Both the position numbers and the translations under genes were made by a program. Positions 1-64,000 of a stretch of DNA of 64,000 bases are shown here, one piece after another. Origin of the DNA: Polynucleobacter asymbioticus (GTDB taxonomy: Bacteria; Pseudomonadota; Gammaproteobacteria; Burkholderiales; Burkholderiaceae); assembly GCF_018687575.1 (NCBI RefSeq), contig NZ_CP061297.1:562813-626812 (forward strand), read 5' to 3'. Below the pieces are notes generated by a model. It searched no databases. It was not told the origin of the DNA and saw only the letters and a program-made list of their open reading frames with translations. The number at the start of each line of letters is the position of its first letter. The stretch's first letter is position 1.

Positions 1-154
1 TCGCAATTGCTACAGGATTGGCCAAAGGATTCTGTTTTGTAGCTTTATAAATAGTTAGGCCAATTTGATAGGCGGCCAAGGTAATAAAAAGTGCAAATAA
101 AGGGCTGCCCGATAAGTAAACCCAGATCTCGACGATGGAGTGCTTTTCGCTCAC
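1..154 (-). CDS. lrgB: LrgB/CidB family membrane protein (5' part only)
   Basis: N-terminal 51 codons of a gene running off the left edge. The GTG start lies in a GTGA overlap with the stop codon of the upstream cidA/lrgA-like gene. The visible peptide begins VSEKHSIVEIWVYLSGSPLF and continues with a hydrophobic segment and AYQIGLTIYKATK, which fits the start of LrgB/CidB proteins. In this family the protein is the multi-membrane-spanning partner of the holin-like CidA/LrgA and influences murein hydrolase activity or export of small metabolites. Translational coupling to cidA supports the call; the rest of the protein cannot be seen. Confidence 0.8.
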   Translation of the reverse strand, partial: MSEKHSIVEIWVYLSGSPLFALFITLAAYQIGLTIYKATKQNPLANPVAIA

Positions 155-504
155 TGATTTACCTCTTTAGGTTTTGAGCTTAAAAAGCGAACAACGATTG
201 CACTGGTGGCAATGGTCAAAATGACGCTACCTACCAATGCACTCACAATTGCTAGTGCATTGGCTTTGAGTTGGGGTAGAAATAGCACTACACCAACCGC
301 TGCAGGAACAAATAAGAGACCAAGATACTGGCTAAAGCCATCCGCTACCATGGCGAGCTCATGATTGATGCCCTTGCGCAGTACCAACCAAACAATCAGA
401 AGTACAAGCCCAATAACGGGGCCAGGGAGGGTGGGTAAGACAAACTTGGAAACAAGTTCACCTAAGCTTTGAAATAGAAGAATTTGGACAAGGCCAGAGA
501 TCAT
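151..504 (-). CDS. CidA/LrgA family holin-like protein
   Basis: A 117-residue, very hydrophobic protein with four predicted membrane spans (roughly residues 3-20, 24-43, 57-76 and 82-107) and the family motif LPGPVIGLVLL after the first span. Length and topology match CidA/LrgA proteins, small holin-like membrane proteins of the cytoplasmic membrane. The gene overlaps the GTG start of lrgB, so the two are one operon. A GGAG-type ribosome site lies just upstream of the ATG. Whether it acts in lysis control or in pyruvate/metabolite transport, as shown for some members, cannot be told from sequence. Confidence 0.88.
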   Translation of the reverse strand: MISGLVQILLFQSLGELVSKFVLPTLPGPVIGLVLLIVWLVLRKGINHELAMVADGFSQYLGLLFVPAAVGVVLFLPQLKANALAIVSALVGSVILTIATSAIVVRFLSSKPKEVNQ

Positions 505-636
505 GCTCCGATCTTACTGCTCCGCAATATATGTTGCATAGCAATAAATTATTTCTTGGTTAATATAAACACAACAAAAGCAGGGTCTTTATCTGATGGG
601 TAAGACTTCAATACAAAAACACTTAGGAGAGCACTC

Positions 637-1086
637 ATGGCTGACTTAAACGTCAACGGTAAAAAGTACAAGGTGGATGTTGATCCAGAAACCCCTTTGT
701 TGTGGGTGATACGAGATCATGTCGGTTTGACGGGTACTAAATATGGTTGTGGCGTGGGTCAGTGCGGTGCTTGCACCGTACTCTTTGATGGTCAAGCAAT
801 TCGTAGCTGCATGATTCCGGTGAGTGCAGCTGCCGGTAAAAAGATTGAGACGATTGAGAGTCTAGAAAAAAATGGTCAGCTCTCCAAAGTGCAAAAAGCA
901 TGGGTTGATAACCAGGTGCCGCAATGTGGCTACTGCCAGTCCGGCATGGTGATGGCAACTACCGCCTTATTGCGCAACACCCCAAAACCTACAGATGCCC
1001 AGATTGATGCCGCAGTAACCAACATCTGCCGTTGCGGAACTTTCCAACAAGTGCGTGATGCTATTCATGCTGTGAGCAAGGCATAA
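637..1086 (+). CDS. iorA: [2Fe-2S] small subunit of a xanthine-oxidase-family molybdenum hydroxylase (IorA-like)
   Basis: 149 residues, the usual length for the small iron-sulfur subunit. It has a plant-ferredoxin-type cluster site at Cys38, Cys43, Cys46 and Cys58 (CGVGQCGAC) and a second four-cysteine site at Cys97, Cys100, Cys131 and Cys133 (CGYC, CRC). It passes electrons from the molybdenum site of the large subunit encoded 9 bp downstream. An AGGAGA ribosome site precedes the ATG. There is no signal peptide although the partner has a Tat signal, so it probably travels with the partner. The substrate (isoquinoline, aldehyde or other) is not determinable; the family assignment is firm and the symbol is by similarity only. 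Confidence 0.9.
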   Translation: MADLNVNGKKYKVDVDPETPLLWVIRDHVGLTGTKYGCGVGQCGACTVLFDGQAIRSCMIPVSAAAGKKIETIESLEKNGQLSKVQKAWVDNQVPQCGYCQSGMVMATTALLRNTPKPTDAQIDAAVTNICRCGTFQQVRDAIHAVSKA

Positions 1087-1095
1087 GGAGCGATC

Positions 1096-3321
1096 ATGAC
1101 TAAAAATACAACTTCTACCAATATTTCACGTCGCCACTTTATTGTTGGCTCTAGTGCTATTGCAACTGGACTGGCAATTGGCTTTGACTTCTCTTTCATC
1201 TCTTCTGCAAATGCTGCAATGGGAACGGGTGCTACTTCTATGGCGCCCTTGGCCACACCAGAGATTGGTGTGTGGGTAGTGGTCAAGCCAAACGATGACA
1301 TCGTTGTCCGTATCGTGCGCTCTGAAATGGGTCAAGGCACCATTACTGGCTTGGCTCAGATGGTTGCCGAAGAATTACAGTGCGACTGGAAAAAAGTCTC
1401 TTATGAGTACCCATCGCCTACCGAGAACCTCAAGCGTAATAAAGTGTGGGGTAGTTACTCCACTGGCGGCAGTCGCGGTATTCGTACGTCTGAGCAGTAT
1501 GTGCGTAAGGGCGGCGCAGCTGCTCGCATCATGCTCGTTCAAGCTGCTGCAAACCAATGGAATGTTCCTGCATCCGAGTGCGTTGCTAAAGACAGTGTGA
1601 TTACACATACTCCATCTGGCCGCAAAACTACCTTTGGAAAAGTATCAGTTGCTGCATCTCAGTTAGATGTGCCAAAAGAAATCCCTCTTAAAGATCCTAA
1701 AGAGTGGACTGTGATTGGCAAGTCAATGAACCGTATTGATGGAACGGCTGACAAAGTTACCGGCAAGCAAGTCTACGCAATTGACCTCAAGTTGCCCGGT
1801 ATGTTGGTTGCCACCATTAAAGAGTCTCCTGTATTTGGGGGCAAGGTAAAAAGCTATGACGCTTCTAAAGCCTCCAGCATGAAGGGAGTGAAGAAAGTCG
1901 TTCAAGTAGGTGATACCGCTATTGCCGTGATTGCAGAAACTTTCTGGCAAGCTAAAACTGGCTTGGATGCAGTCAACATCACTTGGGACAACGGCGCAAA
2001 CGGCGATCTTTCTAGTGCTTCTATTAAGAAGATGTTGGAGGAGGGCCTTACTGCAAACGATACATTTGTAGGTAACTCTAATGGCGATGCAAAAGAAGCG
2101 ATTAGCAAGGCTGCCAAAACCATTGAGGCAACTTACTTTTATCCATTCTTGAATCATGCAACCCTGGAGCCACAAACTGCAACTGCAAAGTGGACGCCAG
2201 ATTCTTGTGAGGCCTGGGTTCCTACTCAGGACGGTGAAGCTTCTCTAGCAGCTGTGATCGCAGCATCTGGTTTGCCAGCAGAAAAGTGCAATGCCTATAA
2301 GGTAAACCTCGGTGGAGGATTTGGTCGCCGCGGAGCCTTCCAAGATTACACAACCCAAGCTGTCAATATCGCCAAGCAAATGCCAGGTACGCCAATTAAG
2401 TTAATTTGGACGCGCGAAGAAGATATGACGCAAGGCCGCTATCACCCAGTCATGATGTGCAAAATGACTGCAGCGCTAGATGATAAGAAAAATATCGCTG
2501 GTCTGAATATGCGTTTGTCTGGCCAATCTATTTTGGCGGCTGTACGCCCAGCAGTGGTTGCTGCGAATAAGGGTAAGGATCCCGTGGTATTCCAGGGGCT
2601 AGACGCTGCTGGTGAGCATGGTATTACTTACAGCTTCCCGAATTTGATGGTTGATCACGCAATGCGTAACACTACTGTGCCACCAGGTTTCTGGCGCGGG
2701 GTGAACGTCAATCAAAATGCCATCTTCCTGGAAACGTTCATGGATGAGATGGCTGAGGCAGCTGGCGTTGATGCAGTCGAGTTCCGCCGTAAGCATATGG
2801 AAAAGTTCCCGCGTGCAGTAGCGGTATTGAATGCCGTAGCTGATGGTATTGGTTGGACCAAGCCAGCTAAACCAGGCGTCTTCCGTGGTCTAGCGCAGAT
2901 GCGTTCATTCGGTAGTTACGTTGCTGCTGCTTGTGAGCTTTCCGTGACCAATGGCAATGAGGTGAAAATTCACCGCATTGTGGCTGCAACGGATCCAGGT
3001 TACGTAGTGAATCCTGCGCAAGTTGAGCGTCAAGTTTCTGGTTCGTTTGTTTACGGTTTATCTGCTCTCTTCGAAGAAGAAATTACGATTGAGAAAGGTG
3101 CGGTTGTGCAGAAGAACTTTGATACGTTTAACTCCATTCGCCTATCCCAAATGCCTAAGGTGGAAACCATCATCATCCAAGGTGGTGGTAAAGACTGGGG
3201 TGGCGTTGGTGAACCAACCATTGCAGTTGCAGCGCCAGCTGTTCTGAATGCAATCTACCGCGCCACTGGTAAGCGCTTGCGTACCGTACCATTGAAAAAC
3301 AGTGGCATTAAGTTGGTTTAA
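1096..3321 (+). CDS. iorB: Molybdopterin-binding large subunit of a xanthine-oxidase-family hydroxylase (IorB-like), Tat-exported
   Basis: 741 residues. The N-terminus has a twin-arginine motif (SRRHFIVG) followed by a hydrophobic stretch and a cleavable 'SSANA' end, predicting Tat export to the periplasm. The body has the family's molybdopterin features: GGGFGRRG at residues 406-413 and a C-terminal GVGEPT in which Glu706 is the expected catalytic base. Together with the small 2Fe-2S subunit immediately upstream it forms the IorAB/aldehyde-oxidase type of enzyme that hydroxylates heterocycles or oxidises aldehydes. No dedicated cytochrome c subunit follows; instead soxX begins 46 bp downstream on the same strand, so cotranscription with the sox genes is likely. 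Confidence 0.88.
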   Translation: MTKNTTSTNISRRHFIVGSSAIATGLAIGFDFSFISSANAAMGTGATSMAPLATPEIGVWVVVKPNDDIVVRIVRSEMGQGTITGLAQMVAEELQCDWKKVSYEYPSPTENLKRNKVWGSYSTGGSRGIRTSEQYVRKGGAAARIMLVQAAANQWNVPASECVAKDSVITHTPSGRKTTFGKVSVAASQLDVPKEIPLKDPKEWTVIGKSMNRIDGTADKVTGKQVYAIDLKLPGMLVATIKESPVFGGKVKSYDASKASSMKGVKKVVQVGDTAIAVIAETFWQAKTGLDAVNITWDNGANGDLSSASIKKMLEEGLTANDTFVGNSNGDAKEAISKAAKTIEATYFYPFLNHATLEPQTATAKWTPDSCEAWVPTQDGEASLAAVIAASGLPAEKCNAYKVNLGGGFGRRGAFQDYTTQAVNIAKQMPGTPIKLIWTREEDMTQGRYHPVMMCKMTAALDDKKNIAGLNMRLSGQSILAAVRPAVVAANKGKDPVVFQGLDAAGEHGITYSFPNLMVDHAMRNTTVPPGFWRGVNVNQNAIFLETFMDEMAEAAGVDAVEFRRKHMEKFPRAVAVLNAVADGIGWTKPAKPGVFRGLAQMRSFGSYVAAACELSVTNGNEVKIHRIVAATDPGYVVNPAQVERQVSGSFVYGLSALFEEEITIEKGAVVQKNFDTFNSIRLSQMPKVETIIIQGGGKDWGGVGEPTIAVAAPAVLNAIYRATGKRLRTVPLKNSGIKLV

Positions 3322-3367
3322 TTGCAGTAATGAATAGGATGGAGTAGATGGTCATGGGCAAGCAGGA

Positions 3368-3802
3368 ATGAGGCGAACGCTAGCGGCTTTATTGCTAGGG
3401 ACATCGACTCTTCTCCTACCTTGCTTAGCGCACTCTCAAACCTGGGTAGGGGATTCGATTGTGAATCCCCTTACTTCTTCTCCGGGTGATGTTGCTAGAG
3501 GGCGAGCGATTGTGGCAAACCGCCAAGTCGGCTTATGCTTGCTGTGCCATAGCGGACCTTTTCCAGAAGAGCGCTTTCAGGGTAACTTAGCTCCTGAGCT
3601 GACTGCTAGTGTGGGTCGATCTACTCCAGCTCAATTGCGGGCACGATTGGTTGATCCGAGCCGCTTTAATCCAAGCAGCATCATGCCAGCCTATTACCGT
3701 AGCACTGACCTGAACCGTGTAGCCCCTAAGTTTGCCAATCAAACTATCCTCACTGGCCAGGAGATAGAGGATGTTGTTGCATTTTTAGTAAGTCTTCGAT
3801 AA
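3368..3802 (+). CDS. soxX: SoxX, monohaem cytochrome c subunit of the SoxAX complex
   Basis: 144 residues with a Sec signal peptide (about residues 1-23, ending AHS). One haem c motif CLLCH lies at residues 57-61 and a methionine in the SSIMPAYY segment is the likely sixth haem ligand. The C-terminal GQEIEDVVAFLVSL helix is typical of SoxX. With SoxA it forms the periplasmic enzyme that couples thiosulfate to the SoxY cysteine. It is the first of four tightly packed sox genes in the order XYZA; the 23-bp gap to soxY and later overlaps support one operon. Confidence 0.93.
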   Translation: MRRTLAALLLGTSTLLLPCLAHSQTWVGDSIVNPLTSSPGDVARGRAIVANRQVGLCLLCHSGPFPEERFQGNLAPELTASVGRSTPAQLRARLVDPSRFNPSSIMPAYYRSTDLNRVAPKFANQTILTGQEIEDVVAFLVSLR

Positions 3803-3825
3803 CTAAGCAAAATAACGGAATCAAT

Positions 3826-4290
3826 ATGACTGAATTAAAGCTGAGCCGGCGCAGGTATTTATCCGCACTCGGTCTTTTGGGTATATCAAGCTGGATAGCT
3901 CCGAGTGTAGCTATCGCAAAGAAGCCGGAAGCCATGGAGACGATCGCAAAAATTGTCGGCGCAAATACTGTCCGTGATGGCCGGGTGAAGTTGGTGATCC
4001 CGCCCCTGGTAGAGAGTGGCAACTTGGTAGTTCTCAAGTTGTCCATCGAGAGCCCTATGACGGCAAATGATTACGTTAAGGCGGTGCATGTAGTTTCAGA
4101 GGCAAATCCATCCCCCAATATGTTTACTGCTTATTTCACGCCACGATCTGGTCGCGCTGAGTTAACTACTCGGGTTAGGCTGGCTGACTCGCAACGGGTG
4201 TGGGCCATTGCACAAATGAGTGATGGCAGCTTTTGGCGGGGATCTGCTGATACCTTGGTAACGCTTTCTGCTTGCACGGAGATGATATGA
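3826..4290 (+). CDS. soxY: SoxY, sulfur-carrier subunit with a non-canonical C-terminus
   Basis: 154 residues. A Tat-type signal (SRRRYLSALG, then a hydrophobic stretch ending SVAIA) is followed by the SoxY immunoglobulin-like fold region. In the family the substrate sulfur is carried on a cysteine in a flexible C-terminal GGCGG arm. Here the only C-terminal cysteine is Cys150 in LSACTEMI, so the cysteine is kept but the flanking glycines are lost and the tail runs four residues past it. The stop overlaps the soxZ start (ATGA). The assignment rests on the Tat signal, fold region, order next to soxZ and overall size. Confidence 0.88.
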   Translation: MTELKLSRRRYLSALGLLGISSWIAPSVAIAKKPEAMETIAKIVGANTVRDGRVKLVIPPLVESGNLVVLKLSIESPMTANDYVKAVHVVSEANPSPNMFTAYFTPRSGRAELTTRVRLADSQRVWAIAQMSDGSFWRGSADTLVTLSACTEMI

Positions 4291-4616
4291 GTAAGACCTC
4301 TCGTACAGGCATTACGATGCCATCCCAGGCAAAAAAAGATTCCATCATTGAGATTCGGGCAATTGCTCAGCATGATATGGAGACGGGTTATCGGTATTCA
4401 GAGGATGGTAAACGGATACCTCGTGATCTCATTCGTTTGTTTACCTGCCAATACAACGGCGAAGAGGTCTTCAGGGCAGATTTTTATCCAGGCATCGGCG
4501 CTAATCCCCTCGTCATCTTTACAACCGTGGCAGTTGCCTCTGGCACGCTCGTGTTTAAGTGGGTAGGGGATAACGGTTATGAGGCCACCAATCAAGCGCA
4601 AATTACCGTCTCGTGA
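4287..4616 (+). CDS. soxZ: SoxZ, partner of the SoxY sulfur carrier
   Basis: The start chosen is the ATG in the ATGA overlap with soxY, preceded by GGAG; a further in-frame ATG at 4272 lies inside soxY and is less likely. The product is 109 residues and lacks a signal peptide, as expected because SoxZ is exported in complex with Tat-targeted SoxY. The sequence GIGANPLVIFTTVAVASGTLVFKWVGDNG is split here as GIGANP, then TLVFKWVGDNG, and is characteristic of SoxZ. Its last codons overlap the soxA GTG start. Role: scaffold that binds SoxY and presents its cysteine arm to the other Sox enzymes in the periplasm. Confidence 0.93.
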   Translation: MSKTSRTGITMPSQAKKDSIIEIRAIAQHDMETGYRYSEDGKRIPRDLIRLFTCQYNGEEVFRADFYPGIGANPLVIFTTVAVASGTLVFKWVGDNGYEATNQAQITVS

Positions 4617-5398
4617 ATCTTTTTGCTTTCTGTTGTCGTGCAATACCTGTGTTGGCAATTCTGCTTGGGGTCGATGCCAGCCTAGCGCTGGAGGCTTCAC
4701 AAGATGCTCGGCAATCTAGTTATGAGTTAATGACTGCAGAGAACCGGGCAATGCAAGATGACCCCAATTTAAATCCGGCCCTGTTTTGGGTGATGGATGG
4801 TCATAGCCTCTGGAAAGAAAAGGCTGGAAAGAAGGATGTGTCTTGTGCAACTTGCCACGGCGATTCTGGAAAAAAGATGACCGGTGTTGCGACACAGTTT
4901 CCTAAGATGATGAAGGGTAAGTTGCAGACCCTAGAGGGGCAAATCAATCAGTGCCGTGTTTCACAGCAAGCAGCCCCAGCTCTTGCCTATGAAAGCAAAG
5001 AGTTATTGGCGTTGACAACATTTGTGGCGACACAATCTAAGGGCTTGCCAATCGCCATTCAAGAAACGCCTCAGAATAAAAAAGACCTGCAACAAGGTCG
5101 TCAATTCTTCAATGAAAGAATGGGGCAACTCAATTTGTCTTGCGCCCAATGCCATCAAGATCGTGCTGGTCTAAAGCTGGGTGGAAGCCTTATTCCCCAG
5201 GGACATCCGACTGCATACCCCATTTATCGGATTGAATGGCAGACCATGGGATCCTTGCAAAGACGCCTACGCAACTGTATGAGTGGGGTGCGCGCTCAGC
5301 AGTTTGAGTATGGCTCGAAAGAGATGGCTCAGTTAGAGCTATTTTTGATGTGGCGAGCGAGGGGAATGCCCCTGGAAACTCCAGGGGTTCGCCCATAA
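4613..5398 (+). CDS. soxA: SoxA, dihaem cytochrome c subunit of the SoxAX complex
   Basis: 261 residues with a GTG start in a GTGA overlap with soxZ and a signal peptide ending near SLALE. It has two haem c motifs, CATCH at 78-82 and CAQCH at 177-181, so this is the dihaem form. Cys222 in the RNCMSGVRA segment is the conserved cysteine that becomes the active-site cysteine persulfide haem ligand. The protein catalyses oxidative attachment of thiosulfate to SoxY together with SoxX. In many operons soxB follows; here the next gene, purU, is convergent only 9 bp away, so the operon ends with soxA. Confidence 0.95.
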   Translation: MNLFAFCCRAIPVLAILLGVDASLALEASQDARQSSYELMTAENRAMQDDPNLNPALFWVMDGHSLWKEKAGKKDVSCATCHGDSGKKMTGVATQFPKMMKGKLQTLEGQINQCRVSQQAAPALAYESKELLALTTFVATQSKGLPIAIQETPQNKKDLQQGRQFFNERMGQLNLSCAQCHQDRAGLKLGGSLIPQGHPTAYPIYRIEWQTMGSLQRRLRNCMSGVRAQQFEYGSKEMAQLELFLMWRARGMPLETPGVRP

Positions 5399-5406
5399 AG
5401 TGCAAC

Positions 5407-6261
5407 TTAGTCTGAGAAGACTACCGAAGTTGCACCATTAATCAAGACGCGGTCATGCAGGTAGTAACGTAGGGCGCGAGATAGTACTGTACGCTCTAAG
5501 TCACGACCTTTGCGAACCAAGTCTTCAGGCGTGTCACCATGGGTAACACGAGTCACATCTTGCTCAATAATTGGGCCTTCATCCAAATCACTGGTAACAA
5601 AGTGCGCTGTAGCGCCAATCAACTTGATGCCGCGGGCATGAGCCTGATGGTAAGGTTTTGCGCCTTTAAAGCTTGGTAAGAAAGAGTGATGAACGTTGAT
5701 GCAGCGTCCAGATAGCTTGGTAGATAAGTCATCAGACAGAATTTGCATATAACGAGCCAAGATCACCATATCGACTTTTGAATCCGCAACGATTTCTAAT
5801 AGTTTGGCTTCTTGTGCTGGCTTAGTCTCCGGTGTTACGGGGAGGTGATAAAACGGAATATCGGAAAAATCAATGCTGGAGTACACCTCGCGTGGATGGT
5901 TAGAGACAATTCCACAAATGATCATTGGCAATTCACCGATACGCCAGCGGTAGAGAAGATCCACCAAGCAATGATCCAGCTTAGATGCCATGATCAATAC
6001 GCGCTTTAAATCCTTCACTGCACGTAAGTCCCAAGTCAGGTCAAAACGTTTAGCGATCTCTACAAAACCAGTCCTCAAAGTATTGCTATCAGCGCTGCAG
6101 CTAAAGCTCACGCGCATAAAGAAGCGTTTGGATGCTTTGTCATCAAATTGCTGAGCCTCTTCAATGTCACCACCTAATTCAAAGATGTAAGTTGAAACTG
6201 CGGCAACAATTCCTGGCCGATTAGGACAGGTAAGTGTGAGGTAGTAATTTTCTGTGGTCAT
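5407..6261 (-). CDS. purU: Formyltetrahydrofolate deformylase
   Basis: 284 residues, the usual length. An N-terminal ACT domain (about residues 1-85, starting with the typical [15 protein letters not shown]) is followed by the formyltransferase-type hydrolase domain. The active-site segment [20 protein letters not shown] carries the catalytic histidine, and [17 protein letters not shown] carries the catalytic aspartate. The enzyme hydrolyses 10-formyl-tetrahydrofolate to formate and tetrahydrofolate, balancing one-carbon pools. The formate produced could feed the formate dehydrogenase encoded further along this window (inference). It is convergent with soxA. Confidence 0.96.
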
Positions 6262-6309
6262 GGCTTTGATAGAAAGAAAGATTGCTAATAAGACGTAATT
6301 TTAGACTGC

Positions 6310-6711
6310 TTATTTGGATGGGGCTAGGCTATCTGCTAGGCCTGGATAAGGTTCGCTCATATCCTTGATGGTCGGAACGGGAATATCGCTGCAAATAGGC
6401 TTAGGCCCTAGGGCATTGAGGAAATTACAGTCTTGCTTTGTTGCTGCAGAGGCTGCATGCTCCAAAGGGGACTTTCCTGTAGCAGCGGTAGAAATAGCGC
6501 TGGCTGCAGTCGAGGGATTTGCTACTGCTACAGATGCAGCTGCAGTTCCAGCGGAACTGGCTACGCTAGTTGCCGAGCTTCCCAGGGCAAGCAATGGCGC
6601 CGCGCAACCACTTAAATTAAGGCAGAGAAAAATGCCCCCAAAAGTAAGGCCCCAATAAATGCAAAAAGCAGACCAACCCGATGGGCTTGATCTGCTTAAG
6701 TGGGTATTCAA
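6310..6711 (-). CDS. Small Ala-rich predicted lipoprotein
   Basis: An unrecognised protein with a clear lipobox LNLSGC; from the proposed TTG start at 6711 the acylated cysteine is residue 36. I chose this start because an ATG at 6792 would overlap the upstream gene by 70 bp, whereas the TTG lies 11 bp after that gene's stop. The mature part is an alanine/serine/threonine-rich stretch followed by EHAASAATKQDCNFLNALG and a C-terminal domain with two further cysteines. This pattern resembles small outer-membrane lipoproteins of unknown function in Burkholderiaceae. Cotranscription with the upstream gene is likely. Both start and function are uncertain. Confidence 0.6.
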   Translation of the reverse strand: MNTHLSRSSPSGWSAFCIYWGLTFGGIFLCLNLSGCAAPLLALGSSATSVASSAGTAAASVAVANPSTAASAISTAATGKSPLEHAASAATKQDCNFLNALGPKPICSDIPVPTIKDMSEPYPGLADSLAPSK

Positions 6712-6721
6712 TCTGATGTAT

Positions 6722-7135
6722 TTATTTACGCTGGCAGACAACGTTAAATACTCCTGCTGTCCAAGACTCATTGATGACAGGCTCAAATTCACTATTAGGG
6801 GTCTTGTTATCTGAGACTACTTTGCCAGTTCCTTTATTGCCAGCGAACTCCTTGTATTCGATTGGACGGTAGCTAACGGCTGGACAGTTGTATTCATTGA
6901 GTCCGATAATTGAGCTTACTGGCTGCTTCGTTTTTGGATTCATGCCTGGTTTTTTAAGGTCCAGCATTGACATGATTTGTGCTTTTTCGCCGGAAGTGCT
7001 CACGGTATCTACATCTACATAAACCACCATGACTTCATTGGAGCCCAATTCTTTCCACTCAGCGAAGCTGCTAGAAAAAGGCAATAAGGAGAGGGCGGTA
7101 AAAATAGTGAGTGCGTGTAATTTTTTCATAATCAA
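6722..7135 (-). CDS. Surface-adhesin protein E-like exported protein
   Basis: 137 residues with a signal peptide ending SSSFAEW. The mature sequence WKELGSNEVMVVYVDVDTV, the NEYNCPAVSYRPIEYKEF segment and the C-terminal WTAGVFNVVCQ match the pattern of the small 'surface-adhesin protein E' family found in many proteobacteria. The two cysteines probably form a disulfide. Actual adhesin activity is documented for Haemophilus protein E and should not be assumed here. It lies just upstream of the small lipoprotein gene on the same strand. Confidence 0.65.
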   Translation of the reverse strand: MIMKKLHALTIFTALSLLPFSSSFAEWKELGSNEVMVVYVDVDTVSTSGEKAQIMSMLDLKKPGMNPKTKQPVSSIIGLNEYNCPAVSYRPIEYKEFAGNKGTGKVVSDNKTPNSEFEPVINESWTAGVFNVVCQRK

Positions 7136-7205
7136 TAGTGTTATAGATCAATCGGTTAATCCCTAAACGGGCCTGTGTATCTATTCTAAACGCCCCAGCC
7201 TATTT

Positions 7206-9665
7206 CTACTTAATATTCAGATCCAGTTGTCGAGTGATCTTTGCAGGTTTCATTTGCAGGGGAAGATATTCATTGCGAGCCCAAGGCCCACTCATATTGC
7301 GGTAGAGCTTATTCTGTACCCAGCCAGACTGCCCAGACTGATAAATAAAGAGAGACTGCTCTAGGTCGGAGAGGTCAAAGAGGGTTCTAAGACTGGGGGC
7401 CTGCTTGGTTTCAAAAGGATTTTCAGCTCTTAGAAGTTCAAGACGCCCTACGTTAATGCTGAAGCTATCTCCAGGAAAGGGTTGGGTCAAATTAAAGAGG
7501 CTACCAAGAAAGGGAACCTTACTGAGTGGACGGTGCTCAGAAACTGCCATGTGCGCATTACCCCACTTCCAATTTTTAGGATTATTGCCAAATTGCGCGC
7601 TCAGTTGCTCAAGTGCTTTATCAAAGGCGGCATTTGACGCATCAGCACAACTTTCGATCTGTTCAGTTTGCGGATCATTGCACCAAGGACTATTGGGATT
7701 TTGTAATTGCAGAATCAAGGGATGTCTAAAGTTACGTGCCCCATAATTTTCAGTGAATAAATAACCCAGACGTGAAAAGAGTTTGCGTGAGAGTTGATCG
7801 GCCCAGGCGTTGAATATGAGTGCACCAGTGCTATCGATTTTCATATCGCCATCAAAGTTACTGCTGAGTTCAATGGCCTGTTGTGCCAGGGGATGTTTTG
7901 ATTGGGCGGATTTAAATAATTCCAATAATGGTGTGGCGCCTAAGGAAAGCGTATCAGCCTGCATGGACTTCATTGAAGTCAGGTCGTGCACCGACTTGCC
8001 TTTAATTAATTCCACAATTCGGTCGTAACGGGTTGGCAAATCCCAGTCACCAGTAAGTGGGTTCGGATCGTTATTAGCCAATATTTTTTGATTGGCTGTG
8101 GCGATCCAGCTTGCGTCTGGGTTATTGCTGCTTGGGAGTTGGTCAAATGGGACGTACCCGACCCAGTCATATTGCTTCTCCCAGCCTAAGGCTGGCGCTA
8201 CGCCATACAAGCCTTGGTGCAAGGTGCGCTTAGGTGCGATACCAGCTGTTTGAAGTGAAATATTGCCATCGACATCTGCCATCACAACGTTTTGCATTGG
8301 GGCATAGTTTTTACGTAGTGCTTGCTTAAATGTATCCAAATCTTTGGCGTGATTCATATCCAGCAAGCCAGCAACAGACTGATTTTCAACATCCAAGGCA
8401 GTCCAGCGCAATGCCAAGGCAAAGCGATCGGTATCAATGGCTCGTTTTGCGCGCGCATAAGATTCAGAGATCACTGGACCATGTCGAGTCTCTTTCACTA
8501 AAAAGCGTACAGGGGGCTCGCCTTTGATGTCGATGATTTCTTGGCGCACTTTAAAAGATAGTGGGCCCTCTGGGCCTCGATATGTACCAGGATTTTTTGG
8601 ATCTAACTGCTCAATGTATAAATCCTGAACATCCGGACCTGTATTGGTAAAGCTCCAAGCAAATTTATCAGTGCGACCCAGTACTACCGCTGGAATACCG
8701 GGGAGGGTGGCACCAATGACATTGAGCCCTGGAGCCTCCAAGTGCGCCATATACCAAATTGCCGGGGCTGATAAGCCCAAGTGCGGGTCGTTCGCTAGTA
8801 AGGGCTTGCCAGAGGTGGTGAGCTTGCCGCTCAGCGCCCAATTGTTCGAGCCAATACCATCTTTGCCACCGGGCACTTCATTAATAGCAAGTTCTGTTGC
8901 AGGCAGTTTCTTAGACTTTTGATCTCGTGTGAGTGGATTGGGATTAAAGACATTGATATCCCGATACATCTTGGCAAAGTCAACATTGCTTACAGGTTCA
9001 CCTGGCGTATATGCTGGCATCACTTCCCATACTTGTTTAGTCGTTAAGAATTGCGAGAGCTCAAGGCGTTGTAATTCTTTATGCCAGTTACCGCCAAGAT
9101 CGAGCGCCATCATCAACATCCATGCCACGCTATCAGTAGGTGACCAATGCCCTGGCTTAGAGCCAGTTAAAAAGTATTCAACTGGTAGCGCCCAGCCCAA
9201 GTGAGTATTACCAGCATTGACGCCATCTGCATAGGATTGCAGTAATCGCTTAGTAGCAATAGGGTAGCGATCGAATTGTTTTTCAGCAGCATGTTTAATG
9301 CCTAGCGTGCGAATAAAACGATCAATTGCGACAGTTTCTTTGCCGAGGATTTCTGAGAGTCGCCCACTAGAGAGTCGACGGTTAATTTCCATTTGCCAGG
9401 AACGTTCACTTGCATGCAAATAGCCCAAAGCAAAGAGGGCATCAGTAGAGCTTTTTGCCTGAATATGGGGAATATCACTCTCATCAAAAGTGATCGCTAC
9501 TGAATCCCCTAGAGATTTGATGATCCGCTTGCCTGAGGGGTTGGTTTGAGCTGAAACTAAGTAGAAGACTCCAGCTGCGATGATCAGCAGCAATGTCCCA
9601 GAACTAAGCCAAAAGATGGCTTTAAATAGGGTTTTGAGACCTGGGCTTAGCGTGGGTATTTTCAT
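7206..9665 (-). CDS. Penicillin-acylase-family N-terminal nucleophile hydrolase
   Basis: 819 residues. An N-terminal membrane anchor or uncleaved signal occupies about residues 13-37. The alpha-chain has the family stretch SDIPHIQAKSSTDALFALGYLHASER (residues about 63-88, written here as SDIPHIQAK then GYLHASER). The autoprocessing site is the Gly-Ser at GIGSNNWALSG, so Ser273 is the expected nucleophile after self-cleavage. The family includes penicillin G acylases, cephalosporin acylases and acyl-homoserine-lactone acylases such as PvdQ, acting in the periplasm. Substrate cannot be assigned from sequence. The gene is divergent from tRNA-Leu and ends 70 bp from the next gene. Confidence 0.92.
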   Translation of the reverse strand: MKIPTLSPGLKTLFKAIFWLSSGTLLLIIAAGVFYLVSAQTNPSGKRIIKSLGDSVAITFDESDIPHIQAKSSTDALFALGYLHASERSWQMEINRRLSSGRLSEILGKETVAIDRFIRTLGIKHAAEKQFDRYPIATKRLLQSYADGVNAGNTHLGWALPVEYFLTGSKPGHWSPTDSVAWMLMMALDLGGNWHKELQRLELSQFLTTKQVWEVMPAYTPGEPVSNVDFAKMYRDINVFNPNPLTRDQKSKKLPATELAINEVPGGKDGIGSNNWALSGKLTTSGKPLLANDPHLGLSAPAIWYMAHLEAPGLNVIGATLPGIPAVVLGRTDKFAWSFTNTGPDVQDLYIEQLDPKNPGTYRGPEGPLSFKVRQEIIDIKGEPPVRFLVKETRHGPVISESYARAKRAIDTDRFALALRWTALDVENQSVAGLLDMNHAKDLDTFKQALRKNYAPMQNVVMADVDGNISLQTAGIAPKRTLHQGLYGVAPALGWEKQYDWVGYVPFDQLPSSNNPDASWIATANQKILANNDPNPLTGDWDLPTRYDRIVELIKGKSVHDLTSMKSMQADTLSLGATPLLELFKSAQSKHPLAQQAIELSSNFDGDMKIDSTGALIFNAWADQLSRKLFSRLGYLFTENYGARNFRHPLILQLQNPNSPWCNDPQTEQIESCADASNAAFDKALEQLSAQFGNNPKNWKWGNAHMAVSEHRPLSKVPFLGSLFNLTQPFPGDSFSINVGRLELLRAENPFETKQAPSLRTLFDLSDLEQSLFIYQSGQSGWVQNKLYRNMSGPWARNEYLPLQMKPAKITRQLDLNIK

Positions 9666-9799
9666 GGGAATAGTTTAGTGGGTTTGCCTTTGCTTCGAGC
9701 TCAGGCTTGATGAATGCAGGCTTCCCGCCTTCAATGACTCTCACATGCTAAAATTTTGCTTGTCTTGATTTATTTAGTACGGCTTTATTGCTCGTGCGA

Positions 9800-9888
9800 G
9801 CCCGAGTGGTGAAATCGGTAGACACAGCAGATTTAAAATCTGCCGACTCAAAAAAGTCGTGCCGGTTCGATTCCGGCCTCGGGCACCA
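9800..9888 (+). tRNA. tRNA-Leu (anticodon UAA)
   Basis: An 89-nt cloverleaf with encoded CCA. The acceptor stem GCCCGAG pairs with CTCGGGC. The anticodon stem-loop GCAGA-TTTAAAA-TCTGC gives anticodon UAA. A long variable arm (class II tRNA) and the T-arm with GGTTCGATTCC are present. Its last 14 nt recur at 18483-18496 (see the direct-repeat features), so this gene may be an integration site. Confidence 0.97.
9875..9888 (+). repeat. Candidate att half: 3' end of tRNA-Leu
   Basis: The 14 nt GGCCTCGGGCACCA form the 3' end of tRNA-Leu including CCA, and occur again exactly and in direct orientation at 18483-18496. The two copies flank the accessory region that holds the tolC-like and secreted-protein genes. 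A direct repeat of a tRNA 3' end is the usual mark of site-specific integration, but no integrase gene is present, so this is a candidate only. Confidence 0.45.
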
Positions 9889-10016
9889 TAGTAAAACCCT
9901 GTAAGCCAACAGGGAGTAGCGTAGCGGGTTTTCACCCTACCTTGATTTAGATAGAAATTAGATAGATCTAAATGAGTGGTAACCAAGCCTCCGTAAGAAA
10001 TAACCAGGAGACGCAT

Positions 10017-10061
10017 GTGAAATTCAAATCACTGCTTCTAGTGGTTTGTTTTATTGCTTAA
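10017..10061 (+). pseudogene. Interrupted signal-peptide-like start (possible gene remnant)
   Basis: A strong AGGAG ribosome site at 10006-10010 precedes GTG at 10017, followed by 14 codons encoding VKFKSLLLVVCFIA, which looks like the start of a signal peptide, and then TAA. The downstream small gene at 10121 is in another frame and has no ribosome site of its own. Stops occur in all three frames between 10059 and 10102, so more than one lesion would be needed to join them. It could be a decayed secreted-protein gene or a short leader peptide. Confidence 0.35.
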
Positions 10062-10120
10062 GAGGGACCAGCTTTTGAGCTGCTATTAGCTACATTTGCT
10101 AGAAAGCGCGATCCAACTAC

Positions 10121-10513
10121 ATGCCTCACTACACCACATTCGATGTCAATCCGGCAGTGCAGTCCACACAAGTCATGACCGTGCCACAGGCATCCGAGCC
10201 TAAGCCACCAACAGTATCTTATTCTCAAATAGATCAAGCACAAGCTCGAATAGATACCACATCTTCCCAAATTGAAGGCGCCAAAATTCAAGCTGGAACA
10301 CAAGGCGTTAATCAAGCCCAGCAATTGGCTGAGCAATTAAGGCAATCTGCGAGTTCAGTAGCGCAGGATATGAGCTCGATGATTAGTTCTACTAGAGCTG
10401 CCGCAGAAATGCCAAATGCTAATGATTCAGCAGCTACCGCGCAAAGCTACAACATGGATCAGTCTCCAAAAACTGGTATTGACGCAACACCACCGCTGCC
10501 AACAGCAAAGTAG
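10121..10513 (+). CDS. Unknown 130-residue Gln/Ala/Ser-rich protein
   Basis: I do not recognise this protein. It is polar, with a predicted helical, coiled-coil-like centre (IDQAQARIDTTSSQIEGAKI, then VNQAQQLAEQLRQSASS) and a Pro-rich tail ending PPLPTAK. It resembles the low-complexity secreted proteins downstream in composition but lacks their signal peptide. No convincing ribosome site precedes the ATG; the real start may be elsewhere, or the gene may have lost its 5' part (see the interrupted leader at 10017). It lies between tRNA-Leu and the tolC-like gene. Confidence 0.5.
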   Translation: MPHYTTFDVNPAVQSTQVMTVPQASEPKPPTVSYSQIDQAQARIDTTSSQIEGAKIQAGTQGVNQAQQLAEQLRQSASSVAQDMSSMISSTRAAAEMPNANDSAATAQSYNMDQSPKTGIDATPPLPTAK

Positions 10514-10678
10514 AGGGTAGTGGGGGCTCAACTTAGTTGCACCCCCTCCGTGTGGCAAGTTATCGGCTAAACCCGCTTGATAACGACTTCATTGCACGCC
10601 TGGCTATATGCCGGGCTCTAGCTTGTCGGTCATGCGTGATAATGGGCTTATTCCCAATTCGTTTAAATATGCTGATTT

Positions 10679-11905
10679 ATGCGCACACCATTAATTCGTT
10701 TATCCGCCGCACTTGGCGCATCGCTAATTTCCAGTGTTTCACTGGCTCAATCGTCGGCTTCTGGATTGAATGAGTACACTCCTATTCCCTTGGCGCAATA
10801 TCTGCAAGTTGTTAAAGAAAACAATGCAATTATTGGCAATAAGAGACTTGGCAAAGAAACAGCAGCTGCCATTAAAGAATCACTGGCCCTTTATCAATTT
10901 AGACCAAGTGTTAGTTATACAAAGGGCACTTTCTATCAACAGGTTCCTTACACTCCATATTCAACCCCTACATCCAATACCTATGGCGTCAACTTCAATT
11001 TAGAAGGCTGGGGGAAAAGGTCTGCTAGGTCTGAGTATGGTGATGCTGAAATTGGTAGAAGTGAAACTGATTACCAGGCTACCGAAGCCGACGTTCAAAC
11101 TGTTGCAACTCTGGGCTATGTAGATGCCTTAAGAAATCGTTTACTGTTTAACTCCTACGCTAAGGCAGCAAAAAGAATATCTACACTGCCAGCTAATGCA
11201 CAAACAAAAGATTCAGCTCAATTCTTACAGTATTACGAAAACGCAAGCGCTAAGGATCTGCAATTTACCTCCCTGAGCCTTTTGAACTACTCCGGTGGCG
11301 CCTTAAAGAATCTGCCGCTACCTATTGGTAACCTCAATGTTGCCCCACAGGCGTTTGATCCAGATAAGTTAATCAACCAAGCGCTGAATAGTCGCTCTGA
11401 CATATTGGCCTTGCAGGCAGCTATGAACTCAGCCGAGAAAAACATCAGCATGACCAAGGCTAATCGCAATTGGGATGTGATGCCCTATGTTTCATACACC
11501 ACAACACCTCAATATGATTCAAGTGGATATACCTACGCCCCGCAAAATGGTTTTTCTGCTGGCATACAAATACCGCTCCCAGTAAGTAACTTTTTACAAA
11601 ATGCCGATATTGTTCAGGCGGCCAATCAAAAGCTAGGCATTGAAATGCAGTTGCGTGATCTCAAGGAGCAGGTTCGTGTGCAGGTCATGCAGGCCTTGTT
11701 GCAGTACGAGTCTGCAAAGCAAATATTGGCGCAGGCGAATGATGGTTTGAATGGCGTTTCAAAAACTGCTAATCAATCAAGTGCAAAAGGCGTAATGGAT
11801 GTGCGCGACAAAGAGGGCGCTTTAATTGATGCCCAGACAAATCATGTCAAGGCCCTGGTTAATATTTGGCGTCAATCTGGAAACTACAGCATGCCTCCAC
11901 TATGA
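10679..11905 (+). CDS. TolC-like outer-membrane efflux/secretion channel (OEP family)
   Basis: 408 residues with a signal peptide ending SVSLAQS. The organisation is that of outer-membrane efflux proteins: two halves of long amphipathic helices separated by beta-strand segments (NTYGVNFNLEGWGKRSARSE... and GFSAGIQIPLPVSNFLQNAD are short parts of these), with the helix RDLKEQVRVQVMQALLQYESA in the second half. It is somewhat shorter than TolC. Function in the family: an outer-membrane channel docking to an inner-membrane pump. No membrane-fusion protein or ABC/RND pump is encoded nearby. Its stop overlaps the next gene (ATGA), so it is coupled to the unknown exported protein and the secreted proteins downstream. 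Confidence 0.82.
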   Translation: MRTPLIRLSAALGASLISSVSLAQSSASGLNEYTPIPLAQYLQVVKENNAIIGNKRLGKETAAAIKESLALYQFRPSVSYTKGTFYQQVPYTPYSTPTSNTYGVNFNLEGWGKRSARSEYGDAEIGRSETDYQATEADVQTVATLGYVDALRNRLLFNSYAKAAKRISTLPANAQTKDSAQFLQYYENASAKDLQFTSLSLLNYSGGALKNLPLPIGNLNVAPQAFDPDKLINQALNSRSDILALQAAMNSAEKNISMTKANRNWDVMPYVSYTTTPQYDSSGYTYAPQNGFSAGIQIPLPVSNFLQNADIVQAANQKLGIEMQLRDLKEQVRVQVMQALLQYESAKQILAQANDGLNGVSKTANQSSAKGVMDVRDKEGALIDAQTNHVKALVNIWRQSGNYSMPPL

Positions 11906-13317
11906 GAAAACTTATAGTTCAATTTCTCATAGTGGCCTTGTTCTCGTTAAATAGTTATGCGGGCCCATTGGTCGATAGAAATCGCCCAGACATCAGGCCA
12001 GGGCAGAGAGGATCGATTGCACAGAATGCGCTGGGATCGAACCATGATCAGTACTCCATCCTAAATCCCGGCTCCAATCAGTCTGTCTTTGTGCGCAACA
12101 ACATTCTCTTGCAGCAGCAGTATGGAAATAATGCCAATACAAACGGTTACCTGACTTTCAATCCACAAAGCTCTTTGCTTGGCAGTGGAGCTACCGCCTC
12201 CCTTGATGCAATGGCAAAACATTTATTGGAAACAAATGGTGGCAATGCGCAGGCCAATAGAGTTACTCCTTCCCCATTTGCATCAAAGGTTGCAAAAAGC
12301 CAAACACAAGGGATTATTTTTTTGACTCAGGACTCTCAATCCTATGTAAGAGCATCGAAGGAGTCGTTACCTTTCCCAGAGATCCAAAATCTTCCTGGGC
12401 TGACTATGATCCCATATATTTTTGCTTCGATTGCGCTTATTGACACGGGATTGTTCGCGCCAATTGGTGCGTCTATGTTGGTTGCTAGTGCTATAAGTAT
12501 TTTGGAGTCGGGCAATATTCAAAGAGCAAAAATTATCCAGAAAAAACTAAGCTCTCCTGAGCAGGATAAGGCTCAATTGGAGGCGGTGAATCTGGTTGCA
12601 AAGGATATGGCTGACAAGGGGATTCCTTCTTCAGAGGCAAAAAAAATTGCACCTGCATTAATTGCAATTGCATTAGTTTTAAATTTAGAGCAAGCTAAAT
12701 TGGGTCAAGGTGATAAAGAGGGTATTTATACGAGTTTGCAAACGTCATGCCCTGATTGCTCAATTGAGGAGGTAAAAAGTACCTTCTTAATTGCCCAAAA
12801 CTTAGTCAGCAAGAATCCTGCGATGTGGCTTAGGAGTGACCAGTTAGAGGCTGCCGTCTCCCAGGTATTCAGTTCAGATTATGGTGTCGTTGCCCCAGTA
12901 GTTTCAGATGAGTCTGGAAAAAGAAACTTGTCTAATGTTGTATTGGCGAGACCATCATCAAAAAATATACAGAACGAAATCCCATCAGAGAAGCCGCCCA
13001 ATATTAAGTCAAGCATGCAGAGTGGGTATAAGGCTCGGCATTCTGATGTCGGAGATCAAGGCATAAGTACTGCATTTGTTTATGCAGTTAATGCCATTGA
13101 AATTGCGGTTGGTAAGGCTACTGACGATCCAGTATTAGTTGGAGCTGGCGTCGTAGGCATCCTAACGACAGCTGGTTCAAGCCCTAATCAGGAGAGAGTT
13201 GCCGTAAGCGGTGGCGCCAATACTTCTATAGACCCAGTCGCCACCACAAATTCACTGACTACACCCATTCCACCGCAACAGAACTCTAACGAATCCACGC
13301 CTAGGGTAAGTAAATGA
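11902..13317 (+). CDS. Unknown 471-residue exported protein, coupled to the TolC-like gene
   Basis: Not recognised. The start chosen is the ATG in the ATGA overlap with the tolC-like gene; it gives a good signal peptide (MRKLIVQFLIVALFSLNSYA). After a polar, Asn/Gln-rich N-terminal region there is a hydrophobic segment at about residues 155-185 (MIPYIFASIALIDTGLFAP, then a second short hydrophobic stretch), then a helical region with a CPDC pair (TSCPDCSIEEV) and a Ser/Pro/Asn-rich tail. A periplasmic or envelope-spanning role between the inner membrane and the TolC-like channel is possible from context but is not shown. The stop overlaps the next gene (ATGA). Confidence 0.75.
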   Translation: MRKLIVQFLIVALFSLNSYAGPLVDRNRPDIRPGQRGSIAQNALGSNHDQYSILNPGSNQSVFVRNNILLQQQYGNNANTNGYLTFNPQSSLLGSGATASLDAMAKHLLETNGGNAQANRVTPSPFASKVAKSQTQGIIFLTQDSQSYVRASKESLPFPEIQNLPGLTMIPYIFASIALIDTGLFAPIGASMLVASAISILESGNIQRAKIIQKKLSSPEQDKAQLEAVNLVAKDMADKGIPSSEAKKIAPALIAIALVLNLEQAKLGQGDKEGIYTSLQTSCPDCSIEEVKSTFLIAQNLVSKNPAMWLRSDQLEAAVSQVFSSDYGVVAPVVSDESGKRNLSNVVLARPSSKNIQNEIPSEKPPNIKSSMQSGYKARHSDVGDQGISTAFVYAVNAIEIAVGKATDDPVLVGAGVVGILTTAGSSPNQERVAVSGGANTSIDPVATTNSLTTPIPPQQNSNESTPRVSK

Positions 13318-14225
13318 AAACAAACCTCTTAATCACCTCATTGGGCTTAATAGCAACATCTGTTTATGCTCAGCCATCAGTACCCTCTGTTGGTGTGCCA
13401 CCTCCAACTGTCAGAGCAGAGATGCCCGGCCAAGGTATGCCATCTATGCCCCAGCCACAAATGACACCAACAATTCCAAATCATGGGGGACGTCCTCCAC
13501 TTCCTTCTCAAGCCCTCCCTCAACCAATGCCACAAATGAATCAAAGTGGTCCACAGCCTGCTGTCGGAGCTACTGGCGGCACTGGTGGTAATGGTGGAAA
13601 TGGCGGCTTAATAATTGGCACTGGTGGTACTGGTGGTGCTGGTGCAACACCAAAGTCTGCGAATGATGTAAAGGCTCCAGCTAGTGTTGGCGTTAGCTTA
13701 AACGAAACGCAGGCTAGGGCTGAGGCTCAGAAGGCTAAGAGTGAGGCTCAGGATGTGGCTCAGAAGGCTCTGGCTAGGGCTGGTGCAAGTGCTGGCACTG
13801 GTGTTCATGCTGGTAATGTTGGTGCTACTGGTGTTACAACACCAATGCCTCCATTGCCCGGCAATGATGCAAAAGGTCCAACTAGTGTTGGTGATACTGG
13901 TCTTGCAACACTACTGGCCAGAGGAGTAGGGCCGACGCCTTTGAAAAATGACGATGTTGGAACTGGTTTTATTGTCACGAACCCTCCCCTGATCACGACT
14001 GTTGTCGTGAGTTTTACGGTTTCTAGGATAACTTCAAAGATAGCTGAGGCTGCGGCTAAGGCTCAGAAGCTTGAAAAAGCAGCGGAAGGTCCAACTCCTG
14101 TTGGCGCTACTGGTGTTTCAACACCAATGCCTCCAATTCCTGGCAATGATGCAAAAGGCCCAACTAGTGTTGGTGTTGACATTGACTATAACGATATAGT
14201 TATGAGATTGGTTCCGCAAATATGA
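13314..14225 (+). CDS. Secreted Pro/Gly-rich protein 1 of a paralogous array
   Basis: 303 residues. The signal peptide MKTNLLITSLGLIATSVYA-QPS is nearly the same as in five neighbouring genes. A Pro/Met/Gln-rich region follows, then a Gly-rich block (GATGGTGGNGGNGG, about residues 85-105), an Ala/Lys/Glu helical part, and three copies of an N(D)-x-K-x-P-x-SVG motif (KAPASVG, KGPTSVG twice). The last KGPTSVG is followed directly by a short tail VDIDYNDIVMRLVPQI. Start overlaps the stop of the 471-residue gene and stop overlaps the next start, placing it in the tolC-like operon. No known domain is apparent; low-complexity composition makes homology calls unsafe. Confidence 0.75.
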   Translation: MKTNLLITSLGLIATSVYAQPSVPSVGVPPPTVRAEMPGQGMPSMPQPQMTPTIPNHGGRPPLPSQALPQPMPQMNQSGPQPAVGATGGTGGNGGNGGLIIGTGGTGGAGATPKSANDVKAPASVGVSLNETQARAEAQKAKSEAQDVAQKALARAGASAGTGVHAGNVGATGVTTPMPPLPGNDAKGPTSVGDTGLATLLARGVGPTPLKNDDVGTGFIVTNPPLITTVVVSFTVSRITSKIAEAAAKAQKLEKAAEGPTPVGATGVSTPMPPIPGNDAKGPTSVGVDIDYNDIVMRLVPQI

Positions 14226-15154
14226 TGCAAAAACTCCTACTAGTGCTGGGGCTGGTCGCCTCGTTGGGCATGTTGGCAACATCTGCATATGCTCAGCCAT
14301 CAATGTCTGCTGGTGCATCACCATCAGTTAATAGGCCTGAAGTCTCTCGTCAGCTGGCCCCATCAATGCCAAGCCCATCAGGGTCAATGGGTAGTCCACA
14401 GCCTGCTGCTGGCGCTACTAGTGGTGAGGGTGTTGCTAAACCCTCCATCGTTGCCCCGAGTCTCGGTGAAATTAATGGCAGGATTCCACCTTTGCCTCCG
14501 CTTCCACCGACATCAACACCAGCAGTTAAGCTTGTAAATCCTCGCACTGGTGAAGTAGCCAGTGAAATCAAGGCATCCGGAGAAGGAAAGGGTGCAATTA
14601 AGGCGGCAGCTGCAGGGGCGTCTGGTTCACAAGCTAATGCAAGGCCACCTTTGTCCGATAGCCAGGCTGGCAATAGTGGGGTGTCGCTAAGTGATAAGAA
14701 AGATATTCAGAGTGTTGGTTCAACTCAATCTAAATCACAAGGCATGCTTTCTCGTCCCGCATATATTATTCCTATGACACCCGGCAAAGTTGTTTTTTCA
14801 ATAGCTGGTGCTGATGGCTTATTTCACGGCCCCGGCGTATTGCATTCCAATAATGAAGTTGGTGCTAGCGCCCCGAGCCAAGAGAAGATTCAACAGCGAC
14901 AAGAGAAGGTTGTGCAGCTACAGCAGGAGAGAGGGGTAGTTCAAGAGGAGAGAGCGCTGATTGAGCAGAAGAGAGCGCCTATTGAGCAGAAGAGAGCGCC
15001 GCGTGAGCAACATAGAGAGGAAAAAAAAGAAGAGATTGAGTGGAATATGCAGATGTACGGTCGTCCATTTGACATTGACATATTTACAACTTGGGCTGTA
15101 TGTATTCATCCTCCGGGGCCTATTGATTGGGATACTTTGTACCACGATCAATGA
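14222..15154 (+). CDS. Secreted Pro/Gly-rich protein 2 with coiled-coil segment
   Basis: 310 residues, fourth gene of the overlapping run (4-nt overlap with its upstream neighbour). The signal peptide ends ATSAYAQPS and the mature start is SAGASPSVNRPEVSRQ, as in its paralogues. After a Pro/Ala/Gly-rich middle there is a strongly charged helix at about residues 220-270 with short repeats of EQKRAP (IEQKRAPIEQKRAPREQ), likely a coiled coil. The C-terminus is different again: WAVCIHPPGPIDWDTLYHDQ, with a single cysteine. Function unknown; shared N-terminus with a variable C-terminus is the family pattern. Confidence 0.72.
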   Translation: MMQKLLLVLGLVASLGMLATSAYAQPSMSAGASPSVNRPEVSRQLAPSMPSPSGSMGSPQPAAGATSGEGVAKPSIVAPSLGEINGRIPPLPPLPPTSTPAVKLVNPRTGEVASEIKASGEGKGAIKAAAAGASGSQANARPPLSDSQAGNSGVSLSDKKDIQSVGSTQSKSQGMLSRPAYIIPMTPGKVVFSIAGADGLFHGPGVLHSNNEVGASAPSQEKIQQRQEKVVQLQQERGVVQEERALIEQKRAPIEQKRAPREQHREEKKEEIEWNMQMYGRPFDIDIFTTWAVCIHPPGPIDWDTLYHDQ

Positions 15155-15260
15155 GTCAAAATAGTTTTGCAAGAGCATCTTTTTTAACGCAGGAGTTGCA
15201 GACCCCTCATCAATAGCATTGCTAGCTGCAGTAATTTAATAAGTCTTACTAGAAAATCAA

Positions 15261-15911
15261 ATGAAATCAAAACTCCTAATCACCTCATTGAGCCTAATAG
15301 CAACATCTGCTTATGCTCAGCCATCAATACCTGCTGGTGTTTCACCACCAGTCAATAGACCTGAAGTGTCTCGTGGGGTAGAGCCATCAATGACTCAATC
15401 AGCTATGCCAAGACCAATGCAGTCCAATCAAGTTTCAAGCAGCGTAGGCGCAGTGCCGGTCACCCCTCAGACGATGAATAAGCTTGAAGGTGCTACCCAA
15501 AAAGCGCAAAGCGCACAGCAGGTGTACGCCAAAAAAGTTAATGAGGTAAAGAGAGGTATAGAAAGCAAAGGGTATGAAGTTACTACGGTTGTGCAGCGTG
15601 GTGGAGGTCCTAAATCCCATGCAGGTAGTTATTACATAGTAGGGCCAGATGGAGGCTACGTTGAAGTTAGCACCAGTACCAAAGATGATGTGATTGGGAA
15701 TACTGTGACAAAAACCATTGAGGTTTATAAGCCAGGCCAAAGTAATGGCGAAGGTGTAGTCATTGAGTTAGCCCATCCTGATGCAAAGGTTGCAATACTC
15801 GCTGAGTCAGATGTGACTCCAAGCGCTGAATCGGTAAAGGCTGGTTTAAAGGTTATATCTAGAGAGCAAGAAAACATTGTAAGAGTGGTTACTCCACCCA
15901 TAACGCAATAA
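15261..15911 (+). CDS. Secreted protein 3 of the paralogous array, with a small globular domain
   Basis: 216 residues. The signal peptide MKSKLLITSLSLIATSAYA and mature start QPSIPAGVSPPVNRPEVSRG match its neighbours. Unlike them, the rest is not Gly-rich: an Ala/Gln/Lys helix (residues about 70-100) leads into what looks like a folded alpha/beta domain (GYEVTTVVQRGGGPKSHAGS, YYIVGPDGGYVEV, TVTKTIEVY, VVIELAHPDAKVAIL). It has no Gly-rich block and no KAPTSVG motif. No known domain recognised. It is preceded by a 106-bp gap, so it may have its own promoter. Confidence 0.72.
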   Translation: MKSKLLITSLSLIATSAYAQPSIPAGVSPPVNRPEVSRGVEPSMTQSAMPRPMQSNQVSSSVGAVPVTPQTMNKLEGATQKAQSAQQVYAKKVNEVKRGIESKGYEVTTVVQRGGGPKSHAGSYYIVGPDGGYVEVSTSTKDDVIGNTVTKTIEVYKPGQSNGEGVVIELAHPDAKVAILAESDVTPSAESVKAGLKVISREQENIVRVVTPPITQ

Positions 15912-15947
15912 TACTTTGAGCGAATCCTTAAGGAATAGGGCAAAAAA

Positions 15948-16322
15948 ATGAAAACAAAAATCTTAATCAGCTCTTTGAGCCTAATAGCAGCATCTGTTAA
16001 TGCTCAGCCATCAATACCTGCTGGTGCATCACCAGTTAATAAGCCTGAAGTGTCTCGTCCAGCAACACCATCTATACCTCAACCAGCAATGCAAAGACCA
16101 GCGCCACAGCCTGCTGTTGGAGCTACTGGTGGAAATGGTGGGAACAGCGGCTTGATGATTGGTAACGGTGGTAATGGTGGTAATAGTGCGAGACCAGCCC
16201 CACCATCTACTATCTCCAGCGGTCCATTACCTGCGAATAATGCAAAAGCTCCAACTAGTGTTGGCGACGATGTCGTACCCCCACCTCCACTATATCCACC
16301 ACCTCCACCACCACCTTATTAG
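15948..16322 (+). CDS. Secreted Pro/Gly-rich protein 4, polyproline tail
   Basis: 124 residues. Signal MKTKILISSLSLIAASVNA, then QPSIPAGASPVNKPEVSRPA, a PQPAVGATGGNGGNSG block and the linker PLPANNAKAPTSVG, after which the tail is a short acidic turn and a polyproline run (DDVVPPPPLYPPPPPPPY). The leader CTTAAGGAATAGGGCAAAAAA before the ATG (split: CTTAAGGAATAGG then GCAAAAAA) is shared with the paralogue at 17112. An 84-bp stretch is identical to that paralogue, showing recent duplication or gene conversion. Confidence 0.7.
   Translation: MKTKILISSLSLIAASVNAQPSIPAGASPVNKPEVSRPATPSIPQPAMQRPAPQPAVGATGGNGGNSGLMIGNGGNGGNSARPAPPSTISSGPLPANNAKAPTSVGDDVVPPPPLYPPPPPPPY
16181..16264 (+). repeat. 84-bp exact direct repeat, copy 1
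   Basis: Identical to 17351-17434. It encodes the segment from NSARPAPP through the ANNAKAPTSVG linker of two paralogous secreted proteins. The identity ends right at the SVG codons, after which the two tails are unrelated. Confidence 0.93.
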
Positions 16323-16516
16323 GGGAAAAGCATTTTTGGTTTAGGTGCCGTCCAAACCTTATTTTCAAGGTCAATTTGCTTCCAAGTTGCTGAGCTTACT
16401 GAGTCAGAGTGAACGGCAGTAAGGATTAAGAATTCCATTGCTTTGAAAGCCTCTCGGTTGAAAGCAAATATTTCACTGGGAATAGCTTGATAAGATAAGG
16501 TAATTACAGGAAAAAA

Positions 16517-16996
16517 ATGAAAACAAAAATCTTAATCAGCTCTTTGAGTCTAATTGCAGCATCTGCATATGCTCAGCCATCAATACCTGCTGGTGTATCA
16601 CCACCAGTTAATAGACCTGAAGTTTCTCGTCCAGCAATGCAATCTATGCCTCAAGTGGGATCAGCGGCTAAACCGCTCTCAGGGCCCGCTCTTAATGCCG
16701 CGGTTCCTGTAATGGAAAGTAGGATTGTTCCTTTTACAGGTAATGACGCAACTAACTCCGTGAGCGCAGGAGCCTCCGGTTTAGTTGGTGGCGTTAGTGG
16801 TAGTGGTGGGGATGGTAGTCGCGGCGGAAATGTTACAACACCAAAACCTCCGTCAACTATGTACAGCGGAGTTGGCCCATTGCCTGCGAATGATGCAAAA
16901 GCTCCAACTAGTGTTGGTGCTACTGAAAGAGAATACGCGCTTTTCATGGGGGCTGAGATAGTATTGGAGCAAAAAATAATAAATGTTGTTGATTAA
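16517..16996 (+). CDS. Secreted Pro/Gly-rich protein 5 of the paralogous array
   Basis: 159 residues. Signal MKTKILISSLSLIAASAYA and mature start QPSIPAGVSPPVNRPEVSRP. The middle differs from its neighbours (IVPFTGNDATNSVSAGASG, then a Gly/Ser-rich GGVSGSGGDGSRGG), and the linker PLPANDAKAPTSVG is followed by a unique tail, ATEREYALFMGAEIVLEQ then KIINVVD, predicted helical. A GGAAAAAA leader precedes the ATG. A hairpin terminator lies 55 bp downstream. The 194-bp gap before it (16323-16516) holds no gene or clear signal that I can see. Confidence 0.7.
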   Translation: MKTKILISSLSLIAASAYAQPSIPAGVSPPVNRPEVSRPAMQSMPQVGSAAKPLSGPALNAAVPVMESRIVPFTGNDATNSVSAGASGLVGGVSGSGGDGSRGGNVTTPKPPSTMYSGVGPLPANDAKAPTSVGATEREYALFMGAEIVLEQKIINVVD

Positions 16997-17050
16997 GCTG
17001 TTGATACGCAGCTTACTTACACAGGCGATCACTTTACAGGGGATTAAGAG

Positions 17051-17070
17051 ACCTGCTTCGGCAGGTTTTA
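17051..17070 (+). terminator. Hairpin terminator after secreted protein 5
   Basis: Stem ACCTGC / GCAGGT with a TTCG loop followed by TTTAA. The same GAGACCTGCTTCGGCAGGTT sequence occurs after the next paralogue with a longer T-run, suggesting gene and terminator were duplicated together. Confidence 0.7.
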
Positions 17071-17111
17071 ATACAAATCTAATTGTCAAAACTTAAGGAA
17101 TAGGAGAAAAA

Positions 17112-17540
17112 ATGAAATCAAAACTTTTAATCGCTTCATTGGGCCTAGTGGCAGCATCAGCTTATGCTCAGCCATCAATACCAGCTGGTGGCGCGTCACC
17201 ATCAGTCAATAGACCTGAAGTATCGCCAACATCTATGCCTCAACCAGCAATGCAAAGACCAGCGCCACAGCCTGCTGTTGGAGCGACTGGCGGTAATGGT
17301 GGTAACGGTGGTAATGGGGGCTTGATGATTGGTAACGGTGGTAATGGCGGTAATAGTGCGAGACCAGCCCCACCATCTACTATCTCCAGCGGTCCATTAC
17401 CTGCGAATAATGCAAAAGCTCCAACTAGTGTTGGGTCTATGAGTGAGGCTCAGGCTGAGTCTTTGAAGGAAATTCAGACCCAGCAGCAATTGGCACTCCA
17501 ATCATTGAGTTTGGCAAATGAAACTGAGCAAGGAAAATGA
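17112..17540 (+). CDS. Secreted Pro/Gly-rich protein 6, QTQQQLA-type tail
   Basis: 142 residues. Signal MKSKLLIASLGLVAASAYA, mature start QPSIPAGGASPSVNRPEVSP, a PQPAVGATGGNGGNGGNGG block and the ANNAKAPTSVG linker. The tail is a helix, ESLKEIQTQQQLALQSLSLA followed by NETEQGK. The same QTQQQLAxQSLSxAN tail ends the oppositely oriented gene at 17760-18236, so this tail is a module used by two proteins with different bodies. Leader AAGGAATAGGAG before the ATG. Followed by a strong hairpin terminator. Confidence 0.72.
   Translation: MKSKLLIASLGLVAASAYAQPSIPAGGASPSVNRPEVSPTSMPQPAMQRPAPQPAVGATGGNGGNGGNGGLMIGNGGNGGNSARPAPPSTISSGPLPANNAKAPTSVGSMSEAQAESLKEIQTQQQLALQSLSLANETEQGK
17351..17434 (+). 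repeat. 84-bp exact direct repeat, copy 2
   Basis: Identical to 16181-16264; codes for the conserved linker that ends in KAPTSVG, with different sequence on its 3' side. Confidence 0.93.
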
Positions 17541-17593
17541 TGCAGTATCAACGGTGTTAATAGTTGCTCAAGTGCCAAGAGAAATAATGAGAG

Positions 17594-17616
17594 ACCTGCT
17601 TCGGCAGGTTTTTTTG
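17594..17616 (+). terminator. Rho-independent terminator after secreted protein 6
   Basis: Stem ACCTGC / GCAGGT, TTCG loop, then a run of seven T. It ends the rightward array of secreted proteins. Confidence 0.88.
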
Positions 17617-17759
17617 TAGGTGAAGAGCCTCTATTTGCTTAGTAAATACCACCCGTTCAAAAGCTTAAATCTTTCCTATATTGTAGAGCGCAAGGCAGGA
17701 TCACAATTACCTGCAAGAGGGTTTACAAAGTTGATGGGTTAGAAAAGCAAAATTGGGGG

Positions 17760-18236
17760 CTACTTATCAGTAGCAGTGATTACGTTGGAGCTAGAACTAT
17801 TTGCAATCGATAACGACTGAATGGCAAGCTGTTGCTGGGTTTGCAGCGCTTTTAATTTAGTGGATTCTTCCTCCATATTGGCATCAATTAAAGATCCCAC
17901 GCCAACATCCTTGACTTCACTTAGAGTCGTAGCTTTCGTAGAGGTGGTGTTTGGATTTTGCTGGGGCGTACTAGAGGCTGCGGAAGATGTTGTTGAATAT
18001 GATGCTGGCTTGTAAGACTCCAATTGCTCTTTTTTTTGTGTGGGTGCGGGTGCATAAGTTCCGGCAGCATTATTTTGTTTATTGGGTAGAGAGGTTTGCC
18101 CAATATTATTTTGGCTTGCTGATCCAGGGGTTGAGCTAATGGCGCCCATGGAGCTACTTGGATGCAAAGGTTGGGCGTAACTCAAAGGTGAGAGGATGGC
18201 TATTGATAATGAGTGGATTAAAAATATTTTCTTCAT
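17760..18236 (-). CDS. Secreted Ser/Thr/Gln-rich protein sharing the QTQQQLA tail
   Basis: 158 residues with signal peptide MKKIFLIHSLSIAILSPLSYA-QP. The body is Ser/Thr/Pro/Asn-rich with no Gly block. A short VKDVGVGS segment stands where the paralogues have the PTSVG linker, and the C-terminal part KLKALQTQQQLAIQSLSIAN closely matches the tail of the protein encoded at 17112-17540 on the other strand. It thus belongs to the same functional group but with a diverged body. Function unknown. Confidence 0.7.
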   Translation of the reverse strand: MKKIFLIHSLSIAILSPLSYAQPLHPSSSMGAISSTPGSASQNNIGQTSLPNKQNNAAGTYAPAPTQKKEQLESYKPASYSTTSSAASSTPQQNPNTTSTKATTLSEVKDVGVGSLIDANMEEESTKLKALQTQQQLAIQSLSIANSSSSNVITATDK

Positions 18237-18283
18237 GGCATCTCCCAGAGTTTTCGCTTAAGTTTAATCTGACTATAACCAAT

Positions 18284-18505
18284 CAAAATACCACTGTCAA
18301 TGCTTGGTCCCAAGGTAGCGGAGCCACCATCCCAGCTGCCAGTCAGTCTGAATATCTGGCACAGAAAGGAAATGCTATAGATGGCTTAGGGTATCTTGAT
18401 TTTGTTGCATGGGCTAAATCGCTGTGTACAATGGGTCAATGTGTATATGGCTTTGAGGGCCGAATCAGTCTGGGGATATGCTGGCCTCGGGCACCAATCG
18501 ATTGA
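18284..18505 (+). pseudogene. Open segment, possible 3' remnant of a gene
   Basis: This segment is open in one frame up to a TGA at 18503-18505 and has a plausible protein-like composition (ATIPAASQSEYLAQKGNAID, then LDFVAWAKSLCTMGQCVYGF). The only ATG that would start it lies inside the opposite-strand gene, so if real it is a 5'-truncated remnant. It contains the second copy of the tRNA-Leu 3' end. It may equally be non-coding. Confidence 0.3.
18483..18496 (+). repeat. Candidate att half: second copy of the tRNA-Leu 3' end
   Basis: Exact 14-nt copy of 9875-9888 in direct orientation, 8,608 bp away. It marks the right-hand limit of the array of secreted-protein genes. No other tRNA structure surrounds it. 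Confidence 0.45.
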
Positions 18506-18517
18506 TTTCAGGCATTC

Positions 18518-18964
18518 TTGAAATACCTCCATCTCCTTTTCTTGCTTTTATTTGCCACCCCCAGTTTGGCTGTGGAACCCCTGGTGTTTATTTGCGAGCG
18601 TTCAGAAAAGAATTACACCGAAACCTATGAGTTCAAAGTCGTTCCCGCTTCAAAAAATCAGAAAGCTAAAGTCTTTTTTGATAATCGAGATTTAGATCGG
18701 TCGAATGAGTTGGGCAAACAAACCGTGAAGAATGTGTTGATCACCGAACCTACAGTCCTTGTGTCAATAGAGGCGCATTTCCCACCAGAGATTTTTGATG
18801 GCGTGCAATATGGAGCTGGTTTGGTTACCACGGCGATTGTGATTAATCGCTCAACTGGTCAGCTTAGAAAAGCGGAGACCGTAAAAGGTGGAATTCTCTC
18901 TGCAACCCTTGGTGAGGGTACGAAGACTTATCAAGAGCAATGCGCTGCTACTAACAAGCCTTAA
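18518..18964 (+). CDS. Unknown small exported protein
   Basis: 148 residues from a TTG start preceded by CAGG; signal peptide about residues 1-18 (HLLFLLLFATPSLAVEP). The mature part (FICERSEKNYTETYEFKVVP, VLVSIEAHFPPEIFDG, GLVTTAIVINRSTGQL) looks like a small beta-rich domain with two cysteines, one near each end. I do not recognise the family. It is convergent with exbD, overlapping it by 4 bp. It lies just outside the candidate island. Confidence 0.6.
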   Translation: MKYLHLLFLLLFATPSLAVEPLVFICERSEKNYTETYEFKVVPASKNQKAKVFFDNRDLDRSNELGKQTVKNVLITEPTVLVSIEAHFPPEIFDGVQYGAGLVTTAIVINRSTGQLRKAETVKGGILSATLGEGTKTYQEQCAATNKP

Positions 18965-19374
18965 TTAGGCTCAGTGACAAACCCCAGTTTTGTTAAGCCA
19001 GCGCGACGTGATGCGGCTAATACCTGAGCAACATATTCATACTTCACAGATTTATCAGCGCGTAAATTGATTTCTGGTTGCGGCTCCTTTTGAGCTGCTT
19101 TTTCTGCATAGCCATCAAAAGTCTTTAAATCAATCGGTGTGCTATTCCAAAATATTTGACCCTGAGCATCAATCGAGAGTTGAACTGACTCTGGCTTGAC
19201 CTCATTGCGCACGCTATTAGCCTTAGGCAATTCAACCTTTACCGCTTGTTGAATCACTGGCAAGGTAATGATGAAAATAATTAAGAGCACCAACATGACA
19301 TCCACCATCGGAGTCATATTGATTTCAGCCATGATGCCGCTTTCTTCTTGATCGTTCTGAAGATTAAAAGACAT
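18961..19374 (-). CDS. exbD: ExbD/TolR family proton-channel subunit
   Basis: 137 residues: a short cytoplasmic start, one membrane span (about residues 23-43, with the functional aspartate in NMTPMVDVMLVLLIIFI, Asp25-like) and a periplasmic domain ending KLGFVTEP. Works with ExbB to convert proton-motive force into movement of TonB for uptake through outer-membrane TonB-dependent receptors. Last gene of a tonB-exbB-exbD set. Confidence 0.95.
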   Translation of the reverse strand: MSFNLQNDQEESGIMAEINMTPMVDVMLVLLIIFIITLPVIQQAVKVELPKANSVRNEVKPESVQLSIDAQGQIFWNSTPIDLKTFDGYAEKAAQKEPQPEINLRADKSVKYEYVAQVLAASRRAGLTKLGFVTEPN

Positions 19375-19376
19375 AT

Positions 19377-20069
19377 TTATTCTCCAGATTTCACACGGGC
19401 ACCAGTTGCAAAGTAAGCGAGGAGATCATTGCCAAAGCGATTGAGGTCAGCGATCAATAATTTATTGGCGCGATTAATGGCATTAAATCCCAGTACGGCT
19501 GGAATCGCTACCGCCAAACCTAAGGCAGTCATGATGAGCGCTTCACCAATTGGACCGGCGACTTGATCAATCTGGGCGCTACCTGAGCTACTAATGGCAA
19601 TCAAAGCGTGATAGATACCCCATACCGTTCCAAACAGACCGACAAAGGGTGATATTGCGCCAGTAGAGCCCAAGAAGGTAAGTCCTTTTTGGAATTGCGC
19701 TGCTACACCATCAATGCTGTTCTTGAGACTTCTTGCCATCCACTCGGAGTAATTCAGCGTTTGCAGAAGCTCGCGATGGTTGGTGGATTGACTTTGATGG
19801 TGGATGGAGGCGCTACTTGCTGCCTTAGCAACGTGATAGTAGGGATTACTTGCATGATTCGTGAATGCGTTCAGACCTTGATCATATGAGGTGGCACGCC
19901 AAAATTGATCTATTTCTACCTTCAATTTATTCAGAGTGCGCAAATCCCAAAAGCGTGACAGGATGATGACCCAGGTTACAACAGAGCAAGTGAGCAGGAT
20001 GATTGCTACAAAGCGGGTAACCGCATCGCCTTCAAGCCATAAATTGGCTAATCCAAATGGTGTATTCAT
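19377..20069 (-). CDS. exbB: ExbB/TolQ/MotA-family proton-channel protein
   Basis: 230 residues with three membrane spans (about residues 15-37, 130-155 and 175-195) and the family signatures GLFGTVWGIYHAL and GPIGEALIMTALGLAVAIPAV. Forms the pentameric inner-membrane channel around ExbD. Assigned ExbB rather than TolQ because tonB lies directly upstream (5-bp gap) and no tolA/tolB is present. Confidence 0.95.
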   Translation of the reverse strand: MNTPFGLANLWLEGDAVTRFVAIILLTCSVVTWVIILSRFWDLRTLNKLKVEIDQFWRATSYDQGLNAFTNHASNPYYHVAKAASSASIHHQSQSTNHRELLQTLNYSEWMARSLKNSIDGVAAQFQKGLTFLGSTGAISPFVGLFGTVWGIYHALIAISSSGSAQIDQVAGPIGEALIMTALGLAVAIPAVLGFNAINRANKLLIADLNRFGNDLLAYFATGARVKSGE

Positions 20070-20074
20070 AATAG

Positions 20075-20767
20075 TTAATTCTTTAAATTGAATTTAATTA
20101 AAAGGTTGGTAGAAATTCTTTGAGGCGAACCATTTACGAGAAATGGCTTAAAGCGATAGCGACGACCAATCTCTGTTGCTGCACGATCTAATCTTGGAAA
20201 GGAGCTGGAGCGTAATAAAGCTACATCTTCAACATTCCCTGACTCATCAATAATCAATCTCACCACTACTTCACCTTGCTCCCCAGATCTTTTTGAGAAA
20301 GAAGGGTAGTAAGCATCGGCATCAGGCTGATATACGACAACCAGTTTACCAATGTCAGTCTGAATCGGTGTGCCGCTAGACCCGGAGGTCGTGGCAGGCG
20401 CAACAGTGGCATTGGGTGCTTGGGATTCGCTTTTGGACTGCGGTGTTGGTGGAGTTGCTGCCTGTTGCTGGGTTTGTGGTGGGCTTGGCGCTTGGGTGGA
20501 TTTCTCATCCACAGTTTTCTTCTTTTGCTCTTGCTTGGGTTTTGGCGGGGGTGCGGCTGGAGTAGCTTGAGGCTGCTTAGCGGCCTCAGGACTTACAAGA
20601 TTAGCCATGACTCGTGCATCGTCAAGATTATTTTCATGATCGGGTTTCATGCCACTCTGAAAACCAATTAAAAATAGTAGGTGTAATGCAATGACGATGC
20701 CGATGATGATCCGCTCGGTTTTATCGAAGGGTAGACGCGCATTCATTTGACTTAAGAAGGTGCTCAT
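20075..20767 (-). CDS. tonB: TonB family energy transducer
   Basis: 230 residues: N-terminal membrane anchor (about 20-38), a long Pro/Gln/Lys-rich periplasm-spanning linker (about 60-130), and a C-terminal TonB domain with YYPSFSKRSGEQGEVVVRLI and RRYRFKPFLVNG. It links the ExbB-ExbD motor to TonB-dependent receptors. The ATG start overlaps the murI stop codon (ATGA), so murI-tonB-exbB-exbD are cotranscribed. Confidence 0.95.
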   Translation of the reverse strand: MSTFLSQMNARLPFDKTERIIIGIVIALHLLFLIGFQSGMKPDHENNLDDARVMANLVSPEAAKQPQATPAAPPPKPKQEQKKKTVDEKSTQAPSPPQTQQQAATPPTPQSKSESQAPNATVAPATTSGSSGTPIQTDIGKLVVVYQPDADAYYPSFSKRSGEQGEVVVRLIIDESGNVEDVALLRSSSFPRLDRAATEIGRRYRFKPFLVNGSPQRISTNLLIKFNLKN

Positions 20768-21570
20768 CTAAAGGCGCTCACTAACTGAGATTGGGTGCTG
20801 TGCTCCTTGAGATCTGTTTGCATGAGCTCATGCGCCATTTGATGCAAACGCCCGGCATCTTTACTGCTGATGAACTGAATGGAGCCATACTCACCTTCAT
20901 CCAATTGCTTGCCTTGCGCCTCTAATTTTCTTTTGAGTTGGCGCACTACAGCATCACTGGTATCAATGAGATTAATTGAATCACCCAACAGCTTGCGGAT
21001 AGCTTTACGTAAAAAAGGATAGTGCGTACATCCCAGAACCAGGGTGTCAGCACCTGCAAGCTGAATGGGTTCAAGATGCTCAGCAAGTAACTCTAAAGTT
21101 TCTTCGCTATTGGCTTGGCCTGCCTCAATAAGTGCCACTAAACCAGCTCCGGCTTGTTTTACAAACTGGCAGTTCGGAAGGGTAGCCAGTAAGGCGCTAA
21201 ATTTATCGCTCTTAAGTGTGGCCTCGGTTGCAAGTACGCCAACAATCCCATTGGCCGACTGCATTGCTGCAGGTTTGATACCAGGCTCTACGCCGATGAT
21301 GGGGATATTGCACAGTTCATCACGAATATTGGCAATCGCTTCGGCGGTAGCGGTATTGCACGCAACCATAATTGCATCGCATCCCTGTGCTGCTAAAAAT
21401 TGGCATAACTCCATACTGCGTGAAGCAATCCACTCACTGGATTTTTCTCCATAGGGAGCATTGATCGAGTCTGCCAAATACATATAGTCATGCTCGGGAA
21501 GCTGGCGCAGAGCCTCATCCAAAATGGATAAGCCTCCCACGCCAGAATCAAAAACCCCGATGAGTGCCAA
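20764..21570 (-). CDS. murI: Glutamate racemase
   Basis: 268 residues, full length. The N-terminal GVFDSGVGGLSI motif and the two catalytic cysteines, Cys71 in VACNTATA and Cys181 in LGCTHYPFL, are present. Makes D-glutamate for peptidoglycan. Lies 58 bp after the fumarase gene on the same strand. Confidence 0.97.
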   Translation of the reverse strand: MALIGVFDSGVGGLSILDEALRQLPEHDYMYLADSINAPYGEKSSEWIASRSMELCQFLAAQGCDAIMVACNTATAEAIANIRDELCNIPIIGVEPGIKPAAMQSANGIVGVLATEATLKSDKFSALLATLPNCQFVKQAGAGLVALIEAGQANSEETLELLAEHLEPIQLAGADTLVLGCTHYPFLRKAIRKLLGDSINLIDTSDAVVRQLKRKLEAQGKQLDEGEYGSIQFISSKDAGRLHQMAHELMQTDLKEHSTQSQLVSAFR

Positions 21571-21628
21571 GTAAGTTCGCTTAACTAAGAGGTGCTTGAT
21601 TGAATGAGTAAATGACGCACTAATTCAC

Positions 21629-23152
21629 TTAAGCGATCTTGACTGGAATGCCAGCAATCTTGGCTTGCCATTCCTTGGGACCCGTATCATGCATTGAAAT
21701 GCCGGCCGAACTGACGGCTACCGTCACTGGCATGTCTTTGACATCGAATTCATAAATCGCCTCCATACCCAGGTCAGCAAAGCCAACCACCTTGGCCGTC
21801 TGAATCGCTTTAGAGACTAAGTAAGCAGCACCACCAACAGCCATGAGGTAGGCTGACTTATGTTTCTTGATTGCTTCAATTGCAGTAGGACCACGTTCTG
21901 CTTTACCAATCATGGAGATCAAACCAGTTTGAGCCAGCATCATCTCCGTGAACTTATCCATACGAGTTGAGGTGGTTGGGCCTGCTGGACCAACTGCTTC
22001 GCCCGCTACCGGATCGACCGGGCCAACGTAATAGATCACGCGGTTCTTAAAGCTCACTGGTAATTCTTCGCCTTTGGCGAGCATGTCCTGAATACGCTTA
22101 TGAGCAGCATCACGACCAGTCAAAATTTTGCCGTTCAGGAGCAGTGTTTCGCCTTCTTTCCAGCCAGCTACTTCTTCTGCGGTCAAAGTATCCAAATTTA
22201 CGCGCTTGGACTTCTTGGTATCTGGCGTCCAAGTCACATCTGGCCAATCCGATAAGGAAGGCTTTTCTAGTATCGCTGGACCATCGCCATGCAAGTGGAA
22301 ATGTACGTGACGGGTTGCGGCACAGTTTGGAATCATCGCTACTGGCAATGAAGCTGCATGCGTTGGGTATTCCATGATCTTGATGTCAAGAACAGTAGCT
22401 AAACCACCGAGACCTTGTGCGCCAATGCCGAGCTGATTCACCTTCTCGTATAACTCTAAGCGTAGCTCTTCAGCACGCGTTTTTGCACCGCGTGCAATCA
22501 GCTCCTGAATATCCACAGGACCCATCAAAGACTCTTTAGCCATCAACATGGCTTTTTCTGGAGTTCCGCCAATACCGATGCCTAGGATGCCAGGAGGGCA
22601 CCAACCAGCACCCATCGTTGGGACAGTCTTGAGTACCCAATCTACGATCGAGTCAGAAGGGTTGAGCATGACCATCTTGGCTTTATTTTCAGAGCCACCA
22701 CCCTTGGCTGCGCAAATGACTTCAACATCATCGCCCGGGACAATTTCGTAATGAATGACGGCGGGGGTGTTATCACCTGTATTTTTGCGTTTACCTGCTG
22801 GATCAGCCAATACGGAAGCTCGTAATGGGTTCTCTGGATTCATATAGGCGCGACGAACGCCTTCATTCACCATTTCGGTGACGCTCATGGTGGCATCGCC
22901 CCATTGGACGTTCATACCAATTTTGAGAAAAACAACTGCAATACCGGTGTCCTGACACATTGGGCGGTGGCCTTCTGCGCACATGCGGCTATTGGTCAAA
23001 ATCTGCGCAATCGCATCTTTGGCGGCGGCACCTTGCTCCAGCTCATAAGCCTTACCCATGGCTGAGATGAAGTCCTTGGGGTGGTAATAAGAGATGAACT
23101 GGAATGCGTCTGCAACGCTTTGAATGAGGTCGTTTTGTTTGATATTTGTCAT
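21629..23152 (-). CDS. Class I (iron-sulfur) fumarate hydratase
   Basis: 507 residues, typical of the oxygen-sensitive class I fumarases. Candidate [4Fe-4S] ligands are Cys66 (RPMCQDTG), Cys185 (GWCPPGILGIGIGG) and Cys277 (IPNCAATRH). The C-terminal half carries the beta-domain with YYVGPVDPVAGEAVGPAGPT (fully visible) and AVGGAAYLVSKAI. Interconverts fumarate and malate in the TCA cycle. Divergent from acs with a 167-bp intergenic region. Confidence 0.95.
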   Translation of the reverse strand: MTNIKQNDLIQSVADAFQFISYYHPKDFISAMGKAYELEQGAAAKDAIAQILTNSRMCAEGHRPMCQDTGIAVVFLKIGMNVQWGDATMSVTEMVNEGVRRAYMNPENPLRASVLADPAGKRKNTGDNTPAVIHYEIVPGDDVEVICAAKGGGSENKAKMVMLNPSDSIVDWVLKTVPTMGAGWCPPGILGIGIGGTPEKAMLMAKESLMGPVDIQELIARGAKTRAEELRLELYEKVNQLGIGAQGLGGLATVLDIKIMEYPTHAASLPVAMIPNCAATRHVHFHLHGDGPAILEKPSLSDWPDVTWTPDTKKSKRVNLDTLTAEEVAGWKEGETLLLNGKILTGRDAAHKRIQDMLAKGEELPVSFKNRVIYYVGPVDPVAGEAVGPAGPTTSTRMDKFTEMMLAQTGLISMIGKAERGPTAIEAIKKHKSAYLMAVGGAAYLVSKAIQTAKVVGFADLGMEAIYEFDVKDMPVTVAVSSAGISMHDTGPKEWQAKIAGIPVKIA

Positions 23153-23319
23153 GGTTTTGGGCTGAATTATGTAAGGTTTCTTCTATTTTAAGGGTTTGCC
23201 ATAGAGCAAATCTAGCGTGTTTTCACTTATCTTATTAGCTCTTGGGGATGCGTTTCCCTAACTCTGCGCTATTTTTGCAGAAAAAGACGACTGATTATTG
23301 AATAGAAGGGCTGTGAAGC

Positions 23320-25293
23320 ATGGAACCATTGATGCAAGAAAACCGCGTATTTAACCCACCTGCAGACTTTATTAAATCTGCAGCCATTCCTGGGATGGAA
23401 GCTTATAACAAGCTTTGTGCTGAAGCTAACCAGGATTATGACGGTTTCTGGGGTCGTCTTGCTAAGGAAAATCTCTTCTGGAAAAAGCCTTTCACTAAAG
23501 TTTTAGATGAATCTAAAGCACCTTTTTATAAATGGTTTGAAGATGGCACAACAAATGCCTCATATAACTGTTTAGATCGCCAAGTTGAAAATGGTCTGGG
23601 TAATAAGACTGCGATTATTTTTGAAGCGGATGACGGATCTGTTACCAATGTAACTTACCAAGAATTACTCGAGCGCGTTTGCAAAATGGCAAATGCACTT
23701 CGTAAGATGGGCATTAAGTCTGGCGATAGCGTCATCATTTACATGGCAATGACGATTGAAGGCGTTGTTGCAATGCAAGCTTGCGCACGCATCGGTGCAA
23801 TTCACTCTGTAGTGTTTGGTGGTTTTTCTGCTCAAGCTTTGCGTGATCGAATTATTGACGTAGGTGCTGTTGCTGTGATTACAGCTGACGGCCAATTCCG
23901 TGGTGGCAAATCATTGCCATTAAAAGCGATTTGTGACGAAGCGCTGTCTACCGGTGAATGCCCGAAGGTAAAGCATGTCATTGTCAACAAACGTACTGGT
24001 TCTGAAGTCACGATGACTGCAGGTCGCGATGTCTGGATGCAAGAAATCGTTGCCAATGAATCCGCTACTTGTGAGCCAGAGTGGGTCAGCGCTGAGCATC
24101 CACTGTTCATTCTTTACACCTCTGGATCTACTGGTAAGCCAAAGGGTGTTCAGCACTCCACTGGTGGTTACCTCTTGTGGGCGATTCTCACAATGAAGTG
24201 GACTTTCGACATCAAGCCAAATGACGTCTTCTGGTGTACTGCTGACATCGGCTGGGTAACGGGCCACTCTTACATTACTTACGGGCCACTCGCAGTAGGC
24301 GCTACTGAGATCGTATTTGAGGGTGTTCCAACTTATCCCAATGCTGGTCGTTTCTGGGACATGATTCAGAAACACAAAGCAACGATCTTCTACACAGCCC
24401 CAACAGCCATTCGTTCATTGATCAAAGCATCTAGCAATGATCAAGCAGTGCATCCAAAGAGCTATGACTTATCCTCACTGCGCCTCTTAGGTTCAGTGGG
24501 TGAGCCGATCAATCCAGAGGCTTGGATGTGGTACTACGAGAATGTGGGTGGCTCACGTTGCCCAATCGCCGATACTTTCTGGCAAACAGAAACTGGTGGC
24601 CACATGATTTCACCATTGCCAGGTGCAACACCGATGATTCCAGGTTCATGCACATTGCCATTGCCAGGTATTCAGGCAGCGATTGTGGACGAAGCTGGTG
24701 CGGATGTTCCAAACGGTCAAGGTGGTATTTTGGTTGTGAAGCGACCATGGCCATCGATGATTCGCACGATTTGGGGTGATCCTGATCGCTTCGTGAAATC
24801 CTATTTCCCAGAAGAATTGGGCGGCACTTTGTATTTGGCAGGTGACGGTGCAATCCGTAATAAAGATACTGGCTACTTCACGATTACTGGCCGTATCGAT
24901 GACGTATTGAACGTCTCTGGTCACCGCATGGGCACGATGGAAATTGAATCTTGCTTAGTTGCTAACCCATTGGTTGCTGAAGCTGCGGTAGTGGGTCGTC
25001 CAGACGATATGACTGGTGAAGCGATTTGCGTATTCGTGGTTCTGAAGGGCGGACGCCCAACAGGGGATGAAGCCAAGAAGATTGCAACTGAGTTGCGTAA
25101 CTGGGTTGGTAAAGAGATCGGTCCGATCGCTAAACCAAAAGATGTTCGTTTCGGTGATAACTTGCCTAAGACCCGCTCTGGCAAGATCATGCGCCGCTTG
25201 TTACGTGTGATTGCAAAGGGCGAAGAAGTGACTCAAGATACTTCCACCCTTGAAAATCCAGCAATCTTGGACCAACTGAAAGAGTCTGTCTAA
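23320..25293 (+). CDS. acs: Acetyl-CoA synthetase
   Basis: 657 residues, the length of Acs. Contains the AMP-binding P-loop [20 protein letters not shown], the A5 region [11 protein letters not shown], and the C-terminal TRSGKIMRR with Lys622, the residue acetylated to switch the enzyme off in well-studied homologues. Activates acetate to acetyl-CoA. Codon use is strongly biased, which suggests high expression. Another ATG four codons in (23332) is possible as start. Confidence 0.97.
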
Positions 25294-25353
25294 GTAGTCA
25301 AATAGGCTTTTAGAGGCAAACCCTTCTGGCAAACGTATAATCAACGTCAGTAC

Positions 25354-25444
25354 GGAAGGGTGGATGAGCGGTTTAAGTCACACGCCTGGAAAGCGTGCGT
25401 AGGTTAATAGCCTACCGCGGGTTCGAATCCCGCCTCTTCCGCCA
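25354..25444 (+). tRNA. tRNA-Ser (anticodon GGA)
   Basis: 91 nt with encoded CCA. Acceptor stem GGAAGGG pairs with CTCTTCC (one G-U), discriminator G as in tRNA-Ser. Anticodon stem-loop CACGC-CTGGAAA-GCGTG gives GGA. Long variable arm (class II). T-arm has GGGTTCGAATCCC. Confidence 0.97.
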
Positions 25445-25452
25445 GTAGTTTG

Positions 25453-25477
25453 AAACCACCTTCGGGTGGTTTTTTCT
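25453..25477 (+). terminator. Rho-independent terminator after tRNA-Ser
   Basis: AACCACC-TTCG-GGTGGTT hairpin followed by a T-run. A near-identical hairpin follows the phasin gene. Confidence 0.9.
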
Positions 25478-25675
25478 TTGTTTTTACCTGATTTTTACCC
25501 TAAATTGACCCTCATCCAGAAATGATTTAAGCCCTCAACCCTCTGTTTTTAATCAAATAAAGGGATTTTTGATTTATTTGTTGCGTTGCCGCAAATAATT
25601 CTTGCAGTGCAACAAAAAACTTCTTACAATGGTGCATCGCAATAAAATTCATCAATTTAAAAGTTAGGAAAAATC

Positions 25676-26248
25676 ATGTTCCAAAATCAATTAAACGACC
25701 AACTCACACAAGCTCAAGCTAAAGCAGTTGAAAACGCAAAGTACTTGGCTCAAGTAGCTGTTGAAAGTGCAAAAGAATTAGCTGAAATCAACCAAGCTGC
25801 TGCTAAAGATGCTTTAGTTGCTGCTCAAGATACAAGCGCACAATTGTTGGCAATTAAAGATGCACAACAATTGGCAAAATTGGCTCAGCCAGAAACTGCT
25901 CAAGAAGCTGCTAAGTACGCTGCTGCTTACCAAGCTAAAGTAAACAAAGTTGTACGTAACGGTAACAAAGAAGTTGCTCAAGTAGTTGACGCTTCTATTG
26001 ATGACGCACGTGCTGACATGGTTAAGTTTGTCAAAGAAGCTACTAAGACAGCTCCTGCTGGTTCTGAGGCATTTGTATCTGCATTCAAAACTGCATTTGA
26101 AACTTCACTCCAACAGTTTGATCAAGTTCGCGCTTCAGCAACTGACGCATTCGCAAACTTTGAGAAAAGTGTTGACGCTGCAATGGCTAACATTCAAGGC
26201 CAATACGCTGTAGCTAAGCCTGCTGCAAAAAGCCGTAAAGCTGCTTAA
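25676..26248 (+). CDS. phaP: Phasin family protein (PHA-granule associated)
   Basis: 190 residues, almost entirely helical, rich in Ala, Gln and Lys, with no cysteine. The start MFQNQLNDQLTQAQAKAVEN and the central AEINQAAAKDALVAAQDTSA match the phasin family that coats polyhydroxyalkanoate granules; the C-terminus is the usual basic AAKSRKAA. Good AGGAAAAATC ribosome region. Its strong codon bias and its own terminator suggest an abundant monocistronic product. The AT-rich 230-bp region upstream probably carries its promoter. Confidence 0.92.
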   Translation: MFQNQLNDQLTQAQAKAVENAKYLAQVAVESAKELAEINQAAAKDALVAAQDTSAQLLAIKDAQQLAKLAQPETAQEAAKYAAAYQAKVNKVVRNGNKEVAQVVDASIDDARADMVKFVKEATKTAPAGSEAFVSAFKTAFETSLQQFDQVRASATDAFANFEKSVDAAMANIQGQYAVAKPAAKSRKAA

Positions 26249-26272
26249 TTCGTTTTAATCGCTTTGCACGAG

Positions 26273-26300
26273 AAACCGCCTTCGGGTGGTTTTTCTTTTT
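26273..26300 (+). terminator. Rho-independent terminator after the phasin gene
   Basis: AACCGCC-TTCG-GGTGGTT hairpin (one G-T pair) followed by TTTCTTTTT. Confidence 0.88.
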
Positions 26301-26345
26301 CTGCTTGCCGTAAGATCTAGGTATTCAAGTCAAATGGGGGAAAGT

Positions 26346-26651
26346 ATGATCTTCGCAATCCTTTTAATGGATCGTCCTGGTACAGCAGAATTACGCATTC
26401 AGGTGCGACCAGAGCATCGCGCCTATTTGGGTCAGCTTGCAGACAAGATGGCCTTTGCTGGCCCCCTGACATCTGAAGATGGCAAGACCACGGTGGGCAG
26501 TTTGCTAGTGATGGATTTTCCTAGCAAGGCAGATGTAGAGGCTTGGTTAGCAGATGAGCCATTCACTAAGGCGGGCGTCTATGAAAAGCCCATCATTCAT
26601 GTGTTTAACAATAGCTGGCAGCAAAAGGTAGGATTTCCTCCGGCACTCTAA
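26346..26651 (+). CDS. YciI-like protein
   Basis: 101 residues from the ATG preceded by GGGGAAAG; an upstream in-frame ATG at 26286 lies inside the phasin terminator and was rejected. The sequence FAILLMDRPGTAELRIQVRP and the segments EHRAYLGQLADKMAFAGPL and VEAWLADEPFTKAGVY are typical of the YciI family, small ferredoxin-like-fold proteins of largely unknown role. Followed 8 bp later by the DUF748 gene. Confidence 0.9.
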   Translation: MIFAILLMDRPGTAELRIQVRPEHRAYLGQLADKMAFAGPLTSEDGKTTVGSLLVMDFPSKADVEAWLADEPFTKAGVYEKPIIHVFNNSWQQKVGFPPAL

Positions 26652-26659
26652 ATCCTTCA

Positions 26660-29065
26660 ATGATTTCCTTCAATTTTTCAATCATACGAACCTGGCTAAT
26701 TCGAATTGCCGGGATCTTGCTTGCGCTCACTTTTGTATTCTGGGCCGCTTGCCATCTTTGGATTCCTGGCGCTATCAAGAATGCAACAGAGTCCTATGGA
26801 AAAAAGATTGGCTATGACATTAGCTATCAAAATCTCAGCATCTCTCCATTGCGATTACGTGTTGAGCTTGATGGCTTGGCATTAGTTGATCAGCAGAAAC
26901 TAAAGTTGCTGGAGCTCAAGAGATCGGTAGTGATGCTGAAGTGGTCTCATCTCATCATTGGTGAAGTGGGATTCGATGAGATTCTGTTTGATGAGCCAAG
27001 TCTATTGCTTGAAAAGCAAGATGCTAAAGGTAAATCAGCTCTATGGAACTGGCAGGAACTCATTACGGCTATTACACGCAATTTGCCTCCAGTAGATTCA
27101 AGCACGCCCAAGAAGAGCATCAAAATATCAATTGACCAATTGAAGGTCACCAACGGCGCATTTGAGATATTAGATCCAAAGAGCAATTTGCACGAGCAAT
27201 TTAAATCACTTTCTGTCGAGCTGCTGAATATTGCAAACTACGATAAGCAAGGTGATGTCAATGGTGTTCGGGGTCAGTACGGATTCAATTTGGGCGCGCT
27301 GAACTTTACTTTGCCAGGCCTGAATAAAAAAATTGCCTTTAAACGTTTTGCTGTTAAGGGCGCTTTAGATAATCCTGCGCCAGATACGCTGGGCGCTCAG
27401 ATTGACCTAGAGATTGATGATGGGCGAATTAGCTCCCATTGGGATTTCAGATCCGATAAATCAATTACCGCTAGAGTTCAGCTGGAGAATGTATCAATTG
27501 CACCTTTGATTGCATTACTTCCAGCTAATAAAGAGTTATTGACCCAGGGTGGAGTGATTCAGTCTGCTGTAGATGTCAGTCTGAAAGGTGATGAGCTAGT
27601 CATGTCAGGTGATTTGCATTTGCAGGACTTGGATTTACTTGAGCAAGGACAAAAGCAATCGCTCATAAAATGGAGTTCGGGTGATGTCAATCGATTTGCT
27701 TATAAGCGCTCAAAAAGCTCTGGCGCAAGTCTTGGCATTGATGAATTATCGGTTTCTCAACCGGCACTCCGGTTTGAAATTGATGAAAAAGGTTTCTCTA
27801 ATTTCAGGCGTTTATTTTCCAAGCAGGAGGGCGAGCTTGCGGCAGTGGAGAAGTTGCCTGAAGGTGTAAAAGAAAAACAATCCTTTTCCTTGGATATCAA
27901 GGCATTGAGATTGCGTGATGGCGAAGTGCAGTTTTCTGATTTGGCTATGAAGCCTAATTTCAAAGTGAACTTGAGAAAATTCAATGCTAGCTTTGCCAAT
28001 ATCAATAATCTCCCAGGACATTCAACGGCAATGGCTATGGATGGCGTTTTGGCTGAGTCTGGATCACTGCGCGGCAAGGGGCAGATTTCATTTGATGACC
28101 CACGTCGGAATAATGATGTGACACTCAACTTTAAGAATGTACCTCTCAATGCATTTAATCCGGCCGTCATGACCTTTGCTGGATACCAAATCGCAAGTGG
28201 TCGAGTCAATTTGAATTTGCACTACAGCGCAAAGGATGGTGAGCTTAAGGGCAATAATCAGATTGTCATTAAGAAGATCGAGCTTGGTGAAGAGGTGGCT
28301 GATTTTCAGGGGAAAAAACTGCCACTGGGTTTGGCAATTGCGCTACTCGAAGATTCTGACGATACGATTGATGTCACCATCAATATTGCCGGTAATGTGG
28401 ACTCACCTGAATTTAGTGCAAGCGGCCTGGTGTGGCAGGCAATTAGCAACGTGCTAACGAATGTCGCCACTGCACCATTTAGAGCCTTGGGCGCTTTACT
28501 TGGCATGGGTGCTAACGATGGGGTCAATGCAGTTTTAGGGGAAGCCTTGTTCTTGCCGCCTGATCAAGATCGCCTGGAAAAGTTTGGCGATTTTCTGGCG
28601 AAGAAGCCTCATGCCACCCTAGAGCTCGCAGGTACTTATGACCCCAATTCGGACAAAGTTGCCCTAGCCCGTGCGATTGCAGATCGCGCTATTCTGAAGG
28701 CCGCTGGCATGAATATTTCCCCTCAGGACTTCATTCCGACGCTCGATTTTTCTGATGCGAAGCTCCAGTCTGGCTTGAAATCTGCATATGCTCAGTATGT
28801 CGGCAGAATCAAATTAGGCCAACGTTTAATTTCCCTCCCAGAGGGCGCCGCACGCAGCGAGCAGTTACATGCAGAGCTGATTGCTAGCATTCCTGTGACG
28901 GATGAAGATCTAATCACTTTGGCTAAAAATCGGGCTAAGCTCGCCTCGGACTTCATGGTGAAAGGTAATCCAGCCCTGCAGGATCGAATTAAATTGGGCG
29001 AGGTCAAAACGGTCAGTGCAGGCAAAGAGGGTATTCCCCTCGAAGTTGAGCTCAGAATCAAGTAG
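26660..29065 (+). CDS. DUF748 / AsmA-like inner-membrane-anchored periplasmic protein
   Basis: 801 residues. One N-terminal membrane span (about residues 12-34) precedes a large periplasmic part with the DUF748 start IPGAIKNATESYGKKIGYDI. The body has alternating beta-strand pattern and segments such as VSLKGDELVMSGDLHLQDLD that resemble the AsmA superfamily, whose members bridge the periplasm and are implicated in lipid transport. The C-terminal LPPDQDRLEKFGDFLAKKPH followed by an OmpA-like LELAGTYDP stretch is typical of DUF748 proteins. Function here is not known. Confidence 0.85.
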   Translation: MISFNFSIIRTWLIRIAGILLALTFVFWAACHLWIPGAIKNATESYGKKIGYDISYQNLSISPLRLRVELDGLALVDQQKLKLLELKRSVVMLKWSHLIIGEVGFDEILFDEPSLLLEKQDAKGKSALWNWQELITAITRNLPPVDSSTPKKSIKISIDQLKVTNGAFEILDPKSNLHEQFKSLSVELLNIANYDKQGDVNGVRGQYGFNLGALNFTLPGLNKKIAFKRFAVKGALDNPAPDTLGAQIDLEIDDGRISSHWDFRSDKSITARVQLENVSIAPLIALLPANKELLTQGGVIQSAVDVSLKGDELVMSGDLHLQDLDLLEQGQKQSLIKWSSGDVNRFAYKRSKSSGASLGIDELSVSQPALRFEIDEKGFSNFRRLFSKQEGELAAVEKLPEGVKEKQSFSLDIKALRLRDGEVQFSDLAMKPNFKVNLRKFNASFANINNLPGHSTAMAMDGVLAESGSLRGKGQISFDDPRRNNDVTLNFKNVPLNAFNPAVMTFAGYQIASGRVNLNLHYSAKDGELKGNNQIVIKKIELGEEVADFQGKKLPLGLAIALLEDSDDTIDVTINIAGNVDSPEFSASGLVWQAISNVLTNVATAPFRALGALLGMGANDGVNAVLGEALFLPPDQDRLEKFGDFLAKKPHATLELAGTYDPNSDKVALARAIADRAILKAAGMNISPQDFIPTLDFSDAKLQSGLKSAYAQYVGRIKLGQRLISLPEGAARSEQLHAELIASIPVTDEDLITLAKNRAKLASDFMVKGNPALQDRIKLGEVKTVSAGKEGIPLEVELRIK

Positions 29066-29074
29066 ACTTGAGGC

Positions 29075-29299
29075 ATGAATTTACCTACTTTGCGCCCCTT
29101 AGCCATCCTTGCCTCTATTGCCACCATTGCCTTATCTGGATGCGGCTCCATTGAGTCAGCAGCCCAAGATGATTGCACCTCCATCGGCTGGCAAATTGGT
29201 AGCAAGGGCTACAACGACTGCTTTAAAGCACGTGTTTATGAGCGTAAGTTGGACTACTCGCTCCCACCTGGCGACAAGCCATCCCCATCAGTTATTTAA
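29075..29299 (+). CDS. Small predicted lipoprotein
   Basis: 74 residues. Signal peptide with lipobox IALSGC, acylated Cys23. The short mature part has two more cysteines (DDCTSIGW and GYNDCFKAR) that could form a disulfide. Starts 9 bp after the DUF748 gene, so cotranscribed. Family not recognised. Confidence 0.75.
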   Translation: MNLPTLRPLAILASIATIALSGCGSIESAAQDDCTSIGWQIGSKGYNDCFKARVYERKLDYSLPPGDKPSPSVI

Positions 29300-29499
29300 T
29301 CTAGGGTTTACCCTGAATAAATTCACTTGAGCTCCGTCAAGGACTTGAGTGTAGAAATAACCCAAAATCGATCGTGATTTTGGGAATTCCCTATTAATGT
29401 GAGTCAAAGCATTCCTCGCTGATTTGGGCATTCTCAAGCGGGATTTATGACACATCAAAACAGCATCATTATTGCGATTAGAAATTAGAGACTATTACT

Positions 29500-31302
29500 A
29501 TGAATCACCCAAAACCCTCTGGAGAAATCAAGGCTGTTGCTGTGGCAACTGCAGATGATTTAAGGGAAACCATTCGTCGCAAAAGCAAACTCAAGGGACG
29601 TCAAGCGGATGATGTGTCCTTGGCTGAGGTGCGCCAGTTAATTGGTGCTGCAGCTGAACGTCGCGATTTACTCATTGAAAATTTACATAAGCTCAATGAT
29701 GAATATCGTGCCTTGCATGATCGTCATTTGGTTGCCCTCGCAAAGGAAATGAATTTGCCGATGGCAGAGGTTTATGAAGTAGCTACTTTCTATCACCACT
29801 TTGAAGTGGTGCGTGGCAATGATCCGGTTGCCGATATCACCTTACGCGTATGCGATGGCATTGCTTGTGAGCTTGCTGGTGCGCAAAATCTATTGGCAAA
29901 GTTGCCAGCAATCCTGGGTAACCCCAAGATCAAGGTAGAGGCTGCTCCATGTGTGGGCCGTTGTGAGCAGGCTCCAGTAGCGGTTGTGCATCAGTACCCA
30001 GTATTGTTCGCAACCACCGATAAAGTAGCTGCGGCCGTCAAAAACAATTTGACTACGCATCCAATGGCCAAAGATAGTGCCAATTTTGATCCTGCAGCTC
30101 TGGCAGAAAAGGGCGTATCCCCACAAGGCGAAAACCAAGCGGTTTCACCAGACTATGTTGGTTACGAGTCATATCGCGCGCAGGGTGGCTATGCTTTAGC
30201 TAAAGAAATTATTGATGGCAAAAAAGATTCTGAAAGCATCATCAAAGCCATGGAGAACTCTGGCCTTCGTGGTCTCGGTGGTGCAGGTTTCCCAGCAGGC
30301 CGTAAGTGGCGGATTGTGAAGGATCAGCCTGCTCCGAAGCTGATGGCAGTAAACATTGACGAAGGTGAGCCGGGTACATTTAAAGACCGTACTTATTTAG
30401 AGCGCGATCCCCATCGCTTCTTAGAGGGCTTGCTGATTGCAGCCAATGTTGTCGGCATTGATGCTTGCTATATCTATTTGCGCGATGAGTATCACGGTTG
30501 CCGCGAATTACTCGAAGTAGAGTTAGCCAAACTCAAAGCCAATCCCCCATTTAAGTTGCCTTTAATTGAATTGCGTCGTGGCGCAGGTGCTTACATTTGC
30601 GGTGAAGAATCCGCCATGATTGAGAGTATCGAAGGTAAGCGCGGTGAACCCCGCATGCGTCCTCCGTATATTGCGCAGGTTGGATTGTTTGGTCGCCCGA
30701 CACTAGAGCACAACTTTGAAACTCTTTACTGGGTGCGCGATATTGTTCAACGTGGCCCTGAGTGGTTTAGCTCTTTTGGTCGCCATGATCGCAAAGGCTT
30801 ACGTAGCTATAGCGTGAGTGGGCGCGTTAAGAACCCAGGCGTGAAATTGGCCCCTGCTGGCATCACGATTCAAGAATTGATTGATGAGTATTGCGGCGGC
30901 ATGCAAGATGGCCACAAGTTCTATGGCTATTTGCCTGGTGGCGCTTCGGGCGGTATCTTGCCAGCAACCATGAATGACATTCCACTGGACTTTGATACCT
31001 TGCAACCTTATGGATGCTTTATTGGCTCAGCTGCAGTGATGGTCTTTGGTGATAAAGATAAAGCGCGCGATATGGCGCTCAACGTCATGCACTTCTTTGA
31101 GCATGAGAGCTGCGGACAATGCACTCCATGTCGTGTTGGTACGAGCAAGGCTGCGAAGTTAATGCAGTCCAAATCTTGGGACCAAGACACTCTGGAAGAT
31201 TTAGCAACCGTGATGGTCGATGCCTCCATTTGCGGTCTAGGTCAAGCTGCACCCAATCCAATTCGCTGTATTGCTAAATATTTCCCGCAAGAAGTTGCTT
31301 AA
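29500..31302 (+). CDS. fdsB: NAD-dependent formate dehydrogenase, fused gamma-beta subunit (FdsG-FdsB)
   Basis: 600 residues. Residues about 25-190 are a NuoE/FdsG-like thioredoxin-fold domain with a [2Fe-2S] site at Cys118, Cys123, Cys151 and Cys155. Residues about 215-600 are a NuoF/FdsB-like domain with the FMN/NAD-binding GLGGAGFPAGRKW (about 258-270), GEPGTFKDR, GAGAYICGEESA, and a [4Fe-4S] site CGQCTPC (538-544) plus Cys578. In Cupriavidus these are separate fdsG and fdsB genes; here they are one polypeptide. The subunit passes electrons from FdsA to NAD+. The gene lies 33 bp upstream of fdsA. Confidence 0.93.
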   Translation: MNHPKPSGEIKAVAVATADDLRETIRRKSKLKGRQADDVSLAEVRQLIGAAAERRDLLIENLHKLNDEYRALHDRHLVALAKEMNLPMAEVYEVATFYHHFEVVRGNDPVADITLRVCDGIACELAGAQNLLAKLPAILGNPKIKVEAAPCVGRCEQAPVAVVHQYPVLFATTDKVAAAVKNNLTTHPMAKDSANFDPAALAEKGVSPQGENQAVSPDYVGYESYRAQGGYALAKEIIDGKKDSESIIKAMENSGLRGLGGAGFPAGRKWRIVKDQPAPKLMAVNIDEGEPGTFKDRTYLERDPHRFLEGLLIAANVVGIDACYIYLRDEYHGCRELLEVELAKLKANPPFKLPLIELRRGAGAYICGEESAMIESIEGKRGEPRMRPPYIAQVGLFGRPTLEHNFETLYWVRDIVQRGPEWFSSFGRHDRKGLRSYSVSGRVKNPGVKLAPAGITIQELIDEYCGGMQDGHKFYGYLPGGASGGILPATMNDIPLDFDTLQPYGCFIGSAAVMVFGDKDKARDMALNVMHFFEHESCGQCTPCRVGTSKAAKLMQSKSWDQDTLEDLATVMVDASICGLGQAAPNPIRCIAKYFPQEVA

Positions 31303-31335
31303 GCGACAAATTACCAAGGGAAAAACGAGACAAAT

Positions 31336-34230
31336 ATGAACGCACCAGTAAATCCTAAAGAACTTGAATTACAAACCGTTGAGTTCAAATTAGACGGGCA
31401 AACCATCGTTTCTTACGAAGGCGAGACTATTCTCAAAGCCGCCAAACGACACGGCATTGATATTCCACATCTGTGTTTTAAAGACGGCTACCGTCCTGAT
31501 GGTAACTGCCGCGCTTGCGTTGTAGAGATTAACGGTGAACGTACGTTAGCACCAAGCTGCTGCCGCAGTGCCACTCCAGGAATGGATGTCAAAGCCAATA
31601 GCGAGCGTGCATTAAAGAGTCAAAAGTTGGTGCTCGAGATGTTGTTGTCCGATATGCCTGATGAAGGATTTAAGTGGGTTGGCGATAGCAAAGAAGAGGA
31701 GCAAAAAAATCAACATGGCGAGCTCAGCACCTGGGCTGCCCGCATGGATGTCACAGTACGTCCAGAGCTCAAGGCATTGCGCCGTGACAAAGTCAGCAAT
31801 GACGTATCTCATCCAGCGATGGCTGTGAACTTAGATGCTTGTATTCAATGTAATCGTTGCGTGCGTGCTTGTCGTGAAGAGCAGGTGAATGATGTGATCG
31901 GCTACGCTATGCGTGGTGCGCATAGCGAGATCGTATTTGATCTGAATGACCCAATGGGTGACAGTACTTGCGTTGCTTGTGGTGAGTGTGTTCAGGCTTG
32001 CCCAACAGGTGCATTGATGCCTAAGGGATTGATCGGCTCACAAACTGTCGATCGCAAAGTAGATTCAGTATGTCCTTTCTGCGGCGTCGGTTGCCAAATT
32101 ACTTACAACGTTAAGGATGAGAAGATTGTGAGTGTTGAGGGTCGTGATGGCCCAGCTAACCACCATCGTCTTTGCGTTAAAGGTCGCTTTGGTATGGACT
32201 ACATCCATAACCCACAACGCTTAACCAAGCCGCTGATTCGTAAAGCAGGCGTTGCTAAAGATGAAGCCTTGCTAGAAGGCAAGCAGGATTGGTCTGACAT
32301 CTTCCGTGAAGCAACATGGGAAGAGGCTCTAGAAGTTGCTGGTGGCGGCCTTAAAAAACTAAAAGATCAATACGGCAATAAAGTATTGGCTGGCTTTGGT
32401 TCCGCAAAAGGCAGCAACGAAGAAGCTTACTTATTCCAAAAACTGGTACGTACTGGTTTTGGTAGCAACAACGTAGACCATTGCACACGACTTTGCCACG
32501 CATCATCTGTGGCTGCATTGCTAGAGGGCGTTGGTTCGGGCGCTGTTAGTAACCAAGTAAACGATGTAGAGCACTCAAGTCTGATTTTCTTGATCGGCTC
32601 AAACCCAACAGCAAACCATCCTGTTGCTGCTACCTGGTTTAAGAATGCTGCTAAACGCGGTGCCAAAATTGTATTGTGCGACCCACGTGCGACCGATATC
32701 AGTAAGCACGCTTGGCGCACTATGCAGTTCAAGCCTGATACTGACGTTGCCATGCTCAATGCCCTGATTTATACAGTCATTGAAGAGGGTCTGGTTGATA
32801 AAGACTTCGTTCAGAACCGCTCCAATAATTTTGAAGCGCTCAAAGAAAATATCAAGGGCTACAGCCCTGAAGCCATGGCACCAATCTGCGGTATTCCAGC
32901 AGAGACATTGCGTGAAGTGGCAAGAGAATTTGCCACAACTAAATCTGCCATGATCTTGTGGGGTATGGGTGTCAGTCAGCACGTTCACGGTACTGACAAT
33001 GCTCGCTGCTTAATTGCCTTGGTCAGTATTACTGGCCAAATTGGTAAGCCTGGATCTGGCTTGCATCCACTGCGTGGACAAAATAACGTCCAAGGTGCTA
33101 GTGATGCAGGATTAATTCCGATGATGTTCCCGAACTATCAACGCGTTGACAATCCAGAAGCGCATGCGTGGTTTGAGAAGTTCTGGGATACCCCATTAGA
33201 TAAGAAGCCTGGCTATACCGTTGTAGAGATCATGCATAAGATCACTGCGCCGGATAGTGATCCAGACAAGATTCGCGGCATGTACGTCGAGGGTGAGAAC
33301 CCTGCGATGAGTGACCCTGATTTGAACCATGCACGTCATGCTTTGGCAGCCTTAGATCTACTGGTCGTACAAGATATCTTCATGACTGAGACCGCACTCC
33401 TTGCAGACGTAGTATTGCCAGCAAGTGCATGGCCAGAGAAGGTCGGTACTGCAAGCAATACTGACCGTATGGTGCAGATGGGTAAGAAGGCGATTAATCC
33501 TCCGGGAGATGCGAAGCCTGATTTATGGATCATTCAGCAAATTGCGAAACGCATGGGCTTGAACTGGAACTATCAAGGTCCAGATGATGGTGTTGCTGAG
33601 GTGTATGACGAAATGCGTCAAGCAATGCATGCAGCCATTAACGGCATCACTTGGGATCGCCTAGAAAAAGAATCTAGCGTGACATACCCATGCTTGTCTG
33701 CTGAAGACCCAGGTCGTCCAATTGTGTTTAACGACAAGTTTGATACTAAAGATGGCAGAGTGAAGTTGGTACCAGCCGATATTATTCCTGCAAATGAGCG
33801 CCCAGATGCAGAGTATCCATTTGTGCTGATTACAGGTCGTCAGTTAGAGCATTGGCATACCGGCAGTATGACTCGCCGCGCAACTGTCTTGGATGCGATT
33901 GAGCCGATGGCTACCGTGTCCATGCATGGTGAAGACATGACCCAGTTGGGCGTTTCAGCTGGCGATGTCATTACCGTCCAATCTCGTCGCGGTGAAGTTG
34001 GTATCCATGTCCGTAGAGATGATGGCACTCCACGTGGTGTGATCTTTATTCCATTTGCTTACTATGAAGCTGCAGCCAACTTAATAACCAACTCTGCCTT
34101 AGATCCTTTTGGCAAGATTCCGGAGTTTAAGTATTGCGCTGTGAAACTGGCTAAAGGTGGTCAGGCTGCCGCAGTGATGGGTTATGGCACTAATGATCCT
34201 AGTCGGCAAAAAGTTACATCTGTTTCGTAA
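31336..34230 (+). CDS. fdsA: NAD-dependent formate dehydrogenase, alpha subunit
   Basis: 964 residues. N-terminal [2Fe-2S] domain (Cys47, Cys58, Cys61, Cys75/76), a further ferredoxin-type region with CIQCNRCVRAC and CVACGECVQACP (two [4Fe-4S] clusters), then the molybdopterin domain starting CPFCGVGCQ. The active-site Cys387-His388 pair lies in HCTRLCHAS; it is cysteine, not selenocysteine. The C-terminal molybdopterin dinucleotide-binding domain contains RQLEHWHTGSMTRR. Oxidises formate to CO2 in the cytoplasm. The usual accessory genes fdsC and fdsD do not follow; the operon ends at a terminator. Confidence 0.95.
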   Translation: MNAPVNPKELELQTVEFKLDGQTIVSYEGETILKAAKRHGIDIPHLCFKDGYRPDGNCRACVVEINGERTLAPSCCRSATPGMDVKANSERALKSQKLVLEMLLSDMPDEGFKWVGDSKEEEQKNQHGELSTWAARMDVTVRPELKALRRDKVSNDVSHPAMAVNLDACIQCNRCVRACREEQVNDVIGYAMRGAHSEIVFDLNDPMGDSTCVACGECVQACPTGALMPKGLIGSQTVDRKVDSVCPFCGVGCQITYNVKDEKIVSVEGRDGPANHHRLCVKGRFGMDYIHNPQRLTKPLIRKAGVAKDEALLEGKQDWSDIFREATWEEALEVAGGGLKKLKDQYGNKVLAGFGSAKGSNEEAYLFQKLVRTGFGSNNVDHCTRLCHASSVAALLEGVGSGAVSNQVNDVEHSSLIFLIGSNPTANHPVAATWFKNAAKRGAKIVLCDPRATDISKHAWRTMQFKPDTDVAMLNALIYTVIEEGLVDKDFVQNRSNNFEALKENIKGYSPEAMAPICGIPAETLREVAREFATTKSAMILWGMGVSQHVHGTDNARCLIALVSITGQIGKPGSGLHPLRGQNNVQGASDAGLIPMMFPNYQRVDNPEAHAWFEKFWDTPLDKKPGYTVVEIMHKITAPDSDPDKIRGMYVEGENPAMSDPDLNHARHALAALDLLVVQDIFMTETALLADVVLPASAWPEKVGTASNTDRMVQMGKKAINPPGDAKPDLWIIQQIAKRMGLNWNYQGPDDGVAEVYDEMRQAMHAAINGITWDRLEKESSVTYPCLSAEDPGRPIVFNDKFDTKDGRVKLVPADIIPANERPDAEYPFVLITGRQLEHWHTGSMTRRATVLDAIEPMATVSMHGEDMTQLGVSAGDVITVQSRRGEVGIHVRRDDGTPRGVIFIPFAYYEAAANLITNSALDPFGKIPEFKYCAVKLAKGGQAAAVMGYGTNDPSRQKVTSVS

Positions 34231-34247
34231 GAGATAGTGCCTCAATC

Positions 34248-34276
34248 AAACCCCACCTTTAAGGTGGGGTTTTTAT
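34248..34276 (+). terminator. Rho-independent terminator after fdsA
   Basis: Strong hairpin AACCCCACC-TTTAA-GGTGGGGTT followed by a T-rich run. Confidence 0.92.
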
Positions 34277-34285
34277 TTTTTAGGT

Positions 34286-34325
34286 TTGACCATCTGTAAA
34301 AATGTATCTACAATGTAGATACATT
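34286..34325 (+). promoter_or_regulatory. mazEF promoter with overlapping palindromic operator
   Basis: A sigma70-type promoter is visible: TTGACC at 34286-34291 and TACAAT at 34309-34314, 17 bp apart. A perfect inverted repeat, AATGTATCTAC / GTAGATACATT with a 3-nt centre (34301-34325), covers the -10 box. This arrangement fits autorepression by the antitoxin, as known for MazEF and related operons; binding itself is inferred. Confidence 0.82.
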
Positions 34326-34344
34326 TGAAACAACGAGGGCATCT

Positions 34345-34587
34345 ATGCAAACTATTATTAAAAAGTGGGGCAATAGTCCTGCACTGCGTCTAAATACTGC
34401 TGTTATGAAGTCTGCCCACTTGAATATTGATCAGATTGTTTCGGTTAAGGTGCAGAGAGGTCGCATCGTTATTGAGCCTATTGTTCAGAAGGAATACCAG
34501 CTCGATGACTTGCTTGCTGGGATAACTGCGAAAAATATTCATCATGAAAATGATTTTGGTGAGCCCGTAGGTAAAGAATTGCTCTGA
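34345..34587 (+). CDS. mazE: MazE-like antitoxin (AbrB/SpoVT fold)
   Basis: 80 residues. The first 50 residues have the swapped-hairpin DNA-binding pattern of AbrB/MazE (IIKKWGNSPALRLNTAVMKS, then VKVQRGRIVIEPI), followed by a flexible acidic C-terminus (YQLDDLLAGITAKN, ENDFGEPVGKELL) that in the family wraps around the toxin. Stop overlaps the mazF start by 1 nt (TGATG). Likely binds the palindrome at 34301-34325. Confidence 0.93.
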   Translation: MQTIIKKWGNSPALRLNTAVMKSAHLNIDQIVSVKVQRGRIVIEPIVQKEYQLDDLLAGITAKNIHHENDFGEPVGKELL

Positions 34588-34928
34588 TGGCTAAGACTTA
34601 TATTCCAAATGCAGGGGATATTGTTTGGTTAGAGTTTGATCCTCAAGCTGGGCATGAGCAAGCGGGGCGACGTCCCGCCGTAGTTTTGACGCCAGAAGCG
34701 TATAACAAAAAAACAAATTTGATGATTTGTTGCCCTTTGACTACAAAAATTAAGGGCTATCCATTTGAAGTTCTGGTGGAAATTGATGGCATTCAATCCG
34801 CGATTCTTTCTGATCAGGTTAAATCTCTGGATTGGAAAACTCGAAAAGCAAAATATAAGGGTGCAGTCAGTACATTTGCTCTTGCTGAGGTGCGAAGTAA
34901 GGCTAAAGCGCTTCTGTCAATAACGTAA
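34587..34928 (+). CDS. mazF: MazF-like endoribonuclease toxin
   Basis: 113 residues, full length for the PemK/MazF family. YIPNAGDIVWLEFDPQAGHE and the following GRRPAVVLTPEAYN carry the conserved catalytic arginine region, and ICCPLTTKIKGYPFEV the second conserved block. Expected to cleave single-stranded mRNA at a short recognition sequence unless bound by MazE. Sequence specificity unknown. Confidence 0.93.
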   Translation: MAKTYIPNAGDIVWLEFDPQAGHEQAGRRPAVVLTPEAYNKKTNLMICCPLTTKIKGYPFEVLVEIDGIQSAILSDQVKSLDWKTRKAKYKGAVSTFALAEVRSKAKALLSIT

Positions 34929-34930
34929 AT

Positions 34931-35158
34931 ATGTCGCAATTAATTCATTTAAATTTAAGTGGGCATATGCTGATATTGCTTCGAAAGGAGGGCAATCAGC
35001 ATGCTATTGATCGGCACGTCAATTTTTGGGTAAGACTGGGTAAGGCATGTATAGAAAACCCAGAATTACCAACCAGCTTTGTGGCTGAGTGCTTAACATC
35101 GCTTAGCGAGGTTAAAGATAAGGGATTTATACCTTTTGTCCCTCGAACGGCTGATTAA
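34931..35158 (+). CDS. Small ParD-like antitoxin-family protein, third gene of the mazEF operon
   Basis: 75 residues, 2 bp after mazF. The N-terminal HLNLSGHMLILLRKEGNQHA and then IDRHVNFWVRLGKACIENPE resemble ParD-like/ribbon-helix-helix antitoxin proteins in which an 'I-x-x-x-V/I-x-x-W-x-R-L-G' segment is typical. No matching ParE toxin is adjacent. It may be an extra regulator of the mazEF operon or an orphan antitoxin. The family call is tentative. Confidence 0.55.
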   Translation: MSQLIHLNLSGHMLILLRKEGNQHAIDRHVNFWVRLGKACIENPELPTSFVAECLTSLSEVKDKGFIPFVPRTAD

Positions 35159-35207
35159 TCGGATCAAAAATACCAAGAATCCTATTGCCCTTTAGAATTA
35201 ACCCTCC

Positions 35208-36869
35208 ATGGCTAGTTCAAAACCCTCAACACCACAAACTGATACCAAAGCAGAGCTTCCAGTTCTGATTATTGGAGCAGGCTTAGCTGGGCTAACTGTT
35301 GCCCTGCACATGGCCGAATCCCAGCCAGTGATTCTCATGGCCAAGCGTGGTCTTGGTGAAGCGGCGACAGCTTGGGCGCAAGGCGGCATTGTGGGGGTCG
35401 TAGATAAAGAGCATGACAGTATTGATTCTCATGTGTCCGACACCTTAGATGCGGGCGCAGGCCTTGTAGTGGAGTCGACCGCACGTTACATTGCCGAAGA
35501 AAGTGCTGAAGCTATTCGTTGGTTGGTTGAACAGGGCGTACCGTTTACTACGGATGAGTCAGGGCCAATGGGATTGCATTTAACTCGTGAAGGTGGCCAT
35601 AGTCACCGTCGCATTGCGCATGCTGCTGATGCTACTGGTAAAGCCATCCATGAAGTGCTTCTGGATAAAGCTAGGGAGCATAAAAACATTCAGATCTTGG
35701 AGCATTGGATTGCTTTAGACCTGATTACCAATCGCCATTTAGATGCGAAGACTCAACGTACCAAGCCTAATCGTTGCTACGGTGTGTATGCACTCGATAT
35801 TAAAAACAATCGCGTCGAAACGATTGAAGCCAAGTCAGTCGTCTTGGCTACCGGTGGTGTGGGTAAAGTCTACCGATATACCAGCAACCCAGATACGGCT
35901 ACTGGCGATGGTATTGCCATGGCCTGGCGGGCAGGTTGCCGCGTCGGTAATATGGAATTTATTCAGTTTCATCCGACGTGTTTGTATCACCCTAGTGATC
36001 GTACCTTCCTCATTACCGAAGCAATGCGGGGAGAGGGTGGCTTACTCAAGCTGCCAAACGGCACTCGCTTTATGCCTGAGCATGATGAGCGCAATGAGTT
36101 AGCGCCTCGCGATATTGTTGCCCGAGCAATCGACTTTGAGATGAAGAAGCATGGTTTGGATTATGTTCATCTGGATGCCACCCATTTGGGTGAGGCCTTC
36201 ATTAAAGAGCATTTCCCGATGATTTATGCGCGTTGCATGACTCTGGGCTTAGATATCACTAAAGAGCCAATACCAGTCGTGCCAGCAGCACATTACACCT
36301 GTGGTGGTGTGGTGACCGATCTCAAAGGAAAAACAGACTTACCGGGTTTGTATGCTGTCGGTGAAGCGACTTACACAGGCCTTCATGGCGCCAATCGCTT
36401 GGCAAGCAATTCATTATTGGAGTGCATAGTGATTGGTAAGGCTGCTGCTGCAGATATCTCCACATTAAAAACACCAGCGATGCCAACATTGCCGTTGTGG
36501 GATGAGAGTCAGGTTGAAGATGCGGATGAGCAAGTGGTGATTGCCCATAACTGGGATGAGCTACGTTCATTAATGTGGAATTACGTTGGTATTGTGAGAA
36601 CCAATCGAAGGCTGGAGCGTGCATTACACCGCATCAAACTCCTCAGATATGAAGTGCAAGAGTATTACGCGAACTTTAAAGTGACGCGCGACCTTATTGA
36701 GCTGCGTAACCTTTTGGAATGCGCAGAGCTGATTGTGAGATCAGCCCTGATGCGCAGAGAGAGTAGGGGATTGCACTACAGCCGCGATTACCCAGGGACT
36801 TGGGCGGTTTCTTATCCGACAATATTGACCCCACAAGCTGAAGGTAATTCAGAAACTCCCGAGACCTAA
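35208..36869 (+). CDS. nadB: L-aspartate oxidase
   Basis: 553 residues. N-terminal FAD-binding [18 protein letters not shown], then [11 protein letters not shown], the active-site region [17 protein letters not shown], and [20 protein letters not shown] with the FAD-contact [12 protein letters not shown]. Oxidises aspartate to iminoaspartate, the first step of de novo NAD synthesis; nadC and nadA for the next steps lie convergent just downstream. Confidence 0.97.
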
Positions 36870-36907
36870 ATTAAGATATTTATTTAGACCGCTATGGGGG
36901 TGAACTG

Positions 36908-37054
36908 ATGATGGATGCAAAGAGCAAGCCTGAAGAAAAAACAGTTTTAGCTGAACTGCTAGAGATAGCCGAAGACCTTGATAAGCATGATTTGTTATCC
37001 CCAAATGATAGGGAAATGATTAATTCCCTGTGCCTTGAGGATCGTCAAAATTGA
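36908..37054 (+). CDS. Small acidic 48-residue ORF
   Basis: ATG-ATG start with GGGGG 7-12 nt upstream. The peptide starts MMDAKSKPEEKTVLAELLEI and continues with DLLSPNDREMINSLCLEDRQ; it is predicted helical. It sits between nadB and nadC, ending 11 bp before the nadC stop. Family not recognised. It is supported only by the ribosome site and protein-like composition. Confidence 0.45.
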   Translation: MMDAKSKPEEKTVLAELLEIAEDLDKHDLLSPNDREMINSLCLEDRQN

Positions 37055-37065
37055 CTTCAGCGGAA

Positions 37066-37920
37066 CTATAAAATACGCATCGAGAAATCCACCGCTTTAA
37101 TATCCTTAGTGAGCTTCCCAAGGGATATGCGATCAACACCAGTAGCAGCTATCGCACGCATCTGGTCTAAATCGATGCCACCAGATGCTTCCAATAGGGC
37201 GCGGCCATTAGTAAAGGCAACAGCCTCTTTCATCTGATCAGTAGTGAAGTTATCAATCAAGATGCTCTTTGCTCCGGCATCTAAAGCCTCTTTTAATTCG
37301 GCAAAATTCTCCACCTCAATCTGAATATCTACTCCCGAATTAAGAGCTTGCGCAGCTTTAATGGCAGCAGCAACACCACCTGCAGCAGCGATGTGATTCT
37401 CTTTAATCAGAATGCCATGCCAAAGTGCAAGACGTTGGTTTTGACCGCCACCAATACGTACTGCGTATTTCTGCGCCTGACGTAGGCCAGGAATCGTTTT
37501 GCGGGTATCGAGTACCGCACAACCTTTGGGATTTGGGCTAACTCCTGCAATGGCTTCAACATGTTGACGAGCAATGCTGGCAGTCCAAGACAATGTTTGT
37601 AAGAAATTAATACAGGGACGCTCAGCTGAGAGTAGGGCGCGAGAGTTGGCTTCAATGTCGCAAACCTTGGTATCGGGCTTCATTAAGTCACCCTCCAGGT
37701 AGTACCAAGTCACTTTTGCTGCAGGATCTAGTTTCTTGAGTGTGCCCTCAAACCAATCTACCCCACACAGTACCGCTTCTTCACGAACGATCAGTTGTGC
37801 CTGAACGGGTTTACTGGGAACTAACTGAGCAGTCCAGTCACACTTACCAATATCTTCCATGAGTGCATCGGCAATATTGCGTTGACGGGCTTGCTCTAAA
37901 GTTTCGTTGTAATCAAACAT
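37066..37920 (-). CDS. nadC: Nicotinate-nucleotide pyrophosphorylase (quinolinate phosphoribosyltransferase)
   Basis: 284 residues. Conserved segments: LDTRKTIPGLRQAQKYAVRI followed by GGGQNQRLALWHGILIKENH, then IQIEVENFAELKEALDAGAK and LLEASGGIDLDQMRAIAATG. Converts quinolinate and PRPP to nicotinate mononucleotide. Encoded 12 bp after nadA on the same strand, so one operon. Confidence 0.97.
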   Translation of the reverse strand: MFDYNETLEQARQRNIADALMEDIGKCDWTAQLVPSKPVQAQLIVREEAVLCGVDWFEGTLKKLDPAAKVTWYYLEGDLMKPDTKVCDIEANSRALLSAERPCINFLQTLSWTASIARQHVEAIAGVSPNPKGCAVLDTRKTIPGLRQAQKYAVRIGGGQNQRLALWHGILIKENHIAAAGGVAAAIKAAQALNSGVDIQIEVENFAELKEALDAGAKSILIDNFTTDQMKEAVAFTNGRALLEASGGIDLDQMRAIAATGVDRISLGKLTKDIKAVDFSMRIL

Positions 37921-37932
37921 ATTTTCTTTTAA

Positions 37933-39060
37933 TTAAGCAACGCCAATATTCTTTACAAAACCATGCTGGGCTTTGGCTAGAAGGTCAGGATGGTTTTGTG
38001 TGAAATCCAGCATGCGCTCGATGCAGCCAAGAGCCTTCACTCGCACATCTTCTTCAATGAAGATTTCGCCAGAAGCATTCTCTAGGCAATCCAAAATGCC
38101 TTGCAAGCCATTCATGGCCATCCAAGGGCAGTGGGCACAGCTCTTACAAGTAGCGCTGTTACCAGCAGTAGGGGCTTCAATCAATACCTTGTTGGGTGCT
38201 AGTTGGCGCATGCGATGCAGGATGCCATTGTCAGTGGCCACAATATATTCAGTGGCACTACCTTCTACTACAGCTTTAATCATGGCTGAAGTCGATCCCA
38301 CTACATCTGCTAAATCTACTACTGCTTGTGGAGATTCGGGGTGCACCAACACCATGGCATTGGGATGTGCGGCCATCAACATTTCTAATTCAACCGCTTT
38401 AAACTCATCATGAACAATGCAAGCGCCATTCCAAAGCAACATATCAGCACCAGTCTGTTCTTGAATATAGCGACCTAGATGACGATCTGGTGCCCACAGA
38501 ATTTTCTTGCCTTCAACTTTGAGTTGATGAACGATCGCTAAAGCGCAGGAGCTCGTTACCATCCAATCAGCTTGTGCTTTCACTGCAGCGCTAGTATTGG
38601 CATAGACAACTACAGTGCGATCAGGGTGCAATGCTCTAAACGCAGCAAAGTCACTCGCTTCGCAACCTAAATCCAAAGAGCAGGTCGCCTCTAAGTCTGG
38701 CATAAAGACGCGCTTCTCAGGACTCAAAATTTTCGCAGACTCACCCATAAAACGGACACCAGCCACAATCAAATTCTTGGCAGAGTGATTCTTGCCAAAG
38801 CGTGCCATCTCCAAAGAGTCAGCTACGAAACCACCAGTTGATAAAGCCAAGTCCTGGATATCACCATCTACATAGTAGTGAGCCACTAATGCAGCATCTT
38901 TCTCGATTAGCAATTGCTTGATACGAGCAATGACAGTGGCTTTTTCAGCTCCATGTAGTTGTGGTGGTGTTTTGGCCCAGGCTTGGGCGGTACAGGTGGT
39001 ACCAGCAGCATTCTGCTGGGGGTAGTCAAAGGCGATGGGGGTGCTAATGGTTGAATTCAT
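37933..39060 (-). CDS. nadA: Quinolinate synthase
   Basis: 375 residues. Expected [4Fe-4S] ligands are Cys127 ([10 protein letters not shown]), Cys214 ([10 protein letters not shown]) and Cys311 in the [10 protein letters not shown] motif. The [11 protein letters not shown] segment near the N-terminus is the substrate-binding YYxxxxIQ motif. Condenses iminoaspartate from NadB with dihydroxyacetone phosphate. First gene of the nadAC operon. Confidence 0.97.
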
Positions 39061-39225
39061 ATCAAATCTTAAACGAGAGAAGGTATTTTCACCTGAAAAC
39101 TCATAAATCGAATCTATCGGATGTTAGCCGAGAGGCTAATGGGATTCTCCCTTATTGGTAATATAATTTATGCATTATTTATCAGGCACTTAGCTTGGTT
39201 TGGCATTTTTATTAGGTTATTAATC

Positions 39226-40962
39226 TTGAAATATAAAACCCCATCTACCCATTTTCACAAATCCTTATTTGCTCTCGCTGTAATGGGTGCGCTCTCGGTC
39301 GGACAAGCTTATGCACAAATTGATGCCGGTGCGCTGCAGCAGGGCCTCGAAAGACAGTTACCAAGCCCATCTCCATTGGGATTGCCAGAGCCAACCGAAA
39401 GAGATCCACAGCGTGCAGCTCCAACAGCTCAGAGTGCGGTGACGTTTGAGGTGAAATCATTTGTATTAGAGGGTGTGAGTATTTTGCCAGCGGATACAGT
39501 GCAGGCTGTTTTGAAATCGTGGCTTGATCGCGCGGTGAGTTTTGATGATCTGCAAAAAGCCTGTGATGCAGTTGTTGAGCTCTATCGTAAAAATGGCTAT
39601 ACAGTCCAAGCTATATTGCCCCCACAAAAAATTGCCAATGGTGTTGTGAAGATTTTGGTAACTGAGGCAAAGTTAAGTAGTGTGTTTGTTGACACACCCA
39701 GTGGAGCAACTCGTTTTAGTAAAGAAACTGCAGCTGAATATATTACTTACGCGAACCCAATTGGCGAGCCACTCAATACCAAGGCAATTGAGCGTGCCCT
39801 GATCATCCTGAATGAAACACCTGGTGTCATGGTTTCTAGTCAGTTAGAGCCCGGTCAAAAAGATGGTGAAACTGCCTTACGTTTGCAGCTGACTCAGCCG
39901 CAGTGGTACCAAGGCAAGGTAGAGGCTAATAACTACGGTAGCCGCTCAACCGGAGCTAATCAAGGCGTGATTGCATTGAGTGCCATTAACCCAACTGGTA
40001 TTGGTGATTCAGCATCCGTCAACGGTATTTACTCCGAGGGTTCACAGTACGTGCAAGGCGCCTACTCGCTACCAGGCTCTAAGAATGGCTTGCGCCTGGG
40101 TTTGTCAGGTACTTTCTTGAACTATAAGAACGTGAGTAACTACGCATCTAGCGCTGGCGGTGGCTATGGTGATGCATGGACAACTGGTGTCAGTGCTGCC
40201 TACCCATTGGTTCGTCAACAAGGTACTAACGTGAACGTCACAATGAACTATGACGTGAAGAGTTATACCAATAAAAATATGCTGACTTTATCTACCATCA
40301 GCGCCTACACCATTAATAATGGATCTCTTGGTATTTCTGGCAATCATTACGATAGCTTCGGTGGTGGTGGCATCAGCGCTGGTTCTGCCAATATCGTGTT
40401 GGGCAGTCTCAATATTTCGAATACGAGTACCCAGGGTTATGGTGAGTACACACCACAAAGCTTTGCTAAATTCACCTTTGCTGGCAATCGTACTCAGCAA
40501 CTATCCGAGGATGGAACGACCACGGCATTCGTATCGATTAGCGGACAGCTGGCCTCCGTGAATCTGAACTCTGCAGAACAAATTTATATGGGTGGCCCCT
40601 ATGCTATTCGCGCCTATCCTGTAGCTCAGGGCGGCGGTTCACAGGGCGGTATTGGGACCATCGAGTTGCGTCAACAATTCCCAGAGCGCATTCTGGCGAG
40701 CGTCTTCTTTGATGCCGGTGTGGTGCAGCAATACAAAAACCCTTATAACAATTGGCAGGGTCAAACCAATGCGAATAACACCTACTCATTAATGGGCGCT
40801 GGTATGGGCTTGAAGTGGGATTGGGAGGGTTGGAACTTAGGGGCTATGGTTGCTTGGCAGGTTGGCAAGAACCCTCTGTATAGCACCTCAGGACAGGCAG
40901 TCAACACCGATGGAACTACAACCAATCCACGTGGATGGGTAACAGCAAGTTATCAGTTTTAA
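39226..40962 (+). CDS. TpsB outer-membrane transporter of a two-partner secretion system (FhaC/ShlB-like)
   Basis: From the TTG at 39226 the product is 578 residues with a normal signal peptide (SLFALAVMGALSVGQAYA-QI). An ATG at 39121 is in frame but adds a second hydrophobic stretch and lies in an A/T-rich promoter-like region. A POTRA domain (FEVKSFVLEGVSILPADTVQ, NGYTVQAILPPQKIANGVV) leads to a 16-strand-type barrel with the conserved L6 motif IRAYP (residues 461-465, the VRGY-type motif) and a C-terminal aromatic TASYQF. Secretes the giant TpsA encoded 2.3 kb downstream. Confidence 0.92.
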   Translation: MKYKTPSTHFHKSLFALAVMGALSVGQAYAQIDAGALQQGLERQLPSPSPLGLPEPTERDPQRAAPTAQSAVTFEVKSFVLEGVSILPADTVQAVLKSWLDRAVSFDDLQKACDAVVELYRKNGYTVQAILPPQKIANGVVKILVTEAKLSSVFVDTPSGATRFSKETAAEYITYANPIGEPLNTKAIERALIILNETPGVMVSSQLEPGQKDGETALRLQLTQPQWYQGKVEANNYGSRSTGANQGVIALSAINPTGIGDSASVNGIYSEGSQYVQGAYSLPGSKNGLRLGLSGTFLNYKNVSNYASSAGGGYGDAWTTGVSAAYPLVRQQGTNVNVTMNYDVKSYTNKNMLTLSTISAYTINNGSLGISGNHYDSFGGGGISAGSANIVLGSLNISNTSTQGYGEYTPQSFAKFTFAGNRTQQLSEDGTTTAFVSISGQLASVNLNSAEQIYMGGPYAIRAYPVAQGGGSQGGIGTIELRQQFPERILASVFFDAGVVQQYKNPYNNWQGQTNANNTYSLMGAGMGLKWDWEGWNLGAMVAWQVGKNPLYSTSGQAVNTDGTTTNPRGWVTASYQF

Positions 40963-40996
40963 CTCCCTCACATGATCTTTTGAGATAGGCTTACCG

Positions 40997-41848
40997 ATGC
41001 AAATGAAACGCTTTCTTCCTGCTACATTCTTTGCATTAGTTAGCTTAGTCAACTTCAGCAGTCTCAATCCAGCGCTAGCCCAAACAAAATCCGAGGCCAA
41101 AGAGACTAAGCCTGATTACGAATTTGTTGCCACTGTGAATGGCGTAGCTATCACTCAGGGCTTACTCAATCTCAATATCCGCGCACTGGTCAATCAAGGT
41201 CAACGCGACACGCCTGAGTTACGCCAAGCGATCAAAGAAGATTTAATTAACAAAGAGTTAATTGCGCAAGAGGCAACCAAACAGGGGCTAGCAAAGGAAA
41301 TTGACTTCCCGGATCAAGTAACGCAGCTCAAGCAAAATTTACTGTTGCAAGCATTCTTAGAGAATCACTTTAAGAGCAATCCCATCTCTGATGCTAAGTT
41401 ACGCGAAGAATACGATCGCCAACGTAAGTTGATGGGGGATGGCAGCAATAGTGTTCAGTACCGCATCAGTCAAATTGTGGTCGCCAATGAAACTGATGCC
41501 CTAGATCTGATCCGTCGCATTCAGAAGGGTGAGCTATTTGGTAAGTTAGCTACGGAATACTCTATTGATACCAATTCAAAGGCGCAGGGCGGAGCGCTAG
41601 GATGGCTTATGGCTGGTCAAGTAATTCCTGCGGTAGCCAATGTTCTGCCTGGAATGGCCAAGGGTTCAATCACGGTAACCCCAGTCCAGACGCCTGTAGG
41701 TTGGGTCATTCTCAAGCTAGACGATAAGCGCAACTTTAAGATTCCGAGCTTTGAAGAGTCCAAACCCCAGTTAAGACAGGCCTTAGTCCAGCAATACCTG
41801 GGTGAGGTGGTTAAAGGCCTCAGAAGTAATGCCAAGATTGTCCAATGA
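40997..41848 (+). CDS. Parvulin-type (PpiC/SurA-like) periplasmic peptidyl-prolyl isomerase
   Basis: 283 residues with signal peptide ending NPALAQ. SurA-N-like chaperone part (residues about 40-130, VATVNGVAITQGLLNLNIRA), then a parvulin domain at about 140-235 (YRISQIVVANETDALDLIRR, GGALGWLMAGQVIPAVANVL, TPVGWVILKLDD). Located between the TpsB and TpsA genes. In Bordetella pertussis the parvulin Par27 interacts with filamentous haemagglutinin; by analogy this protein probably escorts the giant exoprotein across the periplasm (inference). Confidence 0.92.
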   Translation: MQMKRFLPATFFALVSLVNFSSLNPALAQTKSEAKETKPDYEFVATVNGVAITQGLLNLNIRALVNQGQRDTPELRQAIKEDLINKELIAQEATKQGLAKEIDFPDQVTQLKQNLLLQAFLENHFKSNPISDAKLREEYDRQRKLMGDGSNSVQYRISQIVVANETDALDLIRRIQKGELFGKLATEYSIDTNSKAQGGALGWLMAGQVIPAVANVLPGMAKGSITVTPVQTPVGWVILKLDDKRNFKIPSFEESKPQLRQALVQQYLGEVVKGLRSNAKIVQ

Positions 41849-42375
41849 AGCCTATTAAGAGTCTCCTGCTCATCTGCATTCTGCTGATATCCCCGTCAGT
41901 CCATGCCGAGAAGCTGCTATCTCAGAACTGGGTTGTGGACCTCAACGGTCAAGCCAATGAGGCCCATACCGCAAACGATTCCAAATCTACCTTTGGCGTC
42001 TTCTGTTCTGGTGAAAAGTGCCTTTTTTACCTCCAGCAGGGCCTTAAATGCGACCCAGGCACCAAATACTCTGTATTAATGAACAGTCAGGCCGTTTCAA
42101 CCGCTTTAAGCATGGAATGTACCCTGATTGGGGGCAACTTATTCCAGATTTTGGACCCTTTTGAGGCCGTCTTAAGGGCTACCCAAACTGGGGAAATCAT
42201 CGGTTTTGCAGTGGCCCTCCAGTCGGGTGCTTTTGCGGTAAATCGCTTCAGTTTGGTGGGGGTAAAACCCGCTATAGAAAGGGTGCTTTTAGAGGCTGCA
42301 AAAAGCAAGTTTTTAGAGCCAAAAACACCCCCAGCAAACACACCAAAATCCGCTCCAAAAGCCATTCAAATTTAA
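41845..42375 (+). CDS. Unknown exported protein of the two-partner secretion locus
   Basis: 176 residues; start overlaps the parvulin stop (ATGA). Signal peptide ends PSVHAEK. The mature part has four cysteines (FCSGEKC, LKCDPGTKY, MECTLIGG), so probably two disulfides, and a Pro/Lys-rich end. Family not recognised. Position suggests a periplasmic accessory role in the secretion system. Confidence 0.7.
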   Translation: MKPIKSLLLICILLISPSVHAEKLLSQNWVVDLNGQANEAHTANDSKSTFGVFCSGEKCLFYLQQGLKCDPGTKYSVLMNSQAVSTALSMECTLIGGNLFQILDPFEAVLRATQTGEIIGFAVALQSGAFAVNRFSLVGVKPAIERVLLEAAKSKFLEPKTPPANTPKSAPKAIQI

Positions 42376-43273
42376 TGTGATTTTGTAGTTCACGCTGCAA
42401 TCTTTTTGCTTGATGATCCACATCAAAAGATAAAACATCATCGTGAAAATAACGGCATTGCATGATGATGCAATGCATAGTTCATGTGAAAAATGAACTT
42501 GCAATACATATTTATGCGAACACTTCATGTATCACATGAAGTATGAAATCGAGAAAAAAATAGCAAATGAGAAGCAAAATCGAGATAAAAAATAGCATCC
42601 CATAAATGTAAAAACTGGAGAAGAGAAATTTAAAAATTAGGAGCAAAAGGTAGGCAAAAATCGGGTCCAAAATTAGAGTAAACCTGCACCAAAAAAGAGC
42701 GTAATTTGAAAGCTGAAAATGACAGCAAAAATAGCCAAGGAAAAAAATAAGTAACTCAAAAAGATCGTCAAATTTTTACCCAAATGAGTGTTGAAAAAAT
42801 CATCCTGAAAAATCAAAAAAGACTCAAAAATTGAGCGAAAAATATTCTAAAAATTTAGGAGGATTCGATCAGAGAAATGAGTCACTTTTTAGATCAAAAA
42901 ATACACACAATTTGCATCCGATCTGGGGTAAAAAAATATTCAAAAAACGAGTCAAACTTGCCAATTTTTAGGTCTAAAAGCGACCCGGAAAAAGAGGTCT
43001 TTTGCAGGCCCGATCATCACAATAATCCCCCACATTACACCGGGAAATAAGCTTTTAGATTTAAGGGTGCTTCTAAACCCTTGAATTTATTGAGTCAAAA
43101 TGCGCTCAAAAAACCCCTCTAGTCAGAGTGCAAAAGCGCAATTCATGTTTAGTAAACTATCAGACCCAAAGCCATATATCTAAAGGCTTGCAGGGAAAAT
43201 TCAGCAGCAAATATGTGTAGTAATTTTGAGTAAATTTTTGCTCACATGAGCAAGTATTAAAGACGTAATTTTT
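42376..43273 (+). promoter_or_regulatory. 897-bp gene-free A-tract-rich leader upstream of tpsA
   Basis: No coding frame of any length is seen. The first 170 bp contain three palindromes (separate entry). From about 42550 to 42850 the + strand is dominated by A-runs of 4-7 nt starting near 42554, 42576, 42587, 42610, 42632, 42645 and 42656, spaced close to multiples of 11 bp, which is the pattern of intrinsically bent DNA. Poly-T runs are scarce on this strand. The region should hold the tpsA promoter and its control sites; no single promoter could be chosen with confidence. Confidence 0.6.
42455..42542. repeat. Cluster of three perfect inverted repeats
   Basis: GCATTGCA / TGCAATGC with a 6-nt loop (42455-42476), AGTTCAT / ATGAACT with a 7-nt loop (42479-42499), and ACTTCATGT / ACATGAAGT with a 3-nt loop (42522-42542). 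None is followed by a T-run, so they are more like operator sites than terminators. The last two share a TTCATGT/ACATGAA-like core. Confidence 0.75.
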
Positions 43274-46200
43274 TTGAAAAATTCTGTAACAAAAATTCTC
43301 GATCAGTTTGCATTTTCGTTTGCAAAAACGAAGGGGATTTTTGTCGTCAAAAAATCACAAATCTTTGCTGGATTTTTGGTTCTTAGCCAATGCAATTTCG
43401 TAGTCGCACAGACTGCTGCAAATGCACTCCCAACTGGTGGAAATGTTGTTGCTGGAAGCGCCACAATTTCGCAGACTCAAACAGCGAATTCAGCGACGAT
43501 GAACATCAATCAAACTTCACAACGCGCAGTTGTGAATTGGGATAGTTTTAACGTTGGCAAAAATGCCCAAGTCAATTTCAATCAACCAAATGCACAAGCA
43601 GTTACTCTCAATCGCGTAACAAGCGCTAGCGCATCGATGATCGATGGTGCAGTGCGGGCAAATGGACAAGTTGTACTAGTTAATCCAAACGGTGTGACCT
43701 TTGGTAAGGGCGCCGATATCAATGCAGCTGCTGTAGTTGCCACCACCATGAACATCGCAAATAAAGATTTCATGGAGGGAAAATCGACCTATAAAGGCAA
43801 TGGAAAAGGGGCGGTCGTAAATGAGGGAAAAATCAGCGTAAATGACCCTAACGGATACATCGCTCTTTTGGCCCCAGAAATTCGTAATGAAGGCTACCTT
43901 TTGGCCCGAAAAGGACCCAATAATGGGGTGGCATTAGCGGCAGGTGAGCAAATTACCCTCGATTTCCGGGGTGACCAGCTGATTTCAGTCAATGTAGACA
44001 AGGCAACCTACGGTGCCCTGATTGAAAATAAGCGGGTTATCGAGGTTAAAGGGGGTCTGATTGTGGTGGCCGCCGGATCCGCTAACCAGCTCATGGGATC
44101 CGTTATTAAGAACACAGGTCGTATTTCAGCATCCACCATGGTGAACAACGGCGGCGTTATCGAATTAGTCGCTGCTAACGTGACTCAGGCCGGTACAGTG
44201 GCTGCAAATGGCAAGGGAACCAATTCCAAGGGTGGTCAGGTCAATATCGTTGGTGAGAACATCACCTTGGCCCAAGACTCCAAAACTACAGCTACCGGTA
44301 AAGCGGGTGGCGGCAATATTGAGATTGGTCTAGGTAGAACTCAGGCCACTAACGTAAATCAAGCGCCAGTTCAGGCTGTTGCTCAAGCTGCTGCTCCATT
44401 GGCTGCGGCAACTACTGTCGAAGAACGTCAAACTGCTATCAAGCAGGTTGCTGCTGTTGCAAGTGAATCTAAGCAATTGGCAAAAACAGTCAGCGTTGAA
44501 GCAAATGCAAAAGTAAATACATCTGCAACACAAAATGGTGATGCTGGAAACATTGCAATTTGGTCAGAAGTAAAAACCACAGTTAATGGAATTCTCAAAG
44601 CAGTAGGCGGAGCACTTGGTGGTAATGGTGGCTTTATTGAAACCAGCTCTAAAGGAAGTGTCGTTCTTGGTAAGCAATTTACTGTTGATACCAGTGCAAC
44701 AAATAAAACTTCTGGCAAGTCTGGATTGTGGTTCTTAGACCCGATTGATTTGATCATTGACTCTAGCGCTGCGAATGTCATTTCTGCTGCGCTCTCACGT
44801 AACAACGTCACCATTGAAGTGAATGGCAATGTTTGCCCAAGCCTTGGCAGCTGTACACAGAACGGTAGTGGCAGCCTGACTATTGCTAGTGGCGCAGACA
44901 TTCTGAAGCAGGGCAATACGCTGACAACATTGAAATTAAATTCTTCAGGAATCTTTAATCTCAATGCAAATATTTCTGGTGAAAATCTCAACGTCATCAT
45001 CAACAGTTCAATTGCATTCTTGAACGTGGGCACAACGATTAGTGCATCGCAAGTAACCGTACAAGCGCAAACAATTTATGCGAACGGCACGATCAATGCG
45101 TATGGTGTGAGTGGTGTATCAACACCATTAGGTGCAGCGATTCAATTGCTTGCACAAGTACTCTATGTTTCTGGAAGATTGAATGTTGCGAGCAATGTAA
45201 ATACAAGCAACAACACAAACACGAGCACAAATACAAACACAAACAGAAACACAATTACCTATAACGGTAGTGTGATTCGTGAAGAAGACTTGCCAACGTT
45301 CTTAACTGCGCAAAATAATTCAAGCAACAACGCAAACAACGCAAACAACGTAACAAATTCACTCGAAGTGGTGTATTCAAGCACTGCTGCGAACGATGCA
45401 GTAGCAGATCGCATCAATACGCAGACCAATGTCATCTATTTGAATGCAGTAAATGACATCACTCTCTATAGCATTGCAGAAATCAAGGCAAATGGCACCA
45501 CTGGTGGCTATGTCAACATCACTGCACAAGCTTTGAATGCACAAAGTGGTTCACTCATACAAGCCAACGGCAACAACGGCCCCGGTGGCGTTATCAACAT
45601 AACAACTAGTGATGTCCACCTCTCAGGAGCGATCAGTGCCAATGGCGCAAACGGTGGCTCTTTTGTGCTTTCTGCTCAAAACGCCCAAATTGATGATCAA
45701 GCAGTCATTCAAACCAATGGCTCGAACGGCCCTGGAGGCACCATATCTATTGATATTTCACAAGATATTTATTTTGTCAATAGTGGTTTATACGCAAATG
45801 GCAGCACAGACGGTGGAAGCATCCGCATCCTCAGTCGCGCAGGGAATTTAAGTCTCTTCGACTCATTAATTCAGACCAACGGCTCAAACGGCCGCGGCGG
45901 AAGCATTCAGCTTTCCGCAAACAATGGCAGCACCAGCATCTCTAGCGCCCTCGAATCTAGCGGCGCCACCCAAGGCGGCAACATTCTCATCACCGCCAAC
46001 AACATTACCCTAGAAAACAACGCAAATATCTTTGCAACAGGTAACACTGGCGGCGGAACTGTGCTCGTGGGTGGCGATTGGCAAGGCACTAACGGTGTAT
46101 ATCAAGCAACTACAGTCACGATGAACCAAGGTGCAGTGATTAATGCAAGCGCATTGATCAATGGTGATGGCGGTAAGGTGGTTCTCTGGAGTGATATCAA

Positions 46201-49200
46201 GAATCCAAATTCCATAAGCGCCATTAACGGCATTATTAGCGCAAAGGCAGGCTTGCAAGGCGGCAATGGTGGTCGAGTTGAAACATCCAGTAGTTGGTTA
46301 CAGTTGGGTGATGAAATTACGGTATCTACAAAAGCTGCAAATGGTATTGATGGTGAGTGGTTATTAGATCCTGAGCATTTATGGATTAGAGACCCAAGTT
46401 GGTCGGGTGTTAACTATTCAACCTCTGGTACTACCACCTATACAGCTTTAGCTGCAAATCGATGGGGAACAATTCTTGTCTCTGGCGCGGACACTAGAGA
46501 TAGGGGGCCTACGGTTGATGGTGTTTTCTACCAAGGGGTCAGCACAATTAGAACCGATACGATTGTTACTGCGCTGAATTCCGGTAGCGTAAGAATTGTG
46601 GCTACAGGACTAATTGACGTATGGGGTTGGCAGGGATCTGGATTAGATAATTATTATATTAATTCCACTACGGCAAATAAACTAACCCTTGAGGCTGGTA
46701 CGTCCATCTATTTTGGAGCTGGAACTGGAAATAAGGTAGTTAATCTACCAAATGGAACTCTCGAATTGCTGGCAGGCACAACTATCTCTCAAGATGTCTC
46801 GGCCATTGGTAGCGGGCTCTATGCCAAGAATCTTATCTTAGGAAAGTGCAGTTTCGTCGGTTGCACCAGCAATCCTTCGGTAAATCTGAGTGGAACTAAT
46901 AATCAGTTTGCCAACCTACAAGGCGCTAATCTGAGCTCTGTAAATCTTAAAAATAACGTCTCATTAACTGTCAATTCTTCCGGTCTTACGGTGGCAGGGC
47001 CAGTAACAATTGTTGGAACATCCATTATTGTGAACGGCAATATCACCAGTACCTTAGCGGGGTCAACAATCCTGCTGAAAACATCTGGCAGTATTGAGTT
47101 AGGAGCCTCTAAGACAATTCAATCCAATAACGGAAACATTATTTTATGGAGTGACACCGGTGCAATTGGTGGTTTAAGTGGTGGTAATGGTGGCTATATC
47201 TACCTTAATGCAGGCTCACAAATCATCTCAAATGGTGGAAAAATTGTTCTAGCGGGTGGTGCTGATCCCAATGGTGATGGAATCCCGGATGGATATGCAT
47301 GGAATGCCCTTACGGGGACTCAGGCGGGTATCACACTCGGCCCTATTGGCGGGGTGGGATCTTCAGTTAACTTGCTGAGTAGCGGTGGAGACATCATTAT
47401 GCGGGGTTATACATCTGGATCAACTACTTATCCAGGTATGACCACACAAAAAACTTTCAAGATTGATTCTGGTGCTGGGACCATTCTGATTAATGCTGGA
47501 AGTTCAAGCGGCCATGGTTTTGAGTGGGTGTACGGAATTGATGGCGCTGATTTTGTCATTACCTCAGCCAGCACAAGTTCAAATGCGATTTCTATTACTG
47601 GCTCCACTTCAAAAGCTGGTGGATATTCAGCGGGCATTATTGCCCTCAGATCTGGTAACTATCTCATTCAGTCAACCGCTACTACTGGCGGCGGTATTCA
47701 ATTTATTGCAAATAATATGACCGCAGCCGGTAATCAAATGTTCTTTACTGGTACGGGTGGTACTGGATATATTCTTTCAAAAAATGGCCCGATTGAATTT
47801 TCAGGCACTGGTGGAGGTGCCGGCTTTATAAACGGAGGAGCAATTAGACTGGGGAGTAATTCTGCGGTAACGATTAACGGCGTTACCTCTAGCGTTGCGT
47901 CGTCAACGAGTAATGTCACCATCACAACAGATTATTTCTCTTTTGGCGCTAGCTCAGCCATCAACACTGCTGGCTCATTAACCATTCAGCCTTATGGAAC
48001 TTCTTTCGGCAGCATACAAACCCTGTCAAATCTGAGCTTTTCCTCAAGCTTGAGTCAAGTAATGCTTGGTAAATCTGGTAACACCGGTGGAATTACCATC
48101 GGCAGTAGCTTTAATGCGGCTGGTACGCTCACCATTTATGGTGGCCGCGTCATTATTAATAGCAATATTTCTGTAATAGCGGCGGGTAATGTCAATGTGA
48201 CAGCCATTTACTCTAGTGCCGATATTGGTCTTTATTTGTATAGCGGAGCACTACTGGAGTCTACTGGCGGCACCATGAGTATTACTGCTGGCTCGGTAGG
48301 TTCCTATGATTTGTATACGACCAATGCAACAATCCGCTCTTATGGCAATTTAACAATTACTGCTAACGCCACGACTAATAGGGCTGTCTGGCTGGATCCG
48401 AATAGCTTGATTCGCTCCACTAATGGTGGCATCACTATCACCTCGACATCTACAAATGAGATCCCGGTCTACCTGAATACCAGCAGTCAGATTTTGGCAT
48501 CAGGTGCAATTTCAATTACAGGAACTTCTTCTACTCATGAAGGTTTGTTCATGGAGGCAAGTGCAAAGATTCAGTCTACCGGTAGCACATTAGATATTTC
48601 AGCCGTTGGTGGAATTCTATTAAGGAGTGGAACTCAGCTTTTATCAAATGGCAACTTGAATATTTATAGCAATGGAACTGCAACCAGTAGAGAGGGCATA
48701 GATGTTTATGAGGGCGGCTCTGTTGTGGTTCAATCTAGTGCAGGTAATGTCAACATTAACGCAATTGGTTATCAGGGTATTTATTTGCATAATGCCTCGA
48801 CAACGATTCGTGCTTACGGCGATTTAAACATCAATGCGCTTGCAGGCACCCAAATTGCTCTTTATGGCGAAGCCTCTGGTACCTGTGCAACTAGTCAGTG
48901 CGGATTAATTTCTGATACCGGTAATATCACTATTAATGCTATCTCTAGAGATAACAGTGCAAATAGTTTTTACGCATATTATTTACGTAACCCTGTAGTA
49001 GCTAATGGCACGGATAGTGGAAAAGGAAATATTTATATTTCTGCCACCGGTAAATATGGAGCTGTGACTTTTGATGGCGCGGCTTATGGATACATCAAAG
49101 CTCAGAGCGATATCAATTTAATTGGATACAGTGGTGCGATTGGTGCAACTTATGCTATCTACATAGGCGCGGCTGGCCCAAGCTTAACAAGCAGTGGTGG

Positions 49201-52200
49201 TGGTTTATTACGGGCTGCAACCGGTAACATCACTATTTCTGCTTTTGGATATGACAGGGCCTTATTTGGAAATAATAGCTCTGCAAATATTGTTGCATTG
49301 GCGGGCAATATAGTGGTGCAAGGTTCGACACTGCCTACCAATCCTAGCGGTACATTTACTAGTGTTAATACCGCTATTCAAACCTCATATGACAATATTT
49401 ACTCCACTATTACTGGCGCAACGAATCCTCGCACACTGCAACCAACGGGTTTTGCTACAGCAAATCCTGGTTCTGCTGCCACCGCCCATTACTGGGGAAT
49501 CACTTGGACTGGCAACTTCTTAGCAGTAAATAATCCCCATTCAGTTACCACTGGAACGGCCCCAACTTCAGGAGGAACAGTCACTATTGCCGGAAGTATT
49601 TTAAATGCCGTAACACCGACTACTGTAGATACAGGAACTGGATTTTCTATTTCCGATGGTGGCAATATTTATTCATATGGCGCTCTCAGTCTTGCGGGTT
49701 ATGCAATTGGAGGCAGAACTATTGCTGATGGCGTCAATGCCAGCACCGGGGGGAACCATGGTTTGGTAATCTGGGGTACTACCACAACGATTCGTAGCTA
49801 TTCCTCATCAGTCTCTTTGGCTGGATATGCAAATGGATACGCTACGAACGGCAACTACACTCCCAACCTTGAGTCTGCTGGCATATTGATTTATTCGGAC
49901 CACAACCTAATCAAGGGTTATACGAATGTTAGCTTGACCGGTATTGATATGAGAGGCATTGGCATCTATTTAGCTACGTATGCATCTGGATCGAATGGCA
50001 TCGTTGCCGATACTGGTTCCGTAACTATTAATAGTATTAATAACAATTCAAACTGGTACTCAACTTACTTACGCCAGTCAATTACCGCTTCAGCGGGCTC
50101 TGTAAATATTAATGCGGCTGGTCAATTTGGGCTTGCAATCGATCATTCGCAAGGCACTATTGCTGCAGCAGGCAATGTCAACATCAACACCTATACAAGT
50201 TTGTATACCTCGCTTTATATGCACACTGGTATAAGCAATACGATTCAGTCAACTGCAGGTAGCATTATTATTTCTGCAACAAATGCTGGTAGCAATACAG
50301 ACAATTACGCCATCAACGAGGGCTCTACTACTAGTATTACTGCTGATCAAAATATTATTTTCCAGGGTGCTAGCTTAGCTGCAGCTACTCCAGGAAGTCT
50401 TACAAGTGCTGCTGGAGCCGCTACACCAGTATTCGCTTCAGCAAATACTGGCTCGGTGATGACAGGACCAAGTGCGACACGTACTCTTTCATGGCTTGGT
50501 GCGATGACTGCAACGAATGGTTATATTTCTCTGAACGGTAGCTCCGTCGTAAGTGGCTTGATAACTGCAAGTGGCGCCAGCGGTGGCGTAGTCCTTAATG
50601 GGGCGGGGACATATAACATTTCAAATACCTCCAACAATATTTCTACAATCGCAGCTAGTGTTGGCACTTCAGGCGTAACCTTCGTAAACGGAAGTTCTCT
50701 AAAAATTGGAGCAGTAAATAGCATCACAGGTATTACTTCTGGTGCTTTGACTCTGACTGCAGCGGGATTGACTGGATCAGCCAATATCACTCCAAGCTCC
50801 TCAAGCACCATCACGATTAATAACTCAAGCGGTAGTCCTGAATACAGCGGTATTATTTCTGGATCTACGGCTGTTGCTAAGTCAGGTAATGGCACTCAGA
50901 TATTCTCAGGCGCTAATACATATAGCGCGGGCACCACACTCAGTGGCGGCACGCTGCAAGTAAATGATGGTGGCGCATTTGGAAGCAGCACCGTATCGGC
51001 TACTGCAACTATCAAGTTCAATCTCACAACTGATGCAACATTTGCAAATGGATTTACCTTAACCAGTAACGGCACGCTGATGAATATCGGTACAGCAGTG
51101 CCCACCTTTACTGGCGTGATTAATACTGGCGCAGTTTCTACAACACTCTTAGATGGTGGAACGGCGGGGCTTATCGTCTCAGGTAATGCCACACCAACTG
51201 CTTCTGGTGCAGGGTACTGGGTTAAAGGCAATATCACCTTCACTGGCAATGCTCTGAATACGCTGGTCATTAGAGGCGTAAGCAGTGGGGTGGCAACCAT
51301 AACATTTGCATCCTCAAACGGGGTGACTACCTTTACACCATGGTTTGTCGGTACAAGTGAATCCACAGCCCCAATGAATATCATCGTGAATTCTGGGGTG
51401 ACCGTTACCGAAGATGCTTCACAAGCTGCGGGCAGCTTGTACTTTGGAAATATTAGTGGCGCAGGAACATTTAATCTTCGCGGTGCATCTGCTACTAACT
51501 ACATTCTTGGCCAGTCAACGATTGCCACTTTGACCGCAAGCTCCAATATCGCCTTAAATGTTGGCAATAACACTACTTCTGGCTCTATTACTTCTGGAAA
51601 TATTACTGCTAGCGGCGGGATTACTTTAAATTCATCGTCAGCTTCCTATACCTACGCTGGTATTTTGAGTGGCACAACACTCACTAAGAGTGGTTCAGGT
51701 ACAGTTACCTTGACAGGTGCCAATGACTACACCGGTACAACAACAATTAGTGCGGGTACTCTCCAAATTGGTGCCAGCGGAACTATTGGCACTTTGGGTA
51801 CAGCAGCGGTCGTTAACAATGCGACTTTAGCAGTTAGCCGTTCTGATGATGTCACGATCACCAATGCCATGTCCGGGACTGGCGCATTATCAAAATTAGG
51901 TACTAATACACTCACCTTAATTGGTGCAGTGACTTATTCAGGGGCGACGGCAGTAGCAGGTAGCATTATTTTCCGTAATGCAGCCACTCCGTCAACTTCT
52001 GGCTTTACTGGTACCGGCACCGTAACTATTGAGCCATCTTCTACTAGCTTCACTGCTGCAGTATCGAAGTCATATACCTTTGCAAGCACAATTACTGGCT
52101 TTACTTTAGGTAAGGCTGGTAATGCATCGGATATGACTATTGGTGCGGCAATTAGTATTGCTGGCCCAATTTCCATCTATGGCGGAACAATTGCGATTAA

Positions 52201-55200
52201 TGGAAATCTCAATACTACGGCCGGTACTACTAGCGGCGATATCCTTCTTAAATCGTCTGGTGATATTTCAGTTGCAGCAAGTAAGTCAATTACTACTAGT
52301 GGTGGTGATGTGGTGCTCTGGGCTAATAGCGACAATCAAACAAGCAGTGGAAGTATTGCATTAAGAAGCGGCTCCTCGATTGTGACTGGCTCTCTTTCAG
52401 TAGCTGGTGGTGCCATTTGGATAGGTGGCGGTAGCGACGGCGCTACATGGAACGGATTAAGTGTTGGCAGCGGATATGGCGTACCCGGAACATCCTTTAC
52501 CTCCCCAACAGGTGGAGGCGTGACCGCAGCTGTGTATTTAGAGGGTAGCTCTATTTCCTCTTTTGGGGGCGCCGTTAAAATTACCGGGGATACTGCAGCG
52601 GGTAGTTGGGGTATTGTCACCTATGGGCAGGTTAGTGTAAATGCTGGAAGCGGCACTATTGAGTTTGACGGGCAGTCAAGAACAGAAGGAAATCGCTTAG
52701 GCATCTTATTTGGAGTGCATGATCTCTCCCTTGCTTCAACAGTAAGCATTTCATCCTCTGCTTCCGGTAATGCCATCACAATCAGGGGGGTCGGAAGAGG
52801 TACTGAAGATGCAATCGGCCTAAGTGGTACGGTGAACATCACCTCTTCTGGTGCTGGAAGTATTGAAATCAATGGTAATGCCCTGGGAACAGGTAGAAGT
52901 ATCGTTGCTGGAAACTATTACAACGGCATCTTAAATGTGTACGCTAGTTCAGGTGACATAACACTGAACGGCAACTCAAAAGCTGTGCAAGTGGCAACGC
53001 GTGTTATGGCTGGAGGAACTGCAGGTCCATCGAAAATTAATATTGGTCAGGGTGGCAGTATCACAAGTTCTACAAGTAACGTATTTATCATCGGCGACAC
53101 CATTGCACTTGCCGATGGCGGAATGGCGATTACTTCATCGGGACAAGTCTCTGTTCAGTCTTCTGGCAGCAGTTTTGCAAACCCGCTTAGCTTCCCAATA
53201 TCTAATCTCTCGCTATCATCATCGATTACTGGATTGACACTAGGCAAGGTCGGTAATACAGCGAATATTACGATCGCAGGAAACACTACCATTGCCGGAC
53301 CAATTACCATTCATGGTGGTGCAGTTACGCTAAGCAGTGGCTTAAGTACAAGCAATGCAACTACAGGCAATATTGCCATCACTACAACCGGCCTAACTGG
53401 TTCTGGTGCAGTTGCACTAGCCAATAACCGAAGTCTAACCATTACCCAATCAGGTGCATCGATTTATAGCGGTTCTATTTCTGGAGCATCAGCCACCGTA
53501 AACAAATCAGGTAATGGTACGCTTACTTTAGCTGGCAACAACAGCTATACCGGCATCACCACCATTTCTGGTGGCATCTTATCGATCAGTTCAGATGCTA
53601 ATTTGGGTGCCGTACCTGGATCGGTAACTGCAAATTCGATTACCTTGGCTGGTGGTGCATTGCAAGCCACTGCAAGCATGGCACTGAATAGTTATCGCGG
53701 CATTACGCTAACTGCTGATAGTGGTTTGGCTGCCACCTCCTCTAACGCATTGATTTATGCAGGTGTCATCACTGGTGGTTATGCATTAACTATCAATGGA
53801 TCAAGTCAGACTGGCACTGTTTCTTTGGTAGCGGCAAATACCTACACTGGTGGCACAACACTTTCTGTTGGTACTTTAGGTGCATATAACAACAGCTCTT
53901 TAGGAAGTGGGGCGTTGATATTGGCTGCAAACACTAATTTGCTAATTGGTCGCGCGGTAACTGATATCGCAAACGATATTACGCTTACTGGTAATGCTAC
54001 GGTTTCGTTTGATACTAATGTTGAATACCTCATAGTAGCGGGTGGTGGTAGTGGAGGCGTAGGACGAGGCGGTGGCGGTGGTGCCGGCGGAGTTCTTACG
54101 GGTACAGCAAGCCTGACGGATCTTTCTTACAACGTAACTGTGGGCGCTGGTGGTGCCGCAGTTATCAATGATCAAAGAGGACTTAATGGTTCGAATTCCT
54201 CCTTAGGAACGGTTGCAGTTGCAACTGGAGGTGGAGGTGGTGGTGGCTGGACTGCTTGTGGCGGCCTAAGCGGCGGATCTGGTGGTGGAGCATCGGGTTG
54301 CGGTGGATCTGGTGGCACTGGAGTAGCAGGTCAGGGGTATGCGGGAGCTGCCGTGGTTGGGGTTAATCAAACTAATGGCGGCGGCGGTGGTGGTGCTGGC
54401 GCAGCTGCAACTAACCAAAATGGTGGTATCGGTATCGAGTCATACATCACTGGCTCTTCACTTTGGGTTGGTGGCGGTGGCGGTGCAGGTTCCATAAATG
54501 GCGGCGGTACACCGGGTACAGGTGGAACAGGTGGTGGAGCCAATGGTAAGAATCAAGTTACAACTGGAAATTCTGGAACTCCAAATACTGGCGGCGGTGG
54601 TGGTGGTGTAGAGGGTTATGCTGGAACTTCTGGTGCGGGTGGTTCAGGCATCATCATCGTCCGCTATTTAGGTGCGGACGCAGGTTCTGGCGGTGCCGAA
54701 TCTGCAGGTACGGGTACAGCCGCTGGATATAGCTTGCATAGCTTTACATCTATTGTGCCCAGCGCGCTTTCCTTAAACGCTATATCCGTGAAATTATCTG
54801 GAGTGATTAGCGGTTCAAATGGATTAACTGTAAATGCTGCGCCTGGCACATTAACTCTTTCAGGTACAAATACCTATAGCGGTGGAACTACAGTTGCTGG
54901 AGGAACAGTTAAAGCTGATGCAAGTTCTGTGGGCTCAATTACTTCGGGCGCATTTGGTACAGGTACCGTCACAGTGAGCTCTGGATATACCCTAGACCTG
55001 AATGGTCGTAATGTATCGAATGCCTTAAATATTAGAGGTACCGGTATTGGCGCTAACGGAGTGCTAATTAACTCCAGTGGTAATGCAGCAACCGCAAGCG
55101 GTGCATTGACCTTAGCTGCAGCAACCACAATTGGTGGATCTGGATCTATTACTCTAGGGGGATCTATTTCAGGCGCTTATGCACTAACTAAGATCGGCTC

Positions 55201-58200
55201 AAATACTTTGGTATTGACCGGGTCTAGCAATGGATCGACCACTACGACAATTTCCTCTGGAACATTACAAGTTGGAAGTTCTGCAGCTGCTGGTGCACTG
55301 GGATCCGGCAATGTTGTTAATAGTGCTGCGCTAGTATTTAGTAGTAATAGCGATTTATCAGTATCTAATGCCATTTCTGGATCTGGAACATTAACTAAGC
55401 AAGAAGGTGGCGTTCTTACTCTTGCAGTATCAAACTCTTATACCGGCTTAACAACCATTTCAGCTGGTACCTTGAAGTTAGGTAATGCTGCAGCTTTGGG
55501 GACAACTGCCGCCGGAACCACCATTACTTCGGGCGCAGTTCTTGATCTTAATGGTCAAACCATTAGTAATGCTGAAGCTTTAACAGTGAACGGCACTGGT
55601 ATTAGTAGTGGCGGAGCAGTAATCAATAGTAGTTCAACAGCTGCTTCTTATGCAGGCCTACTAACACTAGGCAGCGCTAGCTCAATCGTGGGTGACACTG
55701 GCACCATTGCTTTAAGTCATGCGGGTACGATTTCCGGGGCTTACAACTTAACTCTCGGTGGAGCACAAGGCGGCTCGATCACATCAATCATTGGAATTTC
55801 CACAGGTGCTTTGACTAAGATTGGCGCTGGTACTTGGACTATGAGTGGAGCCAATACTTATAGCGGTGGCACTACTATCAGTGCCGGCACATTGAAGGCA
55901 GGTAGTACCACTGCATTTGGCGCATCTTCTGGAGCAATCAGCATTGCCGATGGCGCAGCACTTGATCTCAATGGTAAAGCCTTAGCCAATACCAATGCTC
56001 TGACATTAAATGGCACAGGCGTTAGCGCAGCTGGCGCTCTGACAAACTCAAGCTCAACCGCGGGTACTTATGCGGGTGCAATTACTCTAGGTAGCATCTC
56101 TTCAATCGGTAGTACTTCTGGCGCAATCACTATCTCTGGTGCGATCTCTGCAAGTTCAAGCAACTATGGCTTGGCTCTAGTGGGTGATAAAGCGATCACC
56201 ATGAGCAATACCAGCAATGCCTTAAGTACCATTGCCTCTGGTTCTTCATTAGGTGCTCTGACTGTTGTTAGCACTGGAGATCTGGCTATTGGATCGGTAG
56301 TAGCAGGAGCCACTACTTACAACGGACTTAACTCCACTGGCGTAATTTCAGTGAAGACCACTGGTGATTTGAATATTTCACAAAACGTCGCCACCACAAG
56401 TACTTCAGCAGTTGCATCTGCTCCAGCAATGCTCTTGGCCGCTGGTTACCTGGAGTCCTCAGGATCAGTTACTAAAAACATTAAGCTCAGTGGTTCACCC
56501 ACATTTACCGTTGGTACTAACGGCATTATTGATTTCTACTCAGGCGATAGTGCAGGTAGCACCGGCTTATCTACGTATGTTGACCTACAAACTAGTAAGT
56601 CGTATACCTATAGCGCTACCTTAAGCACTAAGCCAACGGCGGCTGGATACAACGTGATTTATCGTGGTGCTGCACCATATATCTATTTGACGGTAGTAGA
56701 TTCACAAACGGGCACTTATGGCACAGCCTCGGCTCTGAGCTATTGGTATTCCACTAGCCCAACTCTATATGGCTCTGCATATCTGCCGGCATCACTTTCT
56801 GCATTTGATTCTGCGCAAATATTTACAGCGGGCCAAACCACCATCAACATCAATTCAGGTGGTTTAAGTGGCTCGATCACAATTAGCACCGCGCTAACTA
56901 GCACAACTAATGCTCGCACTTATAGCTTGACTTTGAATCCAACGCTAACTCTATCTGGGTCGAGCTCTATCTTTGTTCCTGGTGCTGCGAAAGATTTTGT
57001 TGTAAATCCAAAAACAGTGACGTTATCCGCTGCTAAGACTTATGACGCTTCTACAGATTTAACTGGTTATGTGACAGTAGGTACTGGCGTAGGCTCACAG
57101 ACCTTAACTTACACCGGCGCTACTGCAAATAATGCCAACGTCGCCACAGCTAACAAGTACATCAACGCCATTACCTTGGCCAATGCAACTGATGGCTCAG
57201 GTGGCTTAGCTTCGAACTACCAACTGCCAACCCTGAATGCCGCTAATGCGCCGGTCACCATCAATGCTGCAACTGCTACTGTTGCTGCTACTAAGACCTA
57301 TGATGGCAACACTACGCTTACCGATGGACAAATGAGTATTACTGGTGTCGGCGGGGTAGCCATCGCCTTCACTTTAGGCACTGCCGCAGCCAATGACGCT
57401 AACGTAGCTACTGCGAATAAGTACGTCAGCCTAGGCACCTTAGCTCTGACCGGTGGTAGCAATGCAACTGCAGCAAGTAACTATGCATTGCCAGCCTCTA
57501 GCAATAGCGCTAATAACAGTCTGACTATTAACACCGCTACTGCTACTGTCTCAGCCACGAAGACTTACGATGGCGCTACTACACTGACTAAACCACAAAT
57601 CAGTATTACTGGTATCGGTGGGGCAGTGATCGACTTTAACTTAGGCACTGCAGCAGCTAGCGATGCCAACGTAGCTACTGCGAATAAGTACGTCAGCCTA
57701 GGTACCCTGGCATTGACTGGCGGTACCGGCACTACAGCTGCAACTAACTATGCCTTGCCAGCATCTAGCAATAGCGCTAACAATAGCGCCACAATCAACG
57801 CTGCTACCGTGACTTTATCTGCCACTAAGACCTACGATGGTAATGACACTCTAGGTGCTGGTACGGTTACAGTTGGAACTGGCGTTGCGGGTCAAACATT
57901 GACCTATAGTTCAGCAACTGCCAGCGACATCAATGTGGCAACAGCTAATAAATATATCTCCGCAATTACCCTGGGTGATTGCACAGGCGTTTCGTGCGTT
58001 GGTCTAGTAAGTAACTATCAACTACCAACTCTAAATGCCGCTAATGCACCTGTGAATATTGGCCAGCTATCTTCTGTTACCTATAGCGGTAGTGCAGGCG
58101 GTTTGTGGTCAAGCGGCTCCAACTGGACTACAACAAGCACGCTAGGAACAACGAACGTAACTGGCGCTACTCCTACTCTGGGTAACGTTGCCACAATCAT

Positions 58201-61200
58201 CGTCCCAGCAGGAACAACGGTTGCCTACAGTAATGCCATGTCTGGTTTAACCCCAACTGCAGCAGTGGCTATTACCAACAACGGTACGATTAATTTCACG
58301 AATACCGGTGCGGTAACTCTGGATACCCCAATTAGCGGTACTGGTGCAATCACGATTAGTGGTAGCGGTGGTAGTGTGAACTTGGGCGCTACTAATAGCT
58401 ATAGTGGAAGCACCACTATCAATTCGGGTTCCACATTGCAATTAGGCAACACCAGTGCAATTGGTACTGGCTCTGCGGTAATCATTAATGGCACCTTGGA
58501 TTTGAATGGCTATTCACCATCGTTGGCCTCATTGGCAGGTACAACTGGAGCTATCACTACTACTGCAGCTGGTACACAAACCATAACTGTTGGTAGTAGT
58601 AATGCGACAACCAATTATGGTGGCGTTATTCAGAATGGATCAGGCACGATTGCACTTATCCAGAGTGGTAGTGGTACCCAAACCCTATCCGGAAATAATA
58701 CTTACACCGGTGGCACAACTATTACAGCAGGCACAATTAGCGCTGGTAGTGCTAACGCCCTAGGTACTGGCGCAGTAGGTATAGGTTCCTCGGGAACTCT
58801 TGATCTATCCTACAGTGGTGCTGTGACTTTGGGCTCTGCTTTGAGCATGGTCACAGGTTCTGCAATTACGAATAGTGCCAATACCTCTAATCTTTATGTC
58901 ACTGGTACTAGCACCATTAATGGCTCTATTAATACTGCTGGCAATCAAACATATAACGGTGCTGTGACTCTTGGTGGAAATTCCATCCTAACAACACTCA
59001 ATACCAGTGCTACCAACACCAATGGCAGTATTACTTTTACCTCTACAGTGAATGGTTCAGCTGGAACTGAGACTTTGACAATTACCAACGGAAGTGGGGC
59101 GGTTACATTTGGCTCTAACGTCGGTGCTAATGTTGGTTTGGGTTCTCTCACCATTACTGGTGGCGCTACAGCGACTGCACAAACAACCACTCTAGGTGGC
59201 AATGTCACAACGGCCGGTATTCAGAGTTATGGTGGTAATTTGACCTTAGGTGCCAATGCCACCCTTACATCCGCTAATAGTGATGTCACGATTGCTGGGG
59301 ATGTGAATACAACCCTAACGGTTGCAAGTGGAATTCTGAAATTCTTAGGAGCTGGTCAATGGTCCGTTAGCGCTAATAATGGGTCCACATGGTCCACTTA
59401 CACAGCCACAAGCAGTGCCAATGGTAGCAGTGGAGCAAGTGGAATAAACATTACATACAACGCTGGCAGCTATTCCTGGACTCCTAGTTCGAGTTCTGAC
59501 GTTGCTATTTTGGTAGTGGGCGGCGGCGGCTCAGGTGCTGCGAGTTATTTTGCCGGTGGCGGCGGTGGCGGCGGTGGCGGCGGAGTGATTGTTGCTAATT
59601 CATACTCCATCACATCGAGCGCTGTAACAGTGACTGTTGGTGCGGGCGGAAGCGTTGTTCCTTTCAATTCTACTGGGCTTGTTGGTAACAACGGCGGTAA
59701 TTCAGTATTTGATGCTTTGACTGCTATCGGTGGTGGCGGTGGTGGAACATGGACAAGTAGTAATACCCGAATTTCTGGTAAAAATGGTGGCTCTGGAGGA
59801 GGGGGTCCTGGAGGTAATGGGCCGGCTACTGGAGGTTCCACTACTGGCAGCACTTTGGTCGGAACTTACTATGGCAATAATGGTGGAACAAGTCCTACTG
59901 GCAATCCATTTAACGGCTCTGGTGGTGGCGGAGCTGGTGGTGCTGGAGTTGCTGGCAATAGCACTAGAGCTGGTGGTGCAGGTATAGCCTCGAGCATTAC
60001 TGGTACAAGTTCTTATTACGGTGCTGGTGGTGGCGGTGCGGGCGGCGTTGCCGGAAATGCAGGTGGTTTAGGTGGTAGCGGTATCGGAGGTACTGGTTCT
60101 GCTGGCAATCCTAATGGCGCAAGTTTAAGTACTGCAGCTGCAGCAACAGCCGGCACAATTAATACTGGAAGTGGTGGCGGTGGTGCAACAGGTCAGGCTT
60201 CTGGTGCTGGTGGTAGTGGTCTGGTGGTTGTTTCAGGATCGATTGCTGGTTCACGTGGATCGTATGGCCTCACTATTGTTTCTGGTTCTGGTAAGGCCTC
60301 CATTGGAGGTGCTGTTTCTAATCTAACAACGCTTGCCATCAATTCAAAATCTGTAGCTAGTGAAATTGGTGGCGTAATCAGTGGTGGCGCAGCTCTTACT
60401 TACAACACTGCTTCTGGTTACACCGGCTCCAGCGGTGCAGCAGGAGTACTCACACTTTCAGCTGCTAATACTTACTCCGGCACAACAACGATTAATGGCG
60501 GTACTTTAGTCATTACTAATAATGCAGGTTTAGGTAGCGATAGCGGCGGGGCAGTCACGATTGCTAGTGGCGCTACCTTAGATCTTCATAACGTAGCCGT
60601 GGGTGCTAAAGCCATTAACTTAAATGGTGGAACCATTAAAGATGTGACTAGCTCTTTAGCAGGTAACATCACCCTAGGTGCTAACAGTACCTTTAGCGCC
60701 ACGAATGCAGATGACGTATTAACCCTGTCTGGCCTGATCTCTGGTAGCTATGGCATCACTAAGACTGGCCTAGGCACCTTAGTGCTCACCGGCACCAATA
60801 CATACACAGGTGCAACAACTATTTCAGCAGGAACCCTGGCCTTAACTGGCGCTGGTTCTATTGCAACTTCAAGCAGCTTTACCAATAACGCTACTTTTGA
60901 TATCAGTGGCATAACTACTGGCGCTACCATAATTGGCCTGGCTGGTAGCAACGCTGGCTCCGTAGTACTGGGCAGCAAAACACTAACCCTGAGCAATGCG
61001 AGCGATACCTTTGCCGGTGTAATCTCTGGTACTGGCAATCTCATCTTGACTACTGGTGCACAGACTCTGTCAGGCGCTAACACTTACTCAGGTACTACAA
61101 CGATTAATGGCGGTAGCTTGTTATTGGCTACCGGCGGCAGTATTAATAACAGCCAACTGATCAACAATGGTGGGGCTGCTACTTTAAGTGGCTCTGGCGC

Positions 61201-64000
61201 AAGCATTACCTTTGCAACACTGACTGGTTCCGGAACATTAGATCTTGGTTCGAATACTTTAATTATTTCTAATGCCTCAGGCACCTTCAGTGGTGTGATC
61301 TCTGGTACTGGTAACTTGGTACTGACTGCTGGTACACAGACTCTGTCAGGTACTAATACCTACACTGGTACTACAACGATTAATGGCGGTACCTTAGTCA
61401 TTACTAATAATGCCGCTTTGGGTAGTAATAGCGGTGGGGCAGTGACCATCGCCAGTGGCGCTACCCTCGATCTGCATGGTGTAGCTGTCGGTGCTAAAGC
61501 AATTACCTTAAATGGAGGTACCTTAAAAGATATCACTAGCTCTTTAGCTGGTGATATCACCTTGACTGCTAACAGCACCTTTACCGCCACGAATGCAGAC
61601 GATGTATTAACTCTGTCTGGCGTGATCTCTGGTGGCTATGGCATTACTAAGGCTGGCCTAGGCACTGTCATCCTCACCAATACCAATACGTACACTGGTA
61701 GCACAACTATCTCAGCAGGCACTCTGTCCTTAACTGGTTCTGGTTCTATTGCAACTTCAAGTAATGTGATTAATGACGCTATCTTTAAGGTCAGCGGCAC
61801 GACTACTGGTGCTTCGATCATCAGCTTGGCAGGTAATAGCTCTGGCTCAGTCCTATTAGGCAGCAAAACACTGACCTTAAGCAATGCGAGCGATAGCTTT
61901 GCTGGCGTCATCTCTGGCACCGGCAACCTTGTTCTGACAACTGGTACACAGACTCTGTCAGGTACCAATACTTACACCGGTACCACTACCATTAATGGTG
62001 GCACACTCACTGTCTCTGGCAGCTTGTCTGATAGCACGGCAGTAACAGTAGCAGCCGATGCGACTTACAACCTGACTGCTAGCGATACGATTGCAGCACT
62101 CACTGGCGCAGGTAATGTCACTCTAAACGCCAACACCTTAACGATTGCTAATGCAGTGGGCACCTTCAGCGGCGTCATCTCTGGCACCGGCAACCTTGTT
62201 CTGACAACTGGTACACAGACTCTGTCAGGTACCAATACTTACACCGGTACCACTACCATTAATGGTGGCACCTTAATCATCACCAATAACGCTGGCTTAG
62301 GTAGCGATAGTGGTGGGGCGGTCACGATTGCTAATGGCGCTACTTTAGATCTTTATAACGTAGCAGTAGGTGCTAAAGCCATGATCCTCAATGGCGGAAC
62401 TATTAAAGATGTCACAAGCTCCTTAGCTGGCGATATCACCTTAGGTGCCAACAGTACCTTTAGTGCTACTAATGCAGGTGACGTATTAACCTTATCTGGA
62501 GTGATCTCGGGTAACTATGGTCTTACCAAGACTGGCCTAGGCACTGTCGTTCTCACCGGTGCCAATACTTATACTGGTAGCACCACCGTATCTGCTGGTA
62601 CGCTGTCCTTGTCCGGCTCTGGATCGATTGCCACTTCAAGCAGTCTGATCAATAACGCCACCTTTAGCATTAGCGCTACTACAACAGGTGCTTCCATTAT
62701 CAGTCTAGCTGGTAACAGCTCTGGTAATGTTGCTTTAGGTAGCAAAACACTGACTATTAGCAATGCCAATGACACTTATGCTGGCGCAATCTCCGGCACC
62801 GGTAACCTCGTTCTGACGACTGGTACTCAGACCCTCTCCGGCACCAACACCTACACCGGCACCACCACTATTAATGGCGGCACCTTATCAATCACCGGCA
62901 TCTTAGGTAATGGCAACTACGCTGGCAATATTGCTAACGCTGGTACCTTGTTACTCAATACCAGCGCTAACCAAGAACTCTCTGGCGTGATCTCTGGTGC
63001 AGGTAGTCTGACACTAGCTGGTGGCAACCTCACGGTCTCGGGCAACAATACCTATAGTGGCGGCACGACGGTTAATGCAGGTACCTTGTTCGGTGGAGCT
63101 GGAAGCGGCACCAATACCGTCTTTGGTAGCGGGGCAGTTGCCGTTAACAGTGGCGCAAGCTTATGGTTAGATCGTGCCACTCTTGCTAATAACATTAGCT
63201 TAAACAGCGCCACACTCCAAGGCACCAATGGCTTTGGCGAGGTGTTTAACGGCAACATTAGCTTAACTGGTAATAACACCATCCAGGCTTATTACTACGT
63301 CACTCTCAATGGTGTGGTGAGTGGTACTGGCAACCTCATTAAGGATCAGGCTGGAGTATTAACTCTGGCTGGTATCAACACCTACACTGGTGATACCACC
63401 GTATCAGCAGGTACTGTATCGATCACTGGTGTCTTAGGTAATGGCAACTACGCTGGCAATATTGCTAACGCTGGCACCTTGTTAATCAATACCAGCGCTA
63501 ACCAAGAACTCTCTGGTGTGATCTCTGGTGCAGGTAGCCTAACGAAGACTGGCTCAAGCACCTTAATCCTGTCTGGCAACAATACCTACACCGGTAAAAC
63601 CACCATCACTGGTGCGCTCTCCATCGGCTCAGATACGAACTTGGGCGCTGCTCCAGGCACTGTTGTCGCTGATCAATTAACCCTCAATGGTGGATCGATC
63701 TTTAACTACAACGGCGCTAGCATCACCTTTAATGCCAACCGTGGCATGACCCTCATCGGTAGTAACATCTTGCAGGTGAATAACGGCAGCACGATCACTG
63801 TTCCAGGTGCGATGAGCGGCACTGGCTCATTAACCTTATCCGCAAATAATGGTTTAGGTGGCGTATTGCTCCTCTCCGGCACCAACACCTACACCGGCAC
63901 CACCACTATTAATGGCGGCACCTTATCAATCACCGGCATCTTAGGTAATGGCAACTACGCTGGCAATATTGCTAACGCTGGTACCTTGTTACTCAATACC
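43274..64000 (+). CDS. Giant TpsA exoprotein (filamentous-haemagglutinin-like), 3' end outside window
   Basis: Open for at least 6,909 codons; the frame held at every place I checked, from the start to the last base. No ATG precedes the conserved region, so the TTG at 43274 is the likely start. It gives a long signal peptide (hydrophobic core IFAGFLVLSQ, cleavage predicted after TAANA) and a mature N-terminus LPTGGNVVAGSATISQ, the hallmark of TPS domains, with NPNG at residues 137-140. Two W-(F/L)-LDP motifs at about residues 486 and 1029 end Gly/Asn-rich segments. Beta-strand (PATR-like) repeats dominate from about residue 2430 on, interrupted by two Gly-rich domains and four YDG repeats. 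Secreted by the TpsB encoded upstream; likely a surface fibre for attachment or aggregation. Confidence 0.93.
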   Translation, partial: MKNSVTKILDQFAFSFAKTKGIFVVKKSQIFAGFLVLSQCNFVVAQTAANALPTGGNVVAGSATISQTQTANSATMNINQTSQRAVVNWDSFNVGKNAQVNFNQPNAQAVTLNRVTSASASMIDGAVRANGQVVLVNPNGVTFGKGADINAAAVVATTMNIANKDFMEGKSTYKGNGKGAVVNEGKISVNDPNGYIALLAPEIRNEGYLLARKGPNNGVALAAGEQITLDFRGDQLISVNVDKATYGALIENKRVIEVKGGLIVVAAGSANQLMGSVIKNTGRISASTMVNNGGVIELVAANVTQAGTVAANGKGTNSKGGQVNIVGENITLAQDSKTTATGKAGGGNIEIGLGRTQATNVNQAPVQAVAQAAAPLAAATTVEERQTAIKQVAAVASESKQLAKTVSVEANAKVNTSATQNGDAGNIAIWSEVKTTVNGILKAVGGALGGNGGFIETSSKGSVVLGKQFTVDTSATNKTSGKSGLWFLDPIDLIIDSSAANVISAALSRNNVTIEVNGNVCPSLGSCTQNGSGSLTIASGADILKQGNTLTTLKLNSSGIFNLNANISGENLNVIINSSIAFLNVGTTISASQVTVQAQTIYANGTINAYGVSGVSTPLGAAIQLLAQVLYVSGRLNVASNVNTSNNTNTSTNTNTNRNTITYNGSVIREEDLPTFLTAQNNSSNNANNANNVTNSLEVVYSSTAANDAVADRINTQTNVIYLNAVNDITLYSIAEIKANGTTGGYVNITAQALNAQSGSLIQANGNNGPGGVINITTSDVHLSGAISANGANGGSFVLSAQNAQIDDQAVIQTNGSNGPGGTISIDISQDIYFVNSGLYANGSTDGGSIRILSRAGNLSLFDSLIQTNGSNGRGGSIQLSANNGSTSISSALESSGATQGGNILITANNITLENNANIFATGNTGGGTVLVGGDWQGTNGVYQATTVTMNQGAVINASALINGDGGKVVLWSDIKNPNSISAINGIISAKAGLQGGNGGRVETSSSWLQLGDEITVSTKAANGIDGEWLLDPEHLWIRDPSWSGVNYSTSGTTTYTALAANRWGTILVSGADTRDRGPTVDGVFYQGVSTIRTDTIVTALNSGSVRIVATGLIDVWGWQGSGLDNYYINSTTANKLTLEAGTSIYFGAGTGNKVVNLPNGTLELLAGTTISQDVSAIGSGLYAKNLILGKCSFVGCTSNPSVNLSGTNNQFANLQGANLSSVNLKNNVSLTVNSSGLTVAGPVTIVGTSIIVNGNITSTLAGSTILLKTSGSIELGASKTIQSNNGNIILWSDTGAIGGLSGGNGGYIYLNAGSQIISNGGKIVLAGGADPNGDGIPDGYAWNALTGTQAGITLGPIGGVGSSVNLLSSGGDIIMRGYTSGSTTYPGMTTQKTFKIDSGAGTILINAGSSSGHGFEWVYGIDGADFVITSASTSSNAISITGSTSKAGGYSAGIIALRSGNYLIQSTATTGGGIQFIANNMTAAGNQMFFTGTGGTGYILSKNGPIEFSGTGGGAGFINGGAIRLGSNSAVTINGVTSSVASSTSNVTITTDYFSFGASSAINTAGSLTIQPYGTSFGSIQTLSNLSFSSSLSQVMLGKSGNTGGITIGSSFNAAGTLTIYGGRVIINSNISVIAAGNVNVTAIYSSADIGLYLYSGALLESTGGTMSITAGSVGSYDLYTTNATIRSYGNLTITANATTNRAVWLDPNSLIRSTNGGITITSTSTNEIPVYLNTSSQILASGAISITGTSSTHEGLFMEASAKIQSTGSTLDISAVGGILLRSGTQLLSNGNLNIYSNGTATSREGIDVYEGGSVVVQSSAGNVNINAIGYQGIYLHNASTTIRAYGDLNINALAGTQIALYGEASGTCATSQCGLISDTGNITINAISRDNSANSFYAYYLRNPVVANGTDSGKGNIYISATGKYGAVTFDGAAYGYIKAQSDINLIGYSGAIGATYAIYIGAAGPSLTSSGGGLLRAATGNITISAFGYDRALFGNNSSANIVALAGNIVVQGSTLPTNPSGTFTSVNTAIQTSYDNIYSTITGATNPRTLQPTGFATANPGSAATAHYWGITWTGNFLAVNNPHSVTTGTAPTSGGTVTIAGSILNAVTPTTVDTGTGFSISDGGNIYSYGALSLAGYAIGGRTIADGVNASTGGNHGLVIWGTTTTIRSYSSSVSLAGYANGYATNGNYTPNLESAGILIYSDHNLIKGYTNVSLTGIDMRGIGIYLATYASGSNGIVADTGSVTINSINNNSNWYSTYLRQSITASAGSVNINAAGQFGLAIDHSQGTIAAAGNVNINTYTSLYTSLYMHTGISNTIQSTAGSIIISATNAGSNTDNYAINEGSTTSITADQNIIFQGASLAAATPGSLTSAAGAATPVFASANTGSVMTGPSATRTLSWLGAMTATNGYISLNGSSVVSGLITASGASGGVVLNGAGTYNISNTSNNISTIAASVGTSGVTFVNGSSLKIGAVNSITGITSGALTLTAAGLTGSANITPSSSSTITINNSSGSPEYSGIISGSTAVAKSGNGTQIFSGANTYSAGTTLSGGTLQVNDGGAFGSSTVSATATIKFNLTTDATFANGFTLTSNGTLMNIGTAVPTFTGVINTGAVSTTLLDGGTAGLIVSGNATPTASGAGYWVKGNITFTGNALNTLVIRGVSSGVATITFASSNGVTTFTPWFVGTSESTAPMNIIVNSGVTVTEDASQAAGSLYFGNISGAGTFNLRGASATNYILGQSTIATLTASSNIALNVGNNTTSGSITSGNITASGGITLNSSSASYTYAGILSGTTLTKSGSGTVTLTGANDYTGTTTISAGTLQIGASGTIGTLGTAAVVNNATLAVSRSDDVTITNAMSGTGALSKLGTNTLTLIGAVTYSGATAVAGSIIFRNAATPSTSGFTGTGTVTIEPSSTSFTAAVSKSYTFASTITGFTLGKAGNASDMTIGAAISIAGPISIYGGTIAINGNLNTTAGTTSGDILLKSSGDISVAASKSITTSGGDVVLWANSDNQTSSGSIALRSGSSIVTGSLSVAGGAIWIGGGSDGATWNGLSVGSGYGVPGTSFTSPTGGGVTAAVYLEGSSISSFGGAVKITGDTAAGSWGIVTYGQVSVNAGSGTIEFDGQSRTEGNRLGILFGVHDLSLASTVSISSSASGNAITIRGVGRGTEDAIGLSGTVNITSSGAGSIEINGNALGTGRSIVAGNYYNGILNVYASSGDITLNGNSKAVQVATRVMAGGTAGPSKINIGQGGSITSSTSNVFIIGDTIALADGGMAITSSGQVSVQSSGSSFANPLSFPISNLSLSSSITGLTLGKVGNTANITIAGNTTIAGPITIHGGAVTLSSGLSTSNATTGNIAITTTGLTGSGAVALANNRSLTITQSGASIYSGSISGASATVNKSGNGTLTLAGNNSYTGITTISGGILSISSDANLGAVPGSVTANSITLAGGALQATASMALNSYRGITLTADSGLAATSSNALIYAGVITGGYALTINGSSQTGTVSLVAANTYTGGTTLSVGTLGAYNNSSLGSGALILAANTNLLIGRAVTDIANDITLTGNATVSFDTNVEYLIVAGGGSGGVGRGGGGGAGGVLTGTASLTDLSYNVTVGAGGAAVINDQRGLNGSNSSLGTVAVATGGGGGGGWTACGGLSGGSGGGASGCGGSGGTGVAGQGYAGAAVVGVNQTNGGGGGGAGAAATNQNGGIGIESYITGSSLWVGGGGGAGSINGGGTPGTGGTGGGANGKNQVTTGNSGTPNTGGGGGGVEGYAGTSGAGGSGIIIVRYLGADAGSGGAESAGTGTAAGYSLHSFTSIVPSALSLNAISVKLSGVISGSNGLTVNAAPGTLTLSGTNTYSGGTTVAGGTVKADASSVGSITSGAFGTGTVTVSSGYTLDLNGRNVSNALNIRGTGIGANGVLINSSGNAATASGALTLAAATTIGGSGSITLGGSISGAYALTKIGSNTLVLTGSSNGSTTTTISSGTLQVGSSAAAGALGSGNVVNSAALVFSSNSDLSVSNAISGSGTLTKQEGGVLTLAVSNSYTGLTTISAGTLKLGNAAALGTTAAGTTITSGAVLDLNGQTISNAEALTVNGTGISSGGAVINSSSTAASYAGLLTLGSASSIVGDTGTIALSHAGTISGAYNLTLGGAQGGSITSIIGISTGALTKIGAGTWTMSGANTYSGGTTISAGTLKAGSTTAFGASSGAISIADGAALDLNGKALANTNALTLNGTGVSAAGALTNSSSTAGTYAGAITLGSISSIGSTSGAITISGAISASSSNYGLALVGDKAITMSNTSNALSTIASGSSLGALTVVSTGDLAIGSVVAGATTYNGLNSTGVISVKTTGDLNISQNVATTSTSAVASAPAMLLAAGYLESSGSVTKNIKLSGSPTFTVGTNGIIDFYSGDSAGSTGLSTYVDLQTSKSYTYSATLSTKPTAAGYNVIYRGAAPYIYLTVVDSQTGTYGTASALSYWYSTSPTLYGSAYLPASLSAFDSAQIFTAGQTTININSGGLSGSITISTALTSTTNARTYSLTLNPTLTLSGSSSIFVPGAAKDFVVNPKTVTLSAAKTYDASTDLTGYVTVGTGVGSQTLTYTGATANNANVATANKYINAITLANATDGSGGLASNYQLPTLNAANAPVTINAATATVAATKTYDGNTTLTDGQMSITGVGGVAIAFTLGTAAANDANVATANKYVSLGTLALTGGSNATAASNYALPASSNSANNSLTINTATATVSATKTYDGATTLTKPQISITGIGGAVIDFNLGTAAASDANVATANKYVSLGTLALTGGTGTTAATNYALPASSNSANNSATINAATVTLSATKTYDGNDTLGAGTVTVGTGVAGQTLTYSSATASDINVATANKYISAITLGDCTGVSCVGLVSNYQLPTLNAANAPVNIGQLSSVTYSGSAGGLWSSGSNWTTTSTLGTTNVTGATPTLGNVATIIVPAGTTVAYSNAMSGLTPTAAVAITNNGTINFTNTGAVTLDTPISGTGAITISGSGGSVNLGATNSYSGSTTINSGSTLQLGNTSAIGTGSAVIINGTLDLNGYSPSLASLAGTTGAITTTAAGTQTITVGSSNATTNYGGVIQNGSGTIALIQSGSGTQTLSGNNTYTGGTTITAGTISAGSANALGTGAVGIGSSGTLDLSYSGAVTLGSALSMVTGSAITNSANTSNLYVTGTSTINGSINTAGNQTYNGAVTLGGNSILTTLNTSATNTNGSITFTSTVNGSAGTETLTITNGSGAVTFGSNVGANVGLGSLTITGGATATAQTTTLGGNVTTAGIQSYGGNLTLGANATLTSANSDVTIAGDVNTTLTVASGILKFLGAGQWSVSANNGSTWSTYTATSSANGSSGASGINITYNAGSYSWTPSSSSDVAILVVGGGGSGAASYFAGGGGGGGGGGVIVANSYSITSSAVTVTVGAGGSVVPFNSTGLVGNNGGNSVFDALTAIGGGGGGTWTSSNTRISGKNGGSGGGGPGGNGPATGGSTTGSTLVGTYYGNNGGTSPTGNPFNGSGGGGAGGAGVAGNSTRAGGAGIASSITGTSSYYGAGGGGAGGVAGNAGGLGGSGIGGTGSAGNPNGASLSTAAAATAGTINTGSGGGGATGQASGAGGSGLVVVSGSIAGSRGSYGLTIVSGSGKASIGGAVSNLTTLAINSKSVASEIGGVISGGAALTYNTASGYTGSSGAAGVLTLSAANTYSGTTTINGGTLVITNNAGLGSDSGGAVTIASGATLDLHNVAVGAKAINLNGGTIKDVTSSLAGNITLGANSTFSATNADDVLTLSGLISGSYGITKTGLGTLVLTGTNTYTGATTISAGTLALTGAGSIATSSSFTNNATFDISGITTGATIIGLAGSNAGSVVLGSKTLTLSNASDTFAGVISGTGNLILTTGAQTLSGANTYSGTTTINGGSLLLATGGSINNSQLINNGGAATLSGSGASITFATLTGSGTLDLGSNTLIISNASGTFSGVISGTGNLVLTAGTQTLSGTNTYTGTTTINGGTLVITNNAALGSNSGGAVTIASGATLDLHGVAVGAKAITLNGGTLKDITSSLAGDITLTANSTFTATNADDVLTLSGVISGGYGITKAGLGTVILTNTNTYTGSTTISAGTLSLTGSGSIATSSNVINDAIFKVSGTTTGASIISLAGNSSGSVLLGSKTLTLSNASDSFAGVISGTGNLVLTTGTQTLSGTNTYTGTTTINGGTLTVSGSLSDSTAVTVAADATYNLTASDTIAALTGAGNVTLNANTLTIANAVGTFSGVISGTGNLVLTTGTQTLSGTNTYTGTTTINGGTLIITNNAGLGSDSGGAVTIANGATLDLYNVAVGAKAMILNGGTIKDVTSSLAGDITLGANSTFSATNAGDVLTLSGVISGNYGLTKTGLGTVVLTGANTYTGSTTVSAGTLSLSGSGSIATSSSLINNATFSISATTTGASIISLAGNSSGNVALGSKTLTISNANDTYAGAISGTGNLVLTTGTQTLSGTNTYTGTTTINGGTLSITGILGNGNYAGNIANAGTLLLNTSANQELSGVISGAGSLTLAGGNLTVSGNNTYSGGTTVNAGTLFGGAGSGTNTVFGSGAVAVNSGASLWLDRATLANNISLNSATLQGTNGFGEVFNGNISLTGNNTIQAYYYVTLNGVVSGTGNLIKDQAGVLTLAGINTYTGDTTVSAGTVSITGVLGNGNYAGNIANAGTLLINTSANQELSGVISGAGSLTKTGSSTLILSGNNTYTGKTTITGALSIGSDTNLGAAPGTVVADQLTLNGGSIFNYNGASITFNANRGMTLIGSNILQVNNGSTITVPGAMSGTGSLTLSANNGLGGVLLLSGTNTYTGTTTINGGTLSITGILGNGNYAGNIANAGTLLLNT
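54023..54670 (+). other. Gly-rich domain 1 within the TpsA exoprotein
   Basis: Begins EYLIVAGGGSGG and ends GGSGIIIVRYL, with many Gly-Gly-Gly-Gly runs between. This 'LIVAGGG ... GSGIIIV' frame is typical of glycine-rich domains in phage tail fibres and some adhesins. It sits inside a beta-strand repeat that resumes after it. Confidence 0.7.
57011..58066 (+). other. Four tandem YDG-type repeats in the TpsA exoprotein
   Basis: Four units of about 87 residues, each with a KTYD(G/A) start (AAKTYDAS, ATKTYDGNTT, ATKTYDGATT, ATKTYDGNDT) and an NVATANKYI/V-S/N motif. Copies 2 and 3 are close at the DNA level. YDG/MBG-type domains are common stalk units in large bacterial adhesins. Confidence 0.8.
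59501..60235 (+). other. Gly-rich domain 2 within the TpsA exoprotein
   Basis: Starts VAILVVGGGGSGAASY and ends AGGSGLVVVSGS, with the same frame as domain 1 but different internal loops. Codons in the poly-Gly run are GGC/GGT-rich, giving a locally high GC tract. Confidence 0.7.
60491..62870 (+). repeat. Near-identical ~880-bp tandem repeats in tpsA
   Basis: Unit starts (ATTAATGG...) at 60491, 61379 and 62258, that is 888 bp (296 codons) and 879 bp (293 codons) apart; the third unit is cut short at about 612 bp. Units share long stretches with mostly synonymous or conservative changes. Each codes for several beta-strand repeats around the consensus LSGTNTYTGTTTINGGTL. Confidence 0.85.
62833..62962 (+). 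repeat. 130-bp exact direct repeat in tpsA, copy 1
   Basis: Identical base for base to 63871-64000, offset 1,038 bp (346 codons). A partial, slightly diverged copy lies around 63411-63510. Confidence 0.95.
63871..64000 (+). repeat. 130-bp exact direct repeat in tpsA, copy 2 (reaches window end)
   Basis: Identical to 62833-62962 and still matching at the last base of the window, so the true repeat is probably longer. Confidence 0.95.

Follow-up and report, generated by a model that had tools for sequence, protein, structure and literature searches.

A TolC-like outer-membrane protein with a shortened periplasmic tip (hereafter TOLX) is encoded directly upstream of an exported partner and an array of six further exported proteins built from recombining modules. 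We tentatively propose – as plausible rather than probable – that these proteins are disordered and would be exported in two steps, by Sec and then by TOLX, with the array constituting a recombining set of cargo. Sequence comparison shows that the genes are linked, coupled, modular and under purifying selection; the pairing of an odd channel with floppy exported proteins in related species suggests a dedicated export route.

Organization of the cassette

The cassette lies in a 64-kb stretch of DNA (the window). Three 4-nt overlaps join four genes on the forward strand: TOLX (10679..11905), identified by profile and alignment; its partner, an exported protein of 471 aa (11902..13317); and the first two array genes (13314..14225 and 14222..15154). 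The coordinates thus bear out the initial annotation, which had reported 4-nt overlaps among the genes at 10679, 11902, 13314 and 14222. Four further exported-protein genes follow on the same strand, at 15261..15911, 15948..16322, 16517..16996 and 17112..17540.

Profile searches with the ten proteins of the surrounding islet returned little: just OEP and Flagellin_C exceeded the Pfam cut-offs; NCBIfam gave no match above cut-off, the one strong partial match being to flagellin; and PHROGs gave weak matches only (E 0.01 or worse).

An islet at tRNA-Leu(UAA)

The source bacterium belongs to a freshwater group. In its genome the cassette sits on an 8.6-kb islet between tRNA-Leu(UAA) (9800..9888, forward strand, ARAGORN) and a core gene. 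The final 14 nt of the tRNA gene, GGCCTCGGGCACCA (9875..9888), recur as an exact copy on the same strand at 18483..18496, and the 21 nt from this right-hand repeat to the next core gene equal the spacing between tRNA end and gene in genomes where the site is empty, as it is in 12 of the 14 relatives compared. The islet was inserted at the tRNA gene. Its position at a tRNA 3′ end, the direct repeat and the empty sites in relatives are as in other tRNA genomic islets, but no integrase was recognized among its ten proteins (Pfam, PHROGs). Islets at the same tRNA hold other genes in two genomes (G172 and G108). From one species to the next the cassette would occupy a different tRNA gene, as an islet; at three other tRNA-adjacent clusters the longest repeats (8–10 nt) fall below the shuffled maximum of 11 nt, and att-like repeats are therefore unsupported there.

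Two other genes of the islet were noted. The first, on the reverse strand (17760..18236), is a seventh exported-protein gene; its product has a C-terminal flagellin region (PF00700, 28.1 bits against a cut-off of 23; NF009329, 4e-16 over residues 82–153, under that model's cut-off) and a tail in common with array protein 6. Upstream of it, also on the reverse strand, lies a promoter-like site (18272..18300) matching 11 of 12 consensus positions; such sites are rarer in the region than in its shuffles, and this one counts as a consensus match only. The second is a broken cargo gene (10017..10513, forward strand), recognized by its likeness to cargo genes of G213 and G169: a signal-peptide start resembling the G213 gene is ended early by a stop, after which a 130-aa open frame resembles in part the G169 gene.

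TOLX is an OEP with a shortened tip

By profile score TOLX is a member of the OEP (outer membrane factor) family PF02321, at 67 bits against a cut-off of 22, and all ten other TOLX proteins tested also exceed that cut-off. It differs from the family at large in that both hairpin tips are shortened and a gene for an exported partner adjoins it in the 25 loci surveyed. Searches found this OEP subfamily only in the genus and in betaproteobacterial bins; in a sample of 186 genus genomes (one per species) TOLX is present in 25, the source genome included. No relatives were found in viral contigs (searched by patterns) or plasmids, and TOLX matched no PDB sequence at E 0.001.

In ordinary OEPs the tip region docks pump adaptors. 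The best OEP profile match ends at position 131–176 of 187 in 11 TOLX proteins, the ends in G110 and G133 (170 and 176) being near normal; in the ten repeats of the source genome's five other OEPs it ends at 183–187. An alignment of four TOLX proteins with four OEPs places the missing residues at the first hairpin tip (∼15) and the second (∼7). Judged by these sequence comparisons, TOLX lacks a full-length hairpin with the adaptor-docking tip. Its dN/dS is 0.07–0.09 in three of six pairs, the rest being saturated. In G169 it is interrupted by stops, and the partner frame is still open.

An exported partner gene adjoins TOLX

In all 25 loci examined (locus G012 was left out) the gene next to TOLX encodes a small low-complexity protein; where several frames lay downstream, the script used favored those bearing a signal. 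A crude hydropathy rule, which complemented inspection by eye, assigns a putative signal peptide to 24 of the 25 partners, the remaining one (L055) being slightly below threshold. The gap to TOLX ranges from −20 to +27 nt, most partner genes of the first TOLX group overlapping it by 4 nt. Pro, Gly, Ala, Ser, Thr, Asn and Gln make up 0.53–0.83 of partner residues versus 0.32–0.53 in ten window genes including TOLX; first-group partners show only a mild reduction in complexity, with a fraction of 0.53–0.60 (0.79 in G187). Cysteine is absent beyond residue 22 in 22 of 25. A stricter automatic test on 34 loci was passed by 18 of 21 TOLX pairs versus 25 of 206 remaining pairs of close neighbors on one strand (nine of these 25 being cargo genes of the same clusters), a count that is not independent because the threshold was set after the partner survey and the loci are related.

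The 471-aa protein is, by its sequence relationships, a TOLX partner carrying an insert of ∼300 aa: the head spans ∼11902–12360, the insert ∼12361–13280, and the final residues are common to G152. The open frame extends upstream to a TTG at 11866 (483 aa); the ATG at 11902 is used here. No second match to the full-length gene was obtained in 101 genomes, nor did peptide patterns reveal one in genome contigs; the head alone as query retrieves four more genomes. Phages, plasmids and the remaining 185 genus genomes yielded no match to the insert. With the cleavage site placed by eye, the mature protein would begin with Gly and its G152 counterpart with Ser. Partner dN/dS is 0.20 and 0.29 (two of six pairs).

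So constant a neighbor could be part of the channel itself. Partner and array proteins might be periplasmic components of TOLX – flexible spacers, plugs or adaptors replacing the usual one – the actual substrate being small molecules, an explanation that we consider somewhat unlikely. It would account for the single partner gene directly behind TOLX at every locus and for the 4-nt overlaps of the first group, and the absent tip leaves a gap needing a filler; third-group partners, rich in Ala and Lys, presumably resemble periplasm-spanning stalks such as TolA. A docking part should, however, have a common sequence, and none is seen by eye across the three TOLX groups, whose partners differ. The array speaks against it as well: six divergent proteins in a single genome exceed what an adaptor needs, and mature tails are swapped between species.

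Array proteins combine related heads with different tails

The six array heads were placed in register by ungapped DNA repeats: six copies of 101 nt, five of them 67–83% identical to the reference copy. By eye and the crude rule, the proteins have a hydrophobic N-terminus and a putative A-x-A cleavage site, with a predicted mature start of QP. The initial annotation had ascribed nearly the same signal peptide to all six, which holds for five; over the first 19 codons, ungapped, these are 63–89% identical to one another, whereas array protein 2 (14222..15154) is only 21–26% identical to them and has in common with them just the end of the signal peptide and the mature QPS...VNRPEVSR start. Array proteins 2 (in its mature part) and 3 have type A heads, the latter joined to an unrelated, longer mature part, and array protein 1 has a type B head.

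Four proteins end in a linker followed by a tail, and the assignments made earlier were confirmed: VDIDYNDIVMRLVPQI in array protein 1 (13314), polyproline in array protein 4 (15948), ATEREYALF in array protein 5 (16517) and QTQQQLALQSLSLAN in array protein 6 (17112). That all these tails are unrelated to anything else proved too sweeping. The tail of array protein 6 aligns at 19 of 29 positions with the C-terminus of the opposite-strand protein (17760–18236), and that of array protein 1 is found again in two other species; for the polyproline and ATEREYALF tails, comparison of the loci at the DNA level gave no further match.

With array protein 6 as query, the array is found in three of the 186 genus genomes, the source included; the head of the 471-aa protein is found in five, again counting the source. 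All lie within the 25 TOLX genomes, in agreement with the view that channel, partner and array belong together, and tail sets differ among the three array-bearing species. Two more species thus have related arrays, with other tails. Two array genes of G152 stand at tRNA-Met, ∼195 kb away from TOLX. A resemblance among mature heads is confined to three species (types A, B and C); a universal head tag is unsupported, because mature starts differ in G192, G213 and G105.

A linker repeat used in two frames

The linker is encoded by a 28-nt repeat, read on the forward strand as NDVKAPASVG (13663..13690) and twice as NDAKGPTSVG (13864..13891 and 14146..14173) in array protein 1, as NNAKAPTSVG in array proteins 4 (16237..16264) and 6 (17407..17434), and as NDAKAPTSVG in array protein 5 (16890..16917). 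The motif used found no in-frame linker in array proteins 2 and 3. A further copy (14222..14249, forward strand) is used in another frame: at the junction of array genes 1 and 2 it contributes the stop codon of the former, together with the start codon of the latter and the beginning of its signal peptide, an arrangement kept in three species. The 28-nt pattern has seven matches in the window versus none in 100 shuffles, a figure that is partly circular because the pattern had been designed to cover linker forms and start forms alike. As read from these sequences, modules recombine around the linker repeat.

The initial annotation had envisaged a dedicated system of export and putative display or release with interchangeable tips, and had asked whether cleavage occurs at PTSVG. 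That reading is supported in part, by the co-occurrence of partner and array with TOLX and by the differing tail sets; nothing supports cleavage at PTSVG, which behaves like one piece of a recombining DNA repeat.

Repeats of this kind might also generate proteins with little selected function, the array being a by-product of recombination and a tail whatever happens to follow a linker. Reading of the linker in two frames fits such an origin, as do the two tails lacking a DNA match and the signs of decay seen in the cargo remnant and the broken TOLX. We nonetheless judge it improbable: heads and shared modules have dN/dS values of 0.19–0.71 (short stretches, so rough), and three species have retained the junction formed out of frame as well as the VDIDYND tail (for the tail, 96% identity in DNA across 51 nt).

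Pumps and adaptors

No pump or fusion protein was recognized on the islet (ORF list, Pfam), as had been noted at the outset. At other loci the survey took 70 of the 125 listed neighbor proteins, and among the 25 families listed of the 98 matched in Pfam there was no adaptor, ABC or RND protein; the most frequent family listed was the MFS transporter MFS_1 (4/70). An MFS gene lies a few genes from TOLX in G152, G172, G192 and G133; in the first two of these it belongs to the TOLX gene block. Since the source genome has five other OEPs, pumps are likely to be present, and TOLX may still use a housekeeping pump.

TOLX could accordingly be an ordinary efflux channel, served by a housekeeping pump or a nearby MFS protein, with the array a hitch-hiker of unrelated role. 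The likely pumps and the MFS neighbors favor this, and so do the distance of the G152 array genes from TOLX and the different contents of the G172 and G108 islets. It is nevertheless doubtful: the source islet has no MFS gene, all 25 loci examined, situated at several genomic places, keep the partner next to TOLX, the array occurs only in TOLX genomes (3/3), and the profile falls short at the TOLX tip.

A proposed export route

Under the two-step route that we tentatively prefer, partner and array proteins would cross the inner membrane by Sec and be cut after A-x-A. TOLX, presumably the usual trimer but without a canonical periplasmic tip, would then move unfolded periplasmic chains to the outside, so that Pro/Gly/Ala-rich chains would be exported with, apparently, no dedicated pump or adaptor. 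The gene directly 3′ of TOLX may encode an accessory (a periplasmic cap or recruiter) or the founding cargo. Constant array heads would act as a shared export tag and the tails as variable payload; diversity would arise by recombination at repeated modules, chiefly the NDAKAPTSVG linker, whose out-of-frame use would make two coupled genes at one repeat. A more specific version – a pump-free system in which a tip-shortened OEP and its exported partner release disordered proteins, and in which the cargo array owes its diversity to a repeat with a second frame that yields new signal peptides and hence new coupled genes – is unlikely to hold in full.

If the proposal is true, a TolC-type protein can act by itself as the exit for exported, unfolded proteins in bacteria with small genomes, and the heads and tails would form a natural set for testing what such a channel recognizes. 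The linker repeat, which encodes a protein linker and, read in a different frame, a signal peptide, offers a concrete example of the birth of a coupled exported gene.

Comparison with known systems

No description of such a cassette was found among the titles and abstract openings covered by our literature search. Three known systems are nonetheless comparable. Heat-stable enterotoxin export by MacAB-TolC, as portrayed in excerpts of PMC8277102 and PMC7943197, has a Sec-dependent periplasmic stage and exit through an OEP. It needs MacA and MacB, whereas the islet is without such genes and the adaptor-facing tip of TOLX is shortened.

In the Aat system (AatPABCD; dispersin/CexE), according to an excerpt of PMC7943197, the TolC homolog AatA passes a small protein already taken across by Sec, that is, a two-step route of Sec and then a TolC-like protein. 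Aat has in addition an adaptor (AatB), ABC parts (AatP and AatC) and an acyltransferase (AatD), and its cargo begins with a glycine that is acylated. Genes of these kinds, the AatD type included, were not recognized among the ten islet proteins, and the array cargo, predicted by eye to start with QP, has no invariant N-terminal glycine.

Curli differ in the pore: CsgG is unrelated to TOLX, and the ten islet proteins have no Pfam match to CsgG, CsgE or CsgF. Their export (CsgG with CsgE; the N22 tag of CsgA), described in part of PMC7217966 as Sec export of a disordered cargo bearing a mature N-terminal tag, followed by entropic release through a pore, embodies the same idea as the route proposed for TOLX.

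The gene set and its distribution

The window's genome, a single contig of 1.84 Mb from a group whose habitat is freshwater, carries the four genes overlapping by 4 nt and the six exported proteins that the initial annotation described. The near-identical signal peptide that it ascribed to all six exported proteins is found in five, the exception being the protein of 14222. The observation is confirmed, and the locus is richer than first described. The same islet also bears an exported-protein gene on the minus strand (17760–18236). A further cargo gene (cargo genes encode the exported proteins of such clusters) survives as a remnant at 10017–10513, ahead of the TolC-like gene, and a 38-nt stretch at its start matches the beginning of a G213 cargo gene with 84% identity. 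As read from sequence, the module is a tip-shortened member of the outer-membrane OEP family (PF02321) plus an exported low-complexity partner, borne on an islet; its function we infer. Within one genus, roughly every seventh genome has the channel–partner module, and three species have the array of recombining exported proteins.

The channel and its partner

TOLX (the TolC-like gene at 10679–11905 and its subfamily) belongs to PF02321 by score (67 bits). Searches for homologs gave 25 of 186 genus genomes, three of 399 genomes of the order (E up to 1e-30), all three from this genus, and 13 loci in genome_contigs, named as Polynucleobacter or as betaproteobacterial, Burkholderiaceae or Burkholderiales bins. 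A tree of 24 rows gives a first group (G000, the window's genome, with G152, G172, G192, G213, G105 and G187), a second of G110 and G133, whose branches are long and whose join is unsure, and a third of 15 others. When four TOLX were aligned with four other OEPs of the window's genome, the TOLX were short of ∼15 residues at the first hairpin tip and of ∼7 at the second. In the window's TOLX the PF02321 profile match stops at position 150, and in ten others at 131–176, reaching furthest in G133 (176) and G110 (170); the five other OEPs of the genome have ten repeats, in which it ends at 183–187. dN/dS for TOLX is 0.07–0.09 (three of six pairs, the others being saturated). At one locus (L048, G169, ∼9125–10350) stop codons break the TOLX gene and the partner gene is still open.

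The gene directly 3′ of TOLX encodes a small low-complexity protein in 25/25 loci examined, the survey covering all but G012 of 26 TOLX loci. A crude signal rule was passed by 24 of these 25 partners (L055 lay slightly below), the script having favoured signal-bearing frames where several lay downstream of TOLX. Under a stricter rule applied to 34 loci, 18 of 21 TOLX pairs passed, against 25 of 206 non-TOLX pairs of close genes on one strand; the test is descriptive, since the loci are related and the cut-off was picked after the partner survey had been seen. Among the 25 are nine cargo genes belonging to these clusters, twelve tonB orthologs (by position) and four others.

A single-sequence partner search (E up to 0.001) matched only G000, G152, G172, G192 and G169; partners in G213, G187 and G105 were assigned by alignment at 23–29% identity. 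Eight aligned first-group partners share S-x-x-Q-G-x-x-F near the C-terminal end, and most third-group partners show, by eye, a C-terminal G-P-T/S-D...Y...P-T motif. Proteins beside TOLX in G110 and G133 are Pro/Gly-rich; those at L059 (G133, oriented 11064–11711) and L054 (G110, oriented 10503–11153) are exported proteins of repeated Pro/Gly-rich units, silk- or elastin-like in look. Partner dN/dS is 0.20 and 0.29 (two of six pairs).

The 471-aa protein of the window is a TOLX partner plus an insert. Over the head it has 75% identity with a 173-aa protein of G152, and both end in PRVSK. For the insert (12361–13280, ∼300 residues), searches of the other 185 genus genomes, of phages and of plasmids brought up no relative.

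An islet at tRNA-Leu(UAA)

The islet is bordered on the left by tRNA-Leu(UAA) (9800–9888) and on the right by a core gene at 18518. An exact copy of the tRNA gene's final 14 nt lies at 18483–18496, 21 nt ahead of the core gene; among 40 randomised sequences the longest match was at most 10 nt. Fourteen genomes were fetched from the best matches to the tRNA and its upstream flank, and 12 of them have 21 nt between tRNA and core gene (e.g., tRNA end 752, gene start 774). G152 is empty at this site, its own TOLX cluster lying elsewhere. The other two of the 14, G172 and G108, have other gene sets there (L126, G172, 902–8201; L132, G108, 792–2240), and the site is a hot spot for small islets. Pfam and PHROGs profile searches recognised no integrase among the islet proteins.

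The TOLX clusters of G152 and G172 are close to tRNA-Leu(CAG), and G152 has two further array genes near tRNA-Met; no tRNA-end repeat was found at either tRNA-Leu(CAG) cluster or at the G152 tRNA-Met genes. Eight third-group genomes (L052, L053, L055, L057, L058, L060, L061 and L062) have the TOLX pair adjoining tRNA-Asp/Glu/Ala genes, close to a tRNA 3′ end. Directly 3′ of the pair at L051 (G224, 11900–13120) is a 406-aa protein that by eye resembles a phage-type integrase.

Heads, tails and linkers of the exported proteins

By eye, the N-terminal heads of the array proteins are of three types (A, B and C); three of 186 genomes (G000, G152 and G172) have homologs of the 17112 protein. The tail VDIDYND(I/M)VMRLVP(Q/H)I closes three proteins, each from a different species and with a different head, its DNA being 96% identical over 51 nt, and in each species the next gene overlaps by 4 nt and begins MMQKL(L/P)LVLGL. 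This start matches the best copy of the linker repeat (28 nt, read in frame as an NDAKAPTSVG-type peptide) at 24 of 27 nt in another frame; nine normal starts match at 48–58%. Against 300 simple shuffles, five of six linkers score higher than every one, the exception being 13663. The start–linker match, together with homology that extends, with a small gap, back over the last part of the preceding gene, shows the 13314/14222 junction to be a linker copy, the other frames of which give a stop, a start and a hydrophobic segment. dN/dS of array heads and shared modules is 0.19–0.71, a rough range, the heads being short and in part paralogous.

Identical 23-nt hairpin-plus-T stretches lie at 17047–17069 and 17590–17612, 3′ of array genes 5 and 6; they are terminator-like by eye and are not among the sites listed by a motif scan. 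This stretch may have been copied along with the last array gene in a duplication.

The 17760–18236 protein matches Flagellin_C at 28.1 bits (cut-off 23), the sole such match in the window's genome (E up to 0.1). Its residues 82–153 match NF009329, a flagellin model, at 4e-16, under that model's whole-protein cut-off. Of 29 positions aligned between this protein and the tail of 17112, 19 are shared. The 17760–18236 gene is absent from all other genomes of the 186 searched.

Neighbouring genes and the question of a pump

A Pfam scan took in 70 of 125 neighbour proteins, and the 25 of 98 families displayed included no adaptor, ABC or RND family. MFS_1 occurred in four of the 70, and MFS genes sit, by look, a few genes from TOLX, one within a gene block common to G152 and G172. 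The MFS-type transporter of that shared block is encoded 5′ of TOLX at a distance of a few genes (L045, G152, 12483–13802; L047, G172, 4401–5627). TOLX may be linked with the MFS transporter in genomes having both nearby; the islet of the window's genome has no MFS gene. The case against a pump consists solely of there being none at the locus and of the shortened TOLX tip. The proposed working, by Sec and then TOLX, may be likened to curli export and to Sec-then-TolC routes.
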